A DNA stretch of 57,880 nucleotides from Actinomycetes bacterium (lineage in GTDB: Bacteria; Actinomycetota; Acidimicrobiia; Acidimicrobiales; JAKAVM01). A model generated the notes under the pieces. That model was given only the letters and a program-made list of their open reading frames with translations. It was not told where the DNA came from and made no database searches. A program made the position numbers and the translations under genes. Positions 1 through 57,880 of this stretch are shown one piece after another. Position 1 is the stretch's first letter. Every line of letters starts with the position of its first letter. The stretch lies in assembly GCA_021827485.1 (NCBI GenBank), contig JAKAVM010000018.1:1-57880 (forward strand), in the 5' to 3' direction.

Positions 1-2
1 AC

Positions 3-1103
3 GAGGGGAACATCTGTCCGATCCACAAAAAGCCTGTGGAGATGATGGCTGAAGAGAACTATTTTTTTGCATTAAAGGCCTTTCAACAGGACTTATTAGA
101 TTTTTACGAGAAGAATCCTCAAGCGATTCGCCCCACTTCAAAGCTAAATGAGGCCGTTGGATTCATCAAACAGGGCCTTGAAGATGTCTCTATCACCAGA
201 AGCAAAAAATCTCTAACTTGGGGGGTGGAAGCCCCGTGGGACCCAGACCACGTGATCTATGTTTGGGCCGATGCCCTGGTCAATTATCTAACAGCCGTAG
301 GCTATGGGGTCGATGAAGTTCGATACGAGAAGTTCTGGCCCCATGTTCACCATATATTGGGCAAGGATATTCTACGTTTCCATGGGGTGCTTTGGCCCGC
401 ACTTTGTATGGCAGCTGGAATTGACCCTCCAGCACAGCTAATAGTCCATGGATGGTTGATGGTAGGGGGCGAGAAAATGTCAAAGACTCGACTGAATCAG
501 ATCTTGCCAGGAGAGTTAGTCCAAGAGTTTGGTGTTGACGCTCTGAGATACCACTTGCTGCGAGATGGTGCTTTAGGACCCGATGGAGACTTTAGCTATG
601 AAGGTATGGTTAGGCGATTCAACGCCGATCTAGCAAACAACTTTGGTAACCTTCTATCAAGAGTAGCAACAGTCGTTGAAAAGAAATGTGGTGGGGTAGG
701 GCCAGCGCCGGATCCAAACTCTGCTCTTAGACTAGAAAGTGAAAGTATCGTAGCCCATGTGATTGATTGTTGGGAACGCTTTGCACCAAATGAGGCACTT
801 GAGGCTACATGGAAACTCATCCAATGTGCTAACGCTGCCCTTGAGATTGCTGAACCTTGGAAGGCAGAGCCCGGTGAGGAAGTGGATAAAGTCATGGGTG
901 ATGCTCTAGAGGTGCTAAGAATTGTAGCGATCCTGGCCAGTCCTGCAATGCCGCAAGCTTGCCAAATTGTTTGGGAGAGGATTGGACTTGAGGGTCGCCC
1001 GCAAGATTGCCGAGTGCCGGACGATGTTGTATGGGGGAAATATCCCGGCGGACGTACAGTTACAAAAGGTGACCCAATTTTTCCACGCATAAAGCAGCCT
1101 TAG
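3..1103 (+). CDS. metG: Methionyl-tRNA synthetase, 3' part (window edge)
   Basis: Class I aminoacyl-tRNA synthetase that charges tRNA-Met in the cytoplasm. The reading frame is open from the first bases of the window, so the N-terminal Rossmann half with the HIGH motif lies outside. Visible are the end of the zinc-knuckle insertion (CPIHKKPVE), the second half of the catalytic domain (WGVEAPWDPDHVIYVWADAL, GKDILRFHGVLWPA), the KMSKS loop written as GEKMSKT, and then the helical anticodon-binding domain (NADLANNFGNLLSRV onward). The protein ends without the C-terminal tRNA-binding extension seen in some MetG proteins. The ATG at 36 is internal and is not the true start. The gene heads a typical actinobacterial metG-tatD-rsmA-ispE block, although a minus-strand methyltransferase gene interrupts it here. 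Confidence 0.95.
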   Translation, partial: EGNICPIHKKPVEMMAEENYFFALKAFQQDLLDFYEKNPQAIRPTSKLNEAVGFIKQGLEDVSITRSKKSLTWGVEAPWDPDHVIYVWADALVNYLTAVGYGVDEVRYEKFWPHVHHILGKDILRFHGVLWPALCMAAGIDPPAQLIVHGWLMVGGEKMSKTRLNQILPGELVQEFGVDALRYHLLRDGALGPDGDFSYEGMVRRFNADLANNFGNLLSRVATVVEKKCGGVGPAPDPNSALRLESESIVAHVIDCWERFAPNEALEATWKLIQCANAALEIAEPWKAEPGEEVDKVMGDALEVLRIVAILASPAMPQACQIVWERIGLEGRPQDCRVPDDVVWGKYPGGRTVTKGDPIFPRIKQP

Positions 1104-1149
1104 GTGGATAGCCCTGAGAGTATCCAGGCTTTTATCGTTAGTCTAAAGA

Positions 1150-1782
1150 TTATATAGCTGTTGCCGATAGTATTACGTGTGGCTCCATTGGTATCCATAT
1201 TTTTGTAGGCTTGAAACGAAAAGAATCTAGCGTGAGTATCTGAAATCCTGAATTTTGGATAATTGAGGGCGTATCTCGGTTGCAGTTGCAACCGCCCAAG
1301 AATAGAGGCCAAATTCGGTTCACGAGATCTTGTCGTCGAGCTTCTTTAGGGTTATCGGAACGCACATGTTCATACACGAGTATCTTGCCAGAATCAGCAA
1401 GTACTCGTTTAGCTTGGGCGAGCGCTGTGTTCACGTTTTCTATTGAGCACAGGACTAGAGAGAAGATTACAAAGTCGGCCCAATTATCATCAACAGGCAA
1501 ATCCTCAGAAGTACCATCAACTACCTCGATTTGAATACTAAGGTTCCTAGAGACGCGAACAGCTTCTTTGCGAAGTGTAGGTTCAGGTTCGACAGCTATA
1601 ACTTTGCTTACTGCACTTGGGTAGTGGGAAAAATTAGTCCCTGAGCCAGCTCCAACCTCAACAATATTGCCATAAGCTCCCGACAGAAGTTTCTCACGAT
1701 GATCAGCACTTCCTTGTTTTTCGGCTAATGGAGAGATCCATTTATAGACCCGGGCGAAAATAGGATGATTGATGTTGGACAT
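1150..1782 (-). CDS. Class I SAM-dependent methyltransferase
   Basis: A 210-residue protein with the class I methyltransferase fold. Motif I is IVEVGAGSGTNF near residues 39-50. An acidic residue that would bind the SAM ribose follows in VIAVEPEPTLR. Motif II/III is seen in VVDGTSEDLPVDD and ADFVIFSLVLCSIEN, and the post-motif strand in RVLADSGKILVYEHVRS. The overall look, including the C-terminal GGCNCNRDT segment, resembles the UbiE/METTL7-like group of small-molecule methyltransferases. The substrate cannot be told from sequence. The gene lies on the opposite strand between metG and tatD, so it is probably transcribed alone. The ATG at 1782 is the natural start; its promoter would lie in the short gap shared with tatD. 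Confidence 0.8.
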   Translation of the reverse strand: MSNINHPIFARVYKWISPLAEKQGSADHREKLLSGAYGNIVEVGAGSGTNFSHYPSAVSKVIAVEPEPTLRKEAVRVSRNLSIQIEVVDGTSEDLPVDDNWADFVIFSLVLCSIENVNTALAQAKRVLADSGKILVYEHVRSDNPKEARRQDLVNRIWPLFLGGCNCNRDTPSIIQNSGFQILTLDSFRFKPTKIWIPMEPHVILSATAI

Positions 1783-1833
1783 TATCTGAGAATACTATCA
1801 TCAATTCAAAGTAACTATAATTGAACCCAGCTT

Positions 1834-2616
1834 ATGTGGTTCGACTCTCACTGCCATCTCCAAGATGAGTATATATCTAATCAAGATGGTCTAAATGAAA
1901 CTATCAGTAATGCCCGCTTGGCTGGAGTTACCGGCATGGTTTGTGTCGGAACTGACGAGAAAACTTCGACTCAAGCTATTGAGATCGCTAAGTCCCACGA
2001 TGGTATTTGGGCTAGTATTGGTCTCCATCCTCATCAGGCCTCGGAAGAAGATGGTTGGATTGAACCCTTGATTGACTACCTGGAGGATGCACAACGGATA
2101 AAATTAGTGGGAATTGGTGAATGCGGGCTTGATTACTTCTACGAACATTCACCTCGTGAGATCCAGCAGAAATCATTTGCCCGCCAAATTGGAATTGCTA
2201 AGAAGTATGACCTCACTTTGATTGTCCATACCCGAGATGCCTGGGAGGATACCTTGGCGATTCTTGGGCAAGAGGGAACACCGAGCCGATGTATTATTCA
2301 CTGTTTTACTGGCGGCCCTCGGGAGGCCGAACTCTGTTTGGAACTAGGAGCTTGGCTATCTTTTAGTGGGATTGTAACATTTAATAAGGCCAAAGATGTT
2401 CAAGACGCGGCCCGTTTATGTCCGATAGATAGGATGTTGGTCGAAACAGACTCGCCTTTTTTGGCGCCTGTTCCGCACAGAGGTAAGTCAAATCAGCCGA
2501 AATGGGTAATCGAAGTTGGAGAGTTTCTGGCGAGCTTGAAAGGACTCGATCCAACCGAACTCGCTCGATGTACGTCGCAAAATGCTCGACGGGCTTATGG
2601 AATTGATGGGAGTTAA
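1834..2616 (+). CDS. tatD: TatD family metal-dependent hydrolase / DNase
   Basis: A 260-residue TIM-barrel metallohydrolase of the TatD family, which comprises 3'-5' exonucleases and DNA-repair nucleases acting in the cytoplasm. The metal ligands are all visible: HCHL at residues 6-9, the Glu of IGECGLDYF, the His of LIVHTRDAW, the His of IIHCFTGG, and the Asp of VETDSPFLAP. Length is normal for the family. The ATG at 1834 starts MWFDSHCHL, with the first metal site at the expected distance from the N-terminus. It lies between metG and rsmA, its usual place in actinobacteria. The gap to rsmA is about 55 bases. Confidence 0.93.
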   Translation: MWFDSHCHLQDEYISNQDGLNETISNARLAGVTGMVCVGTDEKTSTQAIEIAKSHDGIWASIGLHPHQASEEDGWIEPLIDYLEDAQRIKLVGIGECGLDYFYEHSPREIQQKSFARQIGIAKKYDLTLIVHTRDAWEDTLAILGQEGTPSRCIIHCFTGGPREAELCLELGAWLSFSGIVTFNKAKDVQDAARLCPIDRMLVETDSPFLAPVPHRGKSNQPKWVIEVGEFLASLKGLDPTELARCTSQNARRAYGIDGS

Positions 2617-2671
2617 TTTGCTAGTGGGCGGCCACGTCTCGTTCAAAGTCAATCTTACCTAGGACCATTCA

Positions 2672-3601
2672 TTGCTTACAAAAACCCAGGTCATTTCGCT
2701 CCTCGACAAATATCAGGTTTCAGCGTCCAAAGCACTAGGTCAGAATTTCTTAGTAGATCCTAATACCCTTGAGAAGATCGTTAGGCTATCAAGAATATCG
2801 CCGGGCGATAGAGTAATTGAAGTAGGCTGCGGACTAGGAAGTCTTACATTGGCTTTACTTGATGCACATGCGATGGTAGTAGGTATTGAAAAGGATCGCA
2901 GACTTTATGGGATTTGCGAACAGGTTCTCAGTGAAAGGGCCTTGCTGAACTCGTCGATAGCGACTCTCGAAGTAGGAAAGGCATTCTTGCTGTGTGCAGA
3001 TGCAATGGAAATGAGTTGGGATGATATCTGCGGGAGAAATCAAGGAACTGTGGCGGATTGGAGTTTGATCGCTAACCTTCCGTACAACATTGCCACACCA
3101 TTGATTATGAACGTTTTGGAGGGAGCTCCCGAAATCAAGCGAATGGTAGTACTTGTTCAAAAGGAAATGGCAGATCGTCTCTGTGCCAAATCGAAGTCCT
3201 CACCGGGGCCTGGTTCTTATGGAGCAGTGTCGGTAAAGCTATCCTATTATGCTTCGGCAAGAATTCTTTGCAAGGTATCGCCTAATGTTTTTGAGCCTCG
3301 GCCCAACGTTATTTCTGCTCTGGTTGAGATTGAACGTTTTGCAGCTCCACCAGTGGAGCTTGGCGAAGTTAGTGTTGCGCGGCTATATTCGCTGATCGAG
3401 TCCGGTTATGGTACTCGGCGCAAAATGCTAAGAAATAGCCTCTCTGAGATCGTCTCTGAGGAGGATTTTGAAATTGCTGGGATTGACTCTAGATTGCGAG
3501 CTGAAGATTTATCAATTGGAGATTGGGGAGTCTTAGCGCAAAGTGTATTTGGTCATTTCGACCCTAGACGTTTGCGAGATGAGAGGAGTACCGAACGTTG
3601 A
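2672..3601 (+). CDS. rsmA: 16S rRNA dimethyladenosine transferase RsmA (KsgA)
   Basis: Dimethylates two adjacent adenosines near the 3' end of 16S rRNA during small-subunit maturation. The 309-residue protein has the family hallmarks: ALGQNFLVD near residue 20, motif I VIEVGCGLGSLTLAL, the acidic ribose-binding residue in VVGIEKD, the catalytic NLPYNIATPLI, and the C-terminal helical domain with GTRRKMLRNSL. The start is TTG at 2672 (LTKTQVISLLDKY), since no ATG lies between the tatD stop and the conserved GQNF motif. Its stop overlaps the ispE start in TTGA, indicating translational coupling. Confidence 0.94.
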   Translation: MLTKTQVISLLDKYQVSASKALGQNFLVDPNTLEKIVRLSRISPGDRVIEVGCGLGSLTLALLDAHAMVVGIEKDRRLYGICEQVLSERALLNSSIATLEVGKAFLLCADAMEMSWDDICGRNQGTVADWSLIANLPYNIATPLIMNVLEGAPEIKRMVVLVQKEMADRLCAKSKSSPGPGSYGAVSVKLSYYASARILCKVSPNVFEPRPNVISALVEIERFAAPPVELGEVSVARLYSLIESGYGTRRKMLRNSLSEIVSEEDFEIAGIDSRLRAEDLSIGDWGVLAQSVFGHFDPRRLRDERSTER

Positions 3602-4428
3602 GTGTTCACGAAGAGCTTGCGCCAGCCAAGCTAACAGTGAGCTTGAAGATAACTGGAGTCCGATCTGATGGGTATCATTTGATTGACTCTGAGATGGTTA
3701 GTCTGGATATTTGTGACCGACTTACTATATCGGATGGGGATGGCATCGAGATTATCGAGAAATATCCCGGAATTGGTCAGCGCTTTGAAGGGGATGGGGC
3801 AGTGTTTGTACCGGAAGATAAATCAAATTTAGTCTGTAGAGCACTCGAATTGGTTGGTCGCCGCGCCCATATTGTGCTTGAGAAAAATATTCCACCTGGA
3901 GCTGGATTGGGAGGTGGCTCATCGGACGCGGCGGCGATACTTCGCTGGGCCCATTTTAGCGACTGTGAGAAAGCAGGTCGTTTAGGCGCCGATGTACCTT
4001 TTTGCCTTGCTGGAGGACGTGCCAGAGTGAGAGGGATCGGGGAGGTTGTGGAGAAGCTACCTTACGTAAAACGATATTTTGCACTCCTTACACCGCCTTA
4101 TGGGGTCTCCACGGTAGATGTCTATCGACAGTGGGATAGGCTTGGATCTAAGGTCTCCGAGGGATTCAATGATCTAGAACAAGCTGCGCTTTACGTGGAG
4201 CCTCGCTTATTGAGTTGGCGCGATGAGTTGGGATCTCTTGCCGGTACCGAACCAACCCTTGCAGGAAGTGGATCTAGTTGGTTCGTCGAAATTGCCGATC
4301 TACTTAGAGTTGAAATATTACGCGACCAAACCGAGGAATTAAAGGAGCGGTTTGCTGCTCGAGGTGCACTATTTGACGTTGCGAGTTCCATAGAGGAGAT
4401 TGCGCAAGAGCCAATCGAGTTTTCTTAA
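3598..4428 (+). CDS. ispE: 4-diphosphocytidyl-2-C-methyl-D-erythritol kinase
   Basis: GHMP-superfamily kinase of the MEP (non-mevalonate) isoprenoid pathway. It phosphorylates the 2-hydroxyl of CDP-methylerythritol. The 276-residue protein starts at TTG 3598, overlapping the rsmA stop by four bases. The N-terminal APAKLTVSLKITGVRSDGYH is diagnostic for IspE. The ATP-binding loop is PPGAGLGGGSSDAAA, followed by LGADVPFCLAGGRARVRGIGE. The C-terminal GHMP motif is TLAGSGSSWFVE. Length is slightly short for the family but all core motifs are present. It closes the housekeeping block; the next gene on this strand is the tRNA. Confidence 0.93.
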   Translation: MSVHEELAPAKLTVSLKITGVRSDGYHLIDSEMVSLDICDRLTISDGDGIEIIEKYPGIGQRFEGDGAVFVPEDKSNLVCRALELVGRRAHIVLEKNIPPGAGLGGGSSDAAAILRWAHFSDCEKAGRLGADVPFCLAGGRARVRGIGEVVEKLPYVKRYFALLTPPYGVSTVDVYRQWDRLGSKVSEGFNDLEQAALYVEPRLLSWRDELGSLAGTEPTLAGSGSSWFVEIADLLRVEILRDQTEELKERFAARGALFDVASSIEEIAQEPIEFS

Positions 4429-4439
4429 ACGGCTATTTA

Positions 4440-4541
4440 CTATTTACCAGCTGCACGACGCTGCCAGCGAGTTGCTTTGAGCATCTTCTTATGCTTCTTC
4501 TTGCGCATTCGCTTGCGCCTCTTTTTGATTAGCGATCCCAT
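4440..4541 (-). CDS. 30S ribosomal protein bS22, 33 aa
   Basis: A 33-codon gene reading MGSLIKKRRKRMRKKKHKKM and continuing LKATRWQRRAAGK. It matches, from memory, the small basic protein bS22 found on the mycobacterial small ribosomal subunit (the mycobacterial protein starts MGSVIKKRRKRMSKKKH). It also matches the C-terminal AURKAIP1/Cox24 domain of mitochondrial ribosomes. More than half of the residues are Lys or Arg, as expected for a peptide buried in rRNA. It lies convergent to ispE, with the stop codon 12 bases past the ispE stop. It is below the length cut-off of most ORF searches. Identification rests on near-identity of the first 17 residues. Confidence 0.9.
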   Translation of the reverse strand: MGSLIKKRRKRMRKKKHKKMLKATRWQRRAAGK

Positions 4542-4751
4542 GTTGAATGGCAGGCTAGCCTATTTCGACTCAAAATTTCCATTCCAGGAGAGTTTGGCTG
4601 GTAGATAACGGAATGTAGCGTCACTTCAGATTCGCCCCCATCGACAGGTATGCAGCAGATAGGTCAGACTCGTCAAGTATGCGTTGGTTGGCGTGGCGTC
4701 TAGGAGCATCTAATTGATAATCTCTTGAGGCACTAGAATTGAAAATCAAAT

Positions 4752-4827
4752 TGGCCGGTAGTTCAATTGGCAGAACGCCTGACTTTGGATCAGGAGGTTG
4801 GAGGTTCGAGCCCTCCCCGGCCAGCCA
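4752..4827 (+). tRNA. tRNA-Gln (anticodon TTG), CCA encoded
   Basis: A full cloverleaf can be drawn. The acceptor stem is TGGCCGG with CCGGCCA. The anticodon stem CCTGA/TCAGG encloses loop CTTTGGA, giving anticodon TTG (Gln). The T-arm is GGAGG-TTCGAGC-CCTCC. Discriminator G at 4824 is followed by an encoded CCA. The gene is the target of a site-specific integration: its 3' part from 4783 is repeated perfectly at 10774-10822. The copy here is the intact one, so the tRNA should remain functional. Confidence 0.97.
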
Positions 4828-4831
4828 TATA
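4783..4831 (+). repeat. attL: 49-bp core inside tRNA-Gln
   Basis: Left copy of the 49-bp direct repeat. It runs from the anticodon loop (CTTTGGATCAGG) through the T-arm, acceptor strand and CCA to CATATA. It is identical to 10774-10822 at every base. The flanks differ immediately on both sides (A versus C on the left, A versus G on the right). Confidence 0.93.
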
Positions 4832-4882
4832 AGAGCAGGTCAGACTACTATCTTAGTTTCTTAGTTGCTAGGTTGCGGCTCT

Positions 4883-4903
4883 GTCCCTACGATTGTCCCT
4901 ACA
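4883..4903 (+). promoter_or_regulatory. Paired GTCCCTAC repeats, candidate integrase arm site
   Basis: GTCCCTAC-GATT-GTCCCTACA, a directly repeated octamer on a 12-bp period, lies 51 bases inside the left core repeat and just upstream of the integrase gene. The same 21-bp arrangement with one base changed occurs at 10627-10647 near the other end. Position at both ends and roughly one-turn spacing suggest arm-type integrase binding sites. This is inference. Confidence 0.6.
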
Positions 4904-4932
4904 CCTAATGGTGAGGGAGAGAAAGGGAGATA

Positions 4933-6111
4933 ATGCCAGGTTCAATTCGCCATCGCAAGGATCGGGGGGCTGATGCCTGGGAATTGCGAGTATTTATTGG
5001 CCGAGACAGTCGTGGTCGTCCAAAACAAAAGAGCGTCTTATTCCGTGGGACCAAACGAGCTGCGGAACGTGAACTTGCCCGTTTAGTACTCCTTCAAGAC
5101 GAAAAGCCCGCATCTGTGCCAAATGAGGAGTCCAGACAGTGGAGTTCATCTACTACAGTCAATGATGCAATTTGCGCTTGGCGAGATAATGGATGGGACG
5201 ATCTGTCACCAAAGACTGCTAGAGGATATGAGGAAATTTGGAACCGATATGTACTCCATTCGATTGGGCTAAAACGGATTTCTGCTTTGGACCCATATAG
5301 CGTCGAACGATACTTTCGAAATCTAAAAGAAAAAGGAGCGGGTCGAGATACGGTTAGAAGGGTAAAATCACTCCTTCATAGAGCTTGTCGTCTAGCAGCT
5401 CGCTGGAGTGGAGGAGTCCTGACAAATCCCGTAGCAGATACAGAGCTTCCATCTTGGTCTATATCAGAACGCAGAGAGCCAGTACGTTCACCAAACCAAG
5501 ATGAAGTACGCACACTCCTTGAGGCTGCAAACAAGTACGATGAAGTATTTGGTGCCTTCCTCCGTCTTATTTGTGCAAGTGGTCTGCGCCGAGGAGAAGC
5601 ATGTGGCCTTCGTTGGTCTGATATTGACTGGGACTTGGCAACTATTACAATTGACGAATCTGTTGTTGCAGCCAAGGGCGGTGCAATAGTCAAATCGCCC
5701 AAGACTCGTGCAAGTATTCGCAAGCTCACTTTAGACTCGGGAACACTAGAGTGTCTTAGATCTCTTAGAATCCACCAAGATCAACTAGCTTTGGTCTGTA
5801 ATGTCGCAGTGGGTAATGACTCCTTTGTTTTCTCTTATGAACCAGGTGGCTCTACACCTCCCTATCCTGACACTATGAGCCACTCATTTTCTCTAGTGCG
5901 CAAAAAAGCTGGCGTAGCTTTAGATATCCATCTTCACTCTCTCAGACACTTTCAGGCAACCATTCTTGATCCAGTAATCCCAGAGCGACAAAAACAAGCT
6001 CGTATGGGTTGGTCAACTTCACATATGGCTCGTCACTACACTGACCCAATTATTGAAGAAGATCGTCGTGCAGCCACCTTTGTTGGAAATGTACTCGATG
6101 GCAAGCAATAG
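4933..6111 (+). CDS. Tyrosine recombinase / site-specific integrase
   Basis: A 392-residue phage-type integrase. The N-terminal SIRHRKDRGADAWELRVFIG region looks like the arm-binding (AP2-like) domain, followed by a SAM-like core-binding domain around residues 75-175 and the catalytic domain. Catalytic residues visible are the first Arg in GLRRGEACGLRWSDID, a Lys in the beta-hairpin region (IVKSPKTRASIRKLTL), HSLRHFQAT (His-x-x-Arg), Trp in place of the third His in ARMGWSTSHMARHYTDP, and the nucleophile Tyr in the same segment. Trp at that position is known in active members such as Cre. A GGGAG motif precedes ATG 4933. The gene sits about 100 bases from the attL core, transcribed away from the tRNA, the usual place for an integrase. 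It is convergent with the HTH gene, with a 10-base gap. Confidence 0.93.
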   Translation: MPGSIRHRKDRGADAWELRVFIGRDSRGRPKQKSVLFRGTKRAAERELARLVLLQDEKPASVPNEESRQWSSSTTVNDAICAWRDNGWDDLSPKTARGYEEIWNRYVLHSIGLKRISALDPYSVERYFRNLKEKGAGRDTVRRVKSLLHRACRLAARWSGGVLTNPVADTELPSWSISERREPVRSPNQDEVRTLLEAANKYDEVFGAFLRLICASGLRRGEACGLRWSDIDWDLATITIDESVVAAKGGAIVKSPKTRASIRKLTLDSGTLECLRSLRIHQDQLALVCNVAVGNDSFVFSYEPGGSTPPYPDTMSHSFSLVRKKAGVALDIHLHSLRHFQATILDPVIPERQKQARMGWSTSHMARHYTDPIIEEDRRAATFVGNVLDGKQ

Positions 6112-6121
6112 ACCAGAAAAT

Positions 6122-6376
6122 TTACGATGCGAGATGTTTGCCACACTTTGAGCAATGGCTATTTTCTGACCCATTGCTGCTATCTTTACCACCAAGTAAT
6201 CGCTCAACGTAAGCACGGGGAATAAAGATCTGTTTACGCAATCTAACGATCGGTAGGGGAAAAGTCCCTTCCTTGATGGCATCATAAAGGGTCGATCTAT
6301 CTCTTCCAAGTAGTAAAGCAACTTCTGCCACACTCAAGAGTGGCTTATTCAAACTAGGTGAGCGCTTTGTTACCAT
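6122..6376 (-). CDS. Excisionase-family helix-turn-helix protein
   Basis: An 84-residue protein with a winged-helix MerR/excisionase-like DNA-binding domain: LLSVAEVALLLGRDRSTLYD forms the HTH around residues 13-32 and KQIFIPRAYVERLLG the wing and closing helix. Such proteins act as recombination directionality factors or as small repressors in integrative elements. A tail with CSKCGKH follows the domain; two Cys and one His could hold a metal, but the set looks incomplete. The gene runs toward the integrase. The region upstream of its ATG at 6376 carries the 12-bp iteron-like array and a palindrome, likely its own binding sites. Assignment to the family is secure; the exact role is inferred. 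Confidence 0.85.
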   Translation of the reverse strand: MVTKRSPSLNKPLLSVAEVALLLGRDRSTLYDAIKEGTFPLPIVRLRKQIFIPRAYVERLLGGKDSSNGSENSHCSKCGKHLAS

Positions 6377-6433
6377 GGCGCCTCCTTATCAGAAATGGAT
6401 GTTGTAACTTTCATGGCCGTTACTATGACAGGT

Positions 6434-6469
6434 CAATCTCATATTCAATCTCATATCTAATCTCACATC
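6434..6469 (+). repeat. Three 12-bp iteron-like repeats
   Basis: CAATCTCATATT, CAATCTCATATC and TAATCTCACATC follow one another without spacing, 58 bases upstream of the HTH gene start. The sequence ATCTCATATCTAAT across units 2 and 3 recurs exactly on the other strand at 6539-6552. Such arrays are typical binding sites for the excisionase or for a replication initiator. No initiator gene is seen, so autoregulation or excision is the simpler reading. Confidence 0.7.
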
Positions 6470-6538
6470 GCAAAATTTTTCAGAAATTTCTTGAATCTGA
6501 TTTAGCCCACTAAAGACCAGCTCATCGGCCTGTATGAA

Positions 6539-6557
6539 ATTAGATATGAGATCTAAT
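6539..6557. promoter_or_regulatory. Palindrome ATTAGAT-ATGAG-ATCTAAT
   Basis: A perfect inverted repeat with 7-bp arms and a 5-bp centre. Fourteen of its bases are the reverse complement of the iteron sequence at 6448-6461, about 77 bases away, so it looks like a further binding site of the same protein in opposite orientation. Confidence 0.6.
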
Positions 6558-7190
6558 ATGAAGTCACTCTGAAATATGACACCCCTGAGAATTGTGAATA
6601 TTCCACACCTTGGGATCACTAGGTTGGGCTAAGCCAGCCTATCCAAGTAGCCCATCAAAGTATTTTGCAAAATCCGCCTAACTTCGCCAATTGACTAGCA
6701 AGCTATAGAGACAGATCCGATTTTCTAGGATATTTCAAAAAGAGCCAACTTCACTGGCTAAGAGATTGGCTCAACAAATTTCGCTTTCAAATAACCCTTG
6801 TAGTTTTACCTGACTCTGAGGCTAACTTTTCCATGAAATGTTCTATGAAGTTCCTGACTTCGAAGTGTCCTATTTGCTGGTATTGCCAAGATTGCGATTT
6901 GTCCAAAAAGGCTGATGACTATTGGGGCACTGCTCGCTTTGCCTAACAGTCGCTCGCAGTGCCCGAGATTAGTTTGAAGACTTGGAGACATTACGAGTGA
7001 ATCCATATAAACTTTTGACTAATGGAACTGGAAGATTATTCTGCCGCAGCGCCTAACGGCGCATTGGCCCCAGATCATGACAGAACGTTTTGGTTACACA
7101 TCAGTCGTAAAAGGCCGAATTTGAGAAGTGCCTGGTAGTAGGTGTGTGAGGAGTTCCTTTACTAATATCAAGTATCTAAGGAGGAGATCA

Positions 7191-10100
7191 ATGGGCCGTG
7201 GAATGAACCCCATCCATCCGGTCTTGCGGTTCACAGAGTGGAGAATAGGGCTTCCATTGTTCAAGTCTGAGTCGACCACATCCGATGGCACCGCAGAGAA
7301 CCGTACTTCCAAAGGCCCGATTTCGCACGCTGCACAGTTCCGAGTGCGAAATCGGGATGCTTTTGCTCTGTGGGTGCGTGTCCAACTTGGCAGCATGAAT
7401 ACAAGATTTCTGCTGGGCACCCTGGCGATATTTGTCGTGTGGACATTGACTGCAATGGGTATACAGATCGTCTCAACTGGGGTCGCGACGGCATCGACTT
7501 CTAATGCCTCGTCACCCTCTGGATGGTCCGGCCCCGTTTCAATCGATCCGAACACACTCCTCACCTCCGTTTCATGTCCAACGACGACGTTCTGTGTTGC
7601 GGTCGACAACTCGGGCGATGCATTCTCCTACGACGGATCCTCCTGGAGTGGGCCGACGACTGTGAGTGCTGGAGACGACTTAGCCGATGTCTCGTGTGCC
7701 ACTGCAGAATTCTGCGTCACATTGGACGACGCTGGAAATGCCTTTTCCAAAACCGGATTGCTATGGTCTCCACCAATTCCATTGAATGCAGTCTCTGTAT
7801 CGTGTCCCGTGATTGACTACTGCATGGTGGTCGCTCGATCTGGCGCGGTACTCGTTTTCAACGGCACTACATGGCTGACAACAAAATATGTGGGAAGTCA
7901 ACCCGAAGCGGTGTCTTGTGTCAGCGCGTCCTTCTGTGGAATAGCCGGAACTGTTGGTGAGTCTGGAGCAGCGTCCGTATACGATGGTACTGCTTGGTCA
8001 ACGGTAACTAGTACCGGCGGTAGTTCACCTAGGGCGTTGTCCTGTGTCAGTTCGACCTTCTGCGTCGGGTTTGACGATGGGACTGTTTATTCAGGTTCCC
8101 AATCGTTCGCCTACAATGGCACCTTCTGGTCAGAATCGCCTTCGGTGATCGATGCGAACGGAGTCCTGGACTCTCTGTCGTGTGCTAGCTCCACCTTTTG
8201 CGTTGCTGGTGATGAGGCGGGAGATGTTGTGGCATATGACGGCAAGAGCTGGTCGGCGCCGGAATTGATTGATAAGGGACGAGGTGTGACATCGATCTCG
8301 TGTGCGAGCGCGAAATTCTGTATGGCTGTAGATAACTCTGGCAATGCCCTCATTTTCGGAAGTTCGGGGTCTCCAAGCTCTTCCAGTGGCCCTGCAAGTC
8401 CGACAAGTCTCTGGCAGTTCAAGACGATAGCTTCCTCGAACCCGGAAGATGTTTCATGTTCCGATCCAAACTTCTGCATGGTGGTTGGTCAATATCCAAC
8501 TGGCACTCAGCAATTCACTGAGTCGTGGAATGGGTCGGCATGGACAAGCGAAGAAGTTCCGCTCTCATCTACGCTAAATTCCCGGGATATATTGACTGCT
8601 GACTCGTGCGTCTCTGCTCAGTTCTGCATGGCAGTATCAAACGATGGAGCAATGGAGTGGAACGGATCGGCATGGTCGGCGATCTCCACACCGCAACCGA
8701 CTGGGATAGATCAATATTCGTTGGCTGCGATCTCCTGCCCTACTGTATCTCTGTGCATCGCTTTGGGGAATGAGAGTGAGATTAACTCCTCAGTAGAGGC
8801 TCCTCTCATCGAAGAGTGGGATAGCACGGCCTGGCGGGTAGTCGACGGGATTGGAATTGGAGTGCAAGTGAACTCGCATTATTTGATGTCGTCACTTTCG
8901 TCTGTATCGTGTGTAAGTGCATCATCGTGTATCGCTGTGGGAAGCGCCAGCACGAGTTACTCAGCCAGTGATGCATTAGTCGAATCGTGGAACGGGACTC
9001 AGTGGTCGATCGCACCAGATCCTTCATTTAATTCGATCTCAATTTACAACGAGTTGAGTGGCATATCGTGTGTCGTGAGTACATACTGCGTCGCCATTGG
9101 AACGCAGGCTTCTGCCTTTTACTCTTCAGTCTGGAATGGGTCGGCATGGAGTGGCACTGTTGTAGCGGGTTCGCTCAACGGATACGCATATCCGCGTTCG
9201 ATCTCATGTCCAAGCGAAGCAGCGTGCGTGGTAGTCGGGTCCAGCATGTCACTTTCGGCGCCGAATCAAGCATGGATTGCCCGCATGAACGGCACATCAT
9301 CAAACTGGTCAACGCTGGCGAACGAAGGTATCACTGGCATGTCGAGCACCGCAGAAAGCGTATCCTGCAGCGATCAATTCGACTGCGCAGTGATAGCGAA
9401 TAGTTGCGGATCGACGTGCAATGGAGAGGAGGGTTGGGTAGTTATTGGGAATCCACAGGTGGCCAGCCTGGTTCCAAGTGTGAATTCGGTCTCACCATCC
9501 ACGGGGTCAGTCGCGGGTGGCACATCGGTGACGCTCATCGGATCGGGTTTCACCGGAGCCACCGGAGTTGAGTTCTACGGACCACCCGGTACGCAAGCTG
9601 TCGCGGCCGAGTCGTACAGTGTGAAATCGGACAATGAAATAACGGCAGTATCCCCTACGTTTAGTGCGTTCATGGCTGGAGCAATCGAGACAATCGTTGT
9701 GACGACTGCAAGCGGTTCATCGAGTCCGGGATCGGGTAGTCAATTCACACTCGCTGACGCCTTGTGCGTTGGTACAGACAGTCCTGGAACCGTCATTGGG
9801 ATGGCGCGAAGTACGCTGATTGGGTACTGGATTGCGGATTCGTCCGGAAAAGTTATGGACTGTGGGGGTGCACCAAACTTCGACACTGCACCGATGTCTG
9901 GTTCTGTCGTTGCAATCGCAGGAGAAGGCAATTCGGGAGGACCAGGTTATTGGGAAGCGACGTCGAGCGGAGAGGTCACGGCGGCGGGGAGTGCAGGCAT
10001 GTTGGGTTCATTAAACGGGACTCCGCTTGCCAAGCCGATTGTGGGCATGGCAGCAACTCCCGACGGAAATGGCTACTGGCTAGTCGCTGCCGACGGTGGC

Positions 10101-10523
10101 ATCTTCGCCTTCGGCGACGCGGGCTTTTTCGGCTCGATGGGAGGCAAAACTCTAGTCCAGCCGATAGTCGGCATGGCAGCAACTCCCGACGGAAATGGCT
10201 ACTGGCTAGTCGCTGCCGACGGTGGCATCTTCGCCTTCGGTGACGCGGGCTACTTTGGATCTACTGGTGGGATTCACCTGAGCCAGCCGATAGTCGGCAT
10301 GGCAGCAACTCCCGACGGAAATGGCTACTGGCTAGTCGCTGCCGACGGTGGCATCTTCGCCTTCGGCGACGCGGGCTTTTTCGGCTCGATGGGAGGCAAA
10401 ACTCTAGTCCAGCCGATAGTCGGCATGGCAGCAACTCCCGACGGAAAAGGATACTGGGAAGTAGGTTCTGATGGAGGAGTCTTTGCTTTTGGCGACGCAA
10501 ACTTCTACGGTTCGGCCGTTTGA
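7191..10523 (+). CDS. Giant secreted repeat protein, element cargo
   Basis: A protein of 1,110 residues. The start at ATG 7191 is chosen because AAGGAGG lies six bases upstream; an in-frame start at 7128 lacks such a site. A 68-residue Arg-rich N-terminal extension precedes a hydrophobic segment (MNTRFLLGTLAIFVVWTLTA) ending in TGVATAS, a signal peptide or anchor. Next come about 14 repeats of roughly 40 residues with the pattern SCxxxxFCxAVDxxGxxxxYDGxxWS, each with a Cys-x5-Cys pair, resembling propeller-type blades. An IPT/TIG immunoglobulin-like domain follows (SVSPSTGSVAGGTSVTLIGS). The C-terminus has 42-residue GYWLVAADGGIFAFGDAGFF repeats. It is probably extracellular and adhesive. The gene is more GC-rich than its neighbours. 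A relative lies at 37215-40232. Confidence 0.85.
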   Translation: MGRGMNPIHPVLRFTEWRIGLPLFKSESTTSDGTAENRTSKGPISHAAQFRVRNRDAFALWVRVQLGSMNTRFLLGTLAIFVVWTLTAMGIQIVSTGVATASTSNASSPSGWSGPVSIDPNTLLTSVSCPTTTFCVAVDNSGDAFSYDGSSWSGPTTVSAGDDLADVSCATAEFCVTLDDAGNAFSKTGLLWSPPIPLNAVSVSCPVIDYCMVVARSGAVLVFNGTTWLTTKYVGSQPEAVSCVSASFCGIAGTVGESGAASVYDGTAWSTVTSTGGSSPRALSCVSSTFCVGFDDGTVYSGSQSFAYNGTFWSESPSVIDANGVLDSLSCASSTFCVAGDEAGDVVAYDGKSWSAPELIDKGRGVTSISCASAKFCMAVDNSGNALIFGSSGSPSSSSGPASPTSLWQFKTIASSNPEDVSCSDPNFCMVVGQYPTGTQQFTESWNGSAWTSEEVPLSSTLNSRDILTADSCVSAQFCMAVSNDGAMEWNGSAWSAISTPQPTGIDQYSLAAISCPTVSLCIALGNESEINSSVEAPLIEEWDSTAWRVVDGIGIGVQVNSHYLMSSLSSVSCVSASSCIAVGSASTSYSASDALVESWNGTQWSIAPDPSFNSISIYNELSGISCVVSTYCVAIGTQASAFYSSVWNGSAWSGTVVAGSLNGYAYPRSISCPSEAACVVVGSSMSLSAPNQAWIARMNGTSSNWSTLANEGITGMSSTAESVSCSDQFDCAVIANSCGSTCNGEEGWVVIGNPQVASLVPSVNSVSPSTGSVAGGTSVTLIGSGFTGATGVEFYGPPGTQAVAAESYSVKSDNEITAVSPTFSAFMAGAIETIVVTTASGSSSPGSGSQFTLADALCVGTDSPGTVIGMARSTLIGYWIADSSGKVMDCGGAPNFDTAPMSGSVVAIAGEGNSGGPGYWEATSSGEVTAAGSAGMLGSLNGTPLAKPIVGMAATPDGNGYWLVAADGGIFAFGDAGFFGSMGGKTLVQPIVGMAATPDGNGYWLVAADGGIFAFGDAGYFGSTGGIHLSQPIVGMAATPDGNGYWLVAADGGIFAFGDAGFFGSMGGKTLVQPIVGMAATPDGKGYWEVGSDGGVFAFGDANFYGSAV
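10035..10522 (+). repeat. 126-bp tandem repeats encoding GYW units
   Basis: Units begin at 10035, 10161, 10287 and 10413 (the last incomplete and diverged) and encode 42 residues each. Positions 10044-10195 are identical to 10296-10447 (152 bp without a mismatch), so units one and three were copied recently or are kept alike by gene conversion. Confidence 0.9.
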
Positions 10524-10773
10524 AAATTATCAAGTCGCTAAGATTCGTTGCAGCTGTGGGGGCAGGATCTGGTAAGTTTAATAGATCATATGGTTCCTAA
10601 TCTCGGAAGCGAGATTATGCCAGTTCGTCCCTACTATTGTCCCTACAATCGTGTCGGAGGGTGTGGGTATCTATCGATACCCGAGGGAGTCATCAGTTTA
10701 GATAGTACCAACTAGCAGCAACAATCCGATGTACTCCATCTTATTCCGATCCATTCCAACAAGACTTCACTTC
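10524..10773. other. Right end of the element, non-coding
   Basis: No gene is seen. The stretch holds a hairpin AATCTCG-GAAG-CGAGATT at 10599-10616, which may end transcription of the secreted protein although no T-run follows. It also holds the paired GTCCCTAC sites at 10627-10647 and a second small hairpin GGGTATC-TATC-GATACCC at 10665-10682, before the attR core. Confidence 0.5.
10627..10647 (+). promoter_or_regulatory. Paired GTCCCTAC repeats near attR
   Basis: GTCCCTAC-TATT-GTCCCTACA, 20 of 21 bases identical to the site at 4883-4903 and in the same orientation. It lies 126 bases inside the right core repeat. It is a candidate integrase arm site on the second attachment arm. Confidence 0.6.
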
Positions 10774-10822
10774 CTTTGGATCAGGAGGTTGGAGGTTCGA
10801 GCCCTCCCCGGCCAGCCATATA
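10774..10822 (+). repeat. attR: 49-bp partial tRNA-Gln copy
   Basis: Perfect copy of the 3' part of tRNA-Gln from the anticodon loop to just past CCA. It lacks the 5' half (acceptor 5' strand, D-arm and anticodon 5' strand), so it is not a gene. It marks the right boundary of the integrated element. Confidence 0.93.
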
Positions 10823-10873
10823 GAATATAGCAGCAGTTCAATGGCATATTCGTCGTAGCCTGCCGATTGTGCC

Positions 10874-10910
10874 GGGCGCTGCTAGCACAAATCCGTGGTT
10901 CGCAGCGCCC
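10874..10910. terminator. Hairpin with 9-bp GC-rich stem
   Basis: GGGCGCTGC at 10874-10882 pairs with GCAGCGCCC at 10902-10910 across a 19-base loop. It lies just past the stop of the minus-strand collagen-like gene and could end its transcript. No T-run follows on either strand, so it may not be an intrinsic terminator of the classical type. Confidence 0.4.
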
Positions 10911-10924
10911 TTATAGGTTAGAAA

Positions 10925-12208
10925 TTACCCAATCTGTTTGATGATTACCGTCGCACTTACTGAAGCGATACCTCCAGCGCTTGGAGTGATGGTCAAGGCA
11001 GTCGATTCTCCACTTGGATTGTCGATTTGGAGCGTTTCATTGGCGGTAGTGGTAGTAATCAATGACTCTCCAATGATCTGCGACGTACCAGTTGCCCGTC
11101 CCACAACCGTGTTCGCATCCGCTGACCCGTTCACGATCAATTCAAGTTGTCCCGCTTCTGAAACTGAGACTTGGAATTGGACCTCATAGGTGCCGATATT
11201 GGCAAGTTGAAATGTATCGCAAGGAGAGTTCGTGCAAGTGATTGTCGAGAGGCTTTGAGGACCGGCTTGGGGAAATTGAACAGGAGCACCAGCCGCCACC
11301 GTCGCCGAATTATCAGAAGGCATCAGCGCAAAGAATTCGGCATACGCCAATGATGCGCTGGGGCCAGCAGGCCCTTGTAAACCAGTCGCTCCTGGCGGCC
11401 CTTGCGCACCTGACCCGCCTGGAGGCCCTTGTAAGCCAGTAGCACCATTCGCGCCTTGGGCTCCAATCAGATAAGTGCCGGGATCCGGCCAGATTCCATT
11501 GGCCTTAGGTCCGTAAAGAATTGAATACTTTGTATCGAGATAGAAATCACCATTGTTTCCTAGGGATGTGGCTGGCGCGCCGATTCCGTTGAGAAGCGTG
11601 TTACCCATTGGTCCCATCGGTCCCATCGGTCCCATTACTCCACTCAATCCTGTTGCGCCTGCTACCCCACTGCTCGACGACATTCCAACGACTGGAGCGG
11701 CGAGTGTGAGATTGCCTAATGACCCATGGAACGGAGCATCACCGAAGCTATACACTGCCCCGTCCTTAGCTACCAACCAGTATCCGAGGTCATCGGCAGT
11801 TGGGACAATCCCGATAATCGGCGAACTTAGGTGCTGGCCAGAGAGTGATCCGTAGAATTGAGCACTGCCGAAGCTAAAGACACCTCCGTCTGAAGAGACG
11901 AGCCAGTAGCCAGTACCATTACTCAGATGTGCCACGCGTGTTGCCGACGCAAGTCGTGAACTCAAAGTTGAAACGCCATTACTTGGTGAACCGTTGGATG
12001 ATGTAACGACGGTGCCGATTGCAACGAGAGCTATAACAGTTACCATTACGCTCAATAGCAATCCAACCTTGCTCAATAATTTAATTCGTTGCGAAGGATC
12101 TGGCCCACCAGTCTTCTTTGGGTTGGTAGGAAGGTATCTCATTTCGTTCTCCATTTCCGCTAGTTGAGTCAAGGACTCTTCTAATCTCAAGGGTGAACGA
12201 TGGCTCAC
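10925..12208 (-). CDS. Collagen-like surface protein with GYW repeats
   Basis: A 427-residue protein. Near residues 45-67 a hydrophobic segment (VGLLLSVMVTVIALVAIGTV) acts as signal or anchor. Two GYW repeats follow (GYWLVSSDGGVFSFGSAQFY, GYWLVAKDGAVYSFGDAPFH). Next comes a short Gly-x-y run GPMGPMGPMG, then a segment starting NNGDFYLDT, typical of bacterial collagen-like proteins. A second collagen stretch (GPPGGSGAQGPPGATGLQGP) precedes a C-terminal beta-rich domain of about 130 residues that resembles BclA/C1q-like trimer heads. The start given is GTG at 12208; ATGs at codons 19 and 23 are alternatives, the latter with GGAG upstream. The gene lies outside the integrative element, right beside attR. 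An exposed trimeric filament protein is the likely role. Confidence 0.8.
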   Translation of the reverse strand: MSHRSPLRLEESLTQLAEMENEMRYLPTNPKKTGGPDPSQRIKLLSKVGLLLSVMVTVIALVAIGTVVTSSNGSPSNGVSTLSSRLASATRVAHLSNGTGYWLVSSDGGVFSFGSAQFYGSLSGQHLSSPIIGIVPTADDLGYWLVAKDGAVYSFGDAPFHGSLGNLTLAAPVVGMSSSSGVAGATGLSGVMGPMGPMGPMGNTLLNGIGAPATSLGNNGDFYLDTKYSILYGPKANGIWPDPGTYLIGAQGANGATGLQGPPGGSGAQGPPGATGLQGPAGPSASLAYAEFFALMPSDNSATVAAGAPVQFPQAGPQSLSTITCTNSPCDTFQLANIGTYEVQFQVSVSEAGQLELIVNGSADANTVVGRATGTSQIIGESLITTTTANETLQIDNPSGESTALTITPSAGGIASVSATVIIKQIG

Positions 12209-12788
12209 CCTGGCTGTACTACCTAAATAACCGAGCCTGTCTCATGAACTTTTCCAGCGTTCTTTTCAAACTTTGTCTTAGGTAGAAGCAAATTAGGTGT
12301 GACTAAGAAATATGAAAACACTCCCAATGCTCCTATCTACCTGGATGATTGATGAAAATCACGCTCGATTTTCGCGTCGCCAGGGACTAGAGCAACGATG
12401 TTGCAGTCGGGACCAATGGCGTCCCAGCTACACCTGATAAGAGCAACGTTACCACTAATCGAGAAACATATCAAGCGAAAAGAGTTTTTATATCCTCAAA
12501 AAATTACCCATATGAGTAGTTGAGTACAAAAAAACTACAGCCCCAATAAACCAATACCACAAACTCCACCTTGTCGATGTATTCGATGTATTCACATCTA
12601 GCCAGTTCGAGGATCTCTATCTTGTTTACACTCGGGCATGCTATGAAGTCGAAGTTATCCAGAGTGAATCGGCCTGGGGAAGTTGGAAACTTTCTTACTT
12701 GGAAGGAAAGATAATCATGGAAAATAATGGACCAGCTAAAAGTATCTAGCTGAACTCAAGGAACAAGCTGGTGGGACTACGAATCTTC
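12209..12788. other. Intergenic region, no gene seen
   Basis: About 580 bases between two minus-strand genes. It is AT-rich in the middle, with a short direct repeat TCGATGTAT-TCGATGTAT near 12575. It must hold the promoter of the collagen-like gene at its left edge. Tiny open frames (for example at 12642) have no supporting features. Confidence 0.4.
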
Positions 12789-13211
12789 CTATTGGGATTC
12801 GCACCATCGCTTGAGCCCCTCAGCCTCCATCGCCAGATACTTGGCGATGAGCTTCGAGGTGAAGAGGCTGGCGATGCTGGCCATGGGACCTCGCTGGTCG
12901 ATTGACAAGACGATGGTGGTGTTGCCGGGCTCGTTAGCACGGAGCTGGTGGCCAGCAGTGGTGGTCACCCCACCCCGGCTGGTGGTCCAGGTGAATGATG
13001 CCCCCGGCTCAAGCTCGGTGACCTTCCAGACCATGGCACCTAACCGAGGTTGCTTGAGCCGCACCTTGGTTCCGACAGCCAGTTCGCTAGCATTGAGGCA
13101 CTCCGCCTTGCTCACCGACTCTGTCCACGTCGGCATCCGCTCGACGTCGGTGAGTACCTTCCAGACGTCGGCGGGGGTGGCATCAATGTCGGCTGAGGTC
13201 TCGGCGTGCAC
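12789..13211 (-). CDS. SRPBCC (START-like) family protein
   Basis: A 140-residue protein with the SRPBCC/polyketide-cyclase fold. The N-terminal VHAETSADIDATPADVWKVL (first strand, helix) and DVERMPTWTESVSKAE are the classic opening of this family. FTWTTSRGGVTTTAGHQLRA and TTIVLSIDQRGPM form later strands, and a C-terminal helix ends GLKRWCESQ. Members bind hydrophobic ligands; the ligand here is unknown. The start chosen is GTG 13211, which has AAGGAG upstream and begins exactly where the domain begins; a longer frame to 13382 would add 57 residues without domain features. The gene is much more GC-rich than its surroundings, suggesting acquisition from a high-GC relative. Confidence 0.8.
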   Translation of the reverse strand: MHAETSADIDATPADVWKVLTDVERMPTWTESVSKAECLNASELAVGTKVRLKQPRLGAMVWKVTELEPGASFTWTTSRGGVTTTAGHQLRANEPGNTTIVLSIDQRGPMASIASLFTSKLIAKYLAMEAEGLKRWCESQ

Positions 13212-13593
13212 GATCTGTCTCCTTGCTCTCTGTTTGACTATTCCACAACTCTTTACCAGGTGATCTAGCAACTTTTTGCCACCTAATTCTAGACTACCAG
13301 AGACTCTAGTTGTGAATGAGATGTCCCACTCCACGAAACGGCCGGGAGAATATTCCGCACCTCTGGACCACCTTGCTTGCAAAGCCCATTTTGAATCGGC
13401 CCAGATTTCCCCGGAGATTTTCTTCTTATCGGTAATCTGAGTATAAGCCCCTATTCACAATGAAAGCCTGTCCATACTTGAATCGAAAGTTGTGTGGAAA
13501 AGTACCAGTTAAGTATCCGTTCCGTCCGAGATGCGAAGTTGCCAATCATAGTAGTATTGGGGGAATCGTGGATGGACTGATCGGAGGAACGTA
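13212..13593. other. Divergent intergenic region
   Basis: About 380 bases between the divergent SRPBCC and slipin genes. It must hold the promoters of both. No strong consensus promoter, repeat or RNA structure was recognised. Confidence 0.35.
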
Positions 13594-14316
13594 GTGTCAT
13601 TCTTTGGAGCAACAATCGTAAAGCAATATGAAAAAGGTGTTGTATTCAGATTGGGTAAGTTACGCAATACGCGAGAGTCCGGCGCAAGATTCATGCTTCC
13701 CTTCTTGGATCGAATGACGAAGGTTAGTATGCGAACAGTTACAATGCCGATTCAGTCGCAACATATCATAACCAGAGATAATGTATCGATTGGAGTTGCT
13801 GCGGTCGCGTACTTTCGACGAGTGGATCCAGTTAAGTCAATAATAGAGGTGGAGAATGTTGCTGGTGCAATATATGAGATTGCCCAAACGACAGTTCGTA
13901 ACATTGTCGGTCAGTCATCTCTTGATCAGGTTTTATCTGACACAGAGACATTGAACCAGAAAATAAAGAATGTGTTAGACCATACCACTGAGCGCTGGGG
14001 AGTCTTGGTGGAGTTAGTAGAACTCAAAGATATTGAGCTTCCTCAGTCGATGGAACGAGCAATGGCTAAAGAAGCAGAAGCCGAGCGTGAAAAGAGGGCA
14101 AAGATCATTGCTGCTGAAGGCGAAGCTCTAAGTGTCGGAAAGTTGGCCGAAGCCGCCGATGTGATAAGTAATCATCCAATTGCTCTTCAACTTCGCAACC
14201 TACAAATCCTTTCAGAGATCTCAGTCGAAAAGAACTCGACGATTATATTCCCAGCACAATTCTTAGAAAGCGTAAGGGCGGTGGCCAGCTTCGTGGAAAA
14301 AGAGTCGAGCCCCTAG
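13594..14316 (+). CDS. Slipin / stomatin-like SPFH protein
   Basis: A 240-residue SPFH (band 7) protein of the slipin type. [20 protein letters not shown] opens the domain, [20 protein letters not shown] and [20 protein letters not shown] are core strands, and [20 protein letters not shown] starts the coiled-coil. Slipins form ring oligomers on membranes and often partner with NfeD-like proteases, none of which is encoded nearby. The start GTG 13594 has GGAGG upstream. A stop codon shortly upstream in frame leaves no room for the N-terminal transmembrane helix that slipins usually carry. The protein must therefore attach to the membrane by other means or be soluble. Confidence 0.87.
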
Positions 14317-14387
14317 ACTGGAAAAGGGACAAGTCCGTAGGCTGAAATTGAATCGAGCTCCAAGGTTGGGAAAGTCACTAGCCTAGA

Positions 14388-15233
14388 TTAGCCAACTATC
14401 CTAAAGGAATTTAGGAAATCTTTTACCTGACTTTCATGCGTTGAAATTGCAATTATTCCGTACTCAAGTCGATTACTTGCTACCCATAGTATACCTATAT
14501 AGGCATTGGGGTTTGTCTGGGTAGCGCCGCCTTCTACCAAGATGGAAGTTCCCTCAAGGGAGACGTTTTCGTAACCAACAGTGTTTCCAACTGCTGTCTT
14601 CACCATACCGGGAGCTGATTCAATCTGCTTCATGTCACTACTGACTTGTGAGAGAGATGGAGCGACATTCTGAACTACCGCGAAACCTGGAGGCTGCGGG
14701 ATGTTATTCGAATTAGAGTTCAATGATTTGATCATATCGTTACCAGTTACAAACGCTGTCGTATGATCTCCTTGGCCAGATGATCCCAATGAGCCCGACG
14801 GGTTACTGTCCACAACTGGCTTTGATGGAAAAGCTACTTGAAATCGTGCATTACCAGAGCTATAAAGAGCGGTAGTGAAATTCGAAGACGAGCTGAGAAA
14901 TACAGAGTAAATGATACCAATAACTAACACTATTGCTAAACCCACCAGGGCAATTAGTGCGGGCCGAGATCGGAGTTGAGATGAGTTGAATCTACCTCTC
15001 GTTGATTTGGCACCCATCCATTTTTGCGAGTTCTGTCCCAATGGATTTTGATTCCACGGTGAAGCGCTTTCGGTTGGTTGAGCTGGTTGATAGGGCGTTT
15101 GCAACATCTGGCTTGAAGTATCCGTGGTTGGGAAAGCCCCAGGAGCGCTTTGATAGAAGGGAGATTGTTCTGGTGGGTACCATTTAGCATCTGAAGCTAA
15201 CCACCAGCCTTCGCCTTGGCTACAATCACTCAT
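14388..15233 (-). CDS. Single-pass membrane protein, unknown function
   Basis: A 281-residue protein. The N-terminus has GEGWWLASDAKWYPPE, a short Trp-rich motif seen at the N-termini of many actinobacterial membrane proteins (DUF2510-like). A Pro/Gln/Ser-rich cytoplasmic linker follows to about residue 90, then one transmembrane helix (ALIALVGLAIVLVIGIIYSV), then an outside domain of about 160 residues. That domain begins with YSSGNARFQVAFPSKPVVDS and ends with SQVKDFLNSFRIVG, a pattern like PsbP/LpqN-type folds. Function is unknown. The gene stands alone, convergent with the slipin gene; the ATG at 15233 is the natural start. Confidence 0.65.
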   Translation of the reverse strand: MSDCSQGEGWWLASDAKWYPPEQSPFYQSAPGAFPTTDTSSQMLQTPYQPAQPTESASPWNQNPLGQNSQKWMGAKSTRGRFNSSQLRSRPALIALVGLAIVLVIGIIYSVFLSSSSNFTTALYSSGNARFQVAFPSKPVVDSNPSGSLGSSGQGDHTTAFVTGNDMIKSLNSNSNNIPQPPGFAVVQNVAPSLSQVSSDMKQIESAPGMVKTAVGNTVGYENVSLEGTSILVEGGATQTNPNAYIGILWVASNRLEYGIIAISTHESQVKDFLNSFRIVG

Positions 15234-15393
15234 TTCGACTTCCTCCCCTCAACGTGGATCCAATGGGCAAAGCATACTACGGGTAATTGTAATTTGGGAG
15301 AATGTTCTAGATTTTTACGCTCTACAAAGGCTGCTATCAAAAAGCATTCGGTCTCAGGTTAGCCCGTAAGTTGTGAGGGTGTATTCTGTCAAG

Positions 15394-15882
15394 ATGAATA
15401 TCTTTGAACTACCTATAAATACGCTTGATGGCCAACCTAGCACTCTCTCAAATTACAAAGGAAAGGTCTTGCTATTGGTGAATGTAGCGTCTAAGTGTGG
15501 ACTCACTCCTCAATATGAGGGTTTGGAGCGCCTGCATGAGAAATATTCAGAAAAAGGCCTCAGTGTTTTAGGTTTTCCATGCAATCAATTCCTTGGCCAA
15601 GAACCAGGAACGGCTCAAGAAATACAAGAGTTTTGCTCAACTACATATGGCATTACATTTCCACTTTTTGAGAAAATTGAGGTAAATGGAGCAAGTCGTC
15701 ATCCGATATATTCCCAACTGGTTCAAGTGGAAGATGATGAAGGAGAAGCTGGTGACATCAAATGGAACTTTGAAAAGTTTCTAGTAAATAGATCTGGTGA
15801 AATTGTTGCGAGGATTAGACCACAAGTTGAGCCAGAAGACCCTCGTGTAGTTGAGCAACTCGAAAAGCTTCTTTCTGAATAG
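15394..15882 (+). CDS. Glutathione peroxidase family thiol peroxidase
   Basis: A 162-residue peroxidase of the GPx family, reducing hydrogen peroxide or lipid hydroperoxides. In actinobacteria it is usually thioredoxin-dependent. Visible motifs are LLVNVASKCGLTPQY with the peroxidatic Cys (not selenocysteine), LGFPCNQF with the Gln and probable resolving Cys, and IKWNFEKFLV with the catalytic Trp and Asn. The ATG at 15394 gives MNIFELPINTLDGQ, the usual family start; a GTG seven codons upstream is an alternative. No redox partner is encoded next to it. Confidence 0.92.
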   Translation: MNIFELPINTLDGQPSTLSNYKGKVLLLVNVASKCGLTPQYEGLERLHEKYSEKGLSVLGFPCNQFLGQEPGTAQEIQEFCSTTYGITFPLFEKIEVNGASRHPIYSQLVQVEDDEGEAGDIKWNFEKFLVNRSGEIVARIRPQVEPEDPRVVEQLEKLLSE

Positions 15883-16040
15883 AATGCCTGCAATTGGGCG
15901 TAAATATTACCTAGTAATTGCATCGATTGCATTTTCTAGCCCGCGTTCATTTGGTGAACGTAACCACTCGGTATCTACAACCGGCATACCTTCAACTGCA
16001 CATGTTCGGAAGAATCCTATTGTGCTTGAGGATCGGATTT

Positions 16041-17027
16041 GTGCAAGTGAACGATGATCAAGTTGCTTTGTTGCGTCAAGAAATAACGGAGATTCGCGAT
16101 CTATGTATTACAAACTCCAAGACCCTAACATATCTCGCCGAGAGTATTGGAAGTGCTGCGACTAGGACCTTGCTGTCAGTATGGCAACAGAGAGTAATTG
16201 AGGCGTGTGGTTTTGCTTTCGAGAAAGTATTACTCGGGGGTTCTTATGGGGCGGTCGAGATACGTTCGCAATCAGGCGAAAGCTTGGTTCTCAAAGTATT
16301 TCCGATTGAGTCAGAGAATAAAGTAAGAAGGGGAGTAGAAGTCGCAAGACAAATAAGGTCTCAAGGGGTACCAGTTCCTCAAGGGCTAAGCGCGGGAACG
16401 GTTGCTGGCGTGACGTTCACTCTTCAACAAAAATGTCCCGGACTTCCACCAAGAAATCTTTCTTTCGTCCAGGCACAACAAATCGTCGAAAACCTTGAGA
16501 AGCAAAAAGAAATTTACGATGCTTCAAACGGGTTTGGTCAACGCCTTATTCAAGCTCTTGTCGAAGGAGACATAGATATCTGGTGTGACCATCTTCCGAT
16601 AATTAGTTTCGGGGGACGACCCACAAAGCTTCTCAGGGAATTACAGAGTATTGGACCCCAGCTTAGTAGCGATTTATTTAGATCTCTTGACGGAGTTCAT
16701 TGGGATGCAAGTCATAGAAATGCGCTTTTTGAGAGTGATCAGCTAACCGCGGTAATAGATTGGGAGGCGGCTATTCAGGGTGATTACAGGTTCGATCTAG
16801 AAAACTTGTACTTTTGGGCTCGCGTGCATCGTGGGAATGAAGTGGATGAAGAGGCATGTGAATATCTGGACAGTTGCGTTCTAAGTAAAGTTGACAGTGA
16901 TGCCAGAGTAGGGCTGTGTGCACTTGTGTGTTTACACCATCTCTATTTCATGACAACGAATCGCCCTGATCTAGTTGATAGTTATATAGATAACGTGGAA
17001 AGATATTTAGCTCCAGCGTGGCGTTAA
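16041..17027 (+). CDS. APH-type phosphotransferase
   Basis: A 328-residue member of the aminoglycoside phosphotransferase/choline kinase-like fold. The nucleotide-binding N-lobe has VLLGGSYGAVEIRSQSGESL and LVLKVFP (the ATP-anchoring Lys). The catalytic loop is HWDASHRNALF (His-x-Asp-x4-Asn), and the metal-binding motif is AVIDWEAA, followed by YRFDLENLYFWARV. A helical N-terminal region of about 60 residues precedes the kinase fold. The start GTG 16041 is chosen for GAGG nine bases upstream; a longer frame from 15918 is unsupported. Substrate unknown: such proteins phosphorylate antibiotics, sugars or amino alcohols. Confidence 0.78.
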   Translation: MQVNDDQVALLRQEITEIRDLCITNSKTLTYLAESIGSAATRTLLSVWQQRVIEACGFAFEKVLLGGSYGAVEIRSQSGESLVLKVFPIESENKVRRGVEVARQIRSQGVPVPQGLSAGTVAGVTFTLQQKCPGLPPRNLSFVQAQQIVENLEKQKEIYDASNGFGQRLIQALVEGDIDIWCDHLPIISFGGRPTKLLRELQSIGPQLSSDLFRSLDGVHWDASHRNALFESDQLTAVIDWEAAIQGDYRFDLENLYFWARVHRGNEVDEEACEYLDSCVLSKVDSDARVGLCALVCLHHLYFMTTNRPDLVDSYIDNVERYLAPAWR

Positions 17028-17168
17028 TTGGCTATTTGGCTTGGCCAACTTCCTCCTTCAACGATTAACCGCGCAGCTTTCCTCTCACGCAACTCGCTCA
17101 CTATCACCAGGAAAGATAGGGTTCGCGACATGATCGTGTTGCGTTATCTCACCGGGTATAGATCTGTC

Positions 17169-17209
17169 TGTCAACTTTAGTTGACAATCTTCTTCCGCGC
17201 ACGTATAAT
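17169..17209 (+). promoter_or_regulatory. Consensus promoter with palindromic operator
   Basis: TTGACA at 17181-17186 and TATAAT at 17204-17209 are separated by exactly 17 bases, a perfect housekeeping-sigma promoter. The expected transcription start falls on the ATG at 17216, so the transcript should be leaderless. A perfect palindrome TGTCAAC-TTTA-GTTGACA (17169-17186) covers the -35 element, a likely operator for the antitoxin. Confidence 0.8.
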
Positions 17210-17215
17210 TTTGAC

Positions 17216-17560
17216 ATGGTTGTGAAGTTGGAATCAGACAATGAAACAAGTGCAGTTCGGATTGCGGTCAAGTCCGATGACCCTTTGGAGCGCCTAAAAG
17301 CTCTCAAGGCTGCTGAGGATCAGATAGAGGGATGGTTTATTGAGACCGTCGCTGACGCTCGCAAACAGAATCAATCTTGGTCCGCGATCGCTGACGCCAT
17401 CGGTGTCTCTCGGCAGGCAGCATGGAAGTTGTATAACGGATTGCTCTCGGCTGTCCTTGACGAAGCCCGGGCAAAGTCTAGTTTGAGCGAAGAGGAAGCA
17501 CTCGAACTCGCACGAACTGAGTTGAAGGAACTAAGGAGGTCTCGGCGGCGGCGGCGGTGA
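17216..17560 (+). CDS. HTH antitoxin-like protein
   Basis: A 114-residue, mostly helical protein. The central SWSAIADAIGVSRQAAWKLY (around residues 55-74) is a clear helix-turn-helix of the type found in small actinobacterial regulators and antitoxins. An amphipathic helix precedes it (LERLKALKAAEDQIEGWF) and a charged C-terminal tail ends in six Arg residues. The gene overlaps the following PIN-type reading frame in GTGA, the standard layout of antitoxin before toxin. The promoter is perfect consensus with a palindrome over the -35 box, fitting autorepression. The antitoxin appears intact whereas the toxin is broken. Confidence 0.75.
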   Translation: MVVKLESDNETSAVRIAVKSDDPLERLKALKAAEDQIEGWFIETVADARKQNQSWSAIADAIGVSRQAAWKLYNGLLSAVLDEARAKSSLSEEEALELARTELKELRRSRRRRR

Positions 17561-17789
17561 GAGTAGTCATCGACGTCAACATTCTTGTTGCATCCGCATT
17601 ATCCTCGGGAAGGTCGGCAGAGCTGATCGACCGATGGCGCAACGAAAAGCAATTCGACGTTGTGGTCTGCCCGATGCTTCTGTTAAGCGATCGCGTGACC
17701 CAGATGACGATTATCTGATCGCTCTTGCCATTGAAACTCGTGCGGATTGCTTAATCTCTGGCGATAAAGATTTACGTCAGTGTCGCTGA
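17557..17789 (+). pseudogene. PIN-domain toxin, internally deleted and frameshifted
   Basis: Frame one from GTG 17557 reads VRVVIDVNILVASALSSGRS and on through RNEKQFDVVVCPMLLL, the first half of a PIN-domain ribonuclease including the first acidic residue (IDVN). It stops at 17718. A second frame then gives DPDDDYLIALAIETRADCLI and SGDKDL up to the stop at 17789. This is the PIN C-terminal half with its acidic residues. The middle helices, roughly 40-50 residues with a further acidic residue, are missing. The open reading frame was therefore lost by an internal deletion that also shifted the frame. The product would be inactive. Residual pairing with the intact antitoxin gene points to a recently dead toxin-antitoxin locus. 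Confidence 0.78.
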
Positions 17790-17837
17790 GATGTTCCGGC
17801 GACTTAGCGAGAGTAGTGGTTATCGCTGAGTTGATAG

Positions 17838-18311
17838 TTATGCTGAATCAACTTTGTTACAGTTAGAACAGATGCCAGTGAGATCAATTCTATGCCCCGT
17901 AACTTGGAAATCTATCTGATCCATTACCATCTCTGCGGCACGGGAAAGTGCTCGTTCTAAGTTACTATTCGAGCTTAAGTCGTTTACATCTCCACATTGC
18001 TCGCAAATCAAATGGTGGTGGTGATTTCCAGTTAGGGCTTCGGCTAATTCGTAAAGACCCAAGTCCTCTGAGGCAATTAGCCTTCTGACGACACCGCAAT
18101 CTTCAAGTATCGCCAGGTTGCGATAAGCAGTTGAGATTGGAAGATTGATAGATCGTTGAGACGCGACCGCTAGTATCTCACTTAGCGACGCAGGTTTAGA
18201 TAGCTCGAAGAGAACTCGAACTATTGACTTGCGATGGGTGGTATACCGCTGGTTTTTCTCCGCCAAGAGTTCTTCGACGGAACTATGACATTTGTCTTGT
18301 GTATCGATCAC
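17838..18311 (-). CDS. zur: Fur-family metal regulator (probably Zur)
   Basis: A 157-residue Fur-type repressor. The winged helix covers residues 20-95 (TTHRKSIVRVLFELSKPASL, LPISTAYRNLAILEDCGVVR). The dimerisation part has HHHHLICEQCGDV and a second pair CSNCNK, giving the structural zinc site of four Cys. Fur members use a metal as co-repressor. Divergent orientation to a zinc/manganese-type ABC importer, with a palindrome on that promoter, argues for Zur or a manganese sensor rather than iron-sensing Fur. The start is GTG 18311. The C-terminus reads RIDLTGICSNCNKVDSA, normal for the family. Confidence 0.85.
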   Translation of the reverse strand: MIDTQDKCHSSVEELLAEKNQRYTTHRKSIVRVLFELSKPASLSEILAVASQRSINLPISTAYRNLAILEDCGVVRRLIASEDLGLYELAEALTGNHHHHLICEQCGDVNDLSSNSNLERALSRAAEMVMDQIDFQVTGHRIDLTGICSNCNKVDSA

Positions 18312-18353
18312 TTCATTCTCTACCTCAATTTCACCGATTGGCTCTTATTCTAT

Positions 18354-18387
18354 TTGACTTATTTAGTAATGAGAACTATTCTCATTA
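18354..18387 (+). promoter_or_regulatory. Importer promoter with perfect Zur-type palindrome
   Basis: TTGACT (18354-18359), a 17-base spacer and TATTCT (18377-18382) put the start of transcription at or next to the ATG at 18389. TAATGAGAA-CTA-TTCTCATTA (18367-18387) is a perfect 9-bp inverted repeat covering the spacer and -10 element. It resembles Fur/Zur boxes in arm composition. Binding here would block RNA polymerase directly. Confidence 0.75.
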
Positions 18388-18388
18388 T

Positions 18389-19399
18389 ATGGTCAAGCTT
18401 GGGTCCTTTTACAAGTTCAATCGACAAGTTGCAATTTTAGCTGTTGCAATTTCACTTCTAGCTGGATGTTCTAGGGGGTCTAACTCGCATTCCTTGGCGG
18501 CCCAGAGTGCTCCAAGCGTTCGACATCCAGAAAAATCATCAGGGAGTACACCTGCGCCAGGACACTCCGTTACCAAAATTAAGGCTCTCGGCACCGAAAA
18601 TGAGTATGCGAATCTGATTAGCCAAATTGGCGGAAAATACGTAGAAGTTTCGGCAATTATGAGCAACCCAAATGCAGATCCACATACTTTTGAGGCAAGT
18701 CCTACAATCGTAAGGCAAATCGACTCTGCAATCTTGATAGTGCAAAATGGACTTGGCTACGACACCTTCATGAATAAAATCGAACAGGCAAGTCCCAATT
18801 TGAGGCGTCAAATTATAGATGCGCAAACTTTACTTCGGCTTCCGGATTCAACTGGCAATCCGCATCTATGGTATGACCCGGAAAATATGTTGTTAGTTGC
18901 TCAAGCAATAGCACGATCACTTTCGAATCTTGAGCCATCTAACAGCCAATATTTTAGTCTGAATCTTTCAAAATTTATTAACTCTCTTACCCCGATTTCG
19001 CAATCTATCGCCAACTTGAAAGCTCAATTCAAAAATGCACCGGTTGCAACCACAGAGCCAGTTGCTGATTATCTTTTACGAGCGTGCGGTCTTGATAACA
19101 AGACGCCATGGGCACTTCAAGACGACATAATGAATGGGACTGATCCATCCCCACAAAGTATTTCAGAGGAAACGCATCTAATCGAACACCACCAGGTAAA
19201 AGCGCTAGTATATAACCGCCAAGTGACAGACAGTATTACTAGTAGCTTCGTAGACTTAGCAAAGCAGTATCGTATTCCGATTGTTGGAGTATACGAAACT
19301 ATGCCGACTCCAGGTTTCGACTACCAGTCTTGGATGTTGGCAGAGATTAATGCCCTACGATCTGCTCTTGAATCTGGTAAATCTACGACAGGTTTATAG
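18389..19399 (+). CDS. znuA: Metal ABC transporter substrate-binding lipoprotein
   Basis: A 336-residue cluster A-I (TroA/ZnuA) binding protein anchored by a lipobox: the signal peptide ends ISLLAGC. Metal ligands expected for the family are visible: His in NADPHTFEASP, His in GNPHLWYDPEN, Glu in ATTEPVADYLL, and an acidic residue in GVYETMPTPGF. There is no His-rich loop of the Gram-negative ZnuA type, so zinc versus manganese is not settled by sequence; the Zur-like operator favours zinc. The start ATG 18389 is chosen over the longer frame from 18224 because it gives a proper signal peptide and sits at the end of the promoter. The ATPase gene follows three bases later. Confidence 0.86.
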   Translation: MVKLGSFYKFNRQVAILAVAISLLAGCSRGSNSHSLAAQSAPSVRHPEKSSGSTPAPGHSVTKIKALGTENEYANLISQIGGKYVEVSAIMSNPNADPHTFEASPTIVRQIDSAILIVQNGLGYDTFMNKIEQASPNLRRQIIDAQTLLRLPDSTGNPHLWYDPENMLLVAQAIARSLSNLEPSNSQYFSLNLSKFINSLTPISQSIANLKAQFKNAPVATTEPVADYLLRACGLDNKTPWALQDDIMNGTDPSPQSISEETHLIEHHQVKALVYNRQVTDSITSSFVDLAKQYRIPIVGVYETMPTPGFDYQSWMLAEINALRSALESGKSTTGL

Positions 19400-19402
19400 A
19401 TT

Positions 19403-20203
19403 GTGACCAATGCAATATCCTCACTTGAGCTAGATCAAGTAAGTATTTGGCTTGGTGGAAAACAGATTCTGAGCGAGGTAAGTTTTGCAATCGCACCTGG
19501 CGAGTTCACCGGGCTCATTGGAACGAATGGGGCAGGAAAGACAACAGTTTTTCGAGCAATCCTTGGACAAATTCGCCCGAGTGGGGGAAAGGTAATCATT
19601 GCTGGTCGAGATCGATCCAAAGGTGATACTTCGGTTGGCTATGTCCCGCAAAAAGTCCAAATTGATCCTGATGTGCCATTGCGGGCTCGCGACCTAGTCG
19701 CGCTTGGATTGGACGGGAGAACATTGGGTTTGTCTAAGCGTTCCGTCGCCGACAAAGAACTAATTGAAGAGACATTGGTGGCAGTTGGGGCAGAGACCAT
19801 TGCGAACAGACGAGTTGGGACTCTATCAGGAGGTGAGTTGCAGAGAGTCCTTATAGGGCATGCGATAATAAGCCGTCCACAAATTCTGCTCTTGGACGAA
19901 CCGTTGGCCAATTTAGATATCAAGAGTGAGCACGAGATAGTGGATCTCTTATCCACCATTACTACGGACCAGAACTTATCTATCCTAATTTCAGCACATG
20001 ATATGAACTCGCTGCTTCCATTTATGGATCGAGTTATCTATCTCGCCGGTGGCCGCTGTGCCAGCGGAACTGCAGAGCAAGTTATTCGTACTGAAGTGCT
20101 GAGCGAGCTTTATGGCTTTCGGGTTTCGGTAATTCATGTTGATGGGAGAGTAGTGATACTTGCCGACCCCCCTCCAATGCAGGCCAAGAACAAAGTAACT
20201 TGA
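19403..20203 (+). CDS. znuC: Metal ABC transporter ATP-binding protein
   Basis: A 266-residue ABC ATPase. Walker A is GTNGAGKTT, the signature motif LSGGELQRVLIG, Walker B ILLLDEPLANLD, and the switch His is in LISAHDMNSLL. The Q-loop sits in VGYVPQKVQID. It starts at GTG 19403, directly after the lipoprotein stop, and overlaps the first permease gene in TGATG. It powers the importer formed with the two following permeases, and should be co-regulated by the palindrome upstream of the lipoprotein gene. Confidence 0.92.
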   Translation: MTNAISSLELDQVSIWLGGKQILSEVSFAIAPGEFTGLIGTNGAGKTTVFRAILGQIRPSGGKVIIAGRDRSKGDTSVGYVPQKVQIDPDVPLRARDLVALGLDGRTLGLSKRSVADKELIEETLVAVGAETIANRRVGTLSGGELQRVLIGHAIISRPQILLLDEPLANLDIKSEHEIVDLLSTITTDQNLSILISAHDMNSLLPFMDRVIYLAGGRCASGTAEQVIRTEVLSELYGFRVSVIHVDGRVVILADPPPMQAKNKVT

Positions 20204-21120
20204 TGAGAATAGTTGCTTCGTTTCTAATTGAGCCAGGATTTTTTTCTAGCGCAGTCGTACGTAACGCTCTAATAACCGGCGCGATTGTTGCATTGGTCTC
20301 TGCAATGGTTGGAGTCTTTACTGTTATTAGAAGCCAGTCTTTTGCTGGTCATGCTATGAGTGATATGAGCACTCTGGGAGGGTCTGGTTCGTTCCTTATC
20401 GGGATAAATCCTCTCTTGGGTTTCGTGGCTGCCAGCTTTGCACTGTCTGGAACAATGGAACTGCTAGGTGTCGAGCGGCGTCGAGGTAGGGATGTAGCTA
20501 CAGGAATAGTCTTGGGGGGAGCATTGGGAGTATCGGCGCTATTTCTATACTTGGATGCTCGTTCGCAATCTACAACAGGAGCTGCTGTTACGATATTATT
20601 CGGTTCACTCTTTGCTCAAAGTTCAGCAAGGGTACCAATTATGATTGCTCTTGGGCTCGGCGGCGTAATCGTTTTGGGAATTATCTATCGACCGCTCTTA
20701 CTTAGTTCCATTAGCCCTGACTTGGCACTGGCGCAAGGAATAAGAGTTCGGCTTCTTAGTTTTCTTTTTCTTAGCGTAATGGGGGTGTCGGTTGCACTTA
20801 CCTCGATTGAGATTGGTACTATTCTTAGCACTGCACTTCTAATCGGACCAGCATCAAGCGCTCTTAGATTCTCTAGGACTCCAGCAATTGCAATGCTTTG
20901 CGCCTGCTCAATTGGGCTTATAGCAAGTTGGTTAGGAATCCTTCTTGCCTATGACAGTTACTATTGGCCACCCAAGCAACGCGGATGGCCAGTTAGTTTT
21001 TTCGTCGTCGTGTTTATCTTTTTATTTTATCTAGCGTCGAGTTTCAAGGAACGTAATTCTCTATTACGCCGGAAAAATATAAGTCTTGATAGAGATACCA
21101 ATTTGGAGGTTACAAGCTGA
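20203..21120 (+). CDS. znuB: Metal ABC transporter permease (ABC-3 family), first
   Basis: A 305-residue polytopic membrane protein of the ABC-3 family. ALITGAIVALVSAMVGVFTV and RSQSFAGHAMSDMSTLGGSG are the typical opening, where the family conserves the 'F..HA....' motif. ISPDLALAQGIRVRLL carries the EAA-like coupling segment and TALLIGPASSALRFSRTP the late helices. About eight or nine membrane helices can be traced. Start ATG 20203 overlaps the ATPase stop in TGATG; a TTG one codon upstream is an alternative. The second permease repeats the same architecture, implying a heterodimeric channel. Confidence 0.88.
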   Translation: MRIVASFLIEPGFFSSAVVRNALITGAIVALVSAMVGVFTVIRSQSFAGHAMSDMSTLGGSGSFLIGINPLLGFVAASFALSGTMELLGVERRRGRDVATGIVLGGALGVSALFLYLDARSQSTTGAAVTILFGSLFAQSSARVPIMIALGLGGVIVLGIIYRPLLLSSISPDLALAQGIRVRLLSFLFLSVMGVSVALTSIEIGTILSTALLIGPASSALRFSRTPAIAMLCACSIGLIASWLGILLAYDSYYWPPKQRGWPVSFFVVVFIFLFYLASSFKERNSLLRRKNISLDRDTNLEVTS

Positions 21121-21920
21121 TGTTCTCGCGAGAGATGATTAATACGTGGGAGGTGGCTACCATAGTTGCTATCGTTGCGGGAATTGTAGGATTTTTTGTC
21201 GTGTTACGAGGGGCATCATTTGTTGCCCATGCAGTTCCAAATGCGTCCTTTGCAGGGGCAGCAGGCGCTACCTTAATTGGGCTGAATACCATCTTCGGGC
21301 TTGGTGTTTTTGCACTTGCAAGCGCCCTTGGGATCGGGTGGTTGTCAAAGCGCGGGCGTTCTGACGCTGTTACTGCTCTAATCTTGACTCTAATGCTCGC
21401 GATCGGCGCTTTATTTCTTAGTTGGAGTTCAGAGTATGCTTCGCAAGTCTACTCACTCCTTTTTGGCGAAGTACTTGGGGTTGCCTCCAATGACGTTGGA
21501 ATAACGACAATTCTCGGTGCAGTAGCGGTCATCGGTATCATGGTATTCTACCGCCCATTACTACTTAGCTCTGTCGTTCCAGATATTGCTCAGTCAAAGC
21601 GAATCAATATTTTCCGTGTTGAAATTATCTTTCTATTAATTGTCGCCTTAGTTTCAACAATGGCAGTGCCTGTCGTCGGGACGTTATTGATGTTCACACT
21701 CATGGTAGGTCCCCCTGCATCGGCACGATCATTTGCCGATTCACCCAGAGTCGTTATTATCATTTCTGTAACTATCGCACTCATAATAGTTTGGCTATCT
21801 GTGATTATCTCTTACGCTACAGACTGGCCTATTGGTTTCTATGTTGGAACTCTCGGAGTAGTTTCCTTCCTCATGGGGCGGATTTGGTCTCATGCAAGAA
21901 GTGGGCGTGGAATCGAGTAA
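21120..21920 (+). CDS. Metal ABC transporter permease (ABC-3 family), second
   Basis: A 266-residue ABC-3 permease, shorter than its partner. It shows RGASFVAHAVPNASFAGAAG near the N-terminus, VVPDIAQSKRINIFRVEIIF as the coupling region, and GTLLMFTLMVGPPASARSFA in the late helices, matching the first permease segment for segment. It starts in TGATG overlapping the first permease stop. The last 50 bases overlap the convergent hydrolase gene on the minus strand. Having two different permease genes rather than one is common in actinobacterial zinc and manganese importers. Confidence 0.87.
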   Translation: MFSREMINTWEVATIVAIVAGIVGFFVVLRGASFVAHAVPNASFAGAAGATLIGLNTIFGLGVFALASALGIGWLSKRGRSDAVTALILTLMLAIGALFLSWSSEYASQVYSLLFGEVLGVASNDVGITTILGAVAVIGIMVFYRPLLLSSVVPDIAQSKRINIFRVEIIFLLIVALVSTMAVPVVGTLLMFTLMVGPPASARSFADSPRVVIIISVTIALIIVWLSVIISYATDWPIGFYVGTLGVVSFLMGRIWSHARSGRGIE

Positions 21921-22914
21921 GTGTAGCAACCTGTGCTTGGCCGTTGCCACCTGAACTAGCTGGTTCTGGCCTGAAATCTATGTCCTCAAGTGCAGCGATA
22001 CAGGCTGCGAAAGAGGATTCAAGAGCTTTGAGATTGTATCCTCCCTCGAGAAAAAATATAGTCCTCTGTTTAATCGAGGTTAGTGACACGATCCATCTGG
22101 TCATGTCGTAATAATCACCAGCGGTTAGACCCATTGTTGCAAGGGGGTCATCTCGGTGTGCATCAAAGCCCGCGGAGACCAAGATCCAATCGGGCGCGAA
22201 CTTTTCTATAGAGGGCGTTGCAATAGTTTCAAGAACACATCTAACACGGTCTCCCGTGGAACCGCTTGGGAGCGGGAGATTGACGTTGAGCCCGGTAGCA
22301 TCTTTCCCCCCAATTTCATCCATCATCCCGGTGTGAGGGTAAAGAGGAGACTGGTGCACGGAAACGTATAAGACATTTGGATTATTCCAAAATATCTCTT
22401 GCGTTCCATTTCCATGATGAACGTCCCAGTCTATAATCGCCACTTTGTTGCCCTGGGAAACAAGTTTGGCAGCACAGACAGCTACATTGTTAATTAGGCA
22501 GAAACCCATTGCATTGGAGACTCGTGCGTGATGGCCAGGTGGACGTTGAGCAACAAAGGCATAATCGGCTAGCCCGCTACTCAGAGCTTCTATTGAGCTA
22601 ATTCCTGCACCACAGCAGTAAAGGGCAGTTTCATACGAGCCAGGGCTAAGCCACGTATCAGGATCAAGCGAATTTCCTGCACCAGTTAGTGGTGCAGAGA
22701 TCTGATTTAGATAGGTGCCGGAATGAACAAGCAATAAATCCTCTAGCGTTGCTTTGCGTAGTAGGGATTGAATTACACTTTGATCAACCAGGGCATCAGC
22801 AATCTGTGGATATTTGAGGGCCCGTTCGATGGCATTAATTCTGCTTCTGGATTCGGGATGCCCGTTAGGAGTTATGTGATTGTCTAAACTTGATTCTGCA
22901 AAGACTAAGAGCAT
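21871..22914 (-). CDS. Histone deacetylase / acetoin utilisation family hydrolase
   Basis: A 347-residue zinc-dependent deacetylase of the class II HDAC-like/acetylpolyamine amidohydrolase superfamily. It has RPPGHHARVSNAMGFCLINN (active-site His pair), VAIIDWDVHHGNGTQEIF (Asp and His zinc ligands), VSAGFDAHRDDPL (third zinc ligand), and FLEGGYN with the Gly-Gly-Tyr of the active site. Bacterial members deacetylate acetylated proteins or polyamines; the substrate here is unknown. The ATG at 22914 gives MLLVFAESS; a TTG three codons earlier is possible. A likely promoter (TTGAGT, 16 bases, TATAAT on the minus strand) lies just upstream. Its 3' end overlaps the permease gene by 50 bases. Confidence 0.9.
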   Translation of the reverse strand: MLLVFAESSLDNHITPNGHPESRSRINAIERALKYPQIADALVDQSVIQSLLRKATLEDLLLVHSGTYLNQISAPLTGAGNSLDPDTWLSPGSYETALYCCGAGISSIEALSSGLADYAFVAQRPPGHHARVSNAMGFCLINNVAVCAAKLVSQGNKVAIIDWDVHHGNGTQEIFWNNPNVLYVSVHQSPLYPHTGMMDEIGGKDATGLNVNLPLPSGSTGDRVRCVLETIATPSIEKFAPDWILVSAGFDAHRDDPLATMGLTAGDYYDMTRWIVSLTSIKQRTIFFLEGGYNLKALESSFAACIAALEDIDFRPEPASSGGNGQAQVATLTRFHAHFLHETKSAP

Positions 22915-22973
22915 CTCACACAAAATTATAAACAGGCCCTTGGCGTACTCAAAAATATCTTAGAGTAATTAAC

Positions 22974-23006
22974 TTGGTTACAGCTAACTGATCTATTAGA
23001 ATAGAT
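22974..23006 (+). promoter_or_regulatory. Promoter with palindrome on the -10 box
   Basis: TTGGTT (22974-22979), 17 bases, TAGAAT (22997-23002). The palindrome ATCTATT-AG-AATAGAT (22991-23006) has perfect 7-bp arms and covers the -10 element. It precedes the XRE regulator gene, whose AGGAGG site is at about 23018, so the regulator probably represses its own operon. Confidence 0.7.
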
Positions 23007-23028
23007 TACATAGCCTAGGAGGTTCACG

Positions 23029-23442
23029 ATGCCATCGATAGCGAAGAAGCGCCAATACAAGTCTAGAGGTCAGTACGATGATAGCAATATGCCGAACTGG
23101 TGGTGGCCTTATGAAGGGGTCGGTGGAAATGTTATTAAGCTAACAAGACAAGAAGTAGGGATTACCCAAGCCGAGCTAGCAAGACGTTCTGGTATATCTA
23201 AGTCACTTGTTAGCGAGTACGAGACTGGCAAGAAAGATTGTACTGTAAACGTACTTATACGCTTGATTGCTGCATGTGACCGAGAAGTACGTTTTCAGGT
23301 TCTCCCCTTGTCCTCCACTGACCGAGTTCAATATGAAGCAGATGCTATAGCAAGACGCAAAGGATGGAGCAAAGTTACTACCAATAGCATCAAAGTTTTG
23401 TCGATTCGACCATACGTTCCTAGAAGTCATCGTGCATCCTAA
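23029..23442 (+). CDS. XRE-family regulator, candidate antitoxin
   Basis: A 137-residue protein with a central XRE helix-turn-helix: VIKLTRQEVGITQAELARRS and GISKSLVSEYETGKKDCTV (around residues 36-74). A basic N-terminal extension contains MPNWWWPYEG. After the HTH, LIRLIAACDREVRFQVLPL is typical of HipB-like and other toxin-antitoxin regulators. A good AGGAGG lies ahead of the ATG at 23029, and a palindrome sits on the promoter. The gene overlaps the nucleotidyltransferase-like gene by 11 bases, the usual coupling of an antitoxin with its partner. Confidence 0.8.
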   Translation: MPSIAKKRQYKSRGQYDDSNMPNWWWPYEGVGGNVIKLTRQEVGITQAELARRSGISKSLVSEYETGKKDCTVNVLIRLIAACDREVRFQVLPLSSTDRVQYEADAIARRKGWSKVTTNSIKVLSIRPYVPRSHRAS

Positions 23443-24097
23443 TGCGGAGCCGTTGAGACCAGTAAATATTATTAGATCTTTAGACGAGTATGAAGTTGAT
23501 TACATAGTACTCGGCAGCTTTAGTGCAATACTTCAAGATGTAAACTTAGAGAGAACTGATATAGACCTTGCCCCAGCAACTACTCGCGACAACATCAAAG
23601 CGTTGGCTCAATCTCTACTAGACCTTGGCGCAAGAGAGGCATTAGTTGATGAAGTAAGTGAAGGCGAATCACTAATCCTCAAGACTTTATTAAAGGACCC
23701 GAAATTCATTCACAGTAGAGACCTTTGGATTTTCTTGACCCCTTATGGAGAAGTTGATCTGTGTTTGCATCCTGCGGGATTCCCTAATGGTTACGATGAC
23801 CTAGTGGAGAACGCTATAGTAGTTACTTATACCGAAGACGGTGAAGTTATTGATGTGCCATGTGCGAGCGTTGATGATGTAATGCAATCGAAACAAATAG
23901 CGAACCGAATAAAGGACCTAGAAGCACTCGCTAAATTTCCCTTGCACAAGAAAACGCTACGACTCCCTGATAAAGTTACTTCACAAAAGATAGATCAAGT
24001 TTTGAAAACGGATCAGTTCTGTAGAAAGCCTATTGTATATGGCAAGCCTCCACGTCTATGTTCCCTAAAAAAGGGACACAAAGGGCAGTGCAGGTGA
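23432..24097 (+). CDS. Nucleotidyltransferase-fold protein, candidate toxin
   Basis: A 221-residue protein whose first part fits the minimal nucleotidyltransferase fold: VDYIVLGSFSAILQDVNLER followed by TDIDLAP supplies the Gly-Ser and Asp-x-Asp catalytic signature. VSEGESLILKTLLKD and TPYGEVDLCLHPAGF follow, the latter with an acidic residue at the place of the third carboxylate. The middle (VDDVMQSKQIANRIKDLEAL) resembles AbiEii/MNT-like proteins. The C-terminal tail has CRKPIVYGKPPRLCSLKKGH and then KGQC, a Cys/His set that may bind zinc. The start is GTG 23432. Pairing with an XRE regulator under an autoregulated promoter suggests a toxin-antitoxin or phage-defence module; activity is unproven. 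Confidence 0.7.
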   Translation: MHPNAEPLRPVNIIRSLDEYEVDYIVLGSFSAILQDVNLERTDIDLAPATTRDNIKALAQSLLDLGAREALVDEVSEGESLILKTLLKDPKFIHSRDLWIFLTPYGEVDLCLHPAGFPNGYDDLVENAIVVTYTEDGEVIDVPCASVDDVMQSKQIANRIKDLEALAKFPLHKKTLRLPDKVTSQKIDQVLKTDQFCRKPIVYGKPPRLCSLKKGHKGQCR

Positions 24098-24145
24098 CGA
24101 GAGACTTGGACTAAGAGCATCTATCTAAGATATACAAGTCTTAGA

Positions 24146-25543
24146 TTAGCCCTGATTAACTATCTGATCTATAGCGTCCCCGATGGTCCAAGCAATCCGA
24201 TCAATCTCATCTTGTGACGATGTAAGTATTGGCACTGTAGTTACAGTTGAGCCAATCGAGCGTAGTATAACTCCATATTCTATGGATTTCGCACAAACCT
24301 TACGAGCCAGAAGAGGATCACCGAACTCATCGCAATTGAGTTCAATGCCAGCGAAAAGCCCTTTTGTGCGCACCTCTTTGACGACAGGTCGCTGTCGGGC
24401 AATAGTCTCAAGTGCGTCATGGAGCTGGATGCTGCGTTCTTTGACGTTGGCAAGCACATTATAGCTGTCAAATAGTTTTAAATGCTCGATTGCAACCGCG
24501 GCTGCTAATGCATTTCCTCCAAAAGTGTGCCCGTGAAAGAGCGTTCGCTTCGAGAGGTCTGGGCCCAAGAACGAGTTGGCGATCCTTGCGCTTACAACGG
24601 TTGCCGACATTGGAAGATAGCCACCTGTCATTGCTTTGCCAAGGCACATGATGTCAGGGCGTATTCCGGCTTCTTGAGAGGCGAAAAGTGAGCCTGTTCT
24701 GCCAAAGCCAGTTGCGATCTCATCGACAATCAGAGGAATCGACATTTGATTACAAGCGCTTGACAACGATAGCAATCCAAGGGAGTCATTGAGTTGTATC
24801 CCCGATGCCGCTTGGACGAGAGGCTCAACAATCGCTCCTGCTAGACCATCGGGACAGTCGCGAATATAGTCAGCCATCTCATAAAGATCTTCGCAAAAGA
24901 TAGTTTCAAATTTTAGAGGATTGAATGTATCGCCATAGAAACCAGAGTCGCTAACCGACATAGCGCCAACGGTATCACCGTGATATGCACCTTTGAGGGC
25001 TATGAACTTATCATGGCCTTCGATGTCGATATTTTTCCAGTATTGGAACGCAATTTTAAGGGCTTGTTCGACAGCACTTGCTCCGTCACTAGCAAAAAGA
25101 AACTTTGGATCATTCACCGGTACAAGTTCGCTTAGAAGTTCCGCTAGACGCACTGTTGTATCACAGCCATTTCCAAGCATTGTTGCATGGGAAATTCTAT
25201 TTGCTTGATCAAATAATGCTTTGTTGAGCTCGGAAAGAGCATGACCTAAAGTGACCACCCACAAGGAAGATATTGCATCAAGATATTTATTCCCATCGAC
25301 ATCAAATATGTACCTGCCTGCACCGCGGCTAGCGATTACTGGATTGTTATCCTTATAGTGATGCATTTGAGTAAACCCATGCCAGACGACGTTGGCATCA
25401 CGTCCTATCCAGTCTTGGTGAGTGATATTGGGATCAAGAGTTTGTAACTCAACCCGATCTTGCTGGGAGCCACTAAGTGCGCAAGTCTGTGAGGTGGCCA
25501 AGCTAGATTGATTATCTGATGGTTCAAGAGAGTTTTCGACCAT
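24146..25543 (-). CDS. bioA: Adenosylmethionine-8-amino-7-oxononanoate aminotransferase
   Basis: PLP-dependent class III aminotransferase of biotin synthesis, converting KAPA to DAPA with S-adenosylmethionine as amino donor. The protein is about 465 residues. VVWHGFTQMHHYKDNNPVIA matches the BioA-specific N-terminal region, AISSLWVVTLGHALSELNKA follows, and PLIVDEIATGFGRTGSLFA carries the PLP Asp. CLGKAMTGGYLPMSAT has the Schiff-base Lys, and FHGHTFGGNALAAAVA the phosphate-binding region. A Gln/Ser-rich N-terminal extension of about 40 residues is unusual. The ATG at 25543 is preferred over a TTG two codons upstream. No other biotin gene is in the window. Confidence 0.9.
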   Translation of the reverse strand: MVENSLEPSDNQSSLATSQTCALSGSQQDRVELQTLDPNITHQDWIGRDANVVWHGFTQMHHYKDNNPVIASRGAGRYIFDVDGNKYLDAISSLWVVTLGHALSELNKALFDQANRISHATMLGNGCDTTVRLAELLSELVPVNDPKFLFASDGASAVEQALKIAFQYWKNIDIEGHDKFIALKGAYHGDTVGAMSVSDSGFYGDTFNPLKFETIFCEDLYEMADYIRDCPDGLAGAIVEPLVQAASGIQLNDSLGLLSLSSACNQMSIPLIVDEIATGFGRTGSLFASQEAGIRPDIMCLGKAMTGGYLPMSATVVSARIANSFLGPDLSKRTLFHGHTFGGNALAAAVAIEHLKLFDSYNVLANVKERSIQLHDALETIARQRPVVKEVRTKGLFAGIELNCDEFGDPLLARKVCAKSIEYGVILRSIGSTVTTVPILTSSQDEIDRIAWTIGDAIDQIVNQG

Positions 25544-25942
25544 ATTCAAAGTTTAGAGTGCTATAAAGTTAGTAGCGACTCCCGAGGGTGGAATTGGTAT
25601 ACAGGTAAGCACTTTCGGTGTTGGATAACTACTGTAAGTAACTATTATTTCTATCCGTGAGGAACAGAAGTTTGATTATCCCCAAGGAAATCTTCTAAAG
25701 GCGCGATGTCTAGGGCATATTGATACTTGACAAACGGGGTCAAAGTATGAATAATAGTAAATGAATATTCATTAACTTTTAGAAGCATATTTGGGGTTAG
25801 TTTCATCAATGGAATCAATTTATTTTCGATTTTCAAACAACCTTTACAGGGGAGAATCGTTAGTTTTTACTTTCAAGTTGGGTAGGCAAGAGATATCTCT
25901 CGATTGCCTGTTCGGGGATATGCAGGTTCGGATTGACTGAGC
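25544..25942. other. Divergent intergenic region
   Basis: About 400 bases between bioA (minus) and the pilin operon (plus). It must hold both promoters. It is AT-rich near 25740-25840. One minus-strand open frame of 61 codons (25651-25836) is present but shows no family features. No RNA structure was recognised. Confidence 0.35.
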
Positions 25943-26455
25943 ATGTTCGCTTTTCTTAAACGATGCCTACTCTGTCAAAAAGGAAAGTTGCTGGTTGGTT
26001 TTGGTGCTATTTCCATTTTAGGCGGTGCTAGTTCTGTTGCTTACGCAGCATCTACATATCAAAGTCAACGCAGCGATTCTTTTAACCATATTGTCCAGTA
26101 TGGAAATGTCTCAGGCACCTTAACGATGTTCTTTCAATGCCTCCAAGCGCATGGACTTCCAGATCTATTTGGCATTGGGACTAGTATGCCTAAGGGTTTC
26201 AACCCAGCTTCCAGCCAAGCAATTGCAGCGGGGAAAGCATGTTATACCGAAATGCCCCTCACGAACTCTAATTCAATCACGGGACCGAATATTTCGTTCA
26301 ACGAGTTATTTGCACAGTGTATGAGGGAAATGGGAATCTCCAATTTCCCGAATCCAAATATCGACGGATCATTTTCATTTAGTTCGAATCCTCCGTCGTT
26401 TAATCAAATACAAGGACCGGAGCAAGTGTGTACACAACGCGTCGAGTCTCAATAG
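25943..26455 (+). CDS. Secreted protein with two C-x-x-H/M-G motifs
   Basis: A 170-residue protein with a signal peptide ending ASSVAYAAS near residue 37. Two related segments are visible: FFQCLQAHGLPDLFGIG, and FAQCMREMGISNFPNPN followed by IDGSFSF. The second matches a motif common in secreted actinobacterial proteins of unknown function (A-C-M-R-x-H-G-x-x-x-F-P-D-P). Two more Cys residues (KACYTE and EQVCTQ) make two likely disulphide pairs. It is the first gene of the pilin-like operon and overlaps the next by 28 bases, so a role outside the cell together with the pilins is probable. Function is not known. Confidence 0.7.
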   Translation: MFAFLKRCLLCQKGKLLVGFGAISILGGASSVAYAASTYQSQRSDSFNHIVQYGNVSGTLTMFFQCLQAHGLPDLFGIGTSMPKGFNPASSQAIAAGKACYTEMPLTNSNSITGPNISFNELFAQCMREMGISNFPNPNIDGSFSFSSNPPSFNQIQGPEQVCTQRVESQ

Positions 26456-27249
26456 CGCTACGGTTAACCCGAAATAATTACCAGGATTCCGGCTTTGGAA
26501 TTATTGAGTCAGTAATTGCTGTTCTGGTTCTCTCTGTCGTGGTTATTACACTTGGCTCATTTTTATCGGGTATCTCAAGGAATACCGGCGGATCCAGCCT
26601 TGAAGTTACCAGTGCTGGATTGGGCAGGCAGGAACTAACCTATTGGCAGCAGCAGCTAGCTTCTGACTCAGTCGATGATTTTCCTTCACCTCTTCCATGT
26701 GCTTGGACTAATGACGGGCAATCCATAGGGGCATCAATTTGTCCGGGAGAGAATATCTTTAACGTCGTAAGTGGAGATATATGCGCACCAGCTATTTGTA
26801 CTATCAAACCCAACCCGGCATATTTATACTCCTATTGCTCACCGCTAGGTTCTGATACAGTTGCTCCTTCATGTACGGTTCCTACAACGGTTCCAAATCC
26901 TACGCTGTCGTCAAGTTCCTTTACTATAGTTACTGCTGCATCTTGGCAATGTAATTACAATCCCTTGATCAGCGAAGGGAGTGATTTTAGCTCGGCGAAT
27001 AAATATCCAAGTATATCCGTTAAAGTAAGCGTTACTTGGCCGCAAATGAACGGCATGTCTCCGGTCGTGCTCGAAATTGCGATACCTGCTCCGACTGGAA
27101 TCGTTGTGAGTGAAGTTGACAAGGCAGGCACAGGAGTTCCCGCTTGGCCACAGCAAGCAACTGCCCCCCAAACTCCATCTTGGCCAGGTGTCCCATCACA
27201 ATCAAGCACTTTCAACTCTAATACTGGGAATAACAGTTGCCTTCCATGA
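26428..27249 (+). CDS. Prepilin-like protein (PilV-type)
   Basis: A 273-residue protein with a type IV prepilin N-terminus: DSGFGIIESVIAVLVLSVVV, where the peptidase would cut between Gly and Phe and the Glu at +5 (mature) is kept. It lacks the usual Thr-Leu of GFTLIE. The body is rich in Ser, Pro and Cys and begins with LGRQELTYWQQQLASDSV. Start GTG 26428 overlaps the upstream gene. Such minor pilins prime assembly and sit at the pilus tip. The next prepilin gene overlaps in ATGA. Confidence 0.8.
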   Translation: MYTTRRVSIALRLTRNNYQDSGFGIIESVIAVLVLSVVVITLGSFLSGISRNTGGSSLEVTSAGLGRQELTYWQQQLASDSVDDFPSPLPCAWTNDGQSIGASICPGENIFNVVSGDICAPAICTIKPNPAYLYSYCSPLGSDTVAPSCTVPTTVPNPTLSSSSFTIVTAASWQCNYNPLISEGSDFSSANKYPSISVKVSVTWPQMNGMSPVVLEIAIPAPTGIVVSEVDKAGTGVPAWPQQATAPQTPSWPGVPSQSSTFNSNTGNNSCLP

Positions 27250-28049
27250 CGTCTAGCATCATTTCAAAACCAACATGCCAAAAAGCCAATGTGTTCCACT
27301 ATGAATCGTGTCAAAAGGTTTGGGACAGATACGACTCAGGTTTTACCCTTATAGAAATTTTAATCGGGCTAATGATTATGATGGTCGTCAGTGTTGGTGT
27401 GGGGAAGCTAGCTTTCGAAGCGGTTAACCAATCTTCCGCAGATTCAAATCGCGTTCGGGACATTTCTGAGGCCCAAAAGATTTCCGAAAGCTTGGATCAA
27501 CTTTTAACGTCTGCAGCATGTGTATCTGGGCCTGCACAAATTGTCGGAGGAGGTGTCGGTTGGACTATACCTCCTGTTTATGATCAAGACTGCGGAGGAG
27601 ATCCGAGCCAAATAGTAGTACCCCTCCCGGGAACCTCAACACCTAGTCCTGTCGGGAATACCTCATTCTATTTATTTTCTCCTGAAGAAATTCCGGTTAA
27701 TACTGGCACGGTTCCAGTAAGTCCCGCCCTTAATATCTATACAGAATTTTACGTATCAACTAAAGCCGAACTTGTTGGCGGAAGTAATTTAGTTTACGTA
27801 ACGGTACAGAATCTTCAGAATGGTGCAGTCACTTTCTTGGGAAGTGACTTACGATCAATCTCGTATAGCTATGTTCCATATTCGAACATTGTTAGTTTTA
27901 GCAACAAATGCTCGGCTGGAGGTTCGCCAATTCCAAACGACGGCGCGATTACTGGTTCCATCGAATTGGATTTGAGTATGGGATCTTCGGCTAGTGATAA
28001 GACCGGTACTACATACGAATCGTGCATTTTTCTTCCGGGCTCAATTTAA
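27246..28049 (+). CDS. Prepilin-like protein (PilW-type)
   Basis: A 267-residue protein with a standard prepilin motif SGFTLIEILIGLMIMMVVSV preceded by a long, 38-residue basic leader. The mature part has QKISESLDQLLTSAACVSGP, typical of PilW/PilJ-type minor pilins, followed by a beta-rich C-terminal domain with a Cys pair (NKCSAGG and ESCIF). Start ATG 27246 overlaps the previous stop in ATGA; a TTG three codons upstream is an alternative. It should insert next to the PilV-type and PilX-type proteins during assembly of a pilus or pseudopilus tip. Confidence 0.82.
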   Translation: MTSSIISKPTCQKANVFHYESCQKVWDRYDSGFTLIEILIGLMIMMVVSVGVGKLAFEAVNQSSADSNRVRDISEAQKISESLDQLLTSAACVSGPAQIVGGGVGWTIPPVYDQDCGGDPSQIVVPLPGTSTPSPVGNTSFYLFSPEEIPVNTGTVPVSPALNIYTEFYVSTKAELVGGSNLVYVTVQNLQNGAVTFLGSDLRSISYSYVPYSNIVSFSNKCSAGGSPIPNDGAITGSIELDLSMGSSASDKTGTTYESCIFLPGSI

Positions 28050-28060
28050 AGGACTTCACG

Positions 28061-31000
28061 TTGAACAACTTACCAATCAACCCTATTTCAAGACTTCTTA
28101 ATTCCGTTAAAGAGGATTATCGCCGGTATTTGGCTAATTTTCGAATTCGTCGGCAAGCGGTGGCCCCAGGGAAGCGACCTGACTGTGTCACTTTTAAAAC
28201 TCGGCTTGCCAGCCAACGCGGTCAGTCGATGATGCTTGTGGCTGCATTTATGTCCGTGCTATTGCTTTTGCCAGTGGCACTTAGTGCATTGGCGATTGGC
28301 GAAATCGGTAATGCCAATCAGTCGGTGATCAAGAACGCTGCACTGGCGGCTGCCGAAGCAGGCTTAGCAGATTATATTTCGTCCCTCAACAATTCAGCTG
28401 GATCCAGTGGTTATCAGACGCTTAATGCCGGTAATTCAACCTATCCGGCATTCGGAGGAAACTCAGGTGCGGCCCAGTGGGAACCTGTAGCTGGCTCGCA
28501 GAATGAATGCTTCTTTTATGAGACCACGGGAGCCTCAAGTTCAAACGTGACAGTTACTGTGACGGGGAGATCCGGACCAGCCAATAACAGTGCCAACAGT
28601 TGTGTAACCAGAAGCAGAGTTAGCTACCAGTTCAGAACCATTGCGGTAGCTTTGACCGCTAATCAGAACAATCCGTATCTCTATCAAGACGAATATAGCG
28701 TTGCTAATCCGTTTGTATATGGTCAACTTTCAGGCGGCGTAAAGACGTGTGGATACTATGCATATAGCAGCAATCCGAATTGGGGATTTATGTGGACTGG
28801 GGCAACCATTTTTGCTTCCATGGATACAGACAGGGATCTTCCCGCTGATCCAGATGATGGGATCTTGGATTTCGGAGATTGGGATTCAATCCTTCCAGCC
28901 GACACACATTCAACCGTTGCTCTTGGCGGAGTGGCGCAAACTGGCTCGGCATTTGGACCTTCGGCCGCAGGGGCAATTGGTGCGTCAGGCCCAGGTCACG
29001 AATATTATTGGAATAACGGTGGGGGAATCCTCGGTATCAATTTTGCTTTTAATGGAAACGCATATCCGAATACCCAATTCTACAATGAAAATACTCCATT
29101 TACGTATCCTCCTGAATCTTGGAATACCAGTTACAACGCTCTCGGCAATACTACGAACGGTCCGAGCGGCTGCCAATCTTTTGGATCGCCATTTCACGAT
29201 GGAATGATGACGAACTCCGATACATTCAACGGGGGATCGGGTGCAACTCAGCCAAAGGTGTATTCGACTGATGAGTATTACGTTTGCTCCCCATATCCAA
29301 GCATATCCGGCTCTCCGGATCCAGCTGGTCCAGCTTTCTCTAATGTTTCCTTGCTATCTGGTGATCCGTATACTTCTGCTTCGGCGCCACCCATTCCCTT
29401 CTATGAACAAACTCCCAATGTTATGTCTTTCTTCTATGGTCTACCTTGGATTTGGCAGTTATTGATCGGTCGTCAGAGTATTTATATATCGTTTCAAGCT
29501 AAACATCCCTGGCAGACAGGTCCCCCGTATTGGGTTGCGCCATTTTCAGAGACTTTACAGGGTCAGATGAATTTGAATATTCGAACATGGTTCCTGAGTA
29601 ATACATCTACGATTAGCGCAAGCCCTTCTGATGTTCAATTTTGTGATCCAAATACCCCGATGCCGACGATTGCTCAAGTTCCAACGGTACACCCTCCCTT
29701 TACCACTCCTTCTGGCCCCTCTGCGGCTCCAGACTATACCTTATCTTCAGTAATGAGCGCTGCCGCAAGCAATGGCGGATGCGTTTATTCTGGTAATACA
29801 TCAATAATATTTACCGGGGGAGTAGGGGCTGCGGTTACGCTGGGAAGTGGGTCTAGTGTTGTTTCGGGAGGAGGTAGTTGTGTTGGCTCGTCCGTATCTC
29901 CTCCCAGCAAAGTGTTTTTTGTTGAAAATGGAAACGCGTTTACTGCAGGCAATGTTAACGGAAAATATACGGTAGCGGTTGCTTCTACTTCACCGAATCT
30001 CGTCTCATTGCCGGGTAGTCCGAGCTTCCCTTACCCGGTAGTAGGGAGCTATTCTTCCTTCAACATTACCAATAACCCTGGTCCCGCTGCTGGATTTTCA
30101 GGTGCGAGCAACACTTATCCTGACAGCATTTATATCATGGGGAATATAACTTATGCGGGATCAGGTTGTGCCCCAACAGTCACAGCGGCATGCACGGATT
30201 ATCTAGGACTCCTATCGCAAAATGATGTAGTTATATCATATCCCACCATGCAGCCTAATAGTGAGGGCGCGGATACGGACGGTACTTGGGTTGCCTATAA
30301 TTGTGTTCCCGATTGGCAGGATTGTGCTTTAGGAATTGACCCATCGACTGATAAAGATGGCAGCGACCCTAAGTATCTTGGAAAACTATGCAATACTAAT
30401 GGCGTTGATACAGATGGAGATCAATCTTGCCAAGTTAGCTCTGGTCCACCAAGCCTCATTGAAGTGCCAAGTTCACCGTACACGTGTGATAGCGATGATA
30501 CTGCGAATAACTCAACAGGTTGGCGGTGCGAGGAACTTTCAAGCAAACCTGATACAGATTACGACAAAAGGATCAAGGCAACTACGGTACCAGACAAAGA
30601 CCGAGTTGATAATGAAAGCGATAGCATGTATGCCGGAAAGACATGCACGGTTGGTGGGGCTTCGCCTGATCCTGACGGGCAATATGGTAGTACTGTATCT
30701 GGTTACGATGATGGTTACTGTCAGGGTGACGCTCCCCAGGGATTCGATTTTGATAGTGACGATACGGGCCACTCGGAAACTGAAGAGGTCGACGGACCGT
30801 CTAGTCAAGTTATCCACACAATAGATGCTTCAATTGATGCCGTTTGGGGTTCCTTGCTTCTTGATAACTATGCGTATTTTTCCAATGCAGACCACAGTTG
30901 TTTGATGGGGAAGTTCTATTTTGGTGAGGGCTTATATGACGAACCTAGCGATGAATACAGCCCAACGTCGGTGGGTGGGTCATGTAGCTCTGACAACGAT

Positions 31001-31288
31001 GGTGATGAGAGCACAATCGGAGATCTAACCATCAATGGGTCGGTAGCTCAGTTCTGGACGGGAATATTGACGCACTTTGATGCCTACATGGGGCAATACA
31101 TTACTTCGGGTGGTTACGCGAAAGTCAATTACAACTATGACGGCAGATTCATGACTCAAGTGCCACCGGATATGGGCATGGGCACAAATGCTGATTGGCA
31201 AGCAACAACAACAATTGGCGAAGCGTCAATATGTCCGACTGGTAATACAAATAGTAGTGGTATGGAAGAGAGTACCGGGTGCCCGTAA
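28061..31288 (+). CDS. Giant PilX-like pilus-tip protein, 1,075 aa
   Basis: The N-terminus contains RGQSMMLVAAFMSVLLLLPV and ALAAAEAGLADYI, the pattern of PilX-type minor pilins, which lack the GFTLIE motif. The extracellular part is about 980 residues: a Gly/Ser/Pro-rich region and many Cys. From about residue 730 it has Asp-rich stretches such as GADTDGTWVAYN, DPSTDKDGSDPKYLGKLC, NGVDTDGDQSC and FDFDSDDTGHSETEEVDG. These resemble calcium-binding thrombospondin type 3 or dockerin-like loops. The TTG at 28061 with AAAGGA upstream is chosen; a GTG at 28022 inside the preceding gene is an alternative. Length is several times that of ordinary PilX. In Neisseria and Myxococcus, large tip proteins of this kind (PilC/PilY1) are adhesins; this may be a fused equivalent. 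Confidence 0.75.
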   Translation: MNNLPINPISRLLNSVKEDYRRYLANFRIRRQAVAPGKRPDCVTFKTRLASQRGQSMMLVAAFMSVLLLLPVALSALAIGEIGNANQSVIKNAALAAAEAGLADYISSLNNSAGSSGYQTLNAGNSTYPAFGGNSGAAQWEPVAGSQNECFFYETTGASSSNVTVTVTGRSGPANNSANSCVTRSRVSYQFRTIAVALTANQNNPYLYQDEYSVANPFVYGQLSGGVKTCGYYAYSSNPNWGFMWTGATIFASMDTDRDLPADPDDGILDFGDWDSILPADTHSTVALGGVAQTGSAFGPSAAGAIGASGPGHEYYWNNGGGILGINFAFNGNAYPNTQFYNENTPFTYPPESWNTSYNALGNTTNGPSGCQSFGSPFHDGMMTNSDTFNGGSGATQPKVYSTDEYYVCSPYPSISGSPDPAGPAFSNVSLLSGDPYTSASAPPIPFYEQTPNVMSFFYGLPWIWQLLIGRQSIYISFQAKHPWQTGPPYWVAPFSETLQGQMNLNIRTWFLSNTSTISASPSDVQFCDPNTPMPTIAQVPTVHPPFTTPSGPSAAPDYTLSSVMSAAASNGGCVYSGNTSIIFTGGVGAAVTLGSGSSVVSGGGSCVGSSVSPPSKVFFVENGNAFTAGNVNGKYTVAVASTSPNLVSLPGSPSFPYPVVGSYSSFNITNNPGPAAGFSGASNTYPDSIYIMGNITYAGSGCAPTVTAACTDYLGLLSQNDVVISYPTMQPNSEGADTDGTWVAYNCVPDWQDCALGIDPSTDKDGSDPKYLGKLCNTNGVDTDGDQSCQVSSGPPSLIEVPSSPYTCDSDDTANNSTGWRCEELSSKPDTDYDKRIKATTVPDKDRVDNESDSMYAGKTCTVGGASPDPDGQYGSTVSGYDDGYCQGDAPQGFDFDSDDTGHSETEEVDGPSSQVIHTIDASIDAVWGSLLLDNYAYFSNADHSCLMGKFYFGEGLYDEPSDEYSPTSVGGSCSSDNDGDESTIGDLTINGSVAQFWTGILTHFDAYMGQYITSGGYAKVNYNYDGRFMTQVPPDMGMGTNADWQATTTIGEASICPTGNTNSSGMEESTGCP

Positions 31289-31393
31289 CTTGATAAATCG
31301 ACTTGATGGGGTATGTGAAAACCTTGGCCGCGTAGTTGGAGTTCGTTGGCTTTTGAAAATAAAGAAAAGCGTAGTGTGAGGAGCACACAGGGA

Positions 31394-32395
31394 ATGAGGC
31401 AGTTGAGATATTTACCTTTATCGATCGTAATCGGAATTGCAACAGTCTCGTGTAGTCCAGGGAAAGTGAACAGTCCAACGGCCAGGCTCATCAGCTCAGT
31501 ACACGCCACTCGCAATTCAGGCAGTGCCCTGATGACTATTGACTTTGATGAAATTGCCGGAAGTTCCGTTACCTCTATCCACTTTTCAGGATATTATAGT
31601 TTTAACTCATCTATCGGTGAGCTAACTACTCAAAGCGTAGCTCCCGAATTATCTCCCTCCTCAACGTCTGTTCCACTTCCGGAGAACAACAACGCTGCTA
31701 ACGGACAGTCGTCAGAAAGTGTTGGTAGTGTTCCCGTAACGCTACTAACCTCAAAGGTGATTCTAACTGCAAACCGTTATTTGGTATCCATACCGACGCA
31801 ATTAGCTCAGTTTTCTGGGGGCAAGAAGTGGGCATCTATTTCGCTATCTTCGCTTAATCAACTTTCCCATGCGGCCGGGCTAAGCTCCCTGCAGGCAGTC
31901 TTAGATGATCCCCGTTTTTGGTGGACACTGTTAAATGGTGTTTCGGGAAAGTTGAAACTTGTAGGCAGCGGATTGGTAGATGGTTTCAAGACGCGACTCT
32001 TCTCTCAAAAGGTGAACCTGTTGAAGTCGTCAGACGATCCAGGACCCTATCTTTCGGTTTTGGATGGAGCCGTCTCTGGAATGGGTACTGGTCTCGTCCC
32101 AATGCAAGTAGCAATCGATAAACATGGATTGATTCGTCAAGCATCAATCAGCTTCACATTTCCCATTGAATCTCAATCAACTCAATATGCAAGCAAACCA
32201 AGTTTGAGTCAATCGGGCAGTAGTATACCACCATCGCCAACTTCAACCGGGACTACTACATCCGTAGGGCCTTCTTCGGTTCAACTTGACGTTGTCCTCA
32301 CTTTCCCATCTTTCGGTGTGCCAGTCAACGTCAAGATACCATCCTCATCAGAGATTACAAGCTTGAATTCCATAATTTCTGCGGGGAGTGGATAA
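31394..32395 (+). CDS. Lipoprotein in the pilin operon
   Basis: A 333-residue lipoprotein with lipobox IATVSC near residue 20. The body looks like an LppX/LprG-type (LolA-like) half-barrel: repeated beta segments with KLKLVGSGLVDGFKTRLFSQ in the middle, and a linker SIPPSPTSTGTTTSVG before the last strands (VQLDVVLTFPSFGVPVNVKI). Such proteins carry lipids or act as envelope assembly factors. The ATG at 31394 is chosen over a TTG at 31346 because it gives a normal signal peptide and has GAGG upstream. It is separated from the last prepilin gene by no bases (TAA-ATG). Confidence 0.68.
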   Translation: MRQLRYLPLSIVIGIATVSCSPGKVNSPTARLISSVHATRNSGSALMTIDFDEIAGSSVTSIHFSGYYSFNSSIGELTTQSVAPELSPSSTSVPLPENNNAANGQSSESVGSVPVTLLTSKVILTANRYLVSIPTQLAQFSGGKKWASISLSSLNQLSHAAGLSSLQAVLDDPRFWWTLLNGVSGKLKLVGSGLVDGFKTRLFSQKVNLLKSSDDPGPYLSVLDGAVSGMGTGLVPMQVAIDKHGLIRQASISFTFPIESQSTQYASKPSLSQSGSSIPPSPTSTGTTTSVGPSSVQLDVVLTFPSFGVPVNVKIPSSSEITSLNSIISAGSG

Positions 32396-33115
32396 ATGAG
32401 TTCAAAGCATGGATTTCGTAAAGTTTACATATCAGACAAGACGAGAACTGATAATAAGCAAACTTACGAAACTGGGTTTACTTTGATCGAAGTTCTCGTT
32501 GTTGTTTTGCTCATAGGTGTAATCTTGGCTTTCGTAGCACCGTCCATGAACGGACCACGCGTTGTAACTGCTGACGCTAGAGCGCAGGCGATAGCTATCA
32601 ATGCAGCCAATTTAGTAGCAGGGATATTCGCACAAACTGGAACTTATGAAAATATACAGCCTGGTCAGTTAGGATGCACTCCTCCATTTAGTTGTTCAGG
32701 ACCAACTCAGTGGCGAGCGGACGGGATAAATTGGATTACAAGCTCGAGTGCGCTTGCAAGTCCAATGACTCCAAATGCTAACTCTGTAACCAACCCAAGC
32801 GATCCTAACGATGGTTTAGGTACCGGAGTCGCGACGCCAGATGTAGTCGCGTTATTGACAGATAATCAAGCTTGGGCGAACGGCGATACTTCAACTACTG
32901 TAGCTGTAAGTGCAAGCTCACCAGGTGACGGCTGCTGGCTTATTACTTTACATTCGACAGGTCCAGAAGTCTATGGATATGCTCCTGGCAATTGCTCGAC
33001 TTTGACGACGTGCTGGCCGGAGAAGGTACCTCCTTTTGATTCTTCGGCAGATGGAAGTATGTGCGACATTCAATCACTGTCACTTGGAAAATTTCCGGGG
33101 GACCCGAATGCATAA
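32396..33115 (+). CDS. Prepilin-like protein (GspG/PilA-type)
   Basis: A 239-residue prepilin with a 28-residue leader and the motif TGFTLIEVLVVVLLIGVILA. The mature part has a long N-terminal helix and a C-terminal domain with several Cys (GCTPPFSCSG, DGCWL, NCSTLTTCW, MCDIQ), suggesting two or three disulphides. It starts right after the lipoprotein stop (TAAATG). It is the last gene of the operon before the TetR regulator. No assembly ATPase, platform protein or prepilin peptidase is in the window, so the machinery must be encoded elsewhere. Confidence 0.8.
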   Translation: MSSKHGFRKVYISDKTRTDNKQTYETGFTLIEVLVVVLLIGVILAFVAPSMNGPRVVTADARAQAIAINAANLVAGIFAQTGTYENIQPGQLGCTPPFSCSGPTQWRADGINWITSSSALASPMTPNANSVTNPSDPNDGLGTGVATPDVVALLTDNQAWANGDTSTTVAVSASSPGDGCWLITLHSTGPEVYGYAPGNCSTLTTCWPEKVPPFDSSADGSMCDIQSLSLGKFPGDPNA

Positions 33116-33172
33116 ATCAACGCGCGAGGCGATATTGGAGTACCACAGTCTTCTTCTGAGGGTTATTGAATT

Positions 33173-33826
33173 GTGATGGTGAGCAGGAATTATCGAGGGC
33201 TTTCGCTGGGTCAGAGGCTCTATCAGCGGCGAGATCGTATTGTAATCGCTGCGACCGAGATCTTTGCTAAGCAGGGATATTGGCATACAACTGTCGATGA
33301 GATCTGTGGATTAGCACACGTAGCAAAGCGTGACTTCTACGACATATATGATGGCAAGGAAGATGTCTTCCGAGATCTGTATGACGAGATTATTGAAATA
33401 GCTCTCGATGCCACCAAGCAAGCAATCCACGACGCGCCTAATGATTTGGAGAACACCTTTCGAGCTGGAATATCAGCATTCTTGAGAATTGCATTATCTG
33501 ATCCAAATCGCGTAAGGATATTGTTTGTTGAAGCGGCAGGTATTAGCGAGGCCATGGGACTCAGAAGGCGAGAAGCACTTCATGAATTCTCGAGGCTAGT
33601 CCAGGTCCAGTTCGATAAATTCGGATCAAGTGCGGCAGTGATCACGAAACATTCTCCATATACACAGCGCGCCCTCGCGTTGGTTGGAGCTGCTAAAGAG
33701 GTAATAGCCGATTGGGCAGCCGATCGCAAGAAAACCTCAATCGATGAGCTGACTGAAAACCTAACAGAAATATTTACTGCGGTATTCAATTCAATTGTCG
33801 ATTTCAGCAAATTATCAGTTAGCTAG
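33173..33826 (+). CDS. TetR-family transcriptional regulator
   Basis: A 217-residue regulator. The N-terminal HTH is RRDRIVIAATEIFAKQGYWH followed by TTVDEICGLAHVAKRDFYDI and YDGKEDVF. The all-helical C-terminal domain follows, with DPNRVRILFVEAAGISEAMG as part of the ligand or dimer region. It lies 57 bases after the pilin operon in the same direction and could be transcribed with it. The start is GTG 33173 or the ATG one codon later. Its last 12 bases overlap the convergent glycosyltransferase gene. Ligand and targets are unknown. Confidence 0.88.
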   Translation: MMVSRNYRGLSLGQRLYQRRDRIVIAATEIFAKQGYWHTTVDEICGLAHVAKRDFYDIYDGKEDVFRDLYDEIIEIALDATKQAIHDAPNDLENTFRAGISAFLRIALSDPNRVRILFVEAAGISEAMGLRRREALHEFSRLVQVQFDKFGSSAAVITKHSPYTQRALALVGAAKEVIADWAADRKKTSIDELTENLTEIFTAVFNSIVDFSKLSVS

Positions 33827-34678
33827 ATTTTCATGCTTAGGATCTCTTAATCGCCGTGTTGCGCCATTGAAGTACGGTGAATATTTAGCAATGCAGTATA
33901 ACGCTCGAAATCCATCTTTCCAGCCAATTTTCTTGCCATCCGCGCGTCTGCGAGCGTAATACGATATTCCTACTTCATAAATCCTGACGCCACTACCAGC
34001 AAGCTTGGCAGTGATTTCGGGCTCGAATCCGAACCTATCTTCTTGCAGTTTAAGCGACTGGATTACTTCACGACGAAATACTTTGTAGCAAGTTTCCATA
34101 TCTGTCAAACTAATATTATTTAGGATATTGGAAAATCCAGTTAGCAACCGATTGGCAAGGGTGTTCCAGAACGACACGGCATGTCGTGCCCCGACTCCTG
34201 TAAATCTTGATCCATATACCGCATCAGCGTATCCTTCAATAAGTGGCTTGAGAAGCTTGGGAAATTCGCTTGGATCGCACTCTAAGTCTGCATCTTGTAT
34301 GATCACATACGGAGAACCGACTTTATCAAAGCCACACCGTAACGCCGCACCCTTCCCTCGGTTGGTTGGCTGGTGAATTACTTCTAATAATGGATGTTTA
34401 AATTGTTGAACTAGTTCCTTCGTTCCGTCAGTCGATGCATCATCGATCAAAATAACTTGTGCTATAAAAGGAGACTCGAGTACTTGCTGTACTACTCGCT
34501 CAATTGTTGCCAGTTCGTTGAAACAAGGAATGACAGCTGAAAGGCAGCGTGTCTGGGTAATTTCGTTTCCTGGCAATTGAGCTTTGGGGTCTCGCTCCGT
34601 CAGGCGCAATTGAGCGACGGCCGCAATGGGATCGCGAGGAGTAATTTCTGAATGTCTTATTGTTGATTCAGCCTGCAT
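33815..34678 (-). CDS. GT2 glycosyltransferase (polyprenyl-phosphate type)
   Basis: A 287-residue family 2 glycosyltransferase of the dolichol/polyprenyl-phosphate mannose synthase type. It has SAVIPCFNELATIERVVQQV, VILIDDASTDGTKELV, NRGKGAALRCGFDKV, VIIQDADLECDPSEFP (Asp-x-Asp-like metal site), and MET-CYKVFRREV. It lacks C-terminal membrane helices. The start ATG 34678 overlaps the stop of the upstream GT-C gene, giving translational coupling; the longer frame to 34804 lies inside that gene. It would make the lipid-linked sugar used by the GT-C partner. Confidence 0.88.
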   Translation of the reverse strand: MQAESTIRHSEITPRDPIAAVAQLRLTERDPKAQLPGNEITQTRCLSAVIPCFNELATIERVVQQVLESPFIAQVILIDDASTDGTKELVQQFKHPLLEVIHQPTNRGKGAALRCGFDKVGSPYVIIQDADLECDPSEFPKLLKPLIEGYADAVYGSRFTGVGARHAVSFWNTLANRLLTGFSNILNNISLTDMETCYKVFRREVIQSLKLQEDRFGFEPEITAKLAGSGVRIYEVGISYYARRRADGKKIGWKDGFRALYCIAKYSPYFNGATRRLRDPKHENLAN

Positions 34679-36260
34679 TTTTCTCCAGCTTGCCATATTG
34701 ACTCTCAACCGAGTCGCCACCTTCAAACTGGTTATCTGAGGGTACATCAGCGATCCATCGACAAAACTTAGAGATTTTAGAAGCAAAACCGAGATCTCGA
34801 CCATTTAGCAAGGCTTCTTGCTTCCGTCCTTTTGAGATTCTCCATCCTGCTTCGGCTAACGATGCCAATATTACGATGGATGGTTCGGCTATTGCTCGAA
34901 ACCTCGTGTTCCCATATATAAAGATTGATACGACTGTTACCGATATAAATGGTGCCATTAGCGGGAAAGTCGGTATTCTTCTTTTTCTCAGCATAAGTGC
35001 TCCGAAGATAGCTGATGGAGCTAGTATCCAATACGCAATGAGACCTGCGGCCGAAGGCCAAATTCCCCTTCCGTTGTCGTAAGCATCGACTAAGAGATTA
35101 TTTGATGGAGAATAAAATCCCCAAGTTCTCCCAAGTCGCGCATAAAGGACTGCAGGCCATCTGCTCTTGTGGTGCAAGGCATAGCTAACTGCTTGGTGGC
35201 GATGGAATGCATCATGCTGCGAAGGGTCTCCTGTCGGTGGTACAGTTAGACACGCGTACACCCATGATCCAATAAGGGGACCGTAATAGGTAGTCGTGCA
35301 GTTCGCCCCAATAAGTGTTCTTCCCAAGGTTGTCGAGATTATTTCAGGATTTCGAAAAGTTAGTAAATTGCGAACAGCCCAAGGCGAAATGACGATCATG
35401 AAGCCTGTAATCGCAATAGCCAACATACCAATTCTTGATCGTCTTTTCCGCTCAATACTTCGAAGGTGAGATATCTTCGCGGTTAAGATAGTTGGAATCA
35501 CTAATAACGGCCATAAGAGGGGACTATCTGCTCTGGTGAGGCTAGCAAGCCCGATCACTACGCCGATCCCAAAAGCTAAAGGGCCTCTTGGCCTTCTAAG
35601 GTATCTAAAAGAAATCAAAATTGCTATCGCAACTAAGAGTTGGGTAGGAGTTTCAGATAGAACGAGCGGATCGTTTATCCAAAGTCCTGGATAAATTGCT
35701 GCAGTAAACGCTGCAAAGATTCCAGCCCGATTGCCTCCTATGTCTCGGGCGATGATACCAATAACACTCACGGTTGAACTACCGATTAAGCACCAGAGAA
35801 TTTGGTGCTCAAAGAATGTCTGCAAACGACAAAGATCTGCAACGGACTCGAGAAATGCAGTAAGAGGAGGATAGGAAGCATCTGGAATACTCTTGCCGTG
35901 GAAAAGAAAAGATCCTGGATCTATATAAGGATGGTTACTGACATTCAAGAAACCTTGCCAGTAGTAGTTGAATGCATCTGATCCGACCCCCGGCAATCGG
36001 TAGCCTTCAATCAAGGTAATCGTGACTCGAAGAAACGTTGCCAAGAGTGTTGCTCCGATTAGAGGTTTGTAGAAGCTATCGAGTCGAGGAATGGCGACGC
36101 GTCGGCGAGAAGGTAAGATAGAATCTAAAGAATCATTGGGCCAACTTCCTAGAGACCATTTGATGTGCTGGGTTCTATCTGGATCATTGATATGTTGAGC
36201 GCGCGATAGAGCAGGTTTGGAGATATCTTTAGCGCGCGTTATGCTAGGGCTCGGAGACAT
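34668..36260 (-). CDS. GT-C membrane glycosyltransferase (ArnT/PMT-like)
   Basis: A 530-residue polytopic protein with about ten membrane helices after a soluble N-terminal stretch of some 60 residues. The first outside loop contains GVGSDAFNYYWQGFL with the acidic residue typical of GT-C enzymes, then DASYPPLTAFLESV. LTRADSPLLWPLLVIPTILT and SPWAVRNLLTF are further family landmarks (glycosyltransferase 39-like). Such enzymes use polyprenyl-phosphate sugars to glycosylate lipids, wall polymers or exported proteins. Overlap with the GT2 gene implies a two-step pathway. Proximity to the pilin operon makes pilin or surface-protein glycosylation a plausible but unproven role. Confidence 0.8.
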   Translation of the reverse strand: MSPSPSITRAKDISKPALSRAQHINDPDRTQHIKWSLGSWPNDSLDSILPSRRRVAIPRLDSFYKPLIGATLLATFLRVTITLIEGYRLPGVGSDAFNYYWQGFLNVSNHPYIDPGSFLFHGKSIPDASYPPLTAFLESVADLCRLQTFFEHQILWCLIGSSTVSVIGIIARDIGGNRAGIFAAFTAAIYPGLWINDPLVLSETPTQLLVAIAILISFRYLRRPRGPLAFGIGVVIGLASLTRADSPLLWPLLVIPTILTAKISHLRSIERKRRSRIGMLAIAITGFMIVISPWAVRNLLTFRNPEIISTTLGRTLIGANCTTTYYGPLIGSWVYACLTVPPTGDPSQHDAFHRHQAVSYALHHKSRWPAVLYARLGRTWGFYSPSNNLLVDAYDNGRGIWPSAAGLIAYWILAPSAIFGALMLRKRRIPTFPLMAPFISVTVVSIFIYGNTRFRAIAEPSIVILASLAEAGWRISKGRKQEALLNGRDLGFASKISKFCRWIADVPSDNQFEGGDSVESQYGKLEKNAG

Positions 36261-36351
36261 GAATATATCAACTTTACGTTGAGAGCCAGTGCCACATAGG
36301 AACGAGAACGTTCCAAACCTGTTATGAGAGCCTAACTAAGATTGACGCGAG

Positions 36352-37101
36352 ATGATTGTGATGCAACTTGCTTCTAGAGAGACATTGAAAACACCGGGAA
36401 TATTAGGCACAACGAATGCTTGGCAAGTTGCACAACAACTAAGACCGCTAAGAGTACCGCCAACAAATGACGCGATCGTGTGTGCATCGGTTGGTCAATC
36501 TTTAGGCTCTGACGAGGTCGAAGAGGGCTCATGGAGTGCGGAAAACCCGATCATTTTAGTTTCCAGGGCGCGATTCATCACTGGAATAGTGATGCTCGCT
36601 CTATTGTTCTTGTTGCCTACGTTATTTGTGATGTCCACTGGGATTGGGGCACTGCCGGCGAAACGTTCACGCACCTCGATTTCTCCCAGCGCTAGTACAA
36701 TGGTAAGTCGTCAGTATCAGACATTGGCACTGACCAGGTGGGTGAAAGGTGAAGCGGCACCAATAGCGAAAATTTATGGTGATAATGTACAGGTCGAACT
36801 ATACGCCGCTAAGTTTACCAAATCTGCAACCGCTAACTACAGTTTGGCGTTGTTTAATCGTTGTTCTAAATTGGCAATCGACATACGCAGATTATCCACC
36901 GCTCCAATCGCACCGAATGGATTCATTGCTGCCGATGTCGTATCTATGGATGCAGAGTTCACGATGGAATCGTTGGGATGTACATTTGGGATAAGTCAAC
37001 ACAACTACGATTATTTGATTACTGCTGTTAGATCCGCAGAAGAGGGAATCAAATCTTATGGCAGGCTTCAGACCGAATTGGCAAGGAGTGCCGTGCAATA
37101 A
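36352..37101 (+). CDS. Single-pass membrane protein, unknown function
   Basis: A 249-residue protein with a cytoplasmic N-terminus of about 70 residues. One transmembrane helix follows (FITGIVMLALLFLLPTLFVM), then an outside domain of about 150 residues. The latter has two Cys (FNRCSKLA and ESLGCTFG) that could pair. No family was recognised. It is divergent from the glycosyltransferase pair and precedes the giant secreted protein in the same direction, with a gap of 113 bases. The start ATG 36352 has a weak Shine-Dalgarno site; the ATG three codons later is an alternative. Confidence 0.6.
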   Translation: MIVMQLASRETLKTPGILGTTNAWQVAQQLRPLRVPPTNDAIVCASVGQSLGSDEVEEGSWSAENPIILVSRARFITGIVMLALLFLLPTLFVMSTGIGALPAKRSRTSISPSASTMVSRQYQTLALTRWVKGEAAPIAKIYGDNVQVELYAAKFTKSATANYSLALFNRCSKLAIDIRRLSTAPIAPNGFIAADVVSMDAEFTMESLGCTFGISQHNYDYLITAVRSAEEGIKSYGRLQTELARSAVQ

Positions 37102-37214
37102 TATACAAACTTGGTGATGCATAACTACGGAAAAGAGGATTCGGGTATATTACGACTCCCTAATCCCTAACGGAAATCGCCAAATTGTGAAACGTTGCTG
37201 TTCCAGAAGTCATT

Positions 37215-40200
37215 GTGATCATGTGGTTCCATTGTCATATGGATTATCTAGGCTTCCGAGTAGAATACTCAAAGCTTTGGCGGTTGGCGTATCAAGAAGC
37301 AAAGGTTACAGCGAAGAGGAAACGATTTACCTCTATTCCGTCAACTATCGCTCTGATGATTATAATTTTATTAGGGATTTCAGTTTCTCCTGCAGCAGCA
37401 TCGTGGACAAGTGAAATGTTTTCAAATACATCTACAACAGGGCAAGGTAAAACCGGGGATTTCTATGGGGTGGCCGCCGATGGCTCCTCAATGATCGCCG
37501 TAGGAGATGACTCAACTTCAACTTTCGGCCAGATTTCCACTGCGGGTTCGTCAGGCCAGTGGAACTTTGAAGAGGATTTCAATGGGAGTCCAAGTAATTT
37601 AGTAACTCCAAATATCAAGGACTATGAGGTTGATTCACTATCTTGCGCCTCGACTGCATTATGTATAGCGGTAGGTACGCTTGGTTCTGCAATAGTTTAC
37701 AACGGTTCCACCTGGAGTTCGGTTACCGACGTTGATGGTGGCTCAACTCTCACAGGTGTTTCTTGTGTTCTAGCTTCAACCTATTGTATCGCGGTCGACG
37801 ATTTGGGTAATGCGATTATTTATTCTGGTGGGAGTTGGGCGAGCGCGTCAAGCGTCGAGGTGGGCAACGCACTTGAAAGCGTGTCCTGTGTGGCTACTAC
37901 CTTCTGTATGGCAGTAGATCCAACAGAAGTATTCAATTTCAATGGGACTTCTTGGACTGGACTTACAATTGACACTGCACCAAGGCAGCTATCATCAATT
38001 TCATGTGGATCTACCGGATTTTGTATTGCAGTCGATCGTAGTGGATATTCTATTAGATGCAGTCCTTATTGTCATCCATCGACTCCTTGGATATGGTCAA
38101 CTGTAACAGTAGATTCAGGTCATACACTTGATTCTATCTCTTGCCCCACTAGTAGTGTCGGGAGCTGTTATGCAGTAGATGCTGGTGGATATGAGTTTCT
38201 TTACTCGTCAGGAGCTTGGAAGGCGGGAGTTGATATCGATTCTTCTATTCAAATCAACAGCGTTGCGTGTGCAAACAGCTATTGCATGGCAGTCGATGAA
38301 GCGGGAGATGCATTGTCTTGTACTACTGCGGCGAGTTGCAGCTCTTCGACCTGGACCAAAACCGCGAGTATCGACAGTAACTCACTTTCGGGAGTTTCAT
38401 GTATATATGTGTCTACGACAGATACATTTTGTTTGGCTATTGATCTGATAGGCGATTACTTGACGTCAACAAACGGAACTTGGTCGACACCAGCTATTGC
38501 CCTTCGAGTTCCTACTTCACTCGATTTATCATGTAGTTCGGCAAGTTTTTGCATGGAGGTTGGGGTAGGCGGGGAAGCAAAGTCGTACAATGGAACAGTT
38601 TGGACAACAACGAACAGTAGCGTTGACCTAACTCATAGTTGGATTAGCGTGTCATGTATTTCATCAACATTTTGTATCGCAGTGGATAATAGCGGCAATG
38701 GACTAGTTTTCAATGGGTCCAGTTGGACAATTGCTTCGTTGGGGAGCGGCATTATTGCGACAAGTGTCTCATGTGCCTCAATATCGTTTTGCGTTGCAGT
38801 AGACAGTAATGGTAACTATAATTTTTACAATGGATCGGAGTGGGGCCCGAATTCATCAACGTACGATACCGATTCATTCGCAGGGATATCATGCCCCGTG
38901 GGAGGTACTTTTTGTGAAGCGGTAGATACATCTGGCGGTGTTGATATGGTATCGGGATGTGGTTCTTCTACGTGCACCTGGACTCCTCGGTCCTCAATTG
39001 ACTCAGTTGGATTCACCGCAATTTCGTGCATAGCCGCATCGTGGTGTATCGCCGTTGATTCTAATGGAGATGCACTAAATAGTTTGAACAATGGAATCAC
39101 ATGGGCATCTACGCTATCTATTGACACTGTTGCCATCACATCAGTTTCGTGTTTTTCAACGGCACTTTGTTCCGCGGTGGACACTCTCGGGCAATCATTT
39201 ACCTTTAGTGGTACCTGGACATCATCATCATGGTCGACTCCAACTGCAGTTAGCCCATATGCGTTAAATTCTATTTCATGTCCGGCTGCGAACTTTTGTG
39301 TGGCAGGTGATGTCGAAAGTAATCTTTTTACAACTGATCAGCTTGTGACGGGTCCTCTTTTTGGAATTGCATGTGCATCTATAAATGAATGTACCGCAGT
39401 GGGTGTTTCAGCTAACTTAATGGGGCCAATTATTATTTCCTCTTCAAATCCGTTAAATGCTGGAACATGGAGTGAAGATACAATTCCGTCAAGTTTATAC
39501 GGAGTTAGCGCTTTATATGGAGTGACGTGCGCTTCTTCTTCAAGCTGCTTTGCAGTTGGGACATCAAATTCTGGAGGAGCGATACTTTCGTCAAGTAATG
39601 GAGGCGTAACTTGGAATGAACAAGCAATACCAACGTATCTAGGCGGTATTTCAGCAATATACGGGATTGGTTGTATTTCCTTCCCAGTTCGATGTGCGGT
39701 TGGATCGGTATTGGATGGTGGAGTATCTGAAGGTGTAATCATATATACTTCTGATTCAGGTGTGACATGGCAGGGGGAGTTCAATACGCCTTTTGGCGGG
39801 ATGCTAAGTGGAATATCTTGCACTTCAACTCCAGAATGCGTGGTAACTGGTGATGGTAATGGTTACTCTCTCATCTATGTTGACGATTCTCTTACGGGTT
39901 CATCACCCTCTGAAAGTACCTGGGACTACTATGAGACCTCGGATGGAGGAATGTCGTATCTTTACGGCGTTCAATGCCCTGCAGTTTCCACCTGCATTGC
40001 TTACGGCTGGACATCAGGGCAAGCGACGATTTTCGTCAATACAGCGATGACAACTACTCCAGGAACTACTTGGAATGTGCAAGAAGTTGGTTTGACCGGC
40101 CTTACCTATGTATCGCCACCGCCAGATCCTACTTCATGGTATGCTATGGCATGTTATGCCGGTGAGTGTATGGCAGTCGGTGCGAACAATGCTTCACCAG

Positions 40201-40232
40201 CCTATTACCCTGAAAGTGCTTATGGCTCATAA
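37215..40232 (+). CDS. Giant secreted protein of Cys-x5-Cys repeats
   Basis: A protein of up to 1,005 residues with a signal peptide (SIPSTIALMIIILLGISVSP ending PAAAS near residue 63). The rest is about 20 repeats of roughly 40-50 residues with the pattern SxSCxSxxFCxAVDxxGxxxxYNGSxWS. The paired Cys are mostly five residues apart. The pattern resembles beta-propeller blades of the sialidase/Kelch kind. It is the same repeat as in the mobile-element protein at 7191-10523 but lacks the IPT domain and GYW repeats. The N-terminal start is uncertain: GTG 37215 or ATG 37242 both leave a long basic leader. It is probably exported and adhesive or carbohydrate-binding. Confidence 0.8.
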   Translation: MIMWFHCHMDYLGFRVEYSKLWRLAYQEAKVTAKRKRFTSIPSTIALMIIILLGISVSPAAASWTSEMFSNTSTTGQGKTGDFYGVAADGSSMIAVGDDSTSTFGQISTAGSSGQWNFEEDFNGSPSNLVTPNIKDYEVDSLSCASTALCIAVGTLGSAIVYNGSTWSSVTDVDGGSTLTGVSCVLASTYCIAVDDLGNAIIYSGGSWASASSVEVGNALESVSCVATTFCMAVDPTEVFNFNGTSWTGLTIDTAPRQLSSISCGSTGFCIAVDRSGYSIRCSPYCHPSTPWIWSTVTVDSGHTLDSISCPTSSVGSCYAVDAGGYEFLYSSGAWKAGVDIDSSIQINSVACANSYCMAVDEAGDALSCTTAASCSSSTWTKTASIDSNSLSGVSCIYVSTTDTFCLAIDLIGDYLTSTNGTWSTPAIALRVPTSLDLSCSSASFCMEVGVGGEAKSYNGTVWTTTNSSVDLTHSWISVSCISSTFCIAVDNSGNGLVFNGSSWTIASLGSGIIATSVSCASISFCVAVDSNGNYNFYNGSEWGPNSSTYDTDSFAGISCPVGGTFCEAVDTSGGVDMVSGCGSSTCTWTPRSSIDSVGFTAISCIAASWCIAVDSNGDALNSLNNGITWASTLSIDTVAITSVSCFSTALCSAVDTLGQSFTFSGTWTSSSWSTPTAVSPYALNSISCPAANFCVAGDVESNLFTTDQLVTGPLFGIACASINECTAVGVSANLMGPIIISSSNPLNAGTWSEDTIPSSLYGVSALYGVTCASSSSCFAVGTSNSGGAILSSSNGGVTWNEQAIPTYLGGISAIYGIGCISFPVRCAVGSVLDGGVSEGVIIYTSDSGVTWQGEFNTPFGGMLSGISCTSTPECVVTGDGNGYSLIYVDDSLTGSSPSESTWDYYETSDGGMSYLYGVQCPAVSTCIAYGWTSGQATIFVNTAMTTTPGTTWNVQEVGLTGLTYVSPPPDPTSWYAMACYAGECMAVGANNASPAYYPESAYGS

Positions 40233-40263
40233 TTTCGGCCGTAGAATAAAAAATTATTTTTTG

Positions 40264-40866
40264 CTAATCACCCGCGGTTATGCCGAAGAGTCTCTCCATC
40301 ACCAATTTGAAGTTGTCCTCAGGGAAACCTTCTGGGTCGATTAGCCTTTGGAGAGCCATTCCATCTCCAATACCGATGAAAGCAGCTGCAAGAACTGAAG
40401 CGGGTAAGGTTAGCTTAAGGTTGATTCGCGGGGCTGCTTCTTCAATAATTCGAGTTGCTACTTCCCTTTGGAAACGCCAGAGATCGCGCAGGCTTGAGCG
40501 TAACTGCGGATCTCGCATTGCATTGACCCAATACTCCATGAACAAGAGATGAACTTCGGGTTGCTCGTCCATGGTACTGACCCAGTGCTCAGTTGCATGT
40601 ATCAGAGCTTGTTCAGGAGTTATATCCTCAACTAGAGACTCGGCGTAATAATCCAACCAGCGAGAGATACCAGCAGCAAAGATCTCTGAGAAAAGTGCCT
40701 CCTTGCTCCCGAAGCGAGTATAGATCGATCCCGTTGATAGGCCAGCGGTTTCGGCGATTTCTTCGACAGAGGCCCCTCGGAAACCTCTTGCGGCGAATAC
40801 CTTAGTGCCCGCCTCGATAAGCTTTTGACGGGTTTCAGCTTTTCGATACTCTTGGTTGCGACCCAC
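40264..40866 (-). CDS. TetR-family transcriptional regulator
   Basis: A 200-residue regulator with a textbook TetR HTH: RQKLIEAGTKVFAARGFRGA, SVEEIAETAGLSTGSIYTRF and GSKEALFSEIF. The C-terminal domain contains HLLFMEYWVNAMRDPQLRSS and ASVLAAAFIGIGDGMALQRL, the pattern of regulators in the BetI/AcrR-like group. It is convergent with the giant secreted protein; an AT-rich inverted stretch in the 31-base gap may end both transcripts. No obvious partner gene lies next to it. Confidence 0.9.
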   Translation of the reverse strand: MGRNQEYRKAETRQKLIEAGTKVFAARGFRGASVEEIAETAGLSTGSIYTRFGSKEALFSEIFAAGISRWLDYYAESLVEDITPEQALIHATEHWVSTMDEQPEVHLLFMEYWVNAMRDPQLRSSLRDLWRFQREVATRIIEEAAPRINLKLTLPASVLAAAFIGIGDGMALQRLIDPEGFPEDNFKLVMERLFGITAGD

Positions 40867-41127
40867 TTTCAGGATTCTACATTATTTATCAACTTAGCAC
40901 CATCTTTGAAACCACTCGATATGCTTTTGGCGAAAGCCCGATCCTATCAACTCCGCACAAGAACCTGATTACAATCCAGGTCTTATAAAATGATTCGTTC
41001 TATCCCAATGGGCACATCGCCATATCGTTGAACTATCCTAAAGTTTAGTGATTTCTGAATACTACGATATACGATTGCGGAAAAGCCAAGCCCATGTGGA
41101 TTTGACGCGAACGGCGAGGGTTTCGCC

Positions 41128-41745
41128 GTGGGGATAGGAAGTATTGTCTATAAGATCATTTTGATAGCCCATTTGTTGTGCGCAATTGGGGGGTTTGGGT
41201 CAATATTCTATGACTCAATTTACCTAAGCCAAGCTCGCAAGCGAGGTGGACGGGAAGCATTAGGCATTTCGGAAGCAAATCATCTTGTATCTAGCAAAGT
41301 TGCGCGCAAGCTTGTTATAGCGACTTTCCTTTCTGGGATTGTCCTTGTTTTTTTAAGCAAGAGTCACTGGCAGTTCTCAAACGTTTGGGTTTGGACGTCA
41401 ATTGTGCTTTTTGCGATCTATATTGCCATTGACGTGATCGGGATAGCCCCGATAGAGAAAGTCACGCGAGGTATGGTTGCCGAGCTAGCCTTGAGCACTT
41501 CAGGTGGCTGTGGCACGTGCCCCAACAACCACGCAAGTTCAACCAGCACAGAGTCCAGCCAAGCCAGTTCAACCAGCACAGAGTCCAGCCACGCAAGCTC
41601 AACCAGCCCCGAGCCCAAGACTGGAGCCGAACTACAAAACCTAGCAAGCTCTCTCGACCAAGCGTCCAGCCAGCTGGCGGCGATGAGAGGGGTTAGTCAC
41701 CTTATTATCCTAGGTTTCCTTTATCTAATGGTGTTCAGGCCATAG
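41128..41745 (+). CDS. Membrane protein with Ser/Thr repeat insert
   Basis: A 205-residue protein with about four membrane helices: VYKIILIAHLLCAIGGFGSI, a region KLVIATFLSGIVLVFL, VWTSIVLFAIYIAIDVIG, and a last one HLIILGFLYLMVF. The first helices resemble the DUF2269 group of small membrane proteins. Between helices three and four is a soluble loop with CGTC and three copies of a Ser/Thr-rich 10-residue unit (HASSTSTESS). The start GTG 41128 follows a weak site. Function unknown; it stands 117 bases ahead of glmU. Confidence 0.6.
   Translation: MGIGSIVYKIILIAHLLCAIGGFGSIFYDSIYLSQARKRGGREALGISEANHLVSSKVARKLVIATFLSGIVLVFLSKSHWQFSNVWVWTSIVLFAIYIAIDVIGIAPIEKVTRGMVAELALSTSGGCGTCPNNHASSTSTESSQASSTSTESSHASSTSPEPKTGAELQNLASSLDQASSQLAAMRGVSHLIILGFLYLMVFRP
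41530..41619 (+). repeat. Three 30-bp tandem repeats in frame
   Basis: Units at 41530-41559, 41560-41589 and 41590-41619 encode HASSTSTESS, QASSTSTESS and HASSTSPEPK. The first two differ at only three bases, so the array is young or actively varying; being a multiple of three it keeps the frame. Confidence 0.85.
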
Positions 41746-41862
41746 GCCGGGCACGTATCCTGGAATTGATTAAATGCCTGGTTCTCTTGGGTTTTTGGAT
41801 GGATGGAACGTCTTGATGAAACCTTCACGCCACAGAGGTCTGCAACGTGATAAGAAGATAAG

Positions 41863-42960
41863 GTGAGTTCCCGGAAGCTTTCTGCAATCGTATTAGCGGC
41901 TGGCGAAGGTACCAGAATGCGCTCAGCCAGGCCAAAGCCGATCCACCTGCTTTGTGGACGGCCCATGGTCTTGCATGTATTAGACGCACTTGCAGAGTTG
42001 CAAGTCGACGAGGTCGTAGTGGTTGTTGGCCATGGAGCGGAGAAAGTCACCAAGACAATGGGCCAGGCAGTTCCATCGGGCCTCGATATTCACTATGTCG
42101 AGCAAGAAGTCCAACGAGGGACTGGAGATGCAGTTGCTGTTGGATTGACTGGCTTTACGGACCTTTACGATGGGGATCTTGACGACGACTACGATGTTGT
42201 TGTATTGCCGGGTGACGCACCTCTGCTTAGGCCTGCAACCCTTGCACAGTTGGTTCGTAATCATAGAGCGGCCGATGCCGCGGCCACGCTTCTCACAGCT
42301 GAGTTAGATGATCCTTGGGGGTACGGAAGGATAATAAGGGATAAAGATGGCCGCGTTGCAAACGTTGTGGAGGAATCTGATGCAACTCCGACTGAACAAG
42401 CGATTAGGGAAGTCAATACTTCAATATATTGCTTTCGGCGCTCCGTTCTAGCTCCAGCACTTCGGAGGTTGTCGCCTGATAACGCAAAAGGGGAGTACTA
42501 TCTCACCGACGTCATCTCAGTTCTGCACGACGCTGGCTATATGGTCATTACCATGCTGGCAGCAGATCCTACTGAGGCAGTTGGGGTAAACGATAGAGCC
42601 CAGCTTGCGGGAGTAGAGGCAGAGCTTAGGTGCCGAACAAACGAAAAATGGATGCGTAAGGGGATTACTATGGTTGACCCTGAGCAGACCTATATTGATG
42701 CTTCTGTTGTTTTGGCCCAAGACGTCACTCTGTTTCCAGGTACGATATTGCAGGGCAGCACAACAGTTGAAGCTGGAGCTCAAATTGGTCCGAACTGTCA
42801 GTTGATCGACACTAAAGTTGGAGCATTGGTCAAGATCTCATACACGGTTGCTACCCTGGCCGAAATTGGAGACGGATGCGAAGTTGGGCCGTTTGCAAGT
42901 CTGGGATCGGGATCTATTCTTGAGCCCAATACCCGAACCGGTCCATTTTATAGTAGCTAA
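41863..42960 (+). CDS. glmU: GlmU lacking the acetyltransferase active site
   Basis: A 365-residue protein starting at GTG 41863. The N-terminal uridylyltransferase domain is complete: AIVLAAGEGTRMRSARPKPI, VVLPGDAPLLRP, and EVNTSIYCFRR. It makes UDP-GlcNAc from GlcNAc-1-phosphate and UTP for peptidoglycan. The left-handed beta-helix begins (GITMVDPEQTYIDASVVLAQ) but stops at IGDGCEVGPFASLGSGSILE and then PNTRTGPFYSS. Full GlmU proteins run on for about 110 residues beyond this point, including the catalytic His and the Asn/Lys residues of the acetyltransferase. The stop is followed 17 bases later by prs, so no remnant is left. GlcN-1-phosphate acetylation would need another enzyme. Confidence 0.88.
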   Translation: MSSRKLSAIVLAAGEGTRMRSARPKPIHLLCGRPMVLHVLDALAELQVDEVVVVVGHGAEKVTKTMGQAVPSGLDIHYVEQEVQRGTGDAVAVGLTGFTDLYDGDLDDDYDVVVLPGDAPLLRPATLAQLVRNHRAADAAATLLTAELDDPWGYGRIIRDKDGRVANVVEESDATPTEQAIREVNTSIYCFRRSVLAPALRRLSPDNAKGEYYLTDVISVLHDAGYMVITMLAADPTEAVGVNDRAQLAGVEAELRCRTNEKWMRKGITMVDPEQTYIDASVVLAQDVTLFPGTILQGSTTVEAGAQIGPNCQLIDTKVGALVKISYTVATLAEIGDGCEVGPFASLGSGSILEPNTRTGPFYSS

Positions 42961-42977
42961 TAATCAATAAGGAACAA

Positions 42978-43961
42978 ATGGCAATTGAATTAGTAACCAA
43001 GAAAAGAATTGAAATCTATTCCGGAAGATCTCATCCAGAGTTGGCAGAGGAGATTGCCAGTTATATAGGAGTGCGACTAGGCAATCCAAATCTGCGTGAA
43101 TTCGCCAATGGAGAGATTCATTGTAAGTTCGGTGAGTCTGTGCGGGGGAAGGACGTTTTTATAATCCAGACACACTCTGCGCCCGTGAACGATTCGCTAA
43201 TGGAGCAGCTCATTATGATCGATACCGCCAAAAGGGCATCAGCTAAGCGGATAACCGCGGTTTGCCCATCATATGGTTATGCAAGGCAAGATAGAAAAGC
43301 ATCCGGGCGCGAGCCAATAACAGCGAAACTTGTGTCAAGCTTATTTAAGGCAGCGGGTGCCGATAGGCTTCTTAGTGTTGACTTGCACTCTGGCCAGATC
43401 CAAGGGTTTTTTGAGGGGCCAGTAGATCATCTTACTTCAATGCCAGTCTTGGTGAACTATCTTCGCCAGTCAGCAAGCGGTCGAGACATTGTTGTAGTCG
43501 CACCAGACGCTGGTCGAGTCAAGGTGGCTGAAAGATTTGGCCAGCATCTCGAATGTGATATTGCGTTAGTTCACAAGAGGCGTCCAACCGGGACGATGAA
43601 CCAAGTGGAAGCCAGAGATGTCGTTGGGCAGATAGAGGGTCGTCTATGTGTAATTGTCGACGATATGATAGATACCGCTGGAACGGTGTGCGCAGCCTCA
43701 GAACTGTTGATTGAACATGGCGCAGTTGAAGTTTGGGCTATGGCTACTCACGGGGTCTTGTCGGATCCGGCAGTTGATCGGCTCAAAAATGCTCCGATCT
43801 CGCGGGTAGTAGTCACCAATACTTTGCCAATGAACTCAGAGAAGAAGATGGACAAGCTAGAAGTGCTCTCGGTCGCAAAAGTAATTGCCGATGCGATTGA
43901 AGCAATATTTGCAGACACCTCGGTGTCGGAGATTTTTGGAGGAGACAATCTCTCTTCTTAG
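42978..43961 (+). CDS. prs: Ribose-phosphate pyrophosphokinase
   Basis: PRPP synthetase, 327 residues, joining ribose-5-phosphate and ATP for purine, pyrimidine, His and Trp synthesis and, in actinobacteria, decaprenyl-phosphoribose for the wall. Visible are EFANGEIHCKFGESVRGKDV, PSYGYARQDRKASGREPITA, the metal-binding VDLHSGQIQGFF, the flexible-loop HKRRPTGTMN, and the PRPP-binding VIVDDMIDTAGTV. It lies 17 bases after glmU, a classical pair. The ATG at 42978 has AAGGAA upstream. Confidence 0.95.
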   Translation: MAIELVTKKRIEIYSGRSHPELAEEIASYIGVRLGNPNLREFANGEIHCKFGESVRGKDVFIIQTHSAPVNDSLMEQLIMIDTAKRASAKRITAVCPSYGYARQDRKASGREPITAKLVSSLFKAAGADRLLSVDLHSGQIQGFFEGPVDHLTSMPVLVNYLRQSASGRDIVVVAPDAGRVKVAERFGQHLECDIALVHKRRPTGTMNQVEARDVVGQIEGRLCVIVDDMIDTAGTVCAASELLIEHGAVEVWAMATHGVLSDPAVDRLKNAPISRVVVTNTLPMNSEKKMDKLEVLSVAKVIADAIEAIFADTSVSEIFGGDNLSS

Positions 43962-43971
43962 CAGGACTTAG

Positions 43972-45117
43972 TTGAGTAGTTCTGCGCGATCTAGACTCTC
44001 GTTGCTCTGCTTAGGAGCCATTGCCTTTGTAGCCCTGGGCTGCACGTCGACAAAGATGCATAACCAGCACGTATCCGCGACTGCTTTGTATGAAAATTCG
44101 GTCAACTCTCAGCGTGCGAAGCTTCTTTACTTGACAAGCAGCATTGGAACGTTCGCGGTTAGTTTGAGCAGCGGCAAACGAGTCAGTGTCCTTCCAGCGC
44201 AAATGCTGGCCTATATCGCACCACGAGGGGATATAGGGTATTCGGCGGGGTATACAAAATGGGGCTATATGTTCCTCGATCAACAGGTGTTCGAGTTCCG
44301 TACGCCTCCATTATCGCTCAACTTCAACTGGACTAAGACTCAGGTTGATAAAGGATGCGCGCAAGGCCTGGTCTACTCTCCGATGGGCTCCAACGCATAT
44401 GTACTAATCGCTCCGTGTCCAGGTGGACCGTCGCAAGTTATGCAGGTACCTACGCCACGGATCGATGTGATCTCGATGAAAAACAATAAATTAACGAAGT
44501 CTTTCCGCTCTCCAGTGTCCAGTTTGGTTGATTCATTCATATCGCCAGATGGAAGAGTGATCTGGGCCAATGGGGTTGCTATGAGGACGCAGAGCGGCGC
44601 TGTTGAAGGTCGTGTGAAGTGTCCAGGCTGGCCTAATGCAAAAAGTGAGATAGGAGTTTCTCCAACCGGGGCGAAGCTGTTCGTACTTTGCCCTTCCGGC
44701 TGGAATGGTGCGGTTGTGGCTATTTTCCAAACAAAAGGTTTTGCCTTTGATCGGGAACTGGTCATTCCGACGACGTTCTCTGCCAAGATTGGATATTTGA
44801 TTAACCGCGGTCAGGATATTGCACTTGTTGGGTACAATAAATCGCAAGGAGATCTGGCAATGCTCATAATCTCGGCAACTGATGGAAAGCTAGAGTCTTC
44901 GACTATCATCAATCCAGGGGAAGGCCAAATCACATCATGCCAAGAATCATGGGGTGCTGAGATTGCCGTTATAACCAACAATCTCCCGACAGACCAGTTC
45001 CAACACGTTGGTCCGGTTAGTATTTCGGTAATTAACGGGACTTCTCCAACAAACCCCACGATTGATCGAGTGCCAGTTACCACGAAAATCTTAGTTTCGG
45101 AGTGCTCACTTTCCTAA
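43972..45117 (+). CDS. Lipoprotein, possibly propeller-fold
   Basis: A 381-residue exported protein with a lipobox (FVALGC near residue 24). The start TTG 43972 lies 10 bases after prs. The mature part shows repeating segments of the kind found in WD40/YVTN-like propellers: LLYLTSSIGTFAVSLSSGKR, VISMKNNKLTKSFRSPVSSL, FISPDGRVIWANGVAMRTQS, and GVSPTGAKLFVLCPSGWNGA. Four or more Cys are present. No precise family or ligand could be named. Position in the glmU-prs-L25 cluster suggests co-transcription with prs, but the function need not be related. Confidence 0.65.
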   Translation: MSSSARSRLSLLCLGAIAFVALGCTSTKMHNQHVSATALYENSVNSQRAKLLYLTSSIGTFAVSLSSGKRVSVLPAQMLAYIAPRGDIGYSAGYTKWGYMFLDQQVFEFRTPPLSLNFNWTKTQVDKGCAQGLVYSPMGSNAYVLIAPCPGGPSQVMQVPTPRIDVISMKNNKLTKSFRSPVSSLVDSFISPDGRVIWANGVAMRTQSGAVEGRVKCPGWPNAKSEIGVSPTGAKLFVLCPSGWNGAVVAIFQTKGFAFDRELVIPTTFSAKIGYLINRGQDIALVGYNKSQGDLAMLIISATDGKLESSTIINPGEGQITSCQESWGAEIAVITNNLPTDQFQHVGPVSISVINGTSPTNPTIDRVPVTTKILVSECSLS

Positions 45118-45220
45118 GGTGAAATCGTTGGCGTAAGCGGTTCAAGTTTTCCGATCAAGGAACCTAATTGCACCGGGTAGGTGTCCGTTAGAGGACTTTT
45201 CCCTAGAAGATGAGGTCTTT

Positions 45221-45250
45221 TTGAGAAATATGGGGAGGATGGCCTAAGAT
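45221..45250 (+). promoter_or_regulatory. Candidate promoter of the L25 gene
   Basis: TTGAGA (45221-45226), an 18-base spacer and TAAGAT (45245-45250) lie just ahead of the ATG at 45260. The predicted start of transcription is only a few bases from the ATG, so the mRNA would be leaderless or nearly so. The purine-rich GGGGAGGA in the spacer would not be transcribed. Confidence 0.5.
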
Positions 45251-45259
45251 TGTAAGTCC

Positions 45260-45892
45260 ATGCCAGACATTAAGATTAAAGCTCAAGCGCGCGACGATAC
45301 AGGATCTGCCAATGCCCGAAGGCTTAGGCGGGAAGGCAAGATACCTGGTGTGATTTATGGAGGTGGTGTCACCCCGATACCGGTTGCAATTGAGTCACGT
45401 ATGTTGCGAAGCGCACTTACTTCTGAGGTTGGGCTGAATGCACTCTTGGATATCGAAATTGGATCAGAAAGCCACCTTGTAGTTACGAGAGAACTTCAAC
45501 GCCACGCCGTTAGAGGTTCTGTATCGCATATAGATTTTCAGATTGTCCGTAGAGATCAAGTAATTTCTGCTGACGTTCCAATTATCCTCGTTGGCGAATC
45601 TAGTGCAATACACATGGGGGGCGGACGAGTTGAGCAGCAGTTGTTTTCTATCAGCATAAGAGCTATTCCATCTGCTATACCAAGTAGCGTTTCGGTTGAT
45701 GTATCGCAGTTACAAATTGGTGGTGGCCTCAAGGTTTCCGACATAGCGTTCCCCGACGGTGTAACTTCTGATACCGACCTGGAGATTGCCGTCGCACTTG
45801 GCATTGCCGCCAAGGGAACTAGCGGTGAAGTAGGCGAAGCAGCACCTGAGGGCCAGCCAGGCGAGTCTTCGGGAGAAGCCTCACCAGAGTAA
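45260..45892 (+). CDS. rplY: 50S ribosomal protein L25 (Ctc/TL5 form)
   Basis: Binds 5S rRNA on the large subunit. At 210 residues it is the long Ctc/TL5 form: an N-terminal L25 domain (GSANARRLRREGKIPGVIYG, then RELQRHAVRGSVSHIDFQIV) plus the C-terminal beta-rich domain (DVPIILVGESSAIHMGGGRV, VSVDVSQLQIGGGLKVSDIA). A Glu/Gly/Ser-rich acidic tail (GEAAPEGQPGESSGEASPE) ends the protein, as in many actinobacteria. It is followed by pth after 34 bases, the usual order in this phylum. Confidence 0.94.
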   Translation: MPDIKIKAQARDDTGSANARRLRREGKIPGVIYGGGVTPIPVAIESRMLRSALTSEVGLNALLDIEIGSESHLVVTRELQRHAVRGSVSHIDFQIVRRDQVISADVPIILVGESSAIHMGGGRVEQQLFSISIRAIPSAIPSSVSVDVSQLQIGGGLKVSDIAFPDGVTSDTDLEIAVALGIAAKGTSGEVGEAAPEGQPGESSGEASPE

Positions 45893-45926
45893 TTCAATCT
45901 GATAGCGTCCAATAATTACAAAGCTG

Positions 45927-46499
45927 ATGGACGACACTTTCTTGGTTGTGGGATTAGGTAATCCTGGAGAAACTTATCTCTTCACAAGACATAATGTAGG
46001 GATGGCTTCGGTCGAACTATTTGCACAGACTTTCAACGTTACTCTCAAATCAGATCGAATGAGTAAGTCAAGTATTGGGCGATTCAAGATTGACGGGAAA
46101 TCGATCATAGCCGCACTTCCTCTTACTTTTATGAATGACTCCGGGCTCGCAGTGAAGAAACTGGTCAAGCAGTCTGGTATTGAGTCGCTAGGTAACCTCA
46201 TAGTTGTACATGACGAGATGGATTTAGCTCCGGGTAGGATAAAGATCAAACGAGGTGGCGGGACTGCCGGTCACAATGGTCTTGAATCAATTTGCGATCA
46301 CCTTGGTTCAAATGATTTTGTGAGGATCAGGATTGGTATAGGTAAGCCCCCATCTGCCGATCAAGGCGCTAACTATGTATTGCGAAGACTTAAAGGGAGC
46401 GATAAGACTTTACTTATCGAGTCACAACTAGAGGCCGTGAAGGTTATAGAGTCCATTATACGTTCAGGGTTTGAATCAACTCTCGATCAGGTAAGGTAG
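45927..46499 (+). CDS. pth: Peptidyl-tRNA hydrolase
   Basis: Releases tRNA from prematurely dropped peptidyl-tRNA. The 190-residue protein shows the signature VVGLGNPGETYLFTRHNVGM with the catalytic His, LPLTFMNDSGLAVKKLV with the conserved Asn, VVHDEMDLAPGRIKIKRGGG with the catalytic Asp, and AGHNGLESICDHLGSNDFVR followed by IRIGIGKP. Length is normal. It lies between the L25 gene and mfd, with a gap of five bases to mfd, so these genes are probably one transcript. Confidence 0.95.
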   Translation: MDDTFLVVGLGNPGETYLFTRHNVGMASVELFAQTFNVTLKSDRMSKSSIGRFKIDGKSIIAALPLTFMNDSGLAVKKLVKQSGIESLGNLIVVHDEMDLAPGRIKIKRGGGTAGHNGLESICDHLGSNDFVRIRIGIGKPPSADQGANYVLRRLKGSDKTLLIESQLEAVKVIESIIRSGFESTLDQVR

Positions 46500-46504
46500 C
46501 GAGT

Positions 46505-49500
46505 TTGGAACTACACCTTTCGCAACTGGCTGAGCGGGTCCGGCGCGCAGAGCTGGCTGACTTTTTTGAATCTTCAAGTCTAGCTCCGATCAGTCTTGCT
46601 CCATCGATACAGCCCCTCATGATTCAGGCGCTTGCTCTAAGCAAGGCCAAATCAACAATACTCATTGGCGTTCCAACTTCGGCTGATGCAGAGCGGTTGA
46701 CTTTAGGGTTGAGAGCTTTTGCGGCAACAAGAAAAGTTTTACACTTTCCGGCATTTGAGACCCTACCATTTGAACGAGTTAGCCCGTCGATTGAAATCAT
46801 GGGACGAAGACAAGAAGTAATCTGGTCAATAACCCAAGATGATTCACCTTTGATCGTAGTGGCATCGGCTCGTGCAATGACCCAGCAACTAATTCCTCCC
46901 GACTCTACCACTAGCCCAATTAACCTAAACATCGGAGCCAACTCTCAATTTTCGGATCCTAGAGACTTAGTTGAGGCTCTAGTTTCTCTTGGATATCGAA
47001 GAGAGTACCAAGTCGAGCACCGCGGTGAAGTTGCCATACGAGGTGGGATTGTGGATGTCTTTCCTTGCCTTGGAAGCTGGCCTGTCCGGATTGACTTCTA
47101 CGGGGACGAAATAGATCGTATTACAAACTTTAGCGCCAATGATCAGAGATCGATCCACAACCTATTGAATTTACGAATCTATTCGGCCCGCGAACTAATA
47201 CCTACAGAACGAATCAAAAAGCGAGCCGAACAACTTATTGATACTCAAACTTGGGGTGCCAAGAGATGGGAGATGATTTCTGAGGGGATTCTTTTTGATG
47301 GGATGGAATCTTGGTTGCCCTGGCTGGTAGAAACACCTACTCTAATCAGTGATCTAATTGGCAATGACTCGCATGTAGTTTTGATTGATTCAGATCGCAT
47401 GCGGGCTCGTGCTAATGATCTTGTTGAGGAAGAGTCACAGTTAGCTAGCGCTTTGGCTCCGACTTGGGGTCTAGATGACTTGGGTCCACAATTTCCATCG
47501 TTGCATGTCCCTTTCGATGAGATGTTGACCAATCAGCATAATCCGTTGACTTTAGTTTCATCGATTGCCAGGCCAGGGGAGACTAGCTTGATCGAGGTCC
47601 GCGCTTGGAACTACGTAGCCATGGGAGATGCCCAAGAAGTTGCCAATAAGCTTCAAGAATTGCTTTCCCAAGGTTACCAAGTGATTATCTGTTGTGCTGG
47701 CGAAGGCTCACTGTTGCGCATCTATGAGCAACTTAGAGACTGTGGATTGAGCCTTGAATTGATTGAGTCAAGTTCGGAACAAGGTGCACTTGACCAACTC
47801 CTTAGCCTGACTTCTCCAAGAATTGTAATTGTAGAAAGACCAATTGATGAAGGTTTTATTCTCCCCCAGCTTTCCATAGCAGTAATCTCTGAATACGATA
47901 TTACTGGCCGTCATCGTACGCATAGATCGGCAGCGAAAGATAAGCGTAAGACCCCTCGCGCAATTGCCCCTGGGGCTTCAGAAGGATTTTTCACTGATCT
48001 GGCTCCTGGAGACTACGTAGTCCACTATCAGCATGGAGTTGGCAAGTATGTAGGGATGGTCCGAAGAGCTCTAGGCGGGGCAGAACGCGATTATTTGCTA
48101 ATTGAGTACAAGGGAAACGACAAGCTGTACATTCCTTCTGACCAACTTGATTTGTTGACTCGCTATGGAGGCGGAGAGACTCCAACACTTCATAAACTTG
48201 GCGGTTCGGATTTTCAAAGGACCCAGGCGCGCGTTCGCAAGGAGATAGAGAAAGTAGCCCAAGAGCTTATAATTCTTTATTCAAAAAGGCTTGCGGCTAG
48301 TGGGATTAGCTTTTCCGTCGACACCCCTTGGCAGCAAGAGCTAGAAGATTCCTTTGAGTTTTCTGAGACACCAGACCAGCTCAAAGCTATCAAAGACGTA
48401 AAGGCCGATATGGAAGCTCCATCACCGATGGATAGGATTATTTGTGGCGATGTTGGCTTTGGCAAGACTGAGATTGCTGTCAGGGCGGCGTTCAAGGCAG
48501 TCCAAGATGGAAAGCAAGTTGCGGTACTAGTTCCTACAACTTTGTTAGCTCAACAGCACTACGAGACTTTTTCTCAACGTATGATTCAGTTCCCGGTCAA
48601 AATCGAAGTCCTTTCTAGATTTCTAACCACCCAGCAATCAAGGAAAGTTGTTGCTTCTATCTCCCAAGGAGATGTTGACGTAATCATTGGAACCCACAGA
48701 CTCTTATCGGATGACGTAAAGTTCAAAAATCTTGGACTTCTAGTGGTAGATGAAGAGCAACGTTTTGGCGTCAACCATAAGGAAGCAATCAAAAAGCTCT
48801 CTACTTCAATAGATGTTCTAACTCTGACTGCCTCTCCAATACCTAGAACATTGGAAATGGGTTTGACTGGCATTCGGGACATCACCATGCTTTCGACGCC
48901 CCCACTCGCGCGCCAGCCGATACTAACTTACGTCGGGCCATATGAAGAGAGCGCTGTAATTGAAGCAATCCGACGCGAGCTTCTCAGAGAAGGTCAAGTT
49001 TTTTATGTGCATAATCGGATTAGAGACATTCAACAGTGTGCGAACAGATTGCGTGAGCTGGTACCGGATGCACGTATAGCCGTAGCCCATGGCCAGATGG
49101 ATGAAGGTAGATTGGAGCGTATTGTAGTGGATTTTGCCGATGGAAAATTCGACGTACTTTGTTGCACTACCATCATAGAATCCGGAATCGATATGCCCAC
49201 TGTCAACACTCTGGTAGTCGATAGGGCAGATATGCTTGGTCTTGGCCAACTCCATCAGCTACGAGGGCGTGTTGGAAGATCTGGACAAAGAGCATATGCA
49301 TACCTGCTATATCCGCCCGATGTTTCTCTTAGTGAACAGGCTTATGAGCGGCTTAGGACAATTGGTGAAAATGTGGAACTTGGATCAGGTCTAAAAATCG
49401 CTATGAGGGACTTAGAAATAAGGGGAGCGGGCAACCTTCTTGGCCGCAACCAGTCGGGTCATATTGCCGCGGTGGGATATGATATGTATGTTTCAATGGT

Positions 49501-50068
49501 CAGCCAAGCCCTCGAAGAGCTCAAAGGTGAAGTTACAACCAAACCTGCTGAAGTTAAACTCGAGCTGCCCGTTGATGCATTTATACCAAATGATTATATA
49601 TCGCGCGATGATTTACGGGTCGAAGCATATCGAAACCTAGCTTCAATAACTTCTTATGATGCTCTCAGTGACATTGAAAATGAGTGGAGGGATCGCTATG
49701 GAGAGATCCCGATCCAAGCACGATCATTACTGGGGGTTGCGAAGTTACGAGTCTTGTGTCTAGGAGTCGCAATCCAAGAGATTATCGTGACGCCTGGCCG
49801 CCCGGGTGGACCAAACGGTGGGAAGACCGTCGCCAAAATTATGCCTATTTCCCTCAAGTCCAGCGCACAAGTAAGGCTCCGAAGGCTTTTCCCAGATTCA
49901 GTGTATAAGCAATCTATTCAGTCTGGAGCGGATTCATTTTTAGCTGAAGAAAGCTCAAATCGAGGAGTCTTGACCCTAATAGTACCAAAGTCGAATAAGC
50001 CGATTGCAGGATTTCTGTTTGATACAATCAATGAACTTCTCGACCTTGGCGAGGGTAATCTATCCTGA
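46505..50068 (+). CDS. mfd: Transcription-repair coupling factor
   Basis: An 1,187-residue DNA translocase that removes RNA polymerase stalled at lesions and recruits UvrA. The UvrB-like N-terminal module is seen in VLHFPAFETLPFERVSPSIE and RGEVAIRGGIVDVFPCLGSW. The polymerase-interacting Tudor-like domain is GDYVVHYQHGVGKYVGM. The RecG-like motor has Walker A GDVGFGKTEIAVRAA, the DEEQ box VVDEEQRFGVNHKEA, LTLTASPIPRTLEMGLTGIR, and QLRGRVGRSGQRAYAYLLYP. The TRG motif follows, then the C-terminal UvrA-masking domain. Full length. The start is TTG 46505, five bases after the pth stop. Confidence 0.96.
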   Translation: MELHLSQLAERVRRAELADFFESSSLAPISLAPSIQPLMIQALALSKAKSTILIGVPTSADAERLTLGLRAFAATRKVLHFPAFETLPFERVSPSIEIMGRRQEVIWSITQDDSPLIVVASARAMTQQLIPPDSTTSPINLNIGANSQFSDPRDLVEALVSLGYRREYQVEHRGEVAIRGGIVDVFPCLGSWPVRIDFYGDEIDRITNFSANDQRSIHNLLNLRIYSARELIPTERIKKRAEQLIDTQTWGAKRWEMISEGILFDGMESWLPWLVETPTLISDLIGNDSHVVLIDSDRMRARANDLVEEESQLASALAPTWGLDDLGPQFPSLHVPFDEMLTNQHNPLTLVSSIARPGETSLIEVRAWNYVAMGDAQEVANKLQELLSQGYQVIICCAGEGSLLRIYEQLRDCGLSLELIESSSEQGALDQLLSLTSPRIVIVERPIDEGFILPQLSIAVISEYDITGRHRTHRSAAKDKRKTPRAIAPGASEGFFTDLAPGDYVVHYQHGVGKYVGMVRRALGGAERDYLLIEYKGNDKLYIPSDQLDLLTRYGGGETPTLHKLGGSDFQRTQARVRKEIEKVAQELIILYSKRLAASGISFSVDTPWQQELEDSFEFSETPDQLKAIKDVKADMEAPSPMDRIICGDVGFGKTEIAVRAAFKAVQDGKQVAVLVPTTLLAQQHYETFSQRMIQFPVKIEVLSRFLTTQQSRKVVASISQGDVDVIIGTHRLLSDDVKFKNLGLLVVDEEQRFGVNHKEAIKKLSTSIDVLTLTASPIPRTLEMGLTGIRDITMLSTPPLARQPILTYVGPYEESAVIEAIRRELLREGQVFYVHNRIRDIQQCANRLRELVPDARIAVAHGQMDEGRLERIVVDFADGKFDVLCCTTIIESGIDMPTVNTLVVDRADMLGLGQLHQLRGRVGRSGQRAYAYLLYPPDVSLSEQAYERLRTIGENVELGSGLKIAMRDLEIRGAGNLLGRNQSGHIAAVGYDMYVSMVSQALEELKGEVTTKPAEVKLELPVDAFIPNDYISRDDLRVEAYRNLASITSYDALSDIENEWRDRYGEIPIQARSLLGVAKLRVLCLGVAIQEIIVTPGRPGGPNGGKTVAKIMPISLKSSAQVRLRRLFPDSVYKQSIQSGADSFLAEESSNRGVLTLIVPKSNKPIAGFLFDTINELLDLGEGNLS

Positions 50069-50177
50069 TCAGCCAGTATGATTGCCTGGATGGTGACCAG
50101 CTACTCGCTAGGTTAGCCCAGCCGATTTGATTCTGACTGGTTGACCCGCGGCCAGACCAGCTAGCATACACTTTGTC

Positions 50178-51242
50178 GTGCGAAAGTTTCTGATCATGTC
50201 CTTTATGTTAGCCACTGGTTGTGTACTCGCGTCATGTTCAACTACCAACTATGCCGTTAGGGTTGGCAATGCTGAGTATTCTCAAACGCAATTAGTGAGC
50301 CAGATCAACGCTTTCTATGCCTCTCCAAGTATTTCGGGCAATCTAACAAGTGGTGTAAACGGAACCCCGGGTACCAAGCCCACTCAGGTCTCCGCGGGAG
50401 TCGCCAATAGCGACATCTCTTTCCTGGTTGTGGAGCAATTGCTAAAAGCCTATCATGCGAAGGTAAATTCCTTTGAAAGGACTATCGCACAAAATGAGAT
50501 TGATTCTTCTCTAACTTCAACTGGTCAAGCTGCGCGTGTTGATCCTATTTTCAAAAAGTTCTTGATTGATGAATCCGCTGCATCGATTGCATTAGGTGCA
50601 AGCGAAGGCAGAGTATCTCTGAATGCCAAGATTGTTGAAAAGTATTACTATTCGCATCCCGATTTATTTAAGCAAGTTTGTTTACAGGATGCGCTATTTC
50701 AAACTCAGAGCCAAGCTCAAAATGCTGTTAACGCAATAAAGACGGGTAGTTCATTCGGATCAGCTATAGCAGGTTCTAGTCAGTCAAGTGCCACTAATCC
50801 CTCTCCTACTTGTGGAAGCTATGCTGCGTTATCGCCGAATATAGTCTCAGCCATTAGCACCTTGCAGCCGGGTCAAGTTTCGCCACCTCAACCAGTTTCC
50901 GGACCGCCATCAACCGGTTCACCTGTAACAACTGGTTATGTAATTTATTATGAAGTTTCGATCGCCCCGCCTGCAAAGTATGGCCCAACAGATATTCCAA
51001 TCGCTTCAACCACTATGTTAGAGAACTCTTCAAGGGTACCTATAACTAATTTGATAGACAATGCAGTGAAGTCATACGTTTTGAAGGCAGCCATATCTGT
51101 GAATCCAGCTGATGGGATATTAAAGATAGGTAAGCTATATCCGTTAGGTTATACCGTTACCGCACCGCAAGGACCAGCGGCTAATTTGTTACCAACTACT
51201 ACTACAACGTTAGCAGCTCCTAGTACAACTCCTCTAGGTTGA
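50178..51242 (+). CDS. SurA/PpiC-like foldase lipoprotein
   Basis: A 354-residue lipoprotein (lipobox VLASC) with the layout of SurA-like foldases. An N-terminal helical chaperone domain (YAVRVGNAEYSQTQLVSQIN, FLVVEQLLKAYHAKVNSFER) is followed by YYYSHPDLFKQVCLQDALFQ and a degenerate parvulin-like segment (LQPGQVSPPQPVSGPPST). The parvulin active-site residues are not convincingly present, so it may be a chaperone without isomerase activity. A Pro/Thr-rich tail ends it. Start GTG 50178. In actinobacteria a SurA-like gene between mfd and mazG is common. Confidence 0.82.
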   Translation: MRKFLIMSFMLATGCVLASCSTTNYAVRVGNAEYSQTQLVSQINAFYASPSISGNLTSGVNGTPGTKPTQVSAGVANSDISFLVVEQLLKAYHAKVNSFERTIAQNEIDSSLTSTGQAARVDPIFKKFLIDESAASIALGASEGRVSLNAKIVEKYYYSHPDLFKQVCLQDALFQTQSQAQNAVNAIKTGSSFGSAIAGSSQSSATNPSPTCGSYAALSPNIVSAISTLQPGQVSPPQPVSGPPSTGSPVTTGYVIYYEVSIAPPAKYGPTDIPIASTTMLENSSRVPITNLIDNAVKSYVLKAAISVNPADGILKIGKLYPLGYTVTAPQGPAANLLPTTTTTLAAPSTTPLG

Positions 51243-51266
51243 AGCCCTCGTCGTTGACGTTGTAGC

Positions 51267-51285
51267 CAAAAAGCGGGGCTTTTTG
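51267..51285 (+). terminator. Terminator-like hairpin abutting the mazG start
   Basis: CAAAAAGC-GGG-GCTTTTTG forms an 8-bp stem with a 3-base loop, ending one base before the mazG ATG. The 3' T-run makes it look like an intrinsic terminator of the foldase gene. It occupies the place of a ribosome binding site for mazG. Confidence 0.5.
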
Positions 51286-51286
51286 A

Positions 51287-52879
51287 ATGAACCCTAAGGT
51301 TGTCGCAATTGGACTTGGACCGTCTGATGGAAGATTCCTGTCAAAGTCGGCTATGCAAGCCGTTGCTGGGGCTAGTTCGGTCTTTGTACGAACTCTAAAA
51401 CATCCGGCGGTTGCAGAACTTGGCAAAGTCAGTTCCTTTGACTGGCTTTATGAGAAGTTAGATACCTTTGAAGCGGTATATCGAGAAATTGCATTTATCG
51501 TAAGAGAGCAAGCAGTTGAAGCAGCAAAAAGTGGAGGTTATGTTGTGTACTGCGTACCAGGCTCTCCAAGTATTCTTGAGGATAGCGTTGCCATCCTGCG
51601 GGTCGAGCAAGATATTTCAGTCGAGCTTATCCAAAATGTTTCATTTATGGATTTGGTTTGGGATCGAATTGGTATCGATCCTTTTGCTGAAGCTGTAACC
51701 CTCGTTGATGCTCAGAGTTTTGTTCAGCAAAGTGCGGGCCTTGCGGGACCATTTCTCGTAGCGCAATGTTGGAATACCGGACTATTGTCAAATATAAAGC
51801 TAAAAATCTCGGAGTACGATGATAATAGCAACATTGAGGTAACAGTTCTGTCACGACTTGGTTGTTCGGACGAAAGAGTTGAGAAAATAAGCCTTACTGA
51901 ATTAGATCAAGGCAATTATGCAGATCATATGACGAGCATCTTCATACCTAAGTTGGCTTCATCTCTGTCCTCAGAAGTTGCTGAACTAGATGAATTGATA
52001 AGAACTCTAAGGGAACAATGTCCATGGGATCGTAAGCAAACCCATCAAAGCCTCGCCACGCATCTAATTGAAGAAACCTACGAAGTCTTAGACGCAATCT
52101 CCGAACTTCCGCATTACCAACCCGGAACGCGCGATGGGGTGCTGACGACGCATTACCAACCCGGAACGCGCGATGGGGTACTGACGACGCGGGGCAAGCC
52201 AAGGCGTGAATCTGCGTATGAGACTAATAAAATTGGTTCTGCTGAATATGAGCATCTCAAAGAGGAACTCGGCGACTTATTGGTTCAGGTCTTGTTTCAT
52301 GCAAGGCTGGCCTCCGAGACTGGTAATTTTGATGTGAGCGATATTGCGCGCACCACGCGAGATAAATTGATCAACCGACATCCGCATGTTTTTGGAGATG
52401 TAATTGCAGATACCCCCGAAGAGGTGATGACAAATTGGGAACAAATAAAGAAAGTTGAAAAGTCGAGAAGTTCAATCATGGAAGGCATCCCAAAATTTCT
52501 TCCAGCACTGGTATTTGCTCAAAAAGTTCAAAAAAAGGCCGCTTCGGTTGGATTTGATTGGGACAACCCCAAGGGCGCGTCTGCGAAAATTCTTGAAGAG
52601 CTAGAGGAGATAAGACATGCTTTTACGCAGGCTATAAACAAAAATGACGGGCACGACTTAGTAGGAGAAGAACTTGGCGATTTGTTTTTTTCGACTGTAA
52701 ATTTTGCACGCCACCTGGGATTTGATGCTGAATCGGCTCTACGCGAAGCAACCTCGAAATTTCAGAATCGTTTCGAAAGGGTGGAAGGATTGATCCAAAA
52801 AACAGGAAGAGATTTCCATGACTATACCCTTGAAGAACTTGACAAATTCTGGGAAATGGCTAAGCAAGACTTGGATTAG
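51287..52879 (+). CDS. mazG: MazG nucleotide pyrophosphohydrolase with N-terminal methylase domain
   Basis: A 530-residue YabN-like fusion. The first 220 residues are a tetrapyrrole-methylase-like domain (VVAIGLGPSDGRFLSKSAMQ, GYVVYCVPGSPSILEDSVAI). The rest is a tandem MazG domain: LIRTLREQCPWDRKQTHQSL, ATHLIEETYEVLDAISELP, HLKEELGDLLVQVLFHARLA, then VGFDWDNPKGASAKILEELE and DLVGEELGDLFFSTVNFARH. The metal-binding EExxE pattern is present in both. It hydrolyses NTPs or alarmone-related nucleotides to clean the pool. About 45 extra residues split the first MazG domain and include two copies of HYQPGTRDGVLTT from a GC-rich 39-bp duplication. The ATG at 51287 lies right against a hairpin and has no visible ribosome binding site. 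Confidence 0.9.
   Translation: MNPKVVAIGLGPSDGRFLSKSAMQAVAGASSVFVRTLKHPAVAELGKVSSFDWLYEKLDTFEAVYREIAFIVREQAVEAAKSGGYVVYCVPGSPSILEDSVAILRVEQDISVELIQNVSFMDLVWDRIGIDPFAEAVTLVDAQSFVQQSAGLAGPFLVAQCWNTGLLSNIKLKISEYDDNSNIEVTVLSRLGCSDERVEKISLTELDQGNYADHMTSIFIPKLASSLSSEVAELDELIRTLREQCPWDRKQTHQSLATHLIEETYEVLDAISELPHYQPGTRDGVLTTHYQPGTRDGVLTTRGKPRRESAYETNKIGSAEYEHLKEELGDLLVQVLFHARLASETGNFDVSDIARTTRDKLINRHPHVFGDVIADTPEEVMTNWEQIKKVEKSRSSIMEGIPKFLPALVFAQKVQKKAASVGFDWDNPKGASAKILEELEEIRHAFTQAINKNDGHDLVGEELGDLFFSTVNFARHLGFDAESALREATSKFQNRFERVEGLIQKTGRDFHDYTLEELDKFWEMAKQDLD
52112..52189 (+). repeat. 39-bp tandem duplication inside mazG
   Basis: Two copies (52112-52150 and 52151-52189) differ by one base. Each reads CATTACCAACCCGGAACGCG and continues CGATGGGGTGCTGACGACG. 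The unit is in frame (13 residues) and much richer in GC than the flanks, so it looks like an inserted repeat element rather than native mazG sequence. Confidence 0.88.
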
Positions 52880-53004
52880 CCACGGGCCAGTTCCAAATTC
52901 TAAGGTCTTATATCGGGTTCTTTAGCTTGCATTTCAATCGTGAGGCGATCCGCAAAGACAAATCGGAAGTTCTTCAATTTATGGTTGATGGGCAAGGATC
53001 CCTG

Positions 53005-53032
53005 ATTTAGCTCGCAATATGAGCTAAATTTT
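53005..53032 (+). terminator. Hairpin with T-run upstream of eno
   Basis: ATTTAGCTC-GCAATAT-GAGCTAAAT followed by TTTC is a 9-bp stem with a 7-base loop and a short T-run. It could end the mazG transcript. It lies only about 30 bases before the eno start, so it may instead sit in the eno leader as an attenuator. Confidence 0.55.
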
Positions 53033-53051
53033 CAAGAATAATTGACTTTGA

Positions 53052-54706
<1,655 letters not shown>

Positions 54707-54768
54707 AAGCAGTTTCGGCCTCCACTGACGAACGTGATGAGATTTCAAGGCTACTGGGCCGACCGGTT

Positions 54769-55242
54769 ATGGCCGAATTTAGAGTGGTCGTTCGCAATCT
54801 TAGGAACCAACCTGTTGTCATTGTGAATTTCCCATTATTGCATGACGGTTCACCTATGCCTACACTTTTCTGGCTTGTTGCAAGACAAGAGTCTGAGAGC
54901 GTAGCGCGTGTTGAGTCACAAGGTGGAGTAAAGGTATGCCAATCCGTTATTGATGCCAAACAGATTGAAGACTCTCACGTCGAGTATGCTCGCCTAAGGG
55001 GAAAGCAGATTCCATTAGACTTCAATGGTCTACGTCCTTCAGGTGGAGTTGGTGGTACTCGGCGAGGTGTGAAGTGTTTGCATGCTCACCTGGCATGGTT
55101 TCTGGCGGGAGGCAGTGACCCTGTCGGCAGCTGGACAGCAGAGCAAATCAACATAACTAGGGATGATTATCTGGTTGAGATACCATCTGATGAACTGTAC
55201 TTCGACTCACTAACCCGCCGACCGGGGCAGAGCACACCGTGA
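54769..55242 (+). CDS. DUF501 family protein
   Basis: A protein of at least 157 residues that belongs to DUF501, found in nearly all actinobacteria between ftsB and ppx. VVVRNLRNQPVVIVNFPLLH, GSPMPTLFWLVARQESESVA (usual 'P-T-L-F/Y' core), and GGVGGTRRGVKCLHAHLAWF (the conserved G-G-x-x-x-G-V-K-C-L-H motif) are diagnostic. The function is unknown; the Cys-Leu-His-Ala-His set could bind metal. The only conventional start in frame is ATG 54769, but the conserved opening of the family (ERDEISRLLGRPV) is encoded just upstream in the same frame. Translation may therefore begin at a non-standard codon near 54710-54750. The stop overlaps ppx in GTGA. Confidence 0.85.
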   Translation: MAEFRVVVRNLRNQPVVIVNFPLLHDGSPMPTLFWLVARQESESVARVESQGGVKVCQSVIDAKQIEDSHVEYARLRGKQIPLDFNGLRPSGGVGGTRRGVKCLHAHLAWFLAGGSDPVGSWTAEQINITRDDYLVEIPSDELYFDSLTRRPGQSTP

Positions 55243-56213
55243 CCCAGCTAAGAGATGTGGTGGCCGCAATTGACTGCGGTACAAATTCAACAAGACTGCT
55301 GGTCGTTGATCGGCTTGGCAACCAGCTAGCTCGTGAACTTACCATAACCAGGTTGGGCCAAGGCGTCGATAAAACTGGAAGATTGGATCCAGGGGCCATT
55401 ACAAGAACGCTAGAGGCTCTCATCAACTATAAGAGAGTAATGGATAGCTTTGGAGTGAGTAAGGCAAGATTAGTTGCCACATCAGCTGCACGAGATGCAG
55501 CAAATTCTCATGAGTTTTTTGATCAAGTGGTAAAGGTTACTGGTCTGCAAGTAGACCTTCTCGACGGGACAAGTGAAGGGCACCTTTCATTTCTTGGGGC
55601 AACGCGTCAGCTTGAAGATCTAGAAAATCAAGTATTGATAGTCGATATAGGTGGAGGATCTTCAGAATTCGTTGCAGGTGTTCCTCGCCAACCTCCCAAG
55701 TTTGTCACCTCACTCGACGTTGGTTGCGTTCGCATGACCGAAAGATTCTTGCGTTCAGATCCGCCAAGCTCAATTGAGGTTCAATCAGCGATTGAATTTA
55801 TAGATGACTTAGTAAAATCAGTTCACAAAAGAGCTAAATCTACCTACTCGCCAAGTGCTTTCATGGATCATCGTCTTATTGGATTGGCAGGAACGGTCAC
55901 GGCGTTATCTTCGATGATCCAAGGAGTTCTAAAGTATGATCCGGCGCTGACCCATAATTCGGTTTTTACTCTTGAACAGCTGGAGGCCATACACGAGGAG
56001 CTATTGCGTATGAAATCTTCAGAACGATCTAGTAAGTTCAACTTAGAGTCTGGACGAGCCGATGTCATCGTGGCAGGCTCTCTAATTCTGGCCAGATTGA
56101 TGTCCATCTTAGAGTTTTCCCAGGTGACAGTCTCAGAGGCAGATATTTTAGATGGTATTGCAGCGAGTTTACTAGGTGTGGAATTGGTGAATCGAAGCGC
56201 GTGCGATGGGTAA
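55239..56213 (+). CDS. ppx: Exopolyphosphatase / GppA family phosphatase
   Basis: A 324-residue ASKHA-fold enzyme hydrolysing polyphosphate or pppGpp. It has VAAIDCGTNSTRLLVVD (phosphate loop 1), VATSAARDAANSHEFFDQV, LDGTSEGHLSFLGATRQL, VLIVDIGGGSSEFVAG (loop 2), and LDVGCVRMTERFL. It ends without the HD-type C-terminal domain of E. coli GppA, like the short actinobacterial Ppx1. Start GTG 55239 overlaps the DUF501 stop, so eno, ftsB, DUF501 and ppx look like one coupled transcript. Confidence 0.93.
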   Translation: MTQLRDVVAAIDCGTNSTRLLVVDRLGNQLARELTITRLGQGVDKTGRLDPGAITRTLEALINYKRVMDSFGVSKARLVATSAARDAANSHEFFDQVVKVTGLQVDLLDGTSEGHLSFLGATRQLEDLENQVLIVDIGGGSSEFVAGVPRQPPKFVTSLDVGCVRMTERFLRSDPPSSIEVQSAIEFIDDLVKSVHKRAKSTYSPSAFMDHRLIGLAGTVTALSSMIQGVLKYDPALTHNSVFTLEQLEAIHEELLRMKSSERSSKFNLESGRADVIVAGSLILARLMSILEFSQVTVSEADILDGIAASLLGVELVNRSACDG

Positions 56214-56279
56214 GTTATTAGAGAATATTGGTTATCGAAATGAAAGAAACTGCCGATATAACTATTACTGGGGGAACTT

Positions 56280-56320
56280 TGGGTGGCGCGGGCCACTGAG
56301 TTCCGTGGCCCGCCCGCCCA
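56280..56320. terminator. GC-rich hairpin after ppx
   Basis: CGGGCCAC (56289-56296) pairs with GTGGCCCG (56305-56312) around TGAGTTCC, with outer TGGG/CCCA pairs at the ends. It lies between ppx and the NlpC/P60 gene. No T-run follows. It could end the ppx transcript or shape the leader of the next gene. Confidence 0.45.
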
Positions 56321-56353
56321 GTTCAGATGCTATTGCGACCTGGAGATATTAGT

Positions 56354-57724
56354 TTGTCTCGAATAACTCCCAACGGATTACCATTTGGGCGTAGTGCCCT
56401 ATCTGTCATTACTTTGTTGCCTGTACTTGCGGCTAGCATGTTGCTTGCCCAGCTTCCCATTGGTGGTTCCGTGGCTAGTATCGTAGTGCAATCTAATCAA
56501 ACTAGCTCTGCACCAAGTGTAAGTCCAGCATATATCGTGGCAAGTTCTTCTGGGGCAGTTGTTCCATTCGCCGATGCGGGAGATTACGGTTCTTTTATTG
56601 AGCCCAATCCAGCCACATTGCCAACCCCGCCAACAACAACCCCGCCAACAACAACCCCGCCAACAACAACCCCGCCAACAACAACCCCGCCAACAACAAC
56701 CCCGCCAACAACAACCCCGCCAACAACAACCCCGCCAACAACTACTACAGCGCCGTCGTCAGAGGCTAATCCCACGAGTTTCGTTCCGATCAATCCTCAA
56801 TCACCAGTTGTCTCGATGGCGGCGACTGTTGATAGCGCGGGATATTGGCTACTTACACAAAATGGGGAAGTGTTTAGTTTTGGGGATGCGCAATATTATG
56901 GGGGACTAGGAGCTAATTCGGTCAACCAGCAAGCAGTTGCATTGGTTACCACTTCCAACTCAACTGGATATTGGATCGCTAGCGCACAAGGAAGCATATA
57001 TTCATTTGGTGAAGCCAAGAACTATGGATCTGCTGCAGATATAAGTCTAGCAAAGCCTATCGTATCTATGGCAGCAACTTCTGACAGCCAAGGATACTGG
57101 CTTGTTGCATCCGACGGAGGGATTTTTGCATATGGAGATGCACAATTTTATGGTTCGACAGGATCAATTCACTTGAACGAACCCATCGTATCTATGGCAG
57201 CAACTTCTGACAGCCAAGGATACTGGCTTGTTGCATCCGACGGAGGGATTTTTGCATATGGGGACGCATATTTTTCTGGATCCGCACTTGGACATTTGGT
57301 TTCGGGCAGCGATCAAGCAGTAGCAATCGTTGCAGTAAGTCCCAATGTTGGACAGGGAAGTGCAATCGCGCGTAAAGCAGTGGATTTCGCACTTAGCCAA
57401 GTCGGCCAACCTTATCTTTACGGCGGAACTGGGGTAGGGGGTTACGACTGTTCTGGACTTGTCATGGTTTCATATCAAAATGCTGGATTACTCTTACCGA
57501 GAACCGCTCAGGCTCAGTTTGACGCGACAATCCCGGTACCAAGTACTGTAGCGCTCATACCGGGAGACCTATTGTTTTTTGGTCAATCAACGTCCCAAAT
57601 CTCACATGATGGTATCTATATAGGCAACGGTGAGATGGTTGATGCCCCCCATCCAGGTGCCGATGTTAGAATAGAAGACTACAACTGGAGCGACTATCTC
57701 GGGGCAACTAGACCTGCTCCTTAG
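56354..57724 (+). CDS. NlpC/P60 peptidoglycan hydrolase with GYW repeats
   Basis: A secreted protein of about 456 residues. The TTG at 56354 with GGAG eight bases upstream is preferred to the ATG at 56327. The signal peptide covers SALSVITLLPVLAASMLLA. A Pro-Thr linker (eight PPTTT-type units) follows, then about five GYW repeats (GYWLLTQNGEVFSFGDAQYY, GYWLVASDGGIFAYGDAQFY). The C-terminal NlpC/P60 domain has ALSQVGQPYLYGGTGVGGYD followed by CSGLV with the catalytic Cys, ISHDGIYIGNGEMVDAPH with the catalytic His, and LIPGDLLFF. It should cut stem peptides in the wall; the GYW repeats may target or space the enzyme. Confidence 0.9.
   Translation: MSRITPNGLPFGRSALSVITLLPVLAASMLLAQLPIGGSVASIVVQSNQTSSAPSVSPAYIVASSSGAVVPFADAGDYGSFIEPNPATLPTPPTTTPPTTTPPTTTPPTTTPPTTTPPTTTPPTTTPPTTTTAPSSEANPTSFVPINPQSPVVSMAATVDSAGYWLLTQNGEVFSFGDAQYYGGLGANSVNQQAVALVTTSNSTGYWIASAQGSIYSFGEAKNYGSAADISLAKPIVSMAATSDSQGYWLVASDGGIFAYGDAQFYGSTGSIHLNEPIVSMAATSDSQGYWLVASDGGIFAYGDAYFSGSALGHLVSGSDQAVAIVAVSPNVGQGSAIARKAVDFALSQVGQPYLYGGTGVGGYDCSGLVMVSYQNAGLLLPRTAQAQFDATIPVPSTVALIPGDLLFFGQSTSQISHDGIYIGNGEMVDAPHPGADVRIEDYNWSDYLGATRPAP
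56626..56745 (+). repeat. Eight 15-bp repeats encoding Pro-Thr linker
   Basis: The unit CCCGCCAACAACAAC occurs eight times in a row, the last with one change. It encodes a Thr-Pro-Pro-Thr-Thr linker. Seven units are identical at DNA level, so copy number is likely to vary between strains. Confidence 0.92.
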
Positions 57725-57744
57725 AAGTAAAGTCTAAGGAATTT
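57718..57744 (+). terminator. Terminator after the NlpC/P60 gene
   Basis: TCCTTAGA-AGTAAAG-TCTAAGGA forms an 8-bp stem overlapping the stop codon, followed by ATTTG. The T-run is short, so termination may be weak. Confidence 0.5.
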
Positions 57745-57798
57745 GAAAAATCAATAAAAAATCATACTTTCTAAGTAAAATGACTGTAATCTGAAACT

Positions 57799-57880
57799 GT
57801 GCAGTTCAAAGGCCCGTACGAGGAATTATTTGGCCGACGAATCACGCTGAAGCAGCTTGGTCCGCGAGACTTTGAGGCTT
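57799..57880 (+). CDS. GNAT acetyltransferase, 5' part (window edge)
   Basis: From GTG 57799 an open frame runs to the window end: MQFKGPYEELFGRRITLKQL followed by GPRDFEA. The segment LFGRRITLKQLGPRDFEA is the usual opening of RimJ/RimL-type N-acetyltransferases, where the first strand and helix carry 'GxRxxLRPLxxxDxExL'. Only 27 codons are visible, so the substrate and the rest of the fold cannot be judged. No clear Shine-Dalgarno site is seen. Confidence 0.55.
   Translation, partial: MQFKGPYEELFGRRITLKQLGPRDFEA

Follow-up and report, generated by a model that had tools for sequence, protein, structure and literature searches.

The window, the whole 57,880-nucleotide stretch of DNA analysed here, comes from an uncultured actinobacterium of the order Acidimicrobiales (same-family relative DAIDIS010000079.1). 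At 25943-33115 the list of open reading frames shows a cluster of six intact genes, all on the plus strand and spanning 7 kb (Table 1). These six frames bear out the initial annotation, which had described three prepilins, a giant PilX-like protein, a lipoprotein and a small Cys protein packed with overlaps. The first four genes overlap by 28, 13 and 28 bases, a gap of 57 bases separates the giant gene from the lipoprotein gene, and the latter abuts the last prepilin gene at 32396. The neighbours of the cluster are a bioA-like aminotransferase gene on the minus strand (24146-25549) and, on the other side, a gene for a TetR regulator (33173-33826). Two sites in the whole window match the promoter consensus at 11 or more of 12 positions, and one of these lies upstream of gene 1. 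The cluster belongs to a known kind, the minor-pilin tip operon, and stands out for the unusual size of its PilX-type subunit; type IVa pili commonly have their minor pilins in an operon of their own. The proposal that an actinobacterium has such an operon, with an outsized PilX-like protein, is supported.

Table 1. Features of the minor-pilin operon and of the giant subunit, in window coordinates
Feature	Position	Strand	Remarks
Promoter-like site TTGACA-17-AATAAT	25727..25755	+	11/12 consensus positions; consensus match only
Small secreted Cys-containing protein, 170 aa	25943..26455	+	Signal peptide-like N-terminus (AYA/AS); orphan
PilV/GspI-like minor prepilin (G/FGIIE), 273 aa	26428..27249	+	N_methyl weak
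PilW/GspJ-like minor prepilin (G/FTLIE), 270 aa	27237..28049	+	Pfam N_methyl E 1.3e-6
Giant PilX/GspK-type minor prepilin, 1,088 aa	28022..31288	+	RG/QSMML, no Glu5
Conserved scaffold block of giant, residues 561-742	29702..30247	+	Kept across 15 homologues and the smaller family
Asp-rich insertion of giant, residues 743-930	30248..30811	+	31 Asp, 8 Cys, net charge -28
Conserved C-terminal block of giant	30812..31285	+	Invariant positions in homologue alignments
Lipoprotein (lipobox IATVSC), 349 aa	31346..32395	+	Distant SCO4651 family
GspH/FimT-like prepilin (G/FTLIE), 239 aa	32396..33115	+	N_methyl E 2.2e-5; GspH/GspG N-terminal matches

Elsewhere in the window, a tRNA-Gln (ttg) has a phage-type integrase gene ~100 bases downstream (4752-6111), possibly marking an integrated element. 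Two large secreted proteins of 1,131 and 1,005 aa (7128-10523 and 37215-40232) carry 'SC...FC.AVD..G' repeats, the first with a TIG domain as well. Both look like propeller proteins of the cell surface and may act as adhesins.

The three small prepilins bear class III prepilin signals, with N_methyl above the cut-off in two and weak in the one at 26428, and correspond in sequence to GspH/FimT-, GspI/PilV- and GspJ/PilW-like subunits. Each has a counterpart in a genome of a related genus (G003). The PilV-like protein is 39% identical to the product of the same-position gene there, and 27% identical to that of a second operon on contig C64 of the source genome; the PilW-like protein shares 43% identity with its same-position counterpart in G003. 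The counterpart of the GspH-like gene, 42% identical, lies at the opposite end of the cluster in G003. The lipoprotein matches NF053532 (the SCO4651 family) weakly (34.7 bits, where the cut-off is 65), and a lipoprotein 34% identical to it directly follows the G003 giant. The Cys protein is present and overlaps the operon start, but it has no Pfam or NCBIfam match, and a search of 58 further genomes of the order and of the G003, C64 and G002 loci gave no homologue. It is therefore not accepted as a conserved, core part of the operon.

The fourth gene encodes the giant. The initial annotation gave it 1,075 residues; giant it is, but it is 1,088 aa long from the first GTG, and the shorter length would correspond to a start codon lying 13 codons downstream. 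Its N-terminus reads RG/QSMMLVAAF and then AAAEAG, replacing the usual G/FTLIE. This is the sequence pattern of Glu5-less tip subunits of the GspK/PilX type, and it recurs in those homologues that have a complete N-terminus. Pfam searches of the giant returned neither PilX_N (PF14341) nor N_methyl and no extra recognisable domain, and its weak matches to viral and MAX-effector families were set aside as chance-level. The domain libraries searched hold no name for it, and the giants match no curated family. Sequence searches with single proteins and with profiles likewise found nothing meaningful among PDB chains, ComZ included. As a putative PilX/GspK member, the giant is placed by its motif, its position and its profile homology to relatives.

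These relatives form a larger family. With the 853-aa giant of the C64 operon as query, relatives were found in 15 of 99 genomes of the order, the source genome counted. Most of the loci inspected in the order have small prepilin genes (PilV-, PilW-like) next to a gene for a PilX-like protein of 427-1,173 aa. A profile built from 15 PilX-like proteins of the order was then searched against 149 sampled genomes of the phylum and found family members in 35, mostly as open frames of 440-800 aa. One member of 541 aa sits between a PilW-like prepilin gene and pilM. PilX_N itself scores 24.3 bits in L057 and 21.3 bits in L098, against a cut-off of 25.5. Genome contigs scanned with a single protein yielded no relatives; an alignment-based scan of contigs yielded two, of which one is truncated by the end of its contig and the other looks frameshifted. 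The family of the giant is widespread and essentially uncharacterised.

Profile comparison by hhalign joined the giants to the smaller family at 99.6% (E 1.4e-23), with columns 57-1042 aligned against 11-545. Because this homology to the smaller family is full-length, the giant is read from its sequence as a common PilX-like scaffold enlarged by insertions, mainly at residues ~235-410 and 743-930, the latter a stretch of 188 Asp-rich residues. The 440-800-aa actinobacterial PilX-like proteins (for example L082, L084, L057, L058) are homologous to it over the whole length and share its operon context (PilW-like genes, in one case pilM), whereas the giant has ~550 extra residues in insertions that include the Asp-rich segment. 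This segment is missing or very short in the smaller homologues L056, L057, L058, L060 and L082-L084.

The conserved blocks on either side of the Asp-rich insertion have distinct signatures. The scaffold block contains the motifs GCVYSG, FFVENGNA, VNGKYTVA, IYIMGNITY and LGLLSQNDVVI and is possibly a beta-solenoid. This idea rests on the repeat-like sequence and on analogy, since the structure models of the giant are unusable. AlphaFold2 reached a pLDDT of 28 on the mature giant, with only one relative usable, and 33 on the C-terminal 350 residues alone; the low confidence stems from the single relative that could enter the prediction. The C-terminal block carries TIDASIDAVWGS, DNDGDEST, LTINGSV and GGY..NYNYDGRF..PP.

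The initial annotation had also proposed Asp-rich, calcium-like loops. As Asp-rich loops these are real, both in the 31 Asp of residues 743-930 and in the DxDxD-like motifs. The giant has five such motifs, against a mean of 1.3 and a maximum of six in 500 shuffles, and its G003 orthologue (~50% identical) has 10, against a shuffled mean of 1.7 and maximum of six. All four of the closest giants keep the motif D991, D993, D995 unchanged. Calcium binding by the giant is suggested by these motifs. The mature protein has a net charge of -69, although high acidity need not mean adhesion.

The operon has a paralogue in the same genome. On contig C64 (L013:7817-13321), PilV-like, PilW-like, giant, lipoprotein and GspH-like prepilin genes follow in the same order as in the window. 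The window giant and the C64 giant (P0002) share three common blocks of 40%, 42% and 32% identity. Lipoprotein genes come after the C64 operon on the other strand. The cluster in G003 is of the window type, with PilV-, PilW-, giant, lipoprotein and GspH-like genes, and its 1,173-aa giant shows 51% identity in a four-way alignment. A genome of the same genus (G002) has only the C64 type, kept in the same genomic neighbourhood as in the source genome (L055), while G003 has only the window type. This distribution is as expected of exchangeable tips.

A type IV pilus is a grappling-hook-like hair, and the genes for building one lie outside the window. The initial annotation noted that the operon contains no assembly genes, which holds for the cluster but not for the genome, and it proposed a search for pilB, pilC and pilD. 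All three were found in the source genome (2.78 Mb, 128 contigs, 92.3% complete). Contig C7 carries PilB, PilT and PilC genes in a row, beside a chemotaxis cluster. The best model for PilB is the type IV-A PilB TIGR02538, at 629 bits against a curated cut-off of 675.65, and PilT scores 480.6 bits, over its cut-off. A second PilT-like ATPase is encoded on contig C1. Contig C45 encodes a major-pilin-like prepilin, PilD (Pfam A24_N_bact, E 9.8e-34), PilM (E 7e-50) and PilO, followed by aroC, aroK and aroB; PilN appears only as a weak match of the C-terminus of the PilM protein. A lack of type IV machinery, which was to count against the initial annotation, is accordingly rejected, as C7 and C45 carry PilB-PilT-PilC, PilM/N-PilO, PilD and a major pilin. 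The description of the operon as 'stand-alone' is misleading, since the genome has a paralogous tip module besides this one, and a single type IVa machine serves both. Membership of a Tad or type IVc system is also rejected, as the Tad-type system of this genome lies apart from the pilin operon on contig C82.

Several further features of these contigs were observed. The C7 PilB (L005:9020-12350) has an MshE-type c-di-GMP-binding N-terminal domain, at 39.5 bits against a cut-off of 38, and the neighbouring cluster is CheA/CheB/CheR/MCP-like, which suggests regulated pilus motility. At L076:964-7508 on C45, pilM and pilO are followed by a gene in the possible pilP position, by a gene for a 989-aa secreted TIG and CAP protein, and by aroC/aroK/aroB. 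The TIG/CAP protein gene occupies the position of the diderm secretin PilQ, giving a pilMNOPQ-aro order without the secretin. Between the major pilin gene and pilD (L014:4164-5426), a TnpB/OrfB-like transposon protein was recognised by eye.

Searches of the source genome for secretin (PF00263) gave no match, as expected of a monoderm. For PilY1 (PF05567) the best genome match, on another contig, reached 16.3 bits, under the cut-off of 28.1. The C-terminal propeller domain of this family is also absent from the giant by Pfam search, and a PilY1 fusion is therefore rejected. Absences from this genome are soft, as it is 92% complete.

Known systems provide close parallels. The established model holds that filament assembly, in type IVa pili as in type II pseudopili, is primed by the minor pilins together with a PilX/GspK subunit lacking Glu5, all of which end up at the tip (PMC7541494). 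Myxococcus runs three minor-pilin clusters on a single machine, and these are considered to produce distinct tips (PMC7541494). The FimU-PilV-PilW-PilX(-PilY1) clusters of Myxococcus xanthus have the same small pilins and Glu5-less PilX as the window operon, are likewise apart from the core machine and likewise number several per machine. In contrast, the window operon has no PilY1 gene, has a PilX-type subunit of 1,088 aa, includes a lipoprotein and belongs to a monoderm without secretin. Modular pilins of monoderms have been described in the literature (PMC8179133, PMC6916266). Streptococcus sanguinis PilB and PilC are large minor pilins with adhesive modules in a monoderm type IVa system (PMC8179133, PMC6916266), but they have N_methyl and a grafted domain (vWA, lectin), neither of which Pfam finds in the giant. 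Earlier work has found type IVa genes in Acidimicrobiia (PMC12008989).

A different comparison is with the tapirins (NF051896). The 541-aa relative of the giant matches this family N-terminally with an E of 0.026, far under the cut-off; the match spans only the N-terminal helix, and the giant itself has none. Tapirins are large cellulose-binding proteins of Caldicellulosiruptor, which has a Gram-positive-type cell, and their genes lie near type IV pilus genes. The match is only a lead.

Taken together, the operon probably encodes one of two alternative priming and tip complexes for the single type IVa machine of a monoderm actinobacterium. PilD would cleave all four prepilins, the giant included. 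Within the membrane, the giant would then come together with the three small minor pilins to initiate the filament, and this complex would travel outward at the filament's tip. There calcium and disulphides would probably stabilise the giant's acidic insertion, which is rich in Cys and Asp, and the giant would form the exposed end that touches a surface or polymer, the role of a separate PilY1 adhesin in diderms. As no PilY1 was found above threshold, the giant is the best candidate for an exposed adhesive end, and a merging of the PilX and PilY1 roles, as the initial annotation had put forward, is plausible. The lipoprotein probably aids maturation of the complex or its passage through the cell wall, and two operons would allow pili with two different tips.

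A broader idea can be put forward only tentatively. The Glu5-less tip pilin of monoderm actinobacteria may itself have become the adhesin, replacing PilY1. It would be a calcium- and disulphide-braced giant of up to ~1,200 residues, with insertions that vary between exchangeable tip operons on one machine.

The giant could instead be a component of the pilus shaft or of the cell surface with no specific place at the tip, for example as a lipoprotein anchor or a binder of the cell's own wall polymer. Size alone does not set position, and a location in the filament body has been left open for modular pilins (PMC8179133). However, a Glu5-less subunit with ~1,000 extra residues would be hard to fit inside a helical filament, as was argued for ComZ (PMC6561018), and the GspK/PilX precedents sit at the tip, which makes this arrangement unlikely. 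The chances are somewhat poorer still for a secretion-type pseudopilus, in which the minor set would push out the lipoprotein or other substrates with no long adhesive pilus. The GspH/I/J/K-like set and its linked lipoprotein, kept together in G003, would suit such a system, but the genome gave no secretin match, its assembly ATPase scores best to type IVa PilB, and it has two PilT-family retraction ATPases.

Those retraction ATPases would also suit a pilus for DNA uptake, with the giant as a ComZ-like DNA receptor of a competence system. In Thermus, the tip pilin ComZ is GspK-like, has a large additional domain and binds DNA (PMC6561018); the ComZ type is marked by a large beta-solenoid set into a pilin fold like that of GspK. 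In Thermus thermophilus, ComZ with PilA2 resembles the giant in being a large GspK-type protein with an inserted domain, encoded beside small minor pilins. The two show no detectable sequence similarity, however, and ComZ is about half the size of the giant. Such a role is improbable given that the giant is strongly acidic and that ComEC was not found in the 92%-complete source genome, in a search whose control detects it in 10 of 14 genomes. That the operon is a paralogue in decay or silent, without a role today, is very improbable. A second operon does exist and G002 of the same genus shows no window-type copy, but all six frames remain intact across 7 kb, the orthologue in G003 keeps the Asp-rich region and the DxDxD motif, and a near-consensus promoter-like site lies upstream.

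The reading of the operon as one of two tip modules bears on a group of bacteria in which the studied pili are of the Tad type (PMC6916266). The family of the giant, present in 35 of the 149 phylum genomes, offers a concrete candidate for the tip subunit of the monoderm type IVa pili in this phylum. With two paralogous operons in one genome, exchangeable tips are open to experiment.
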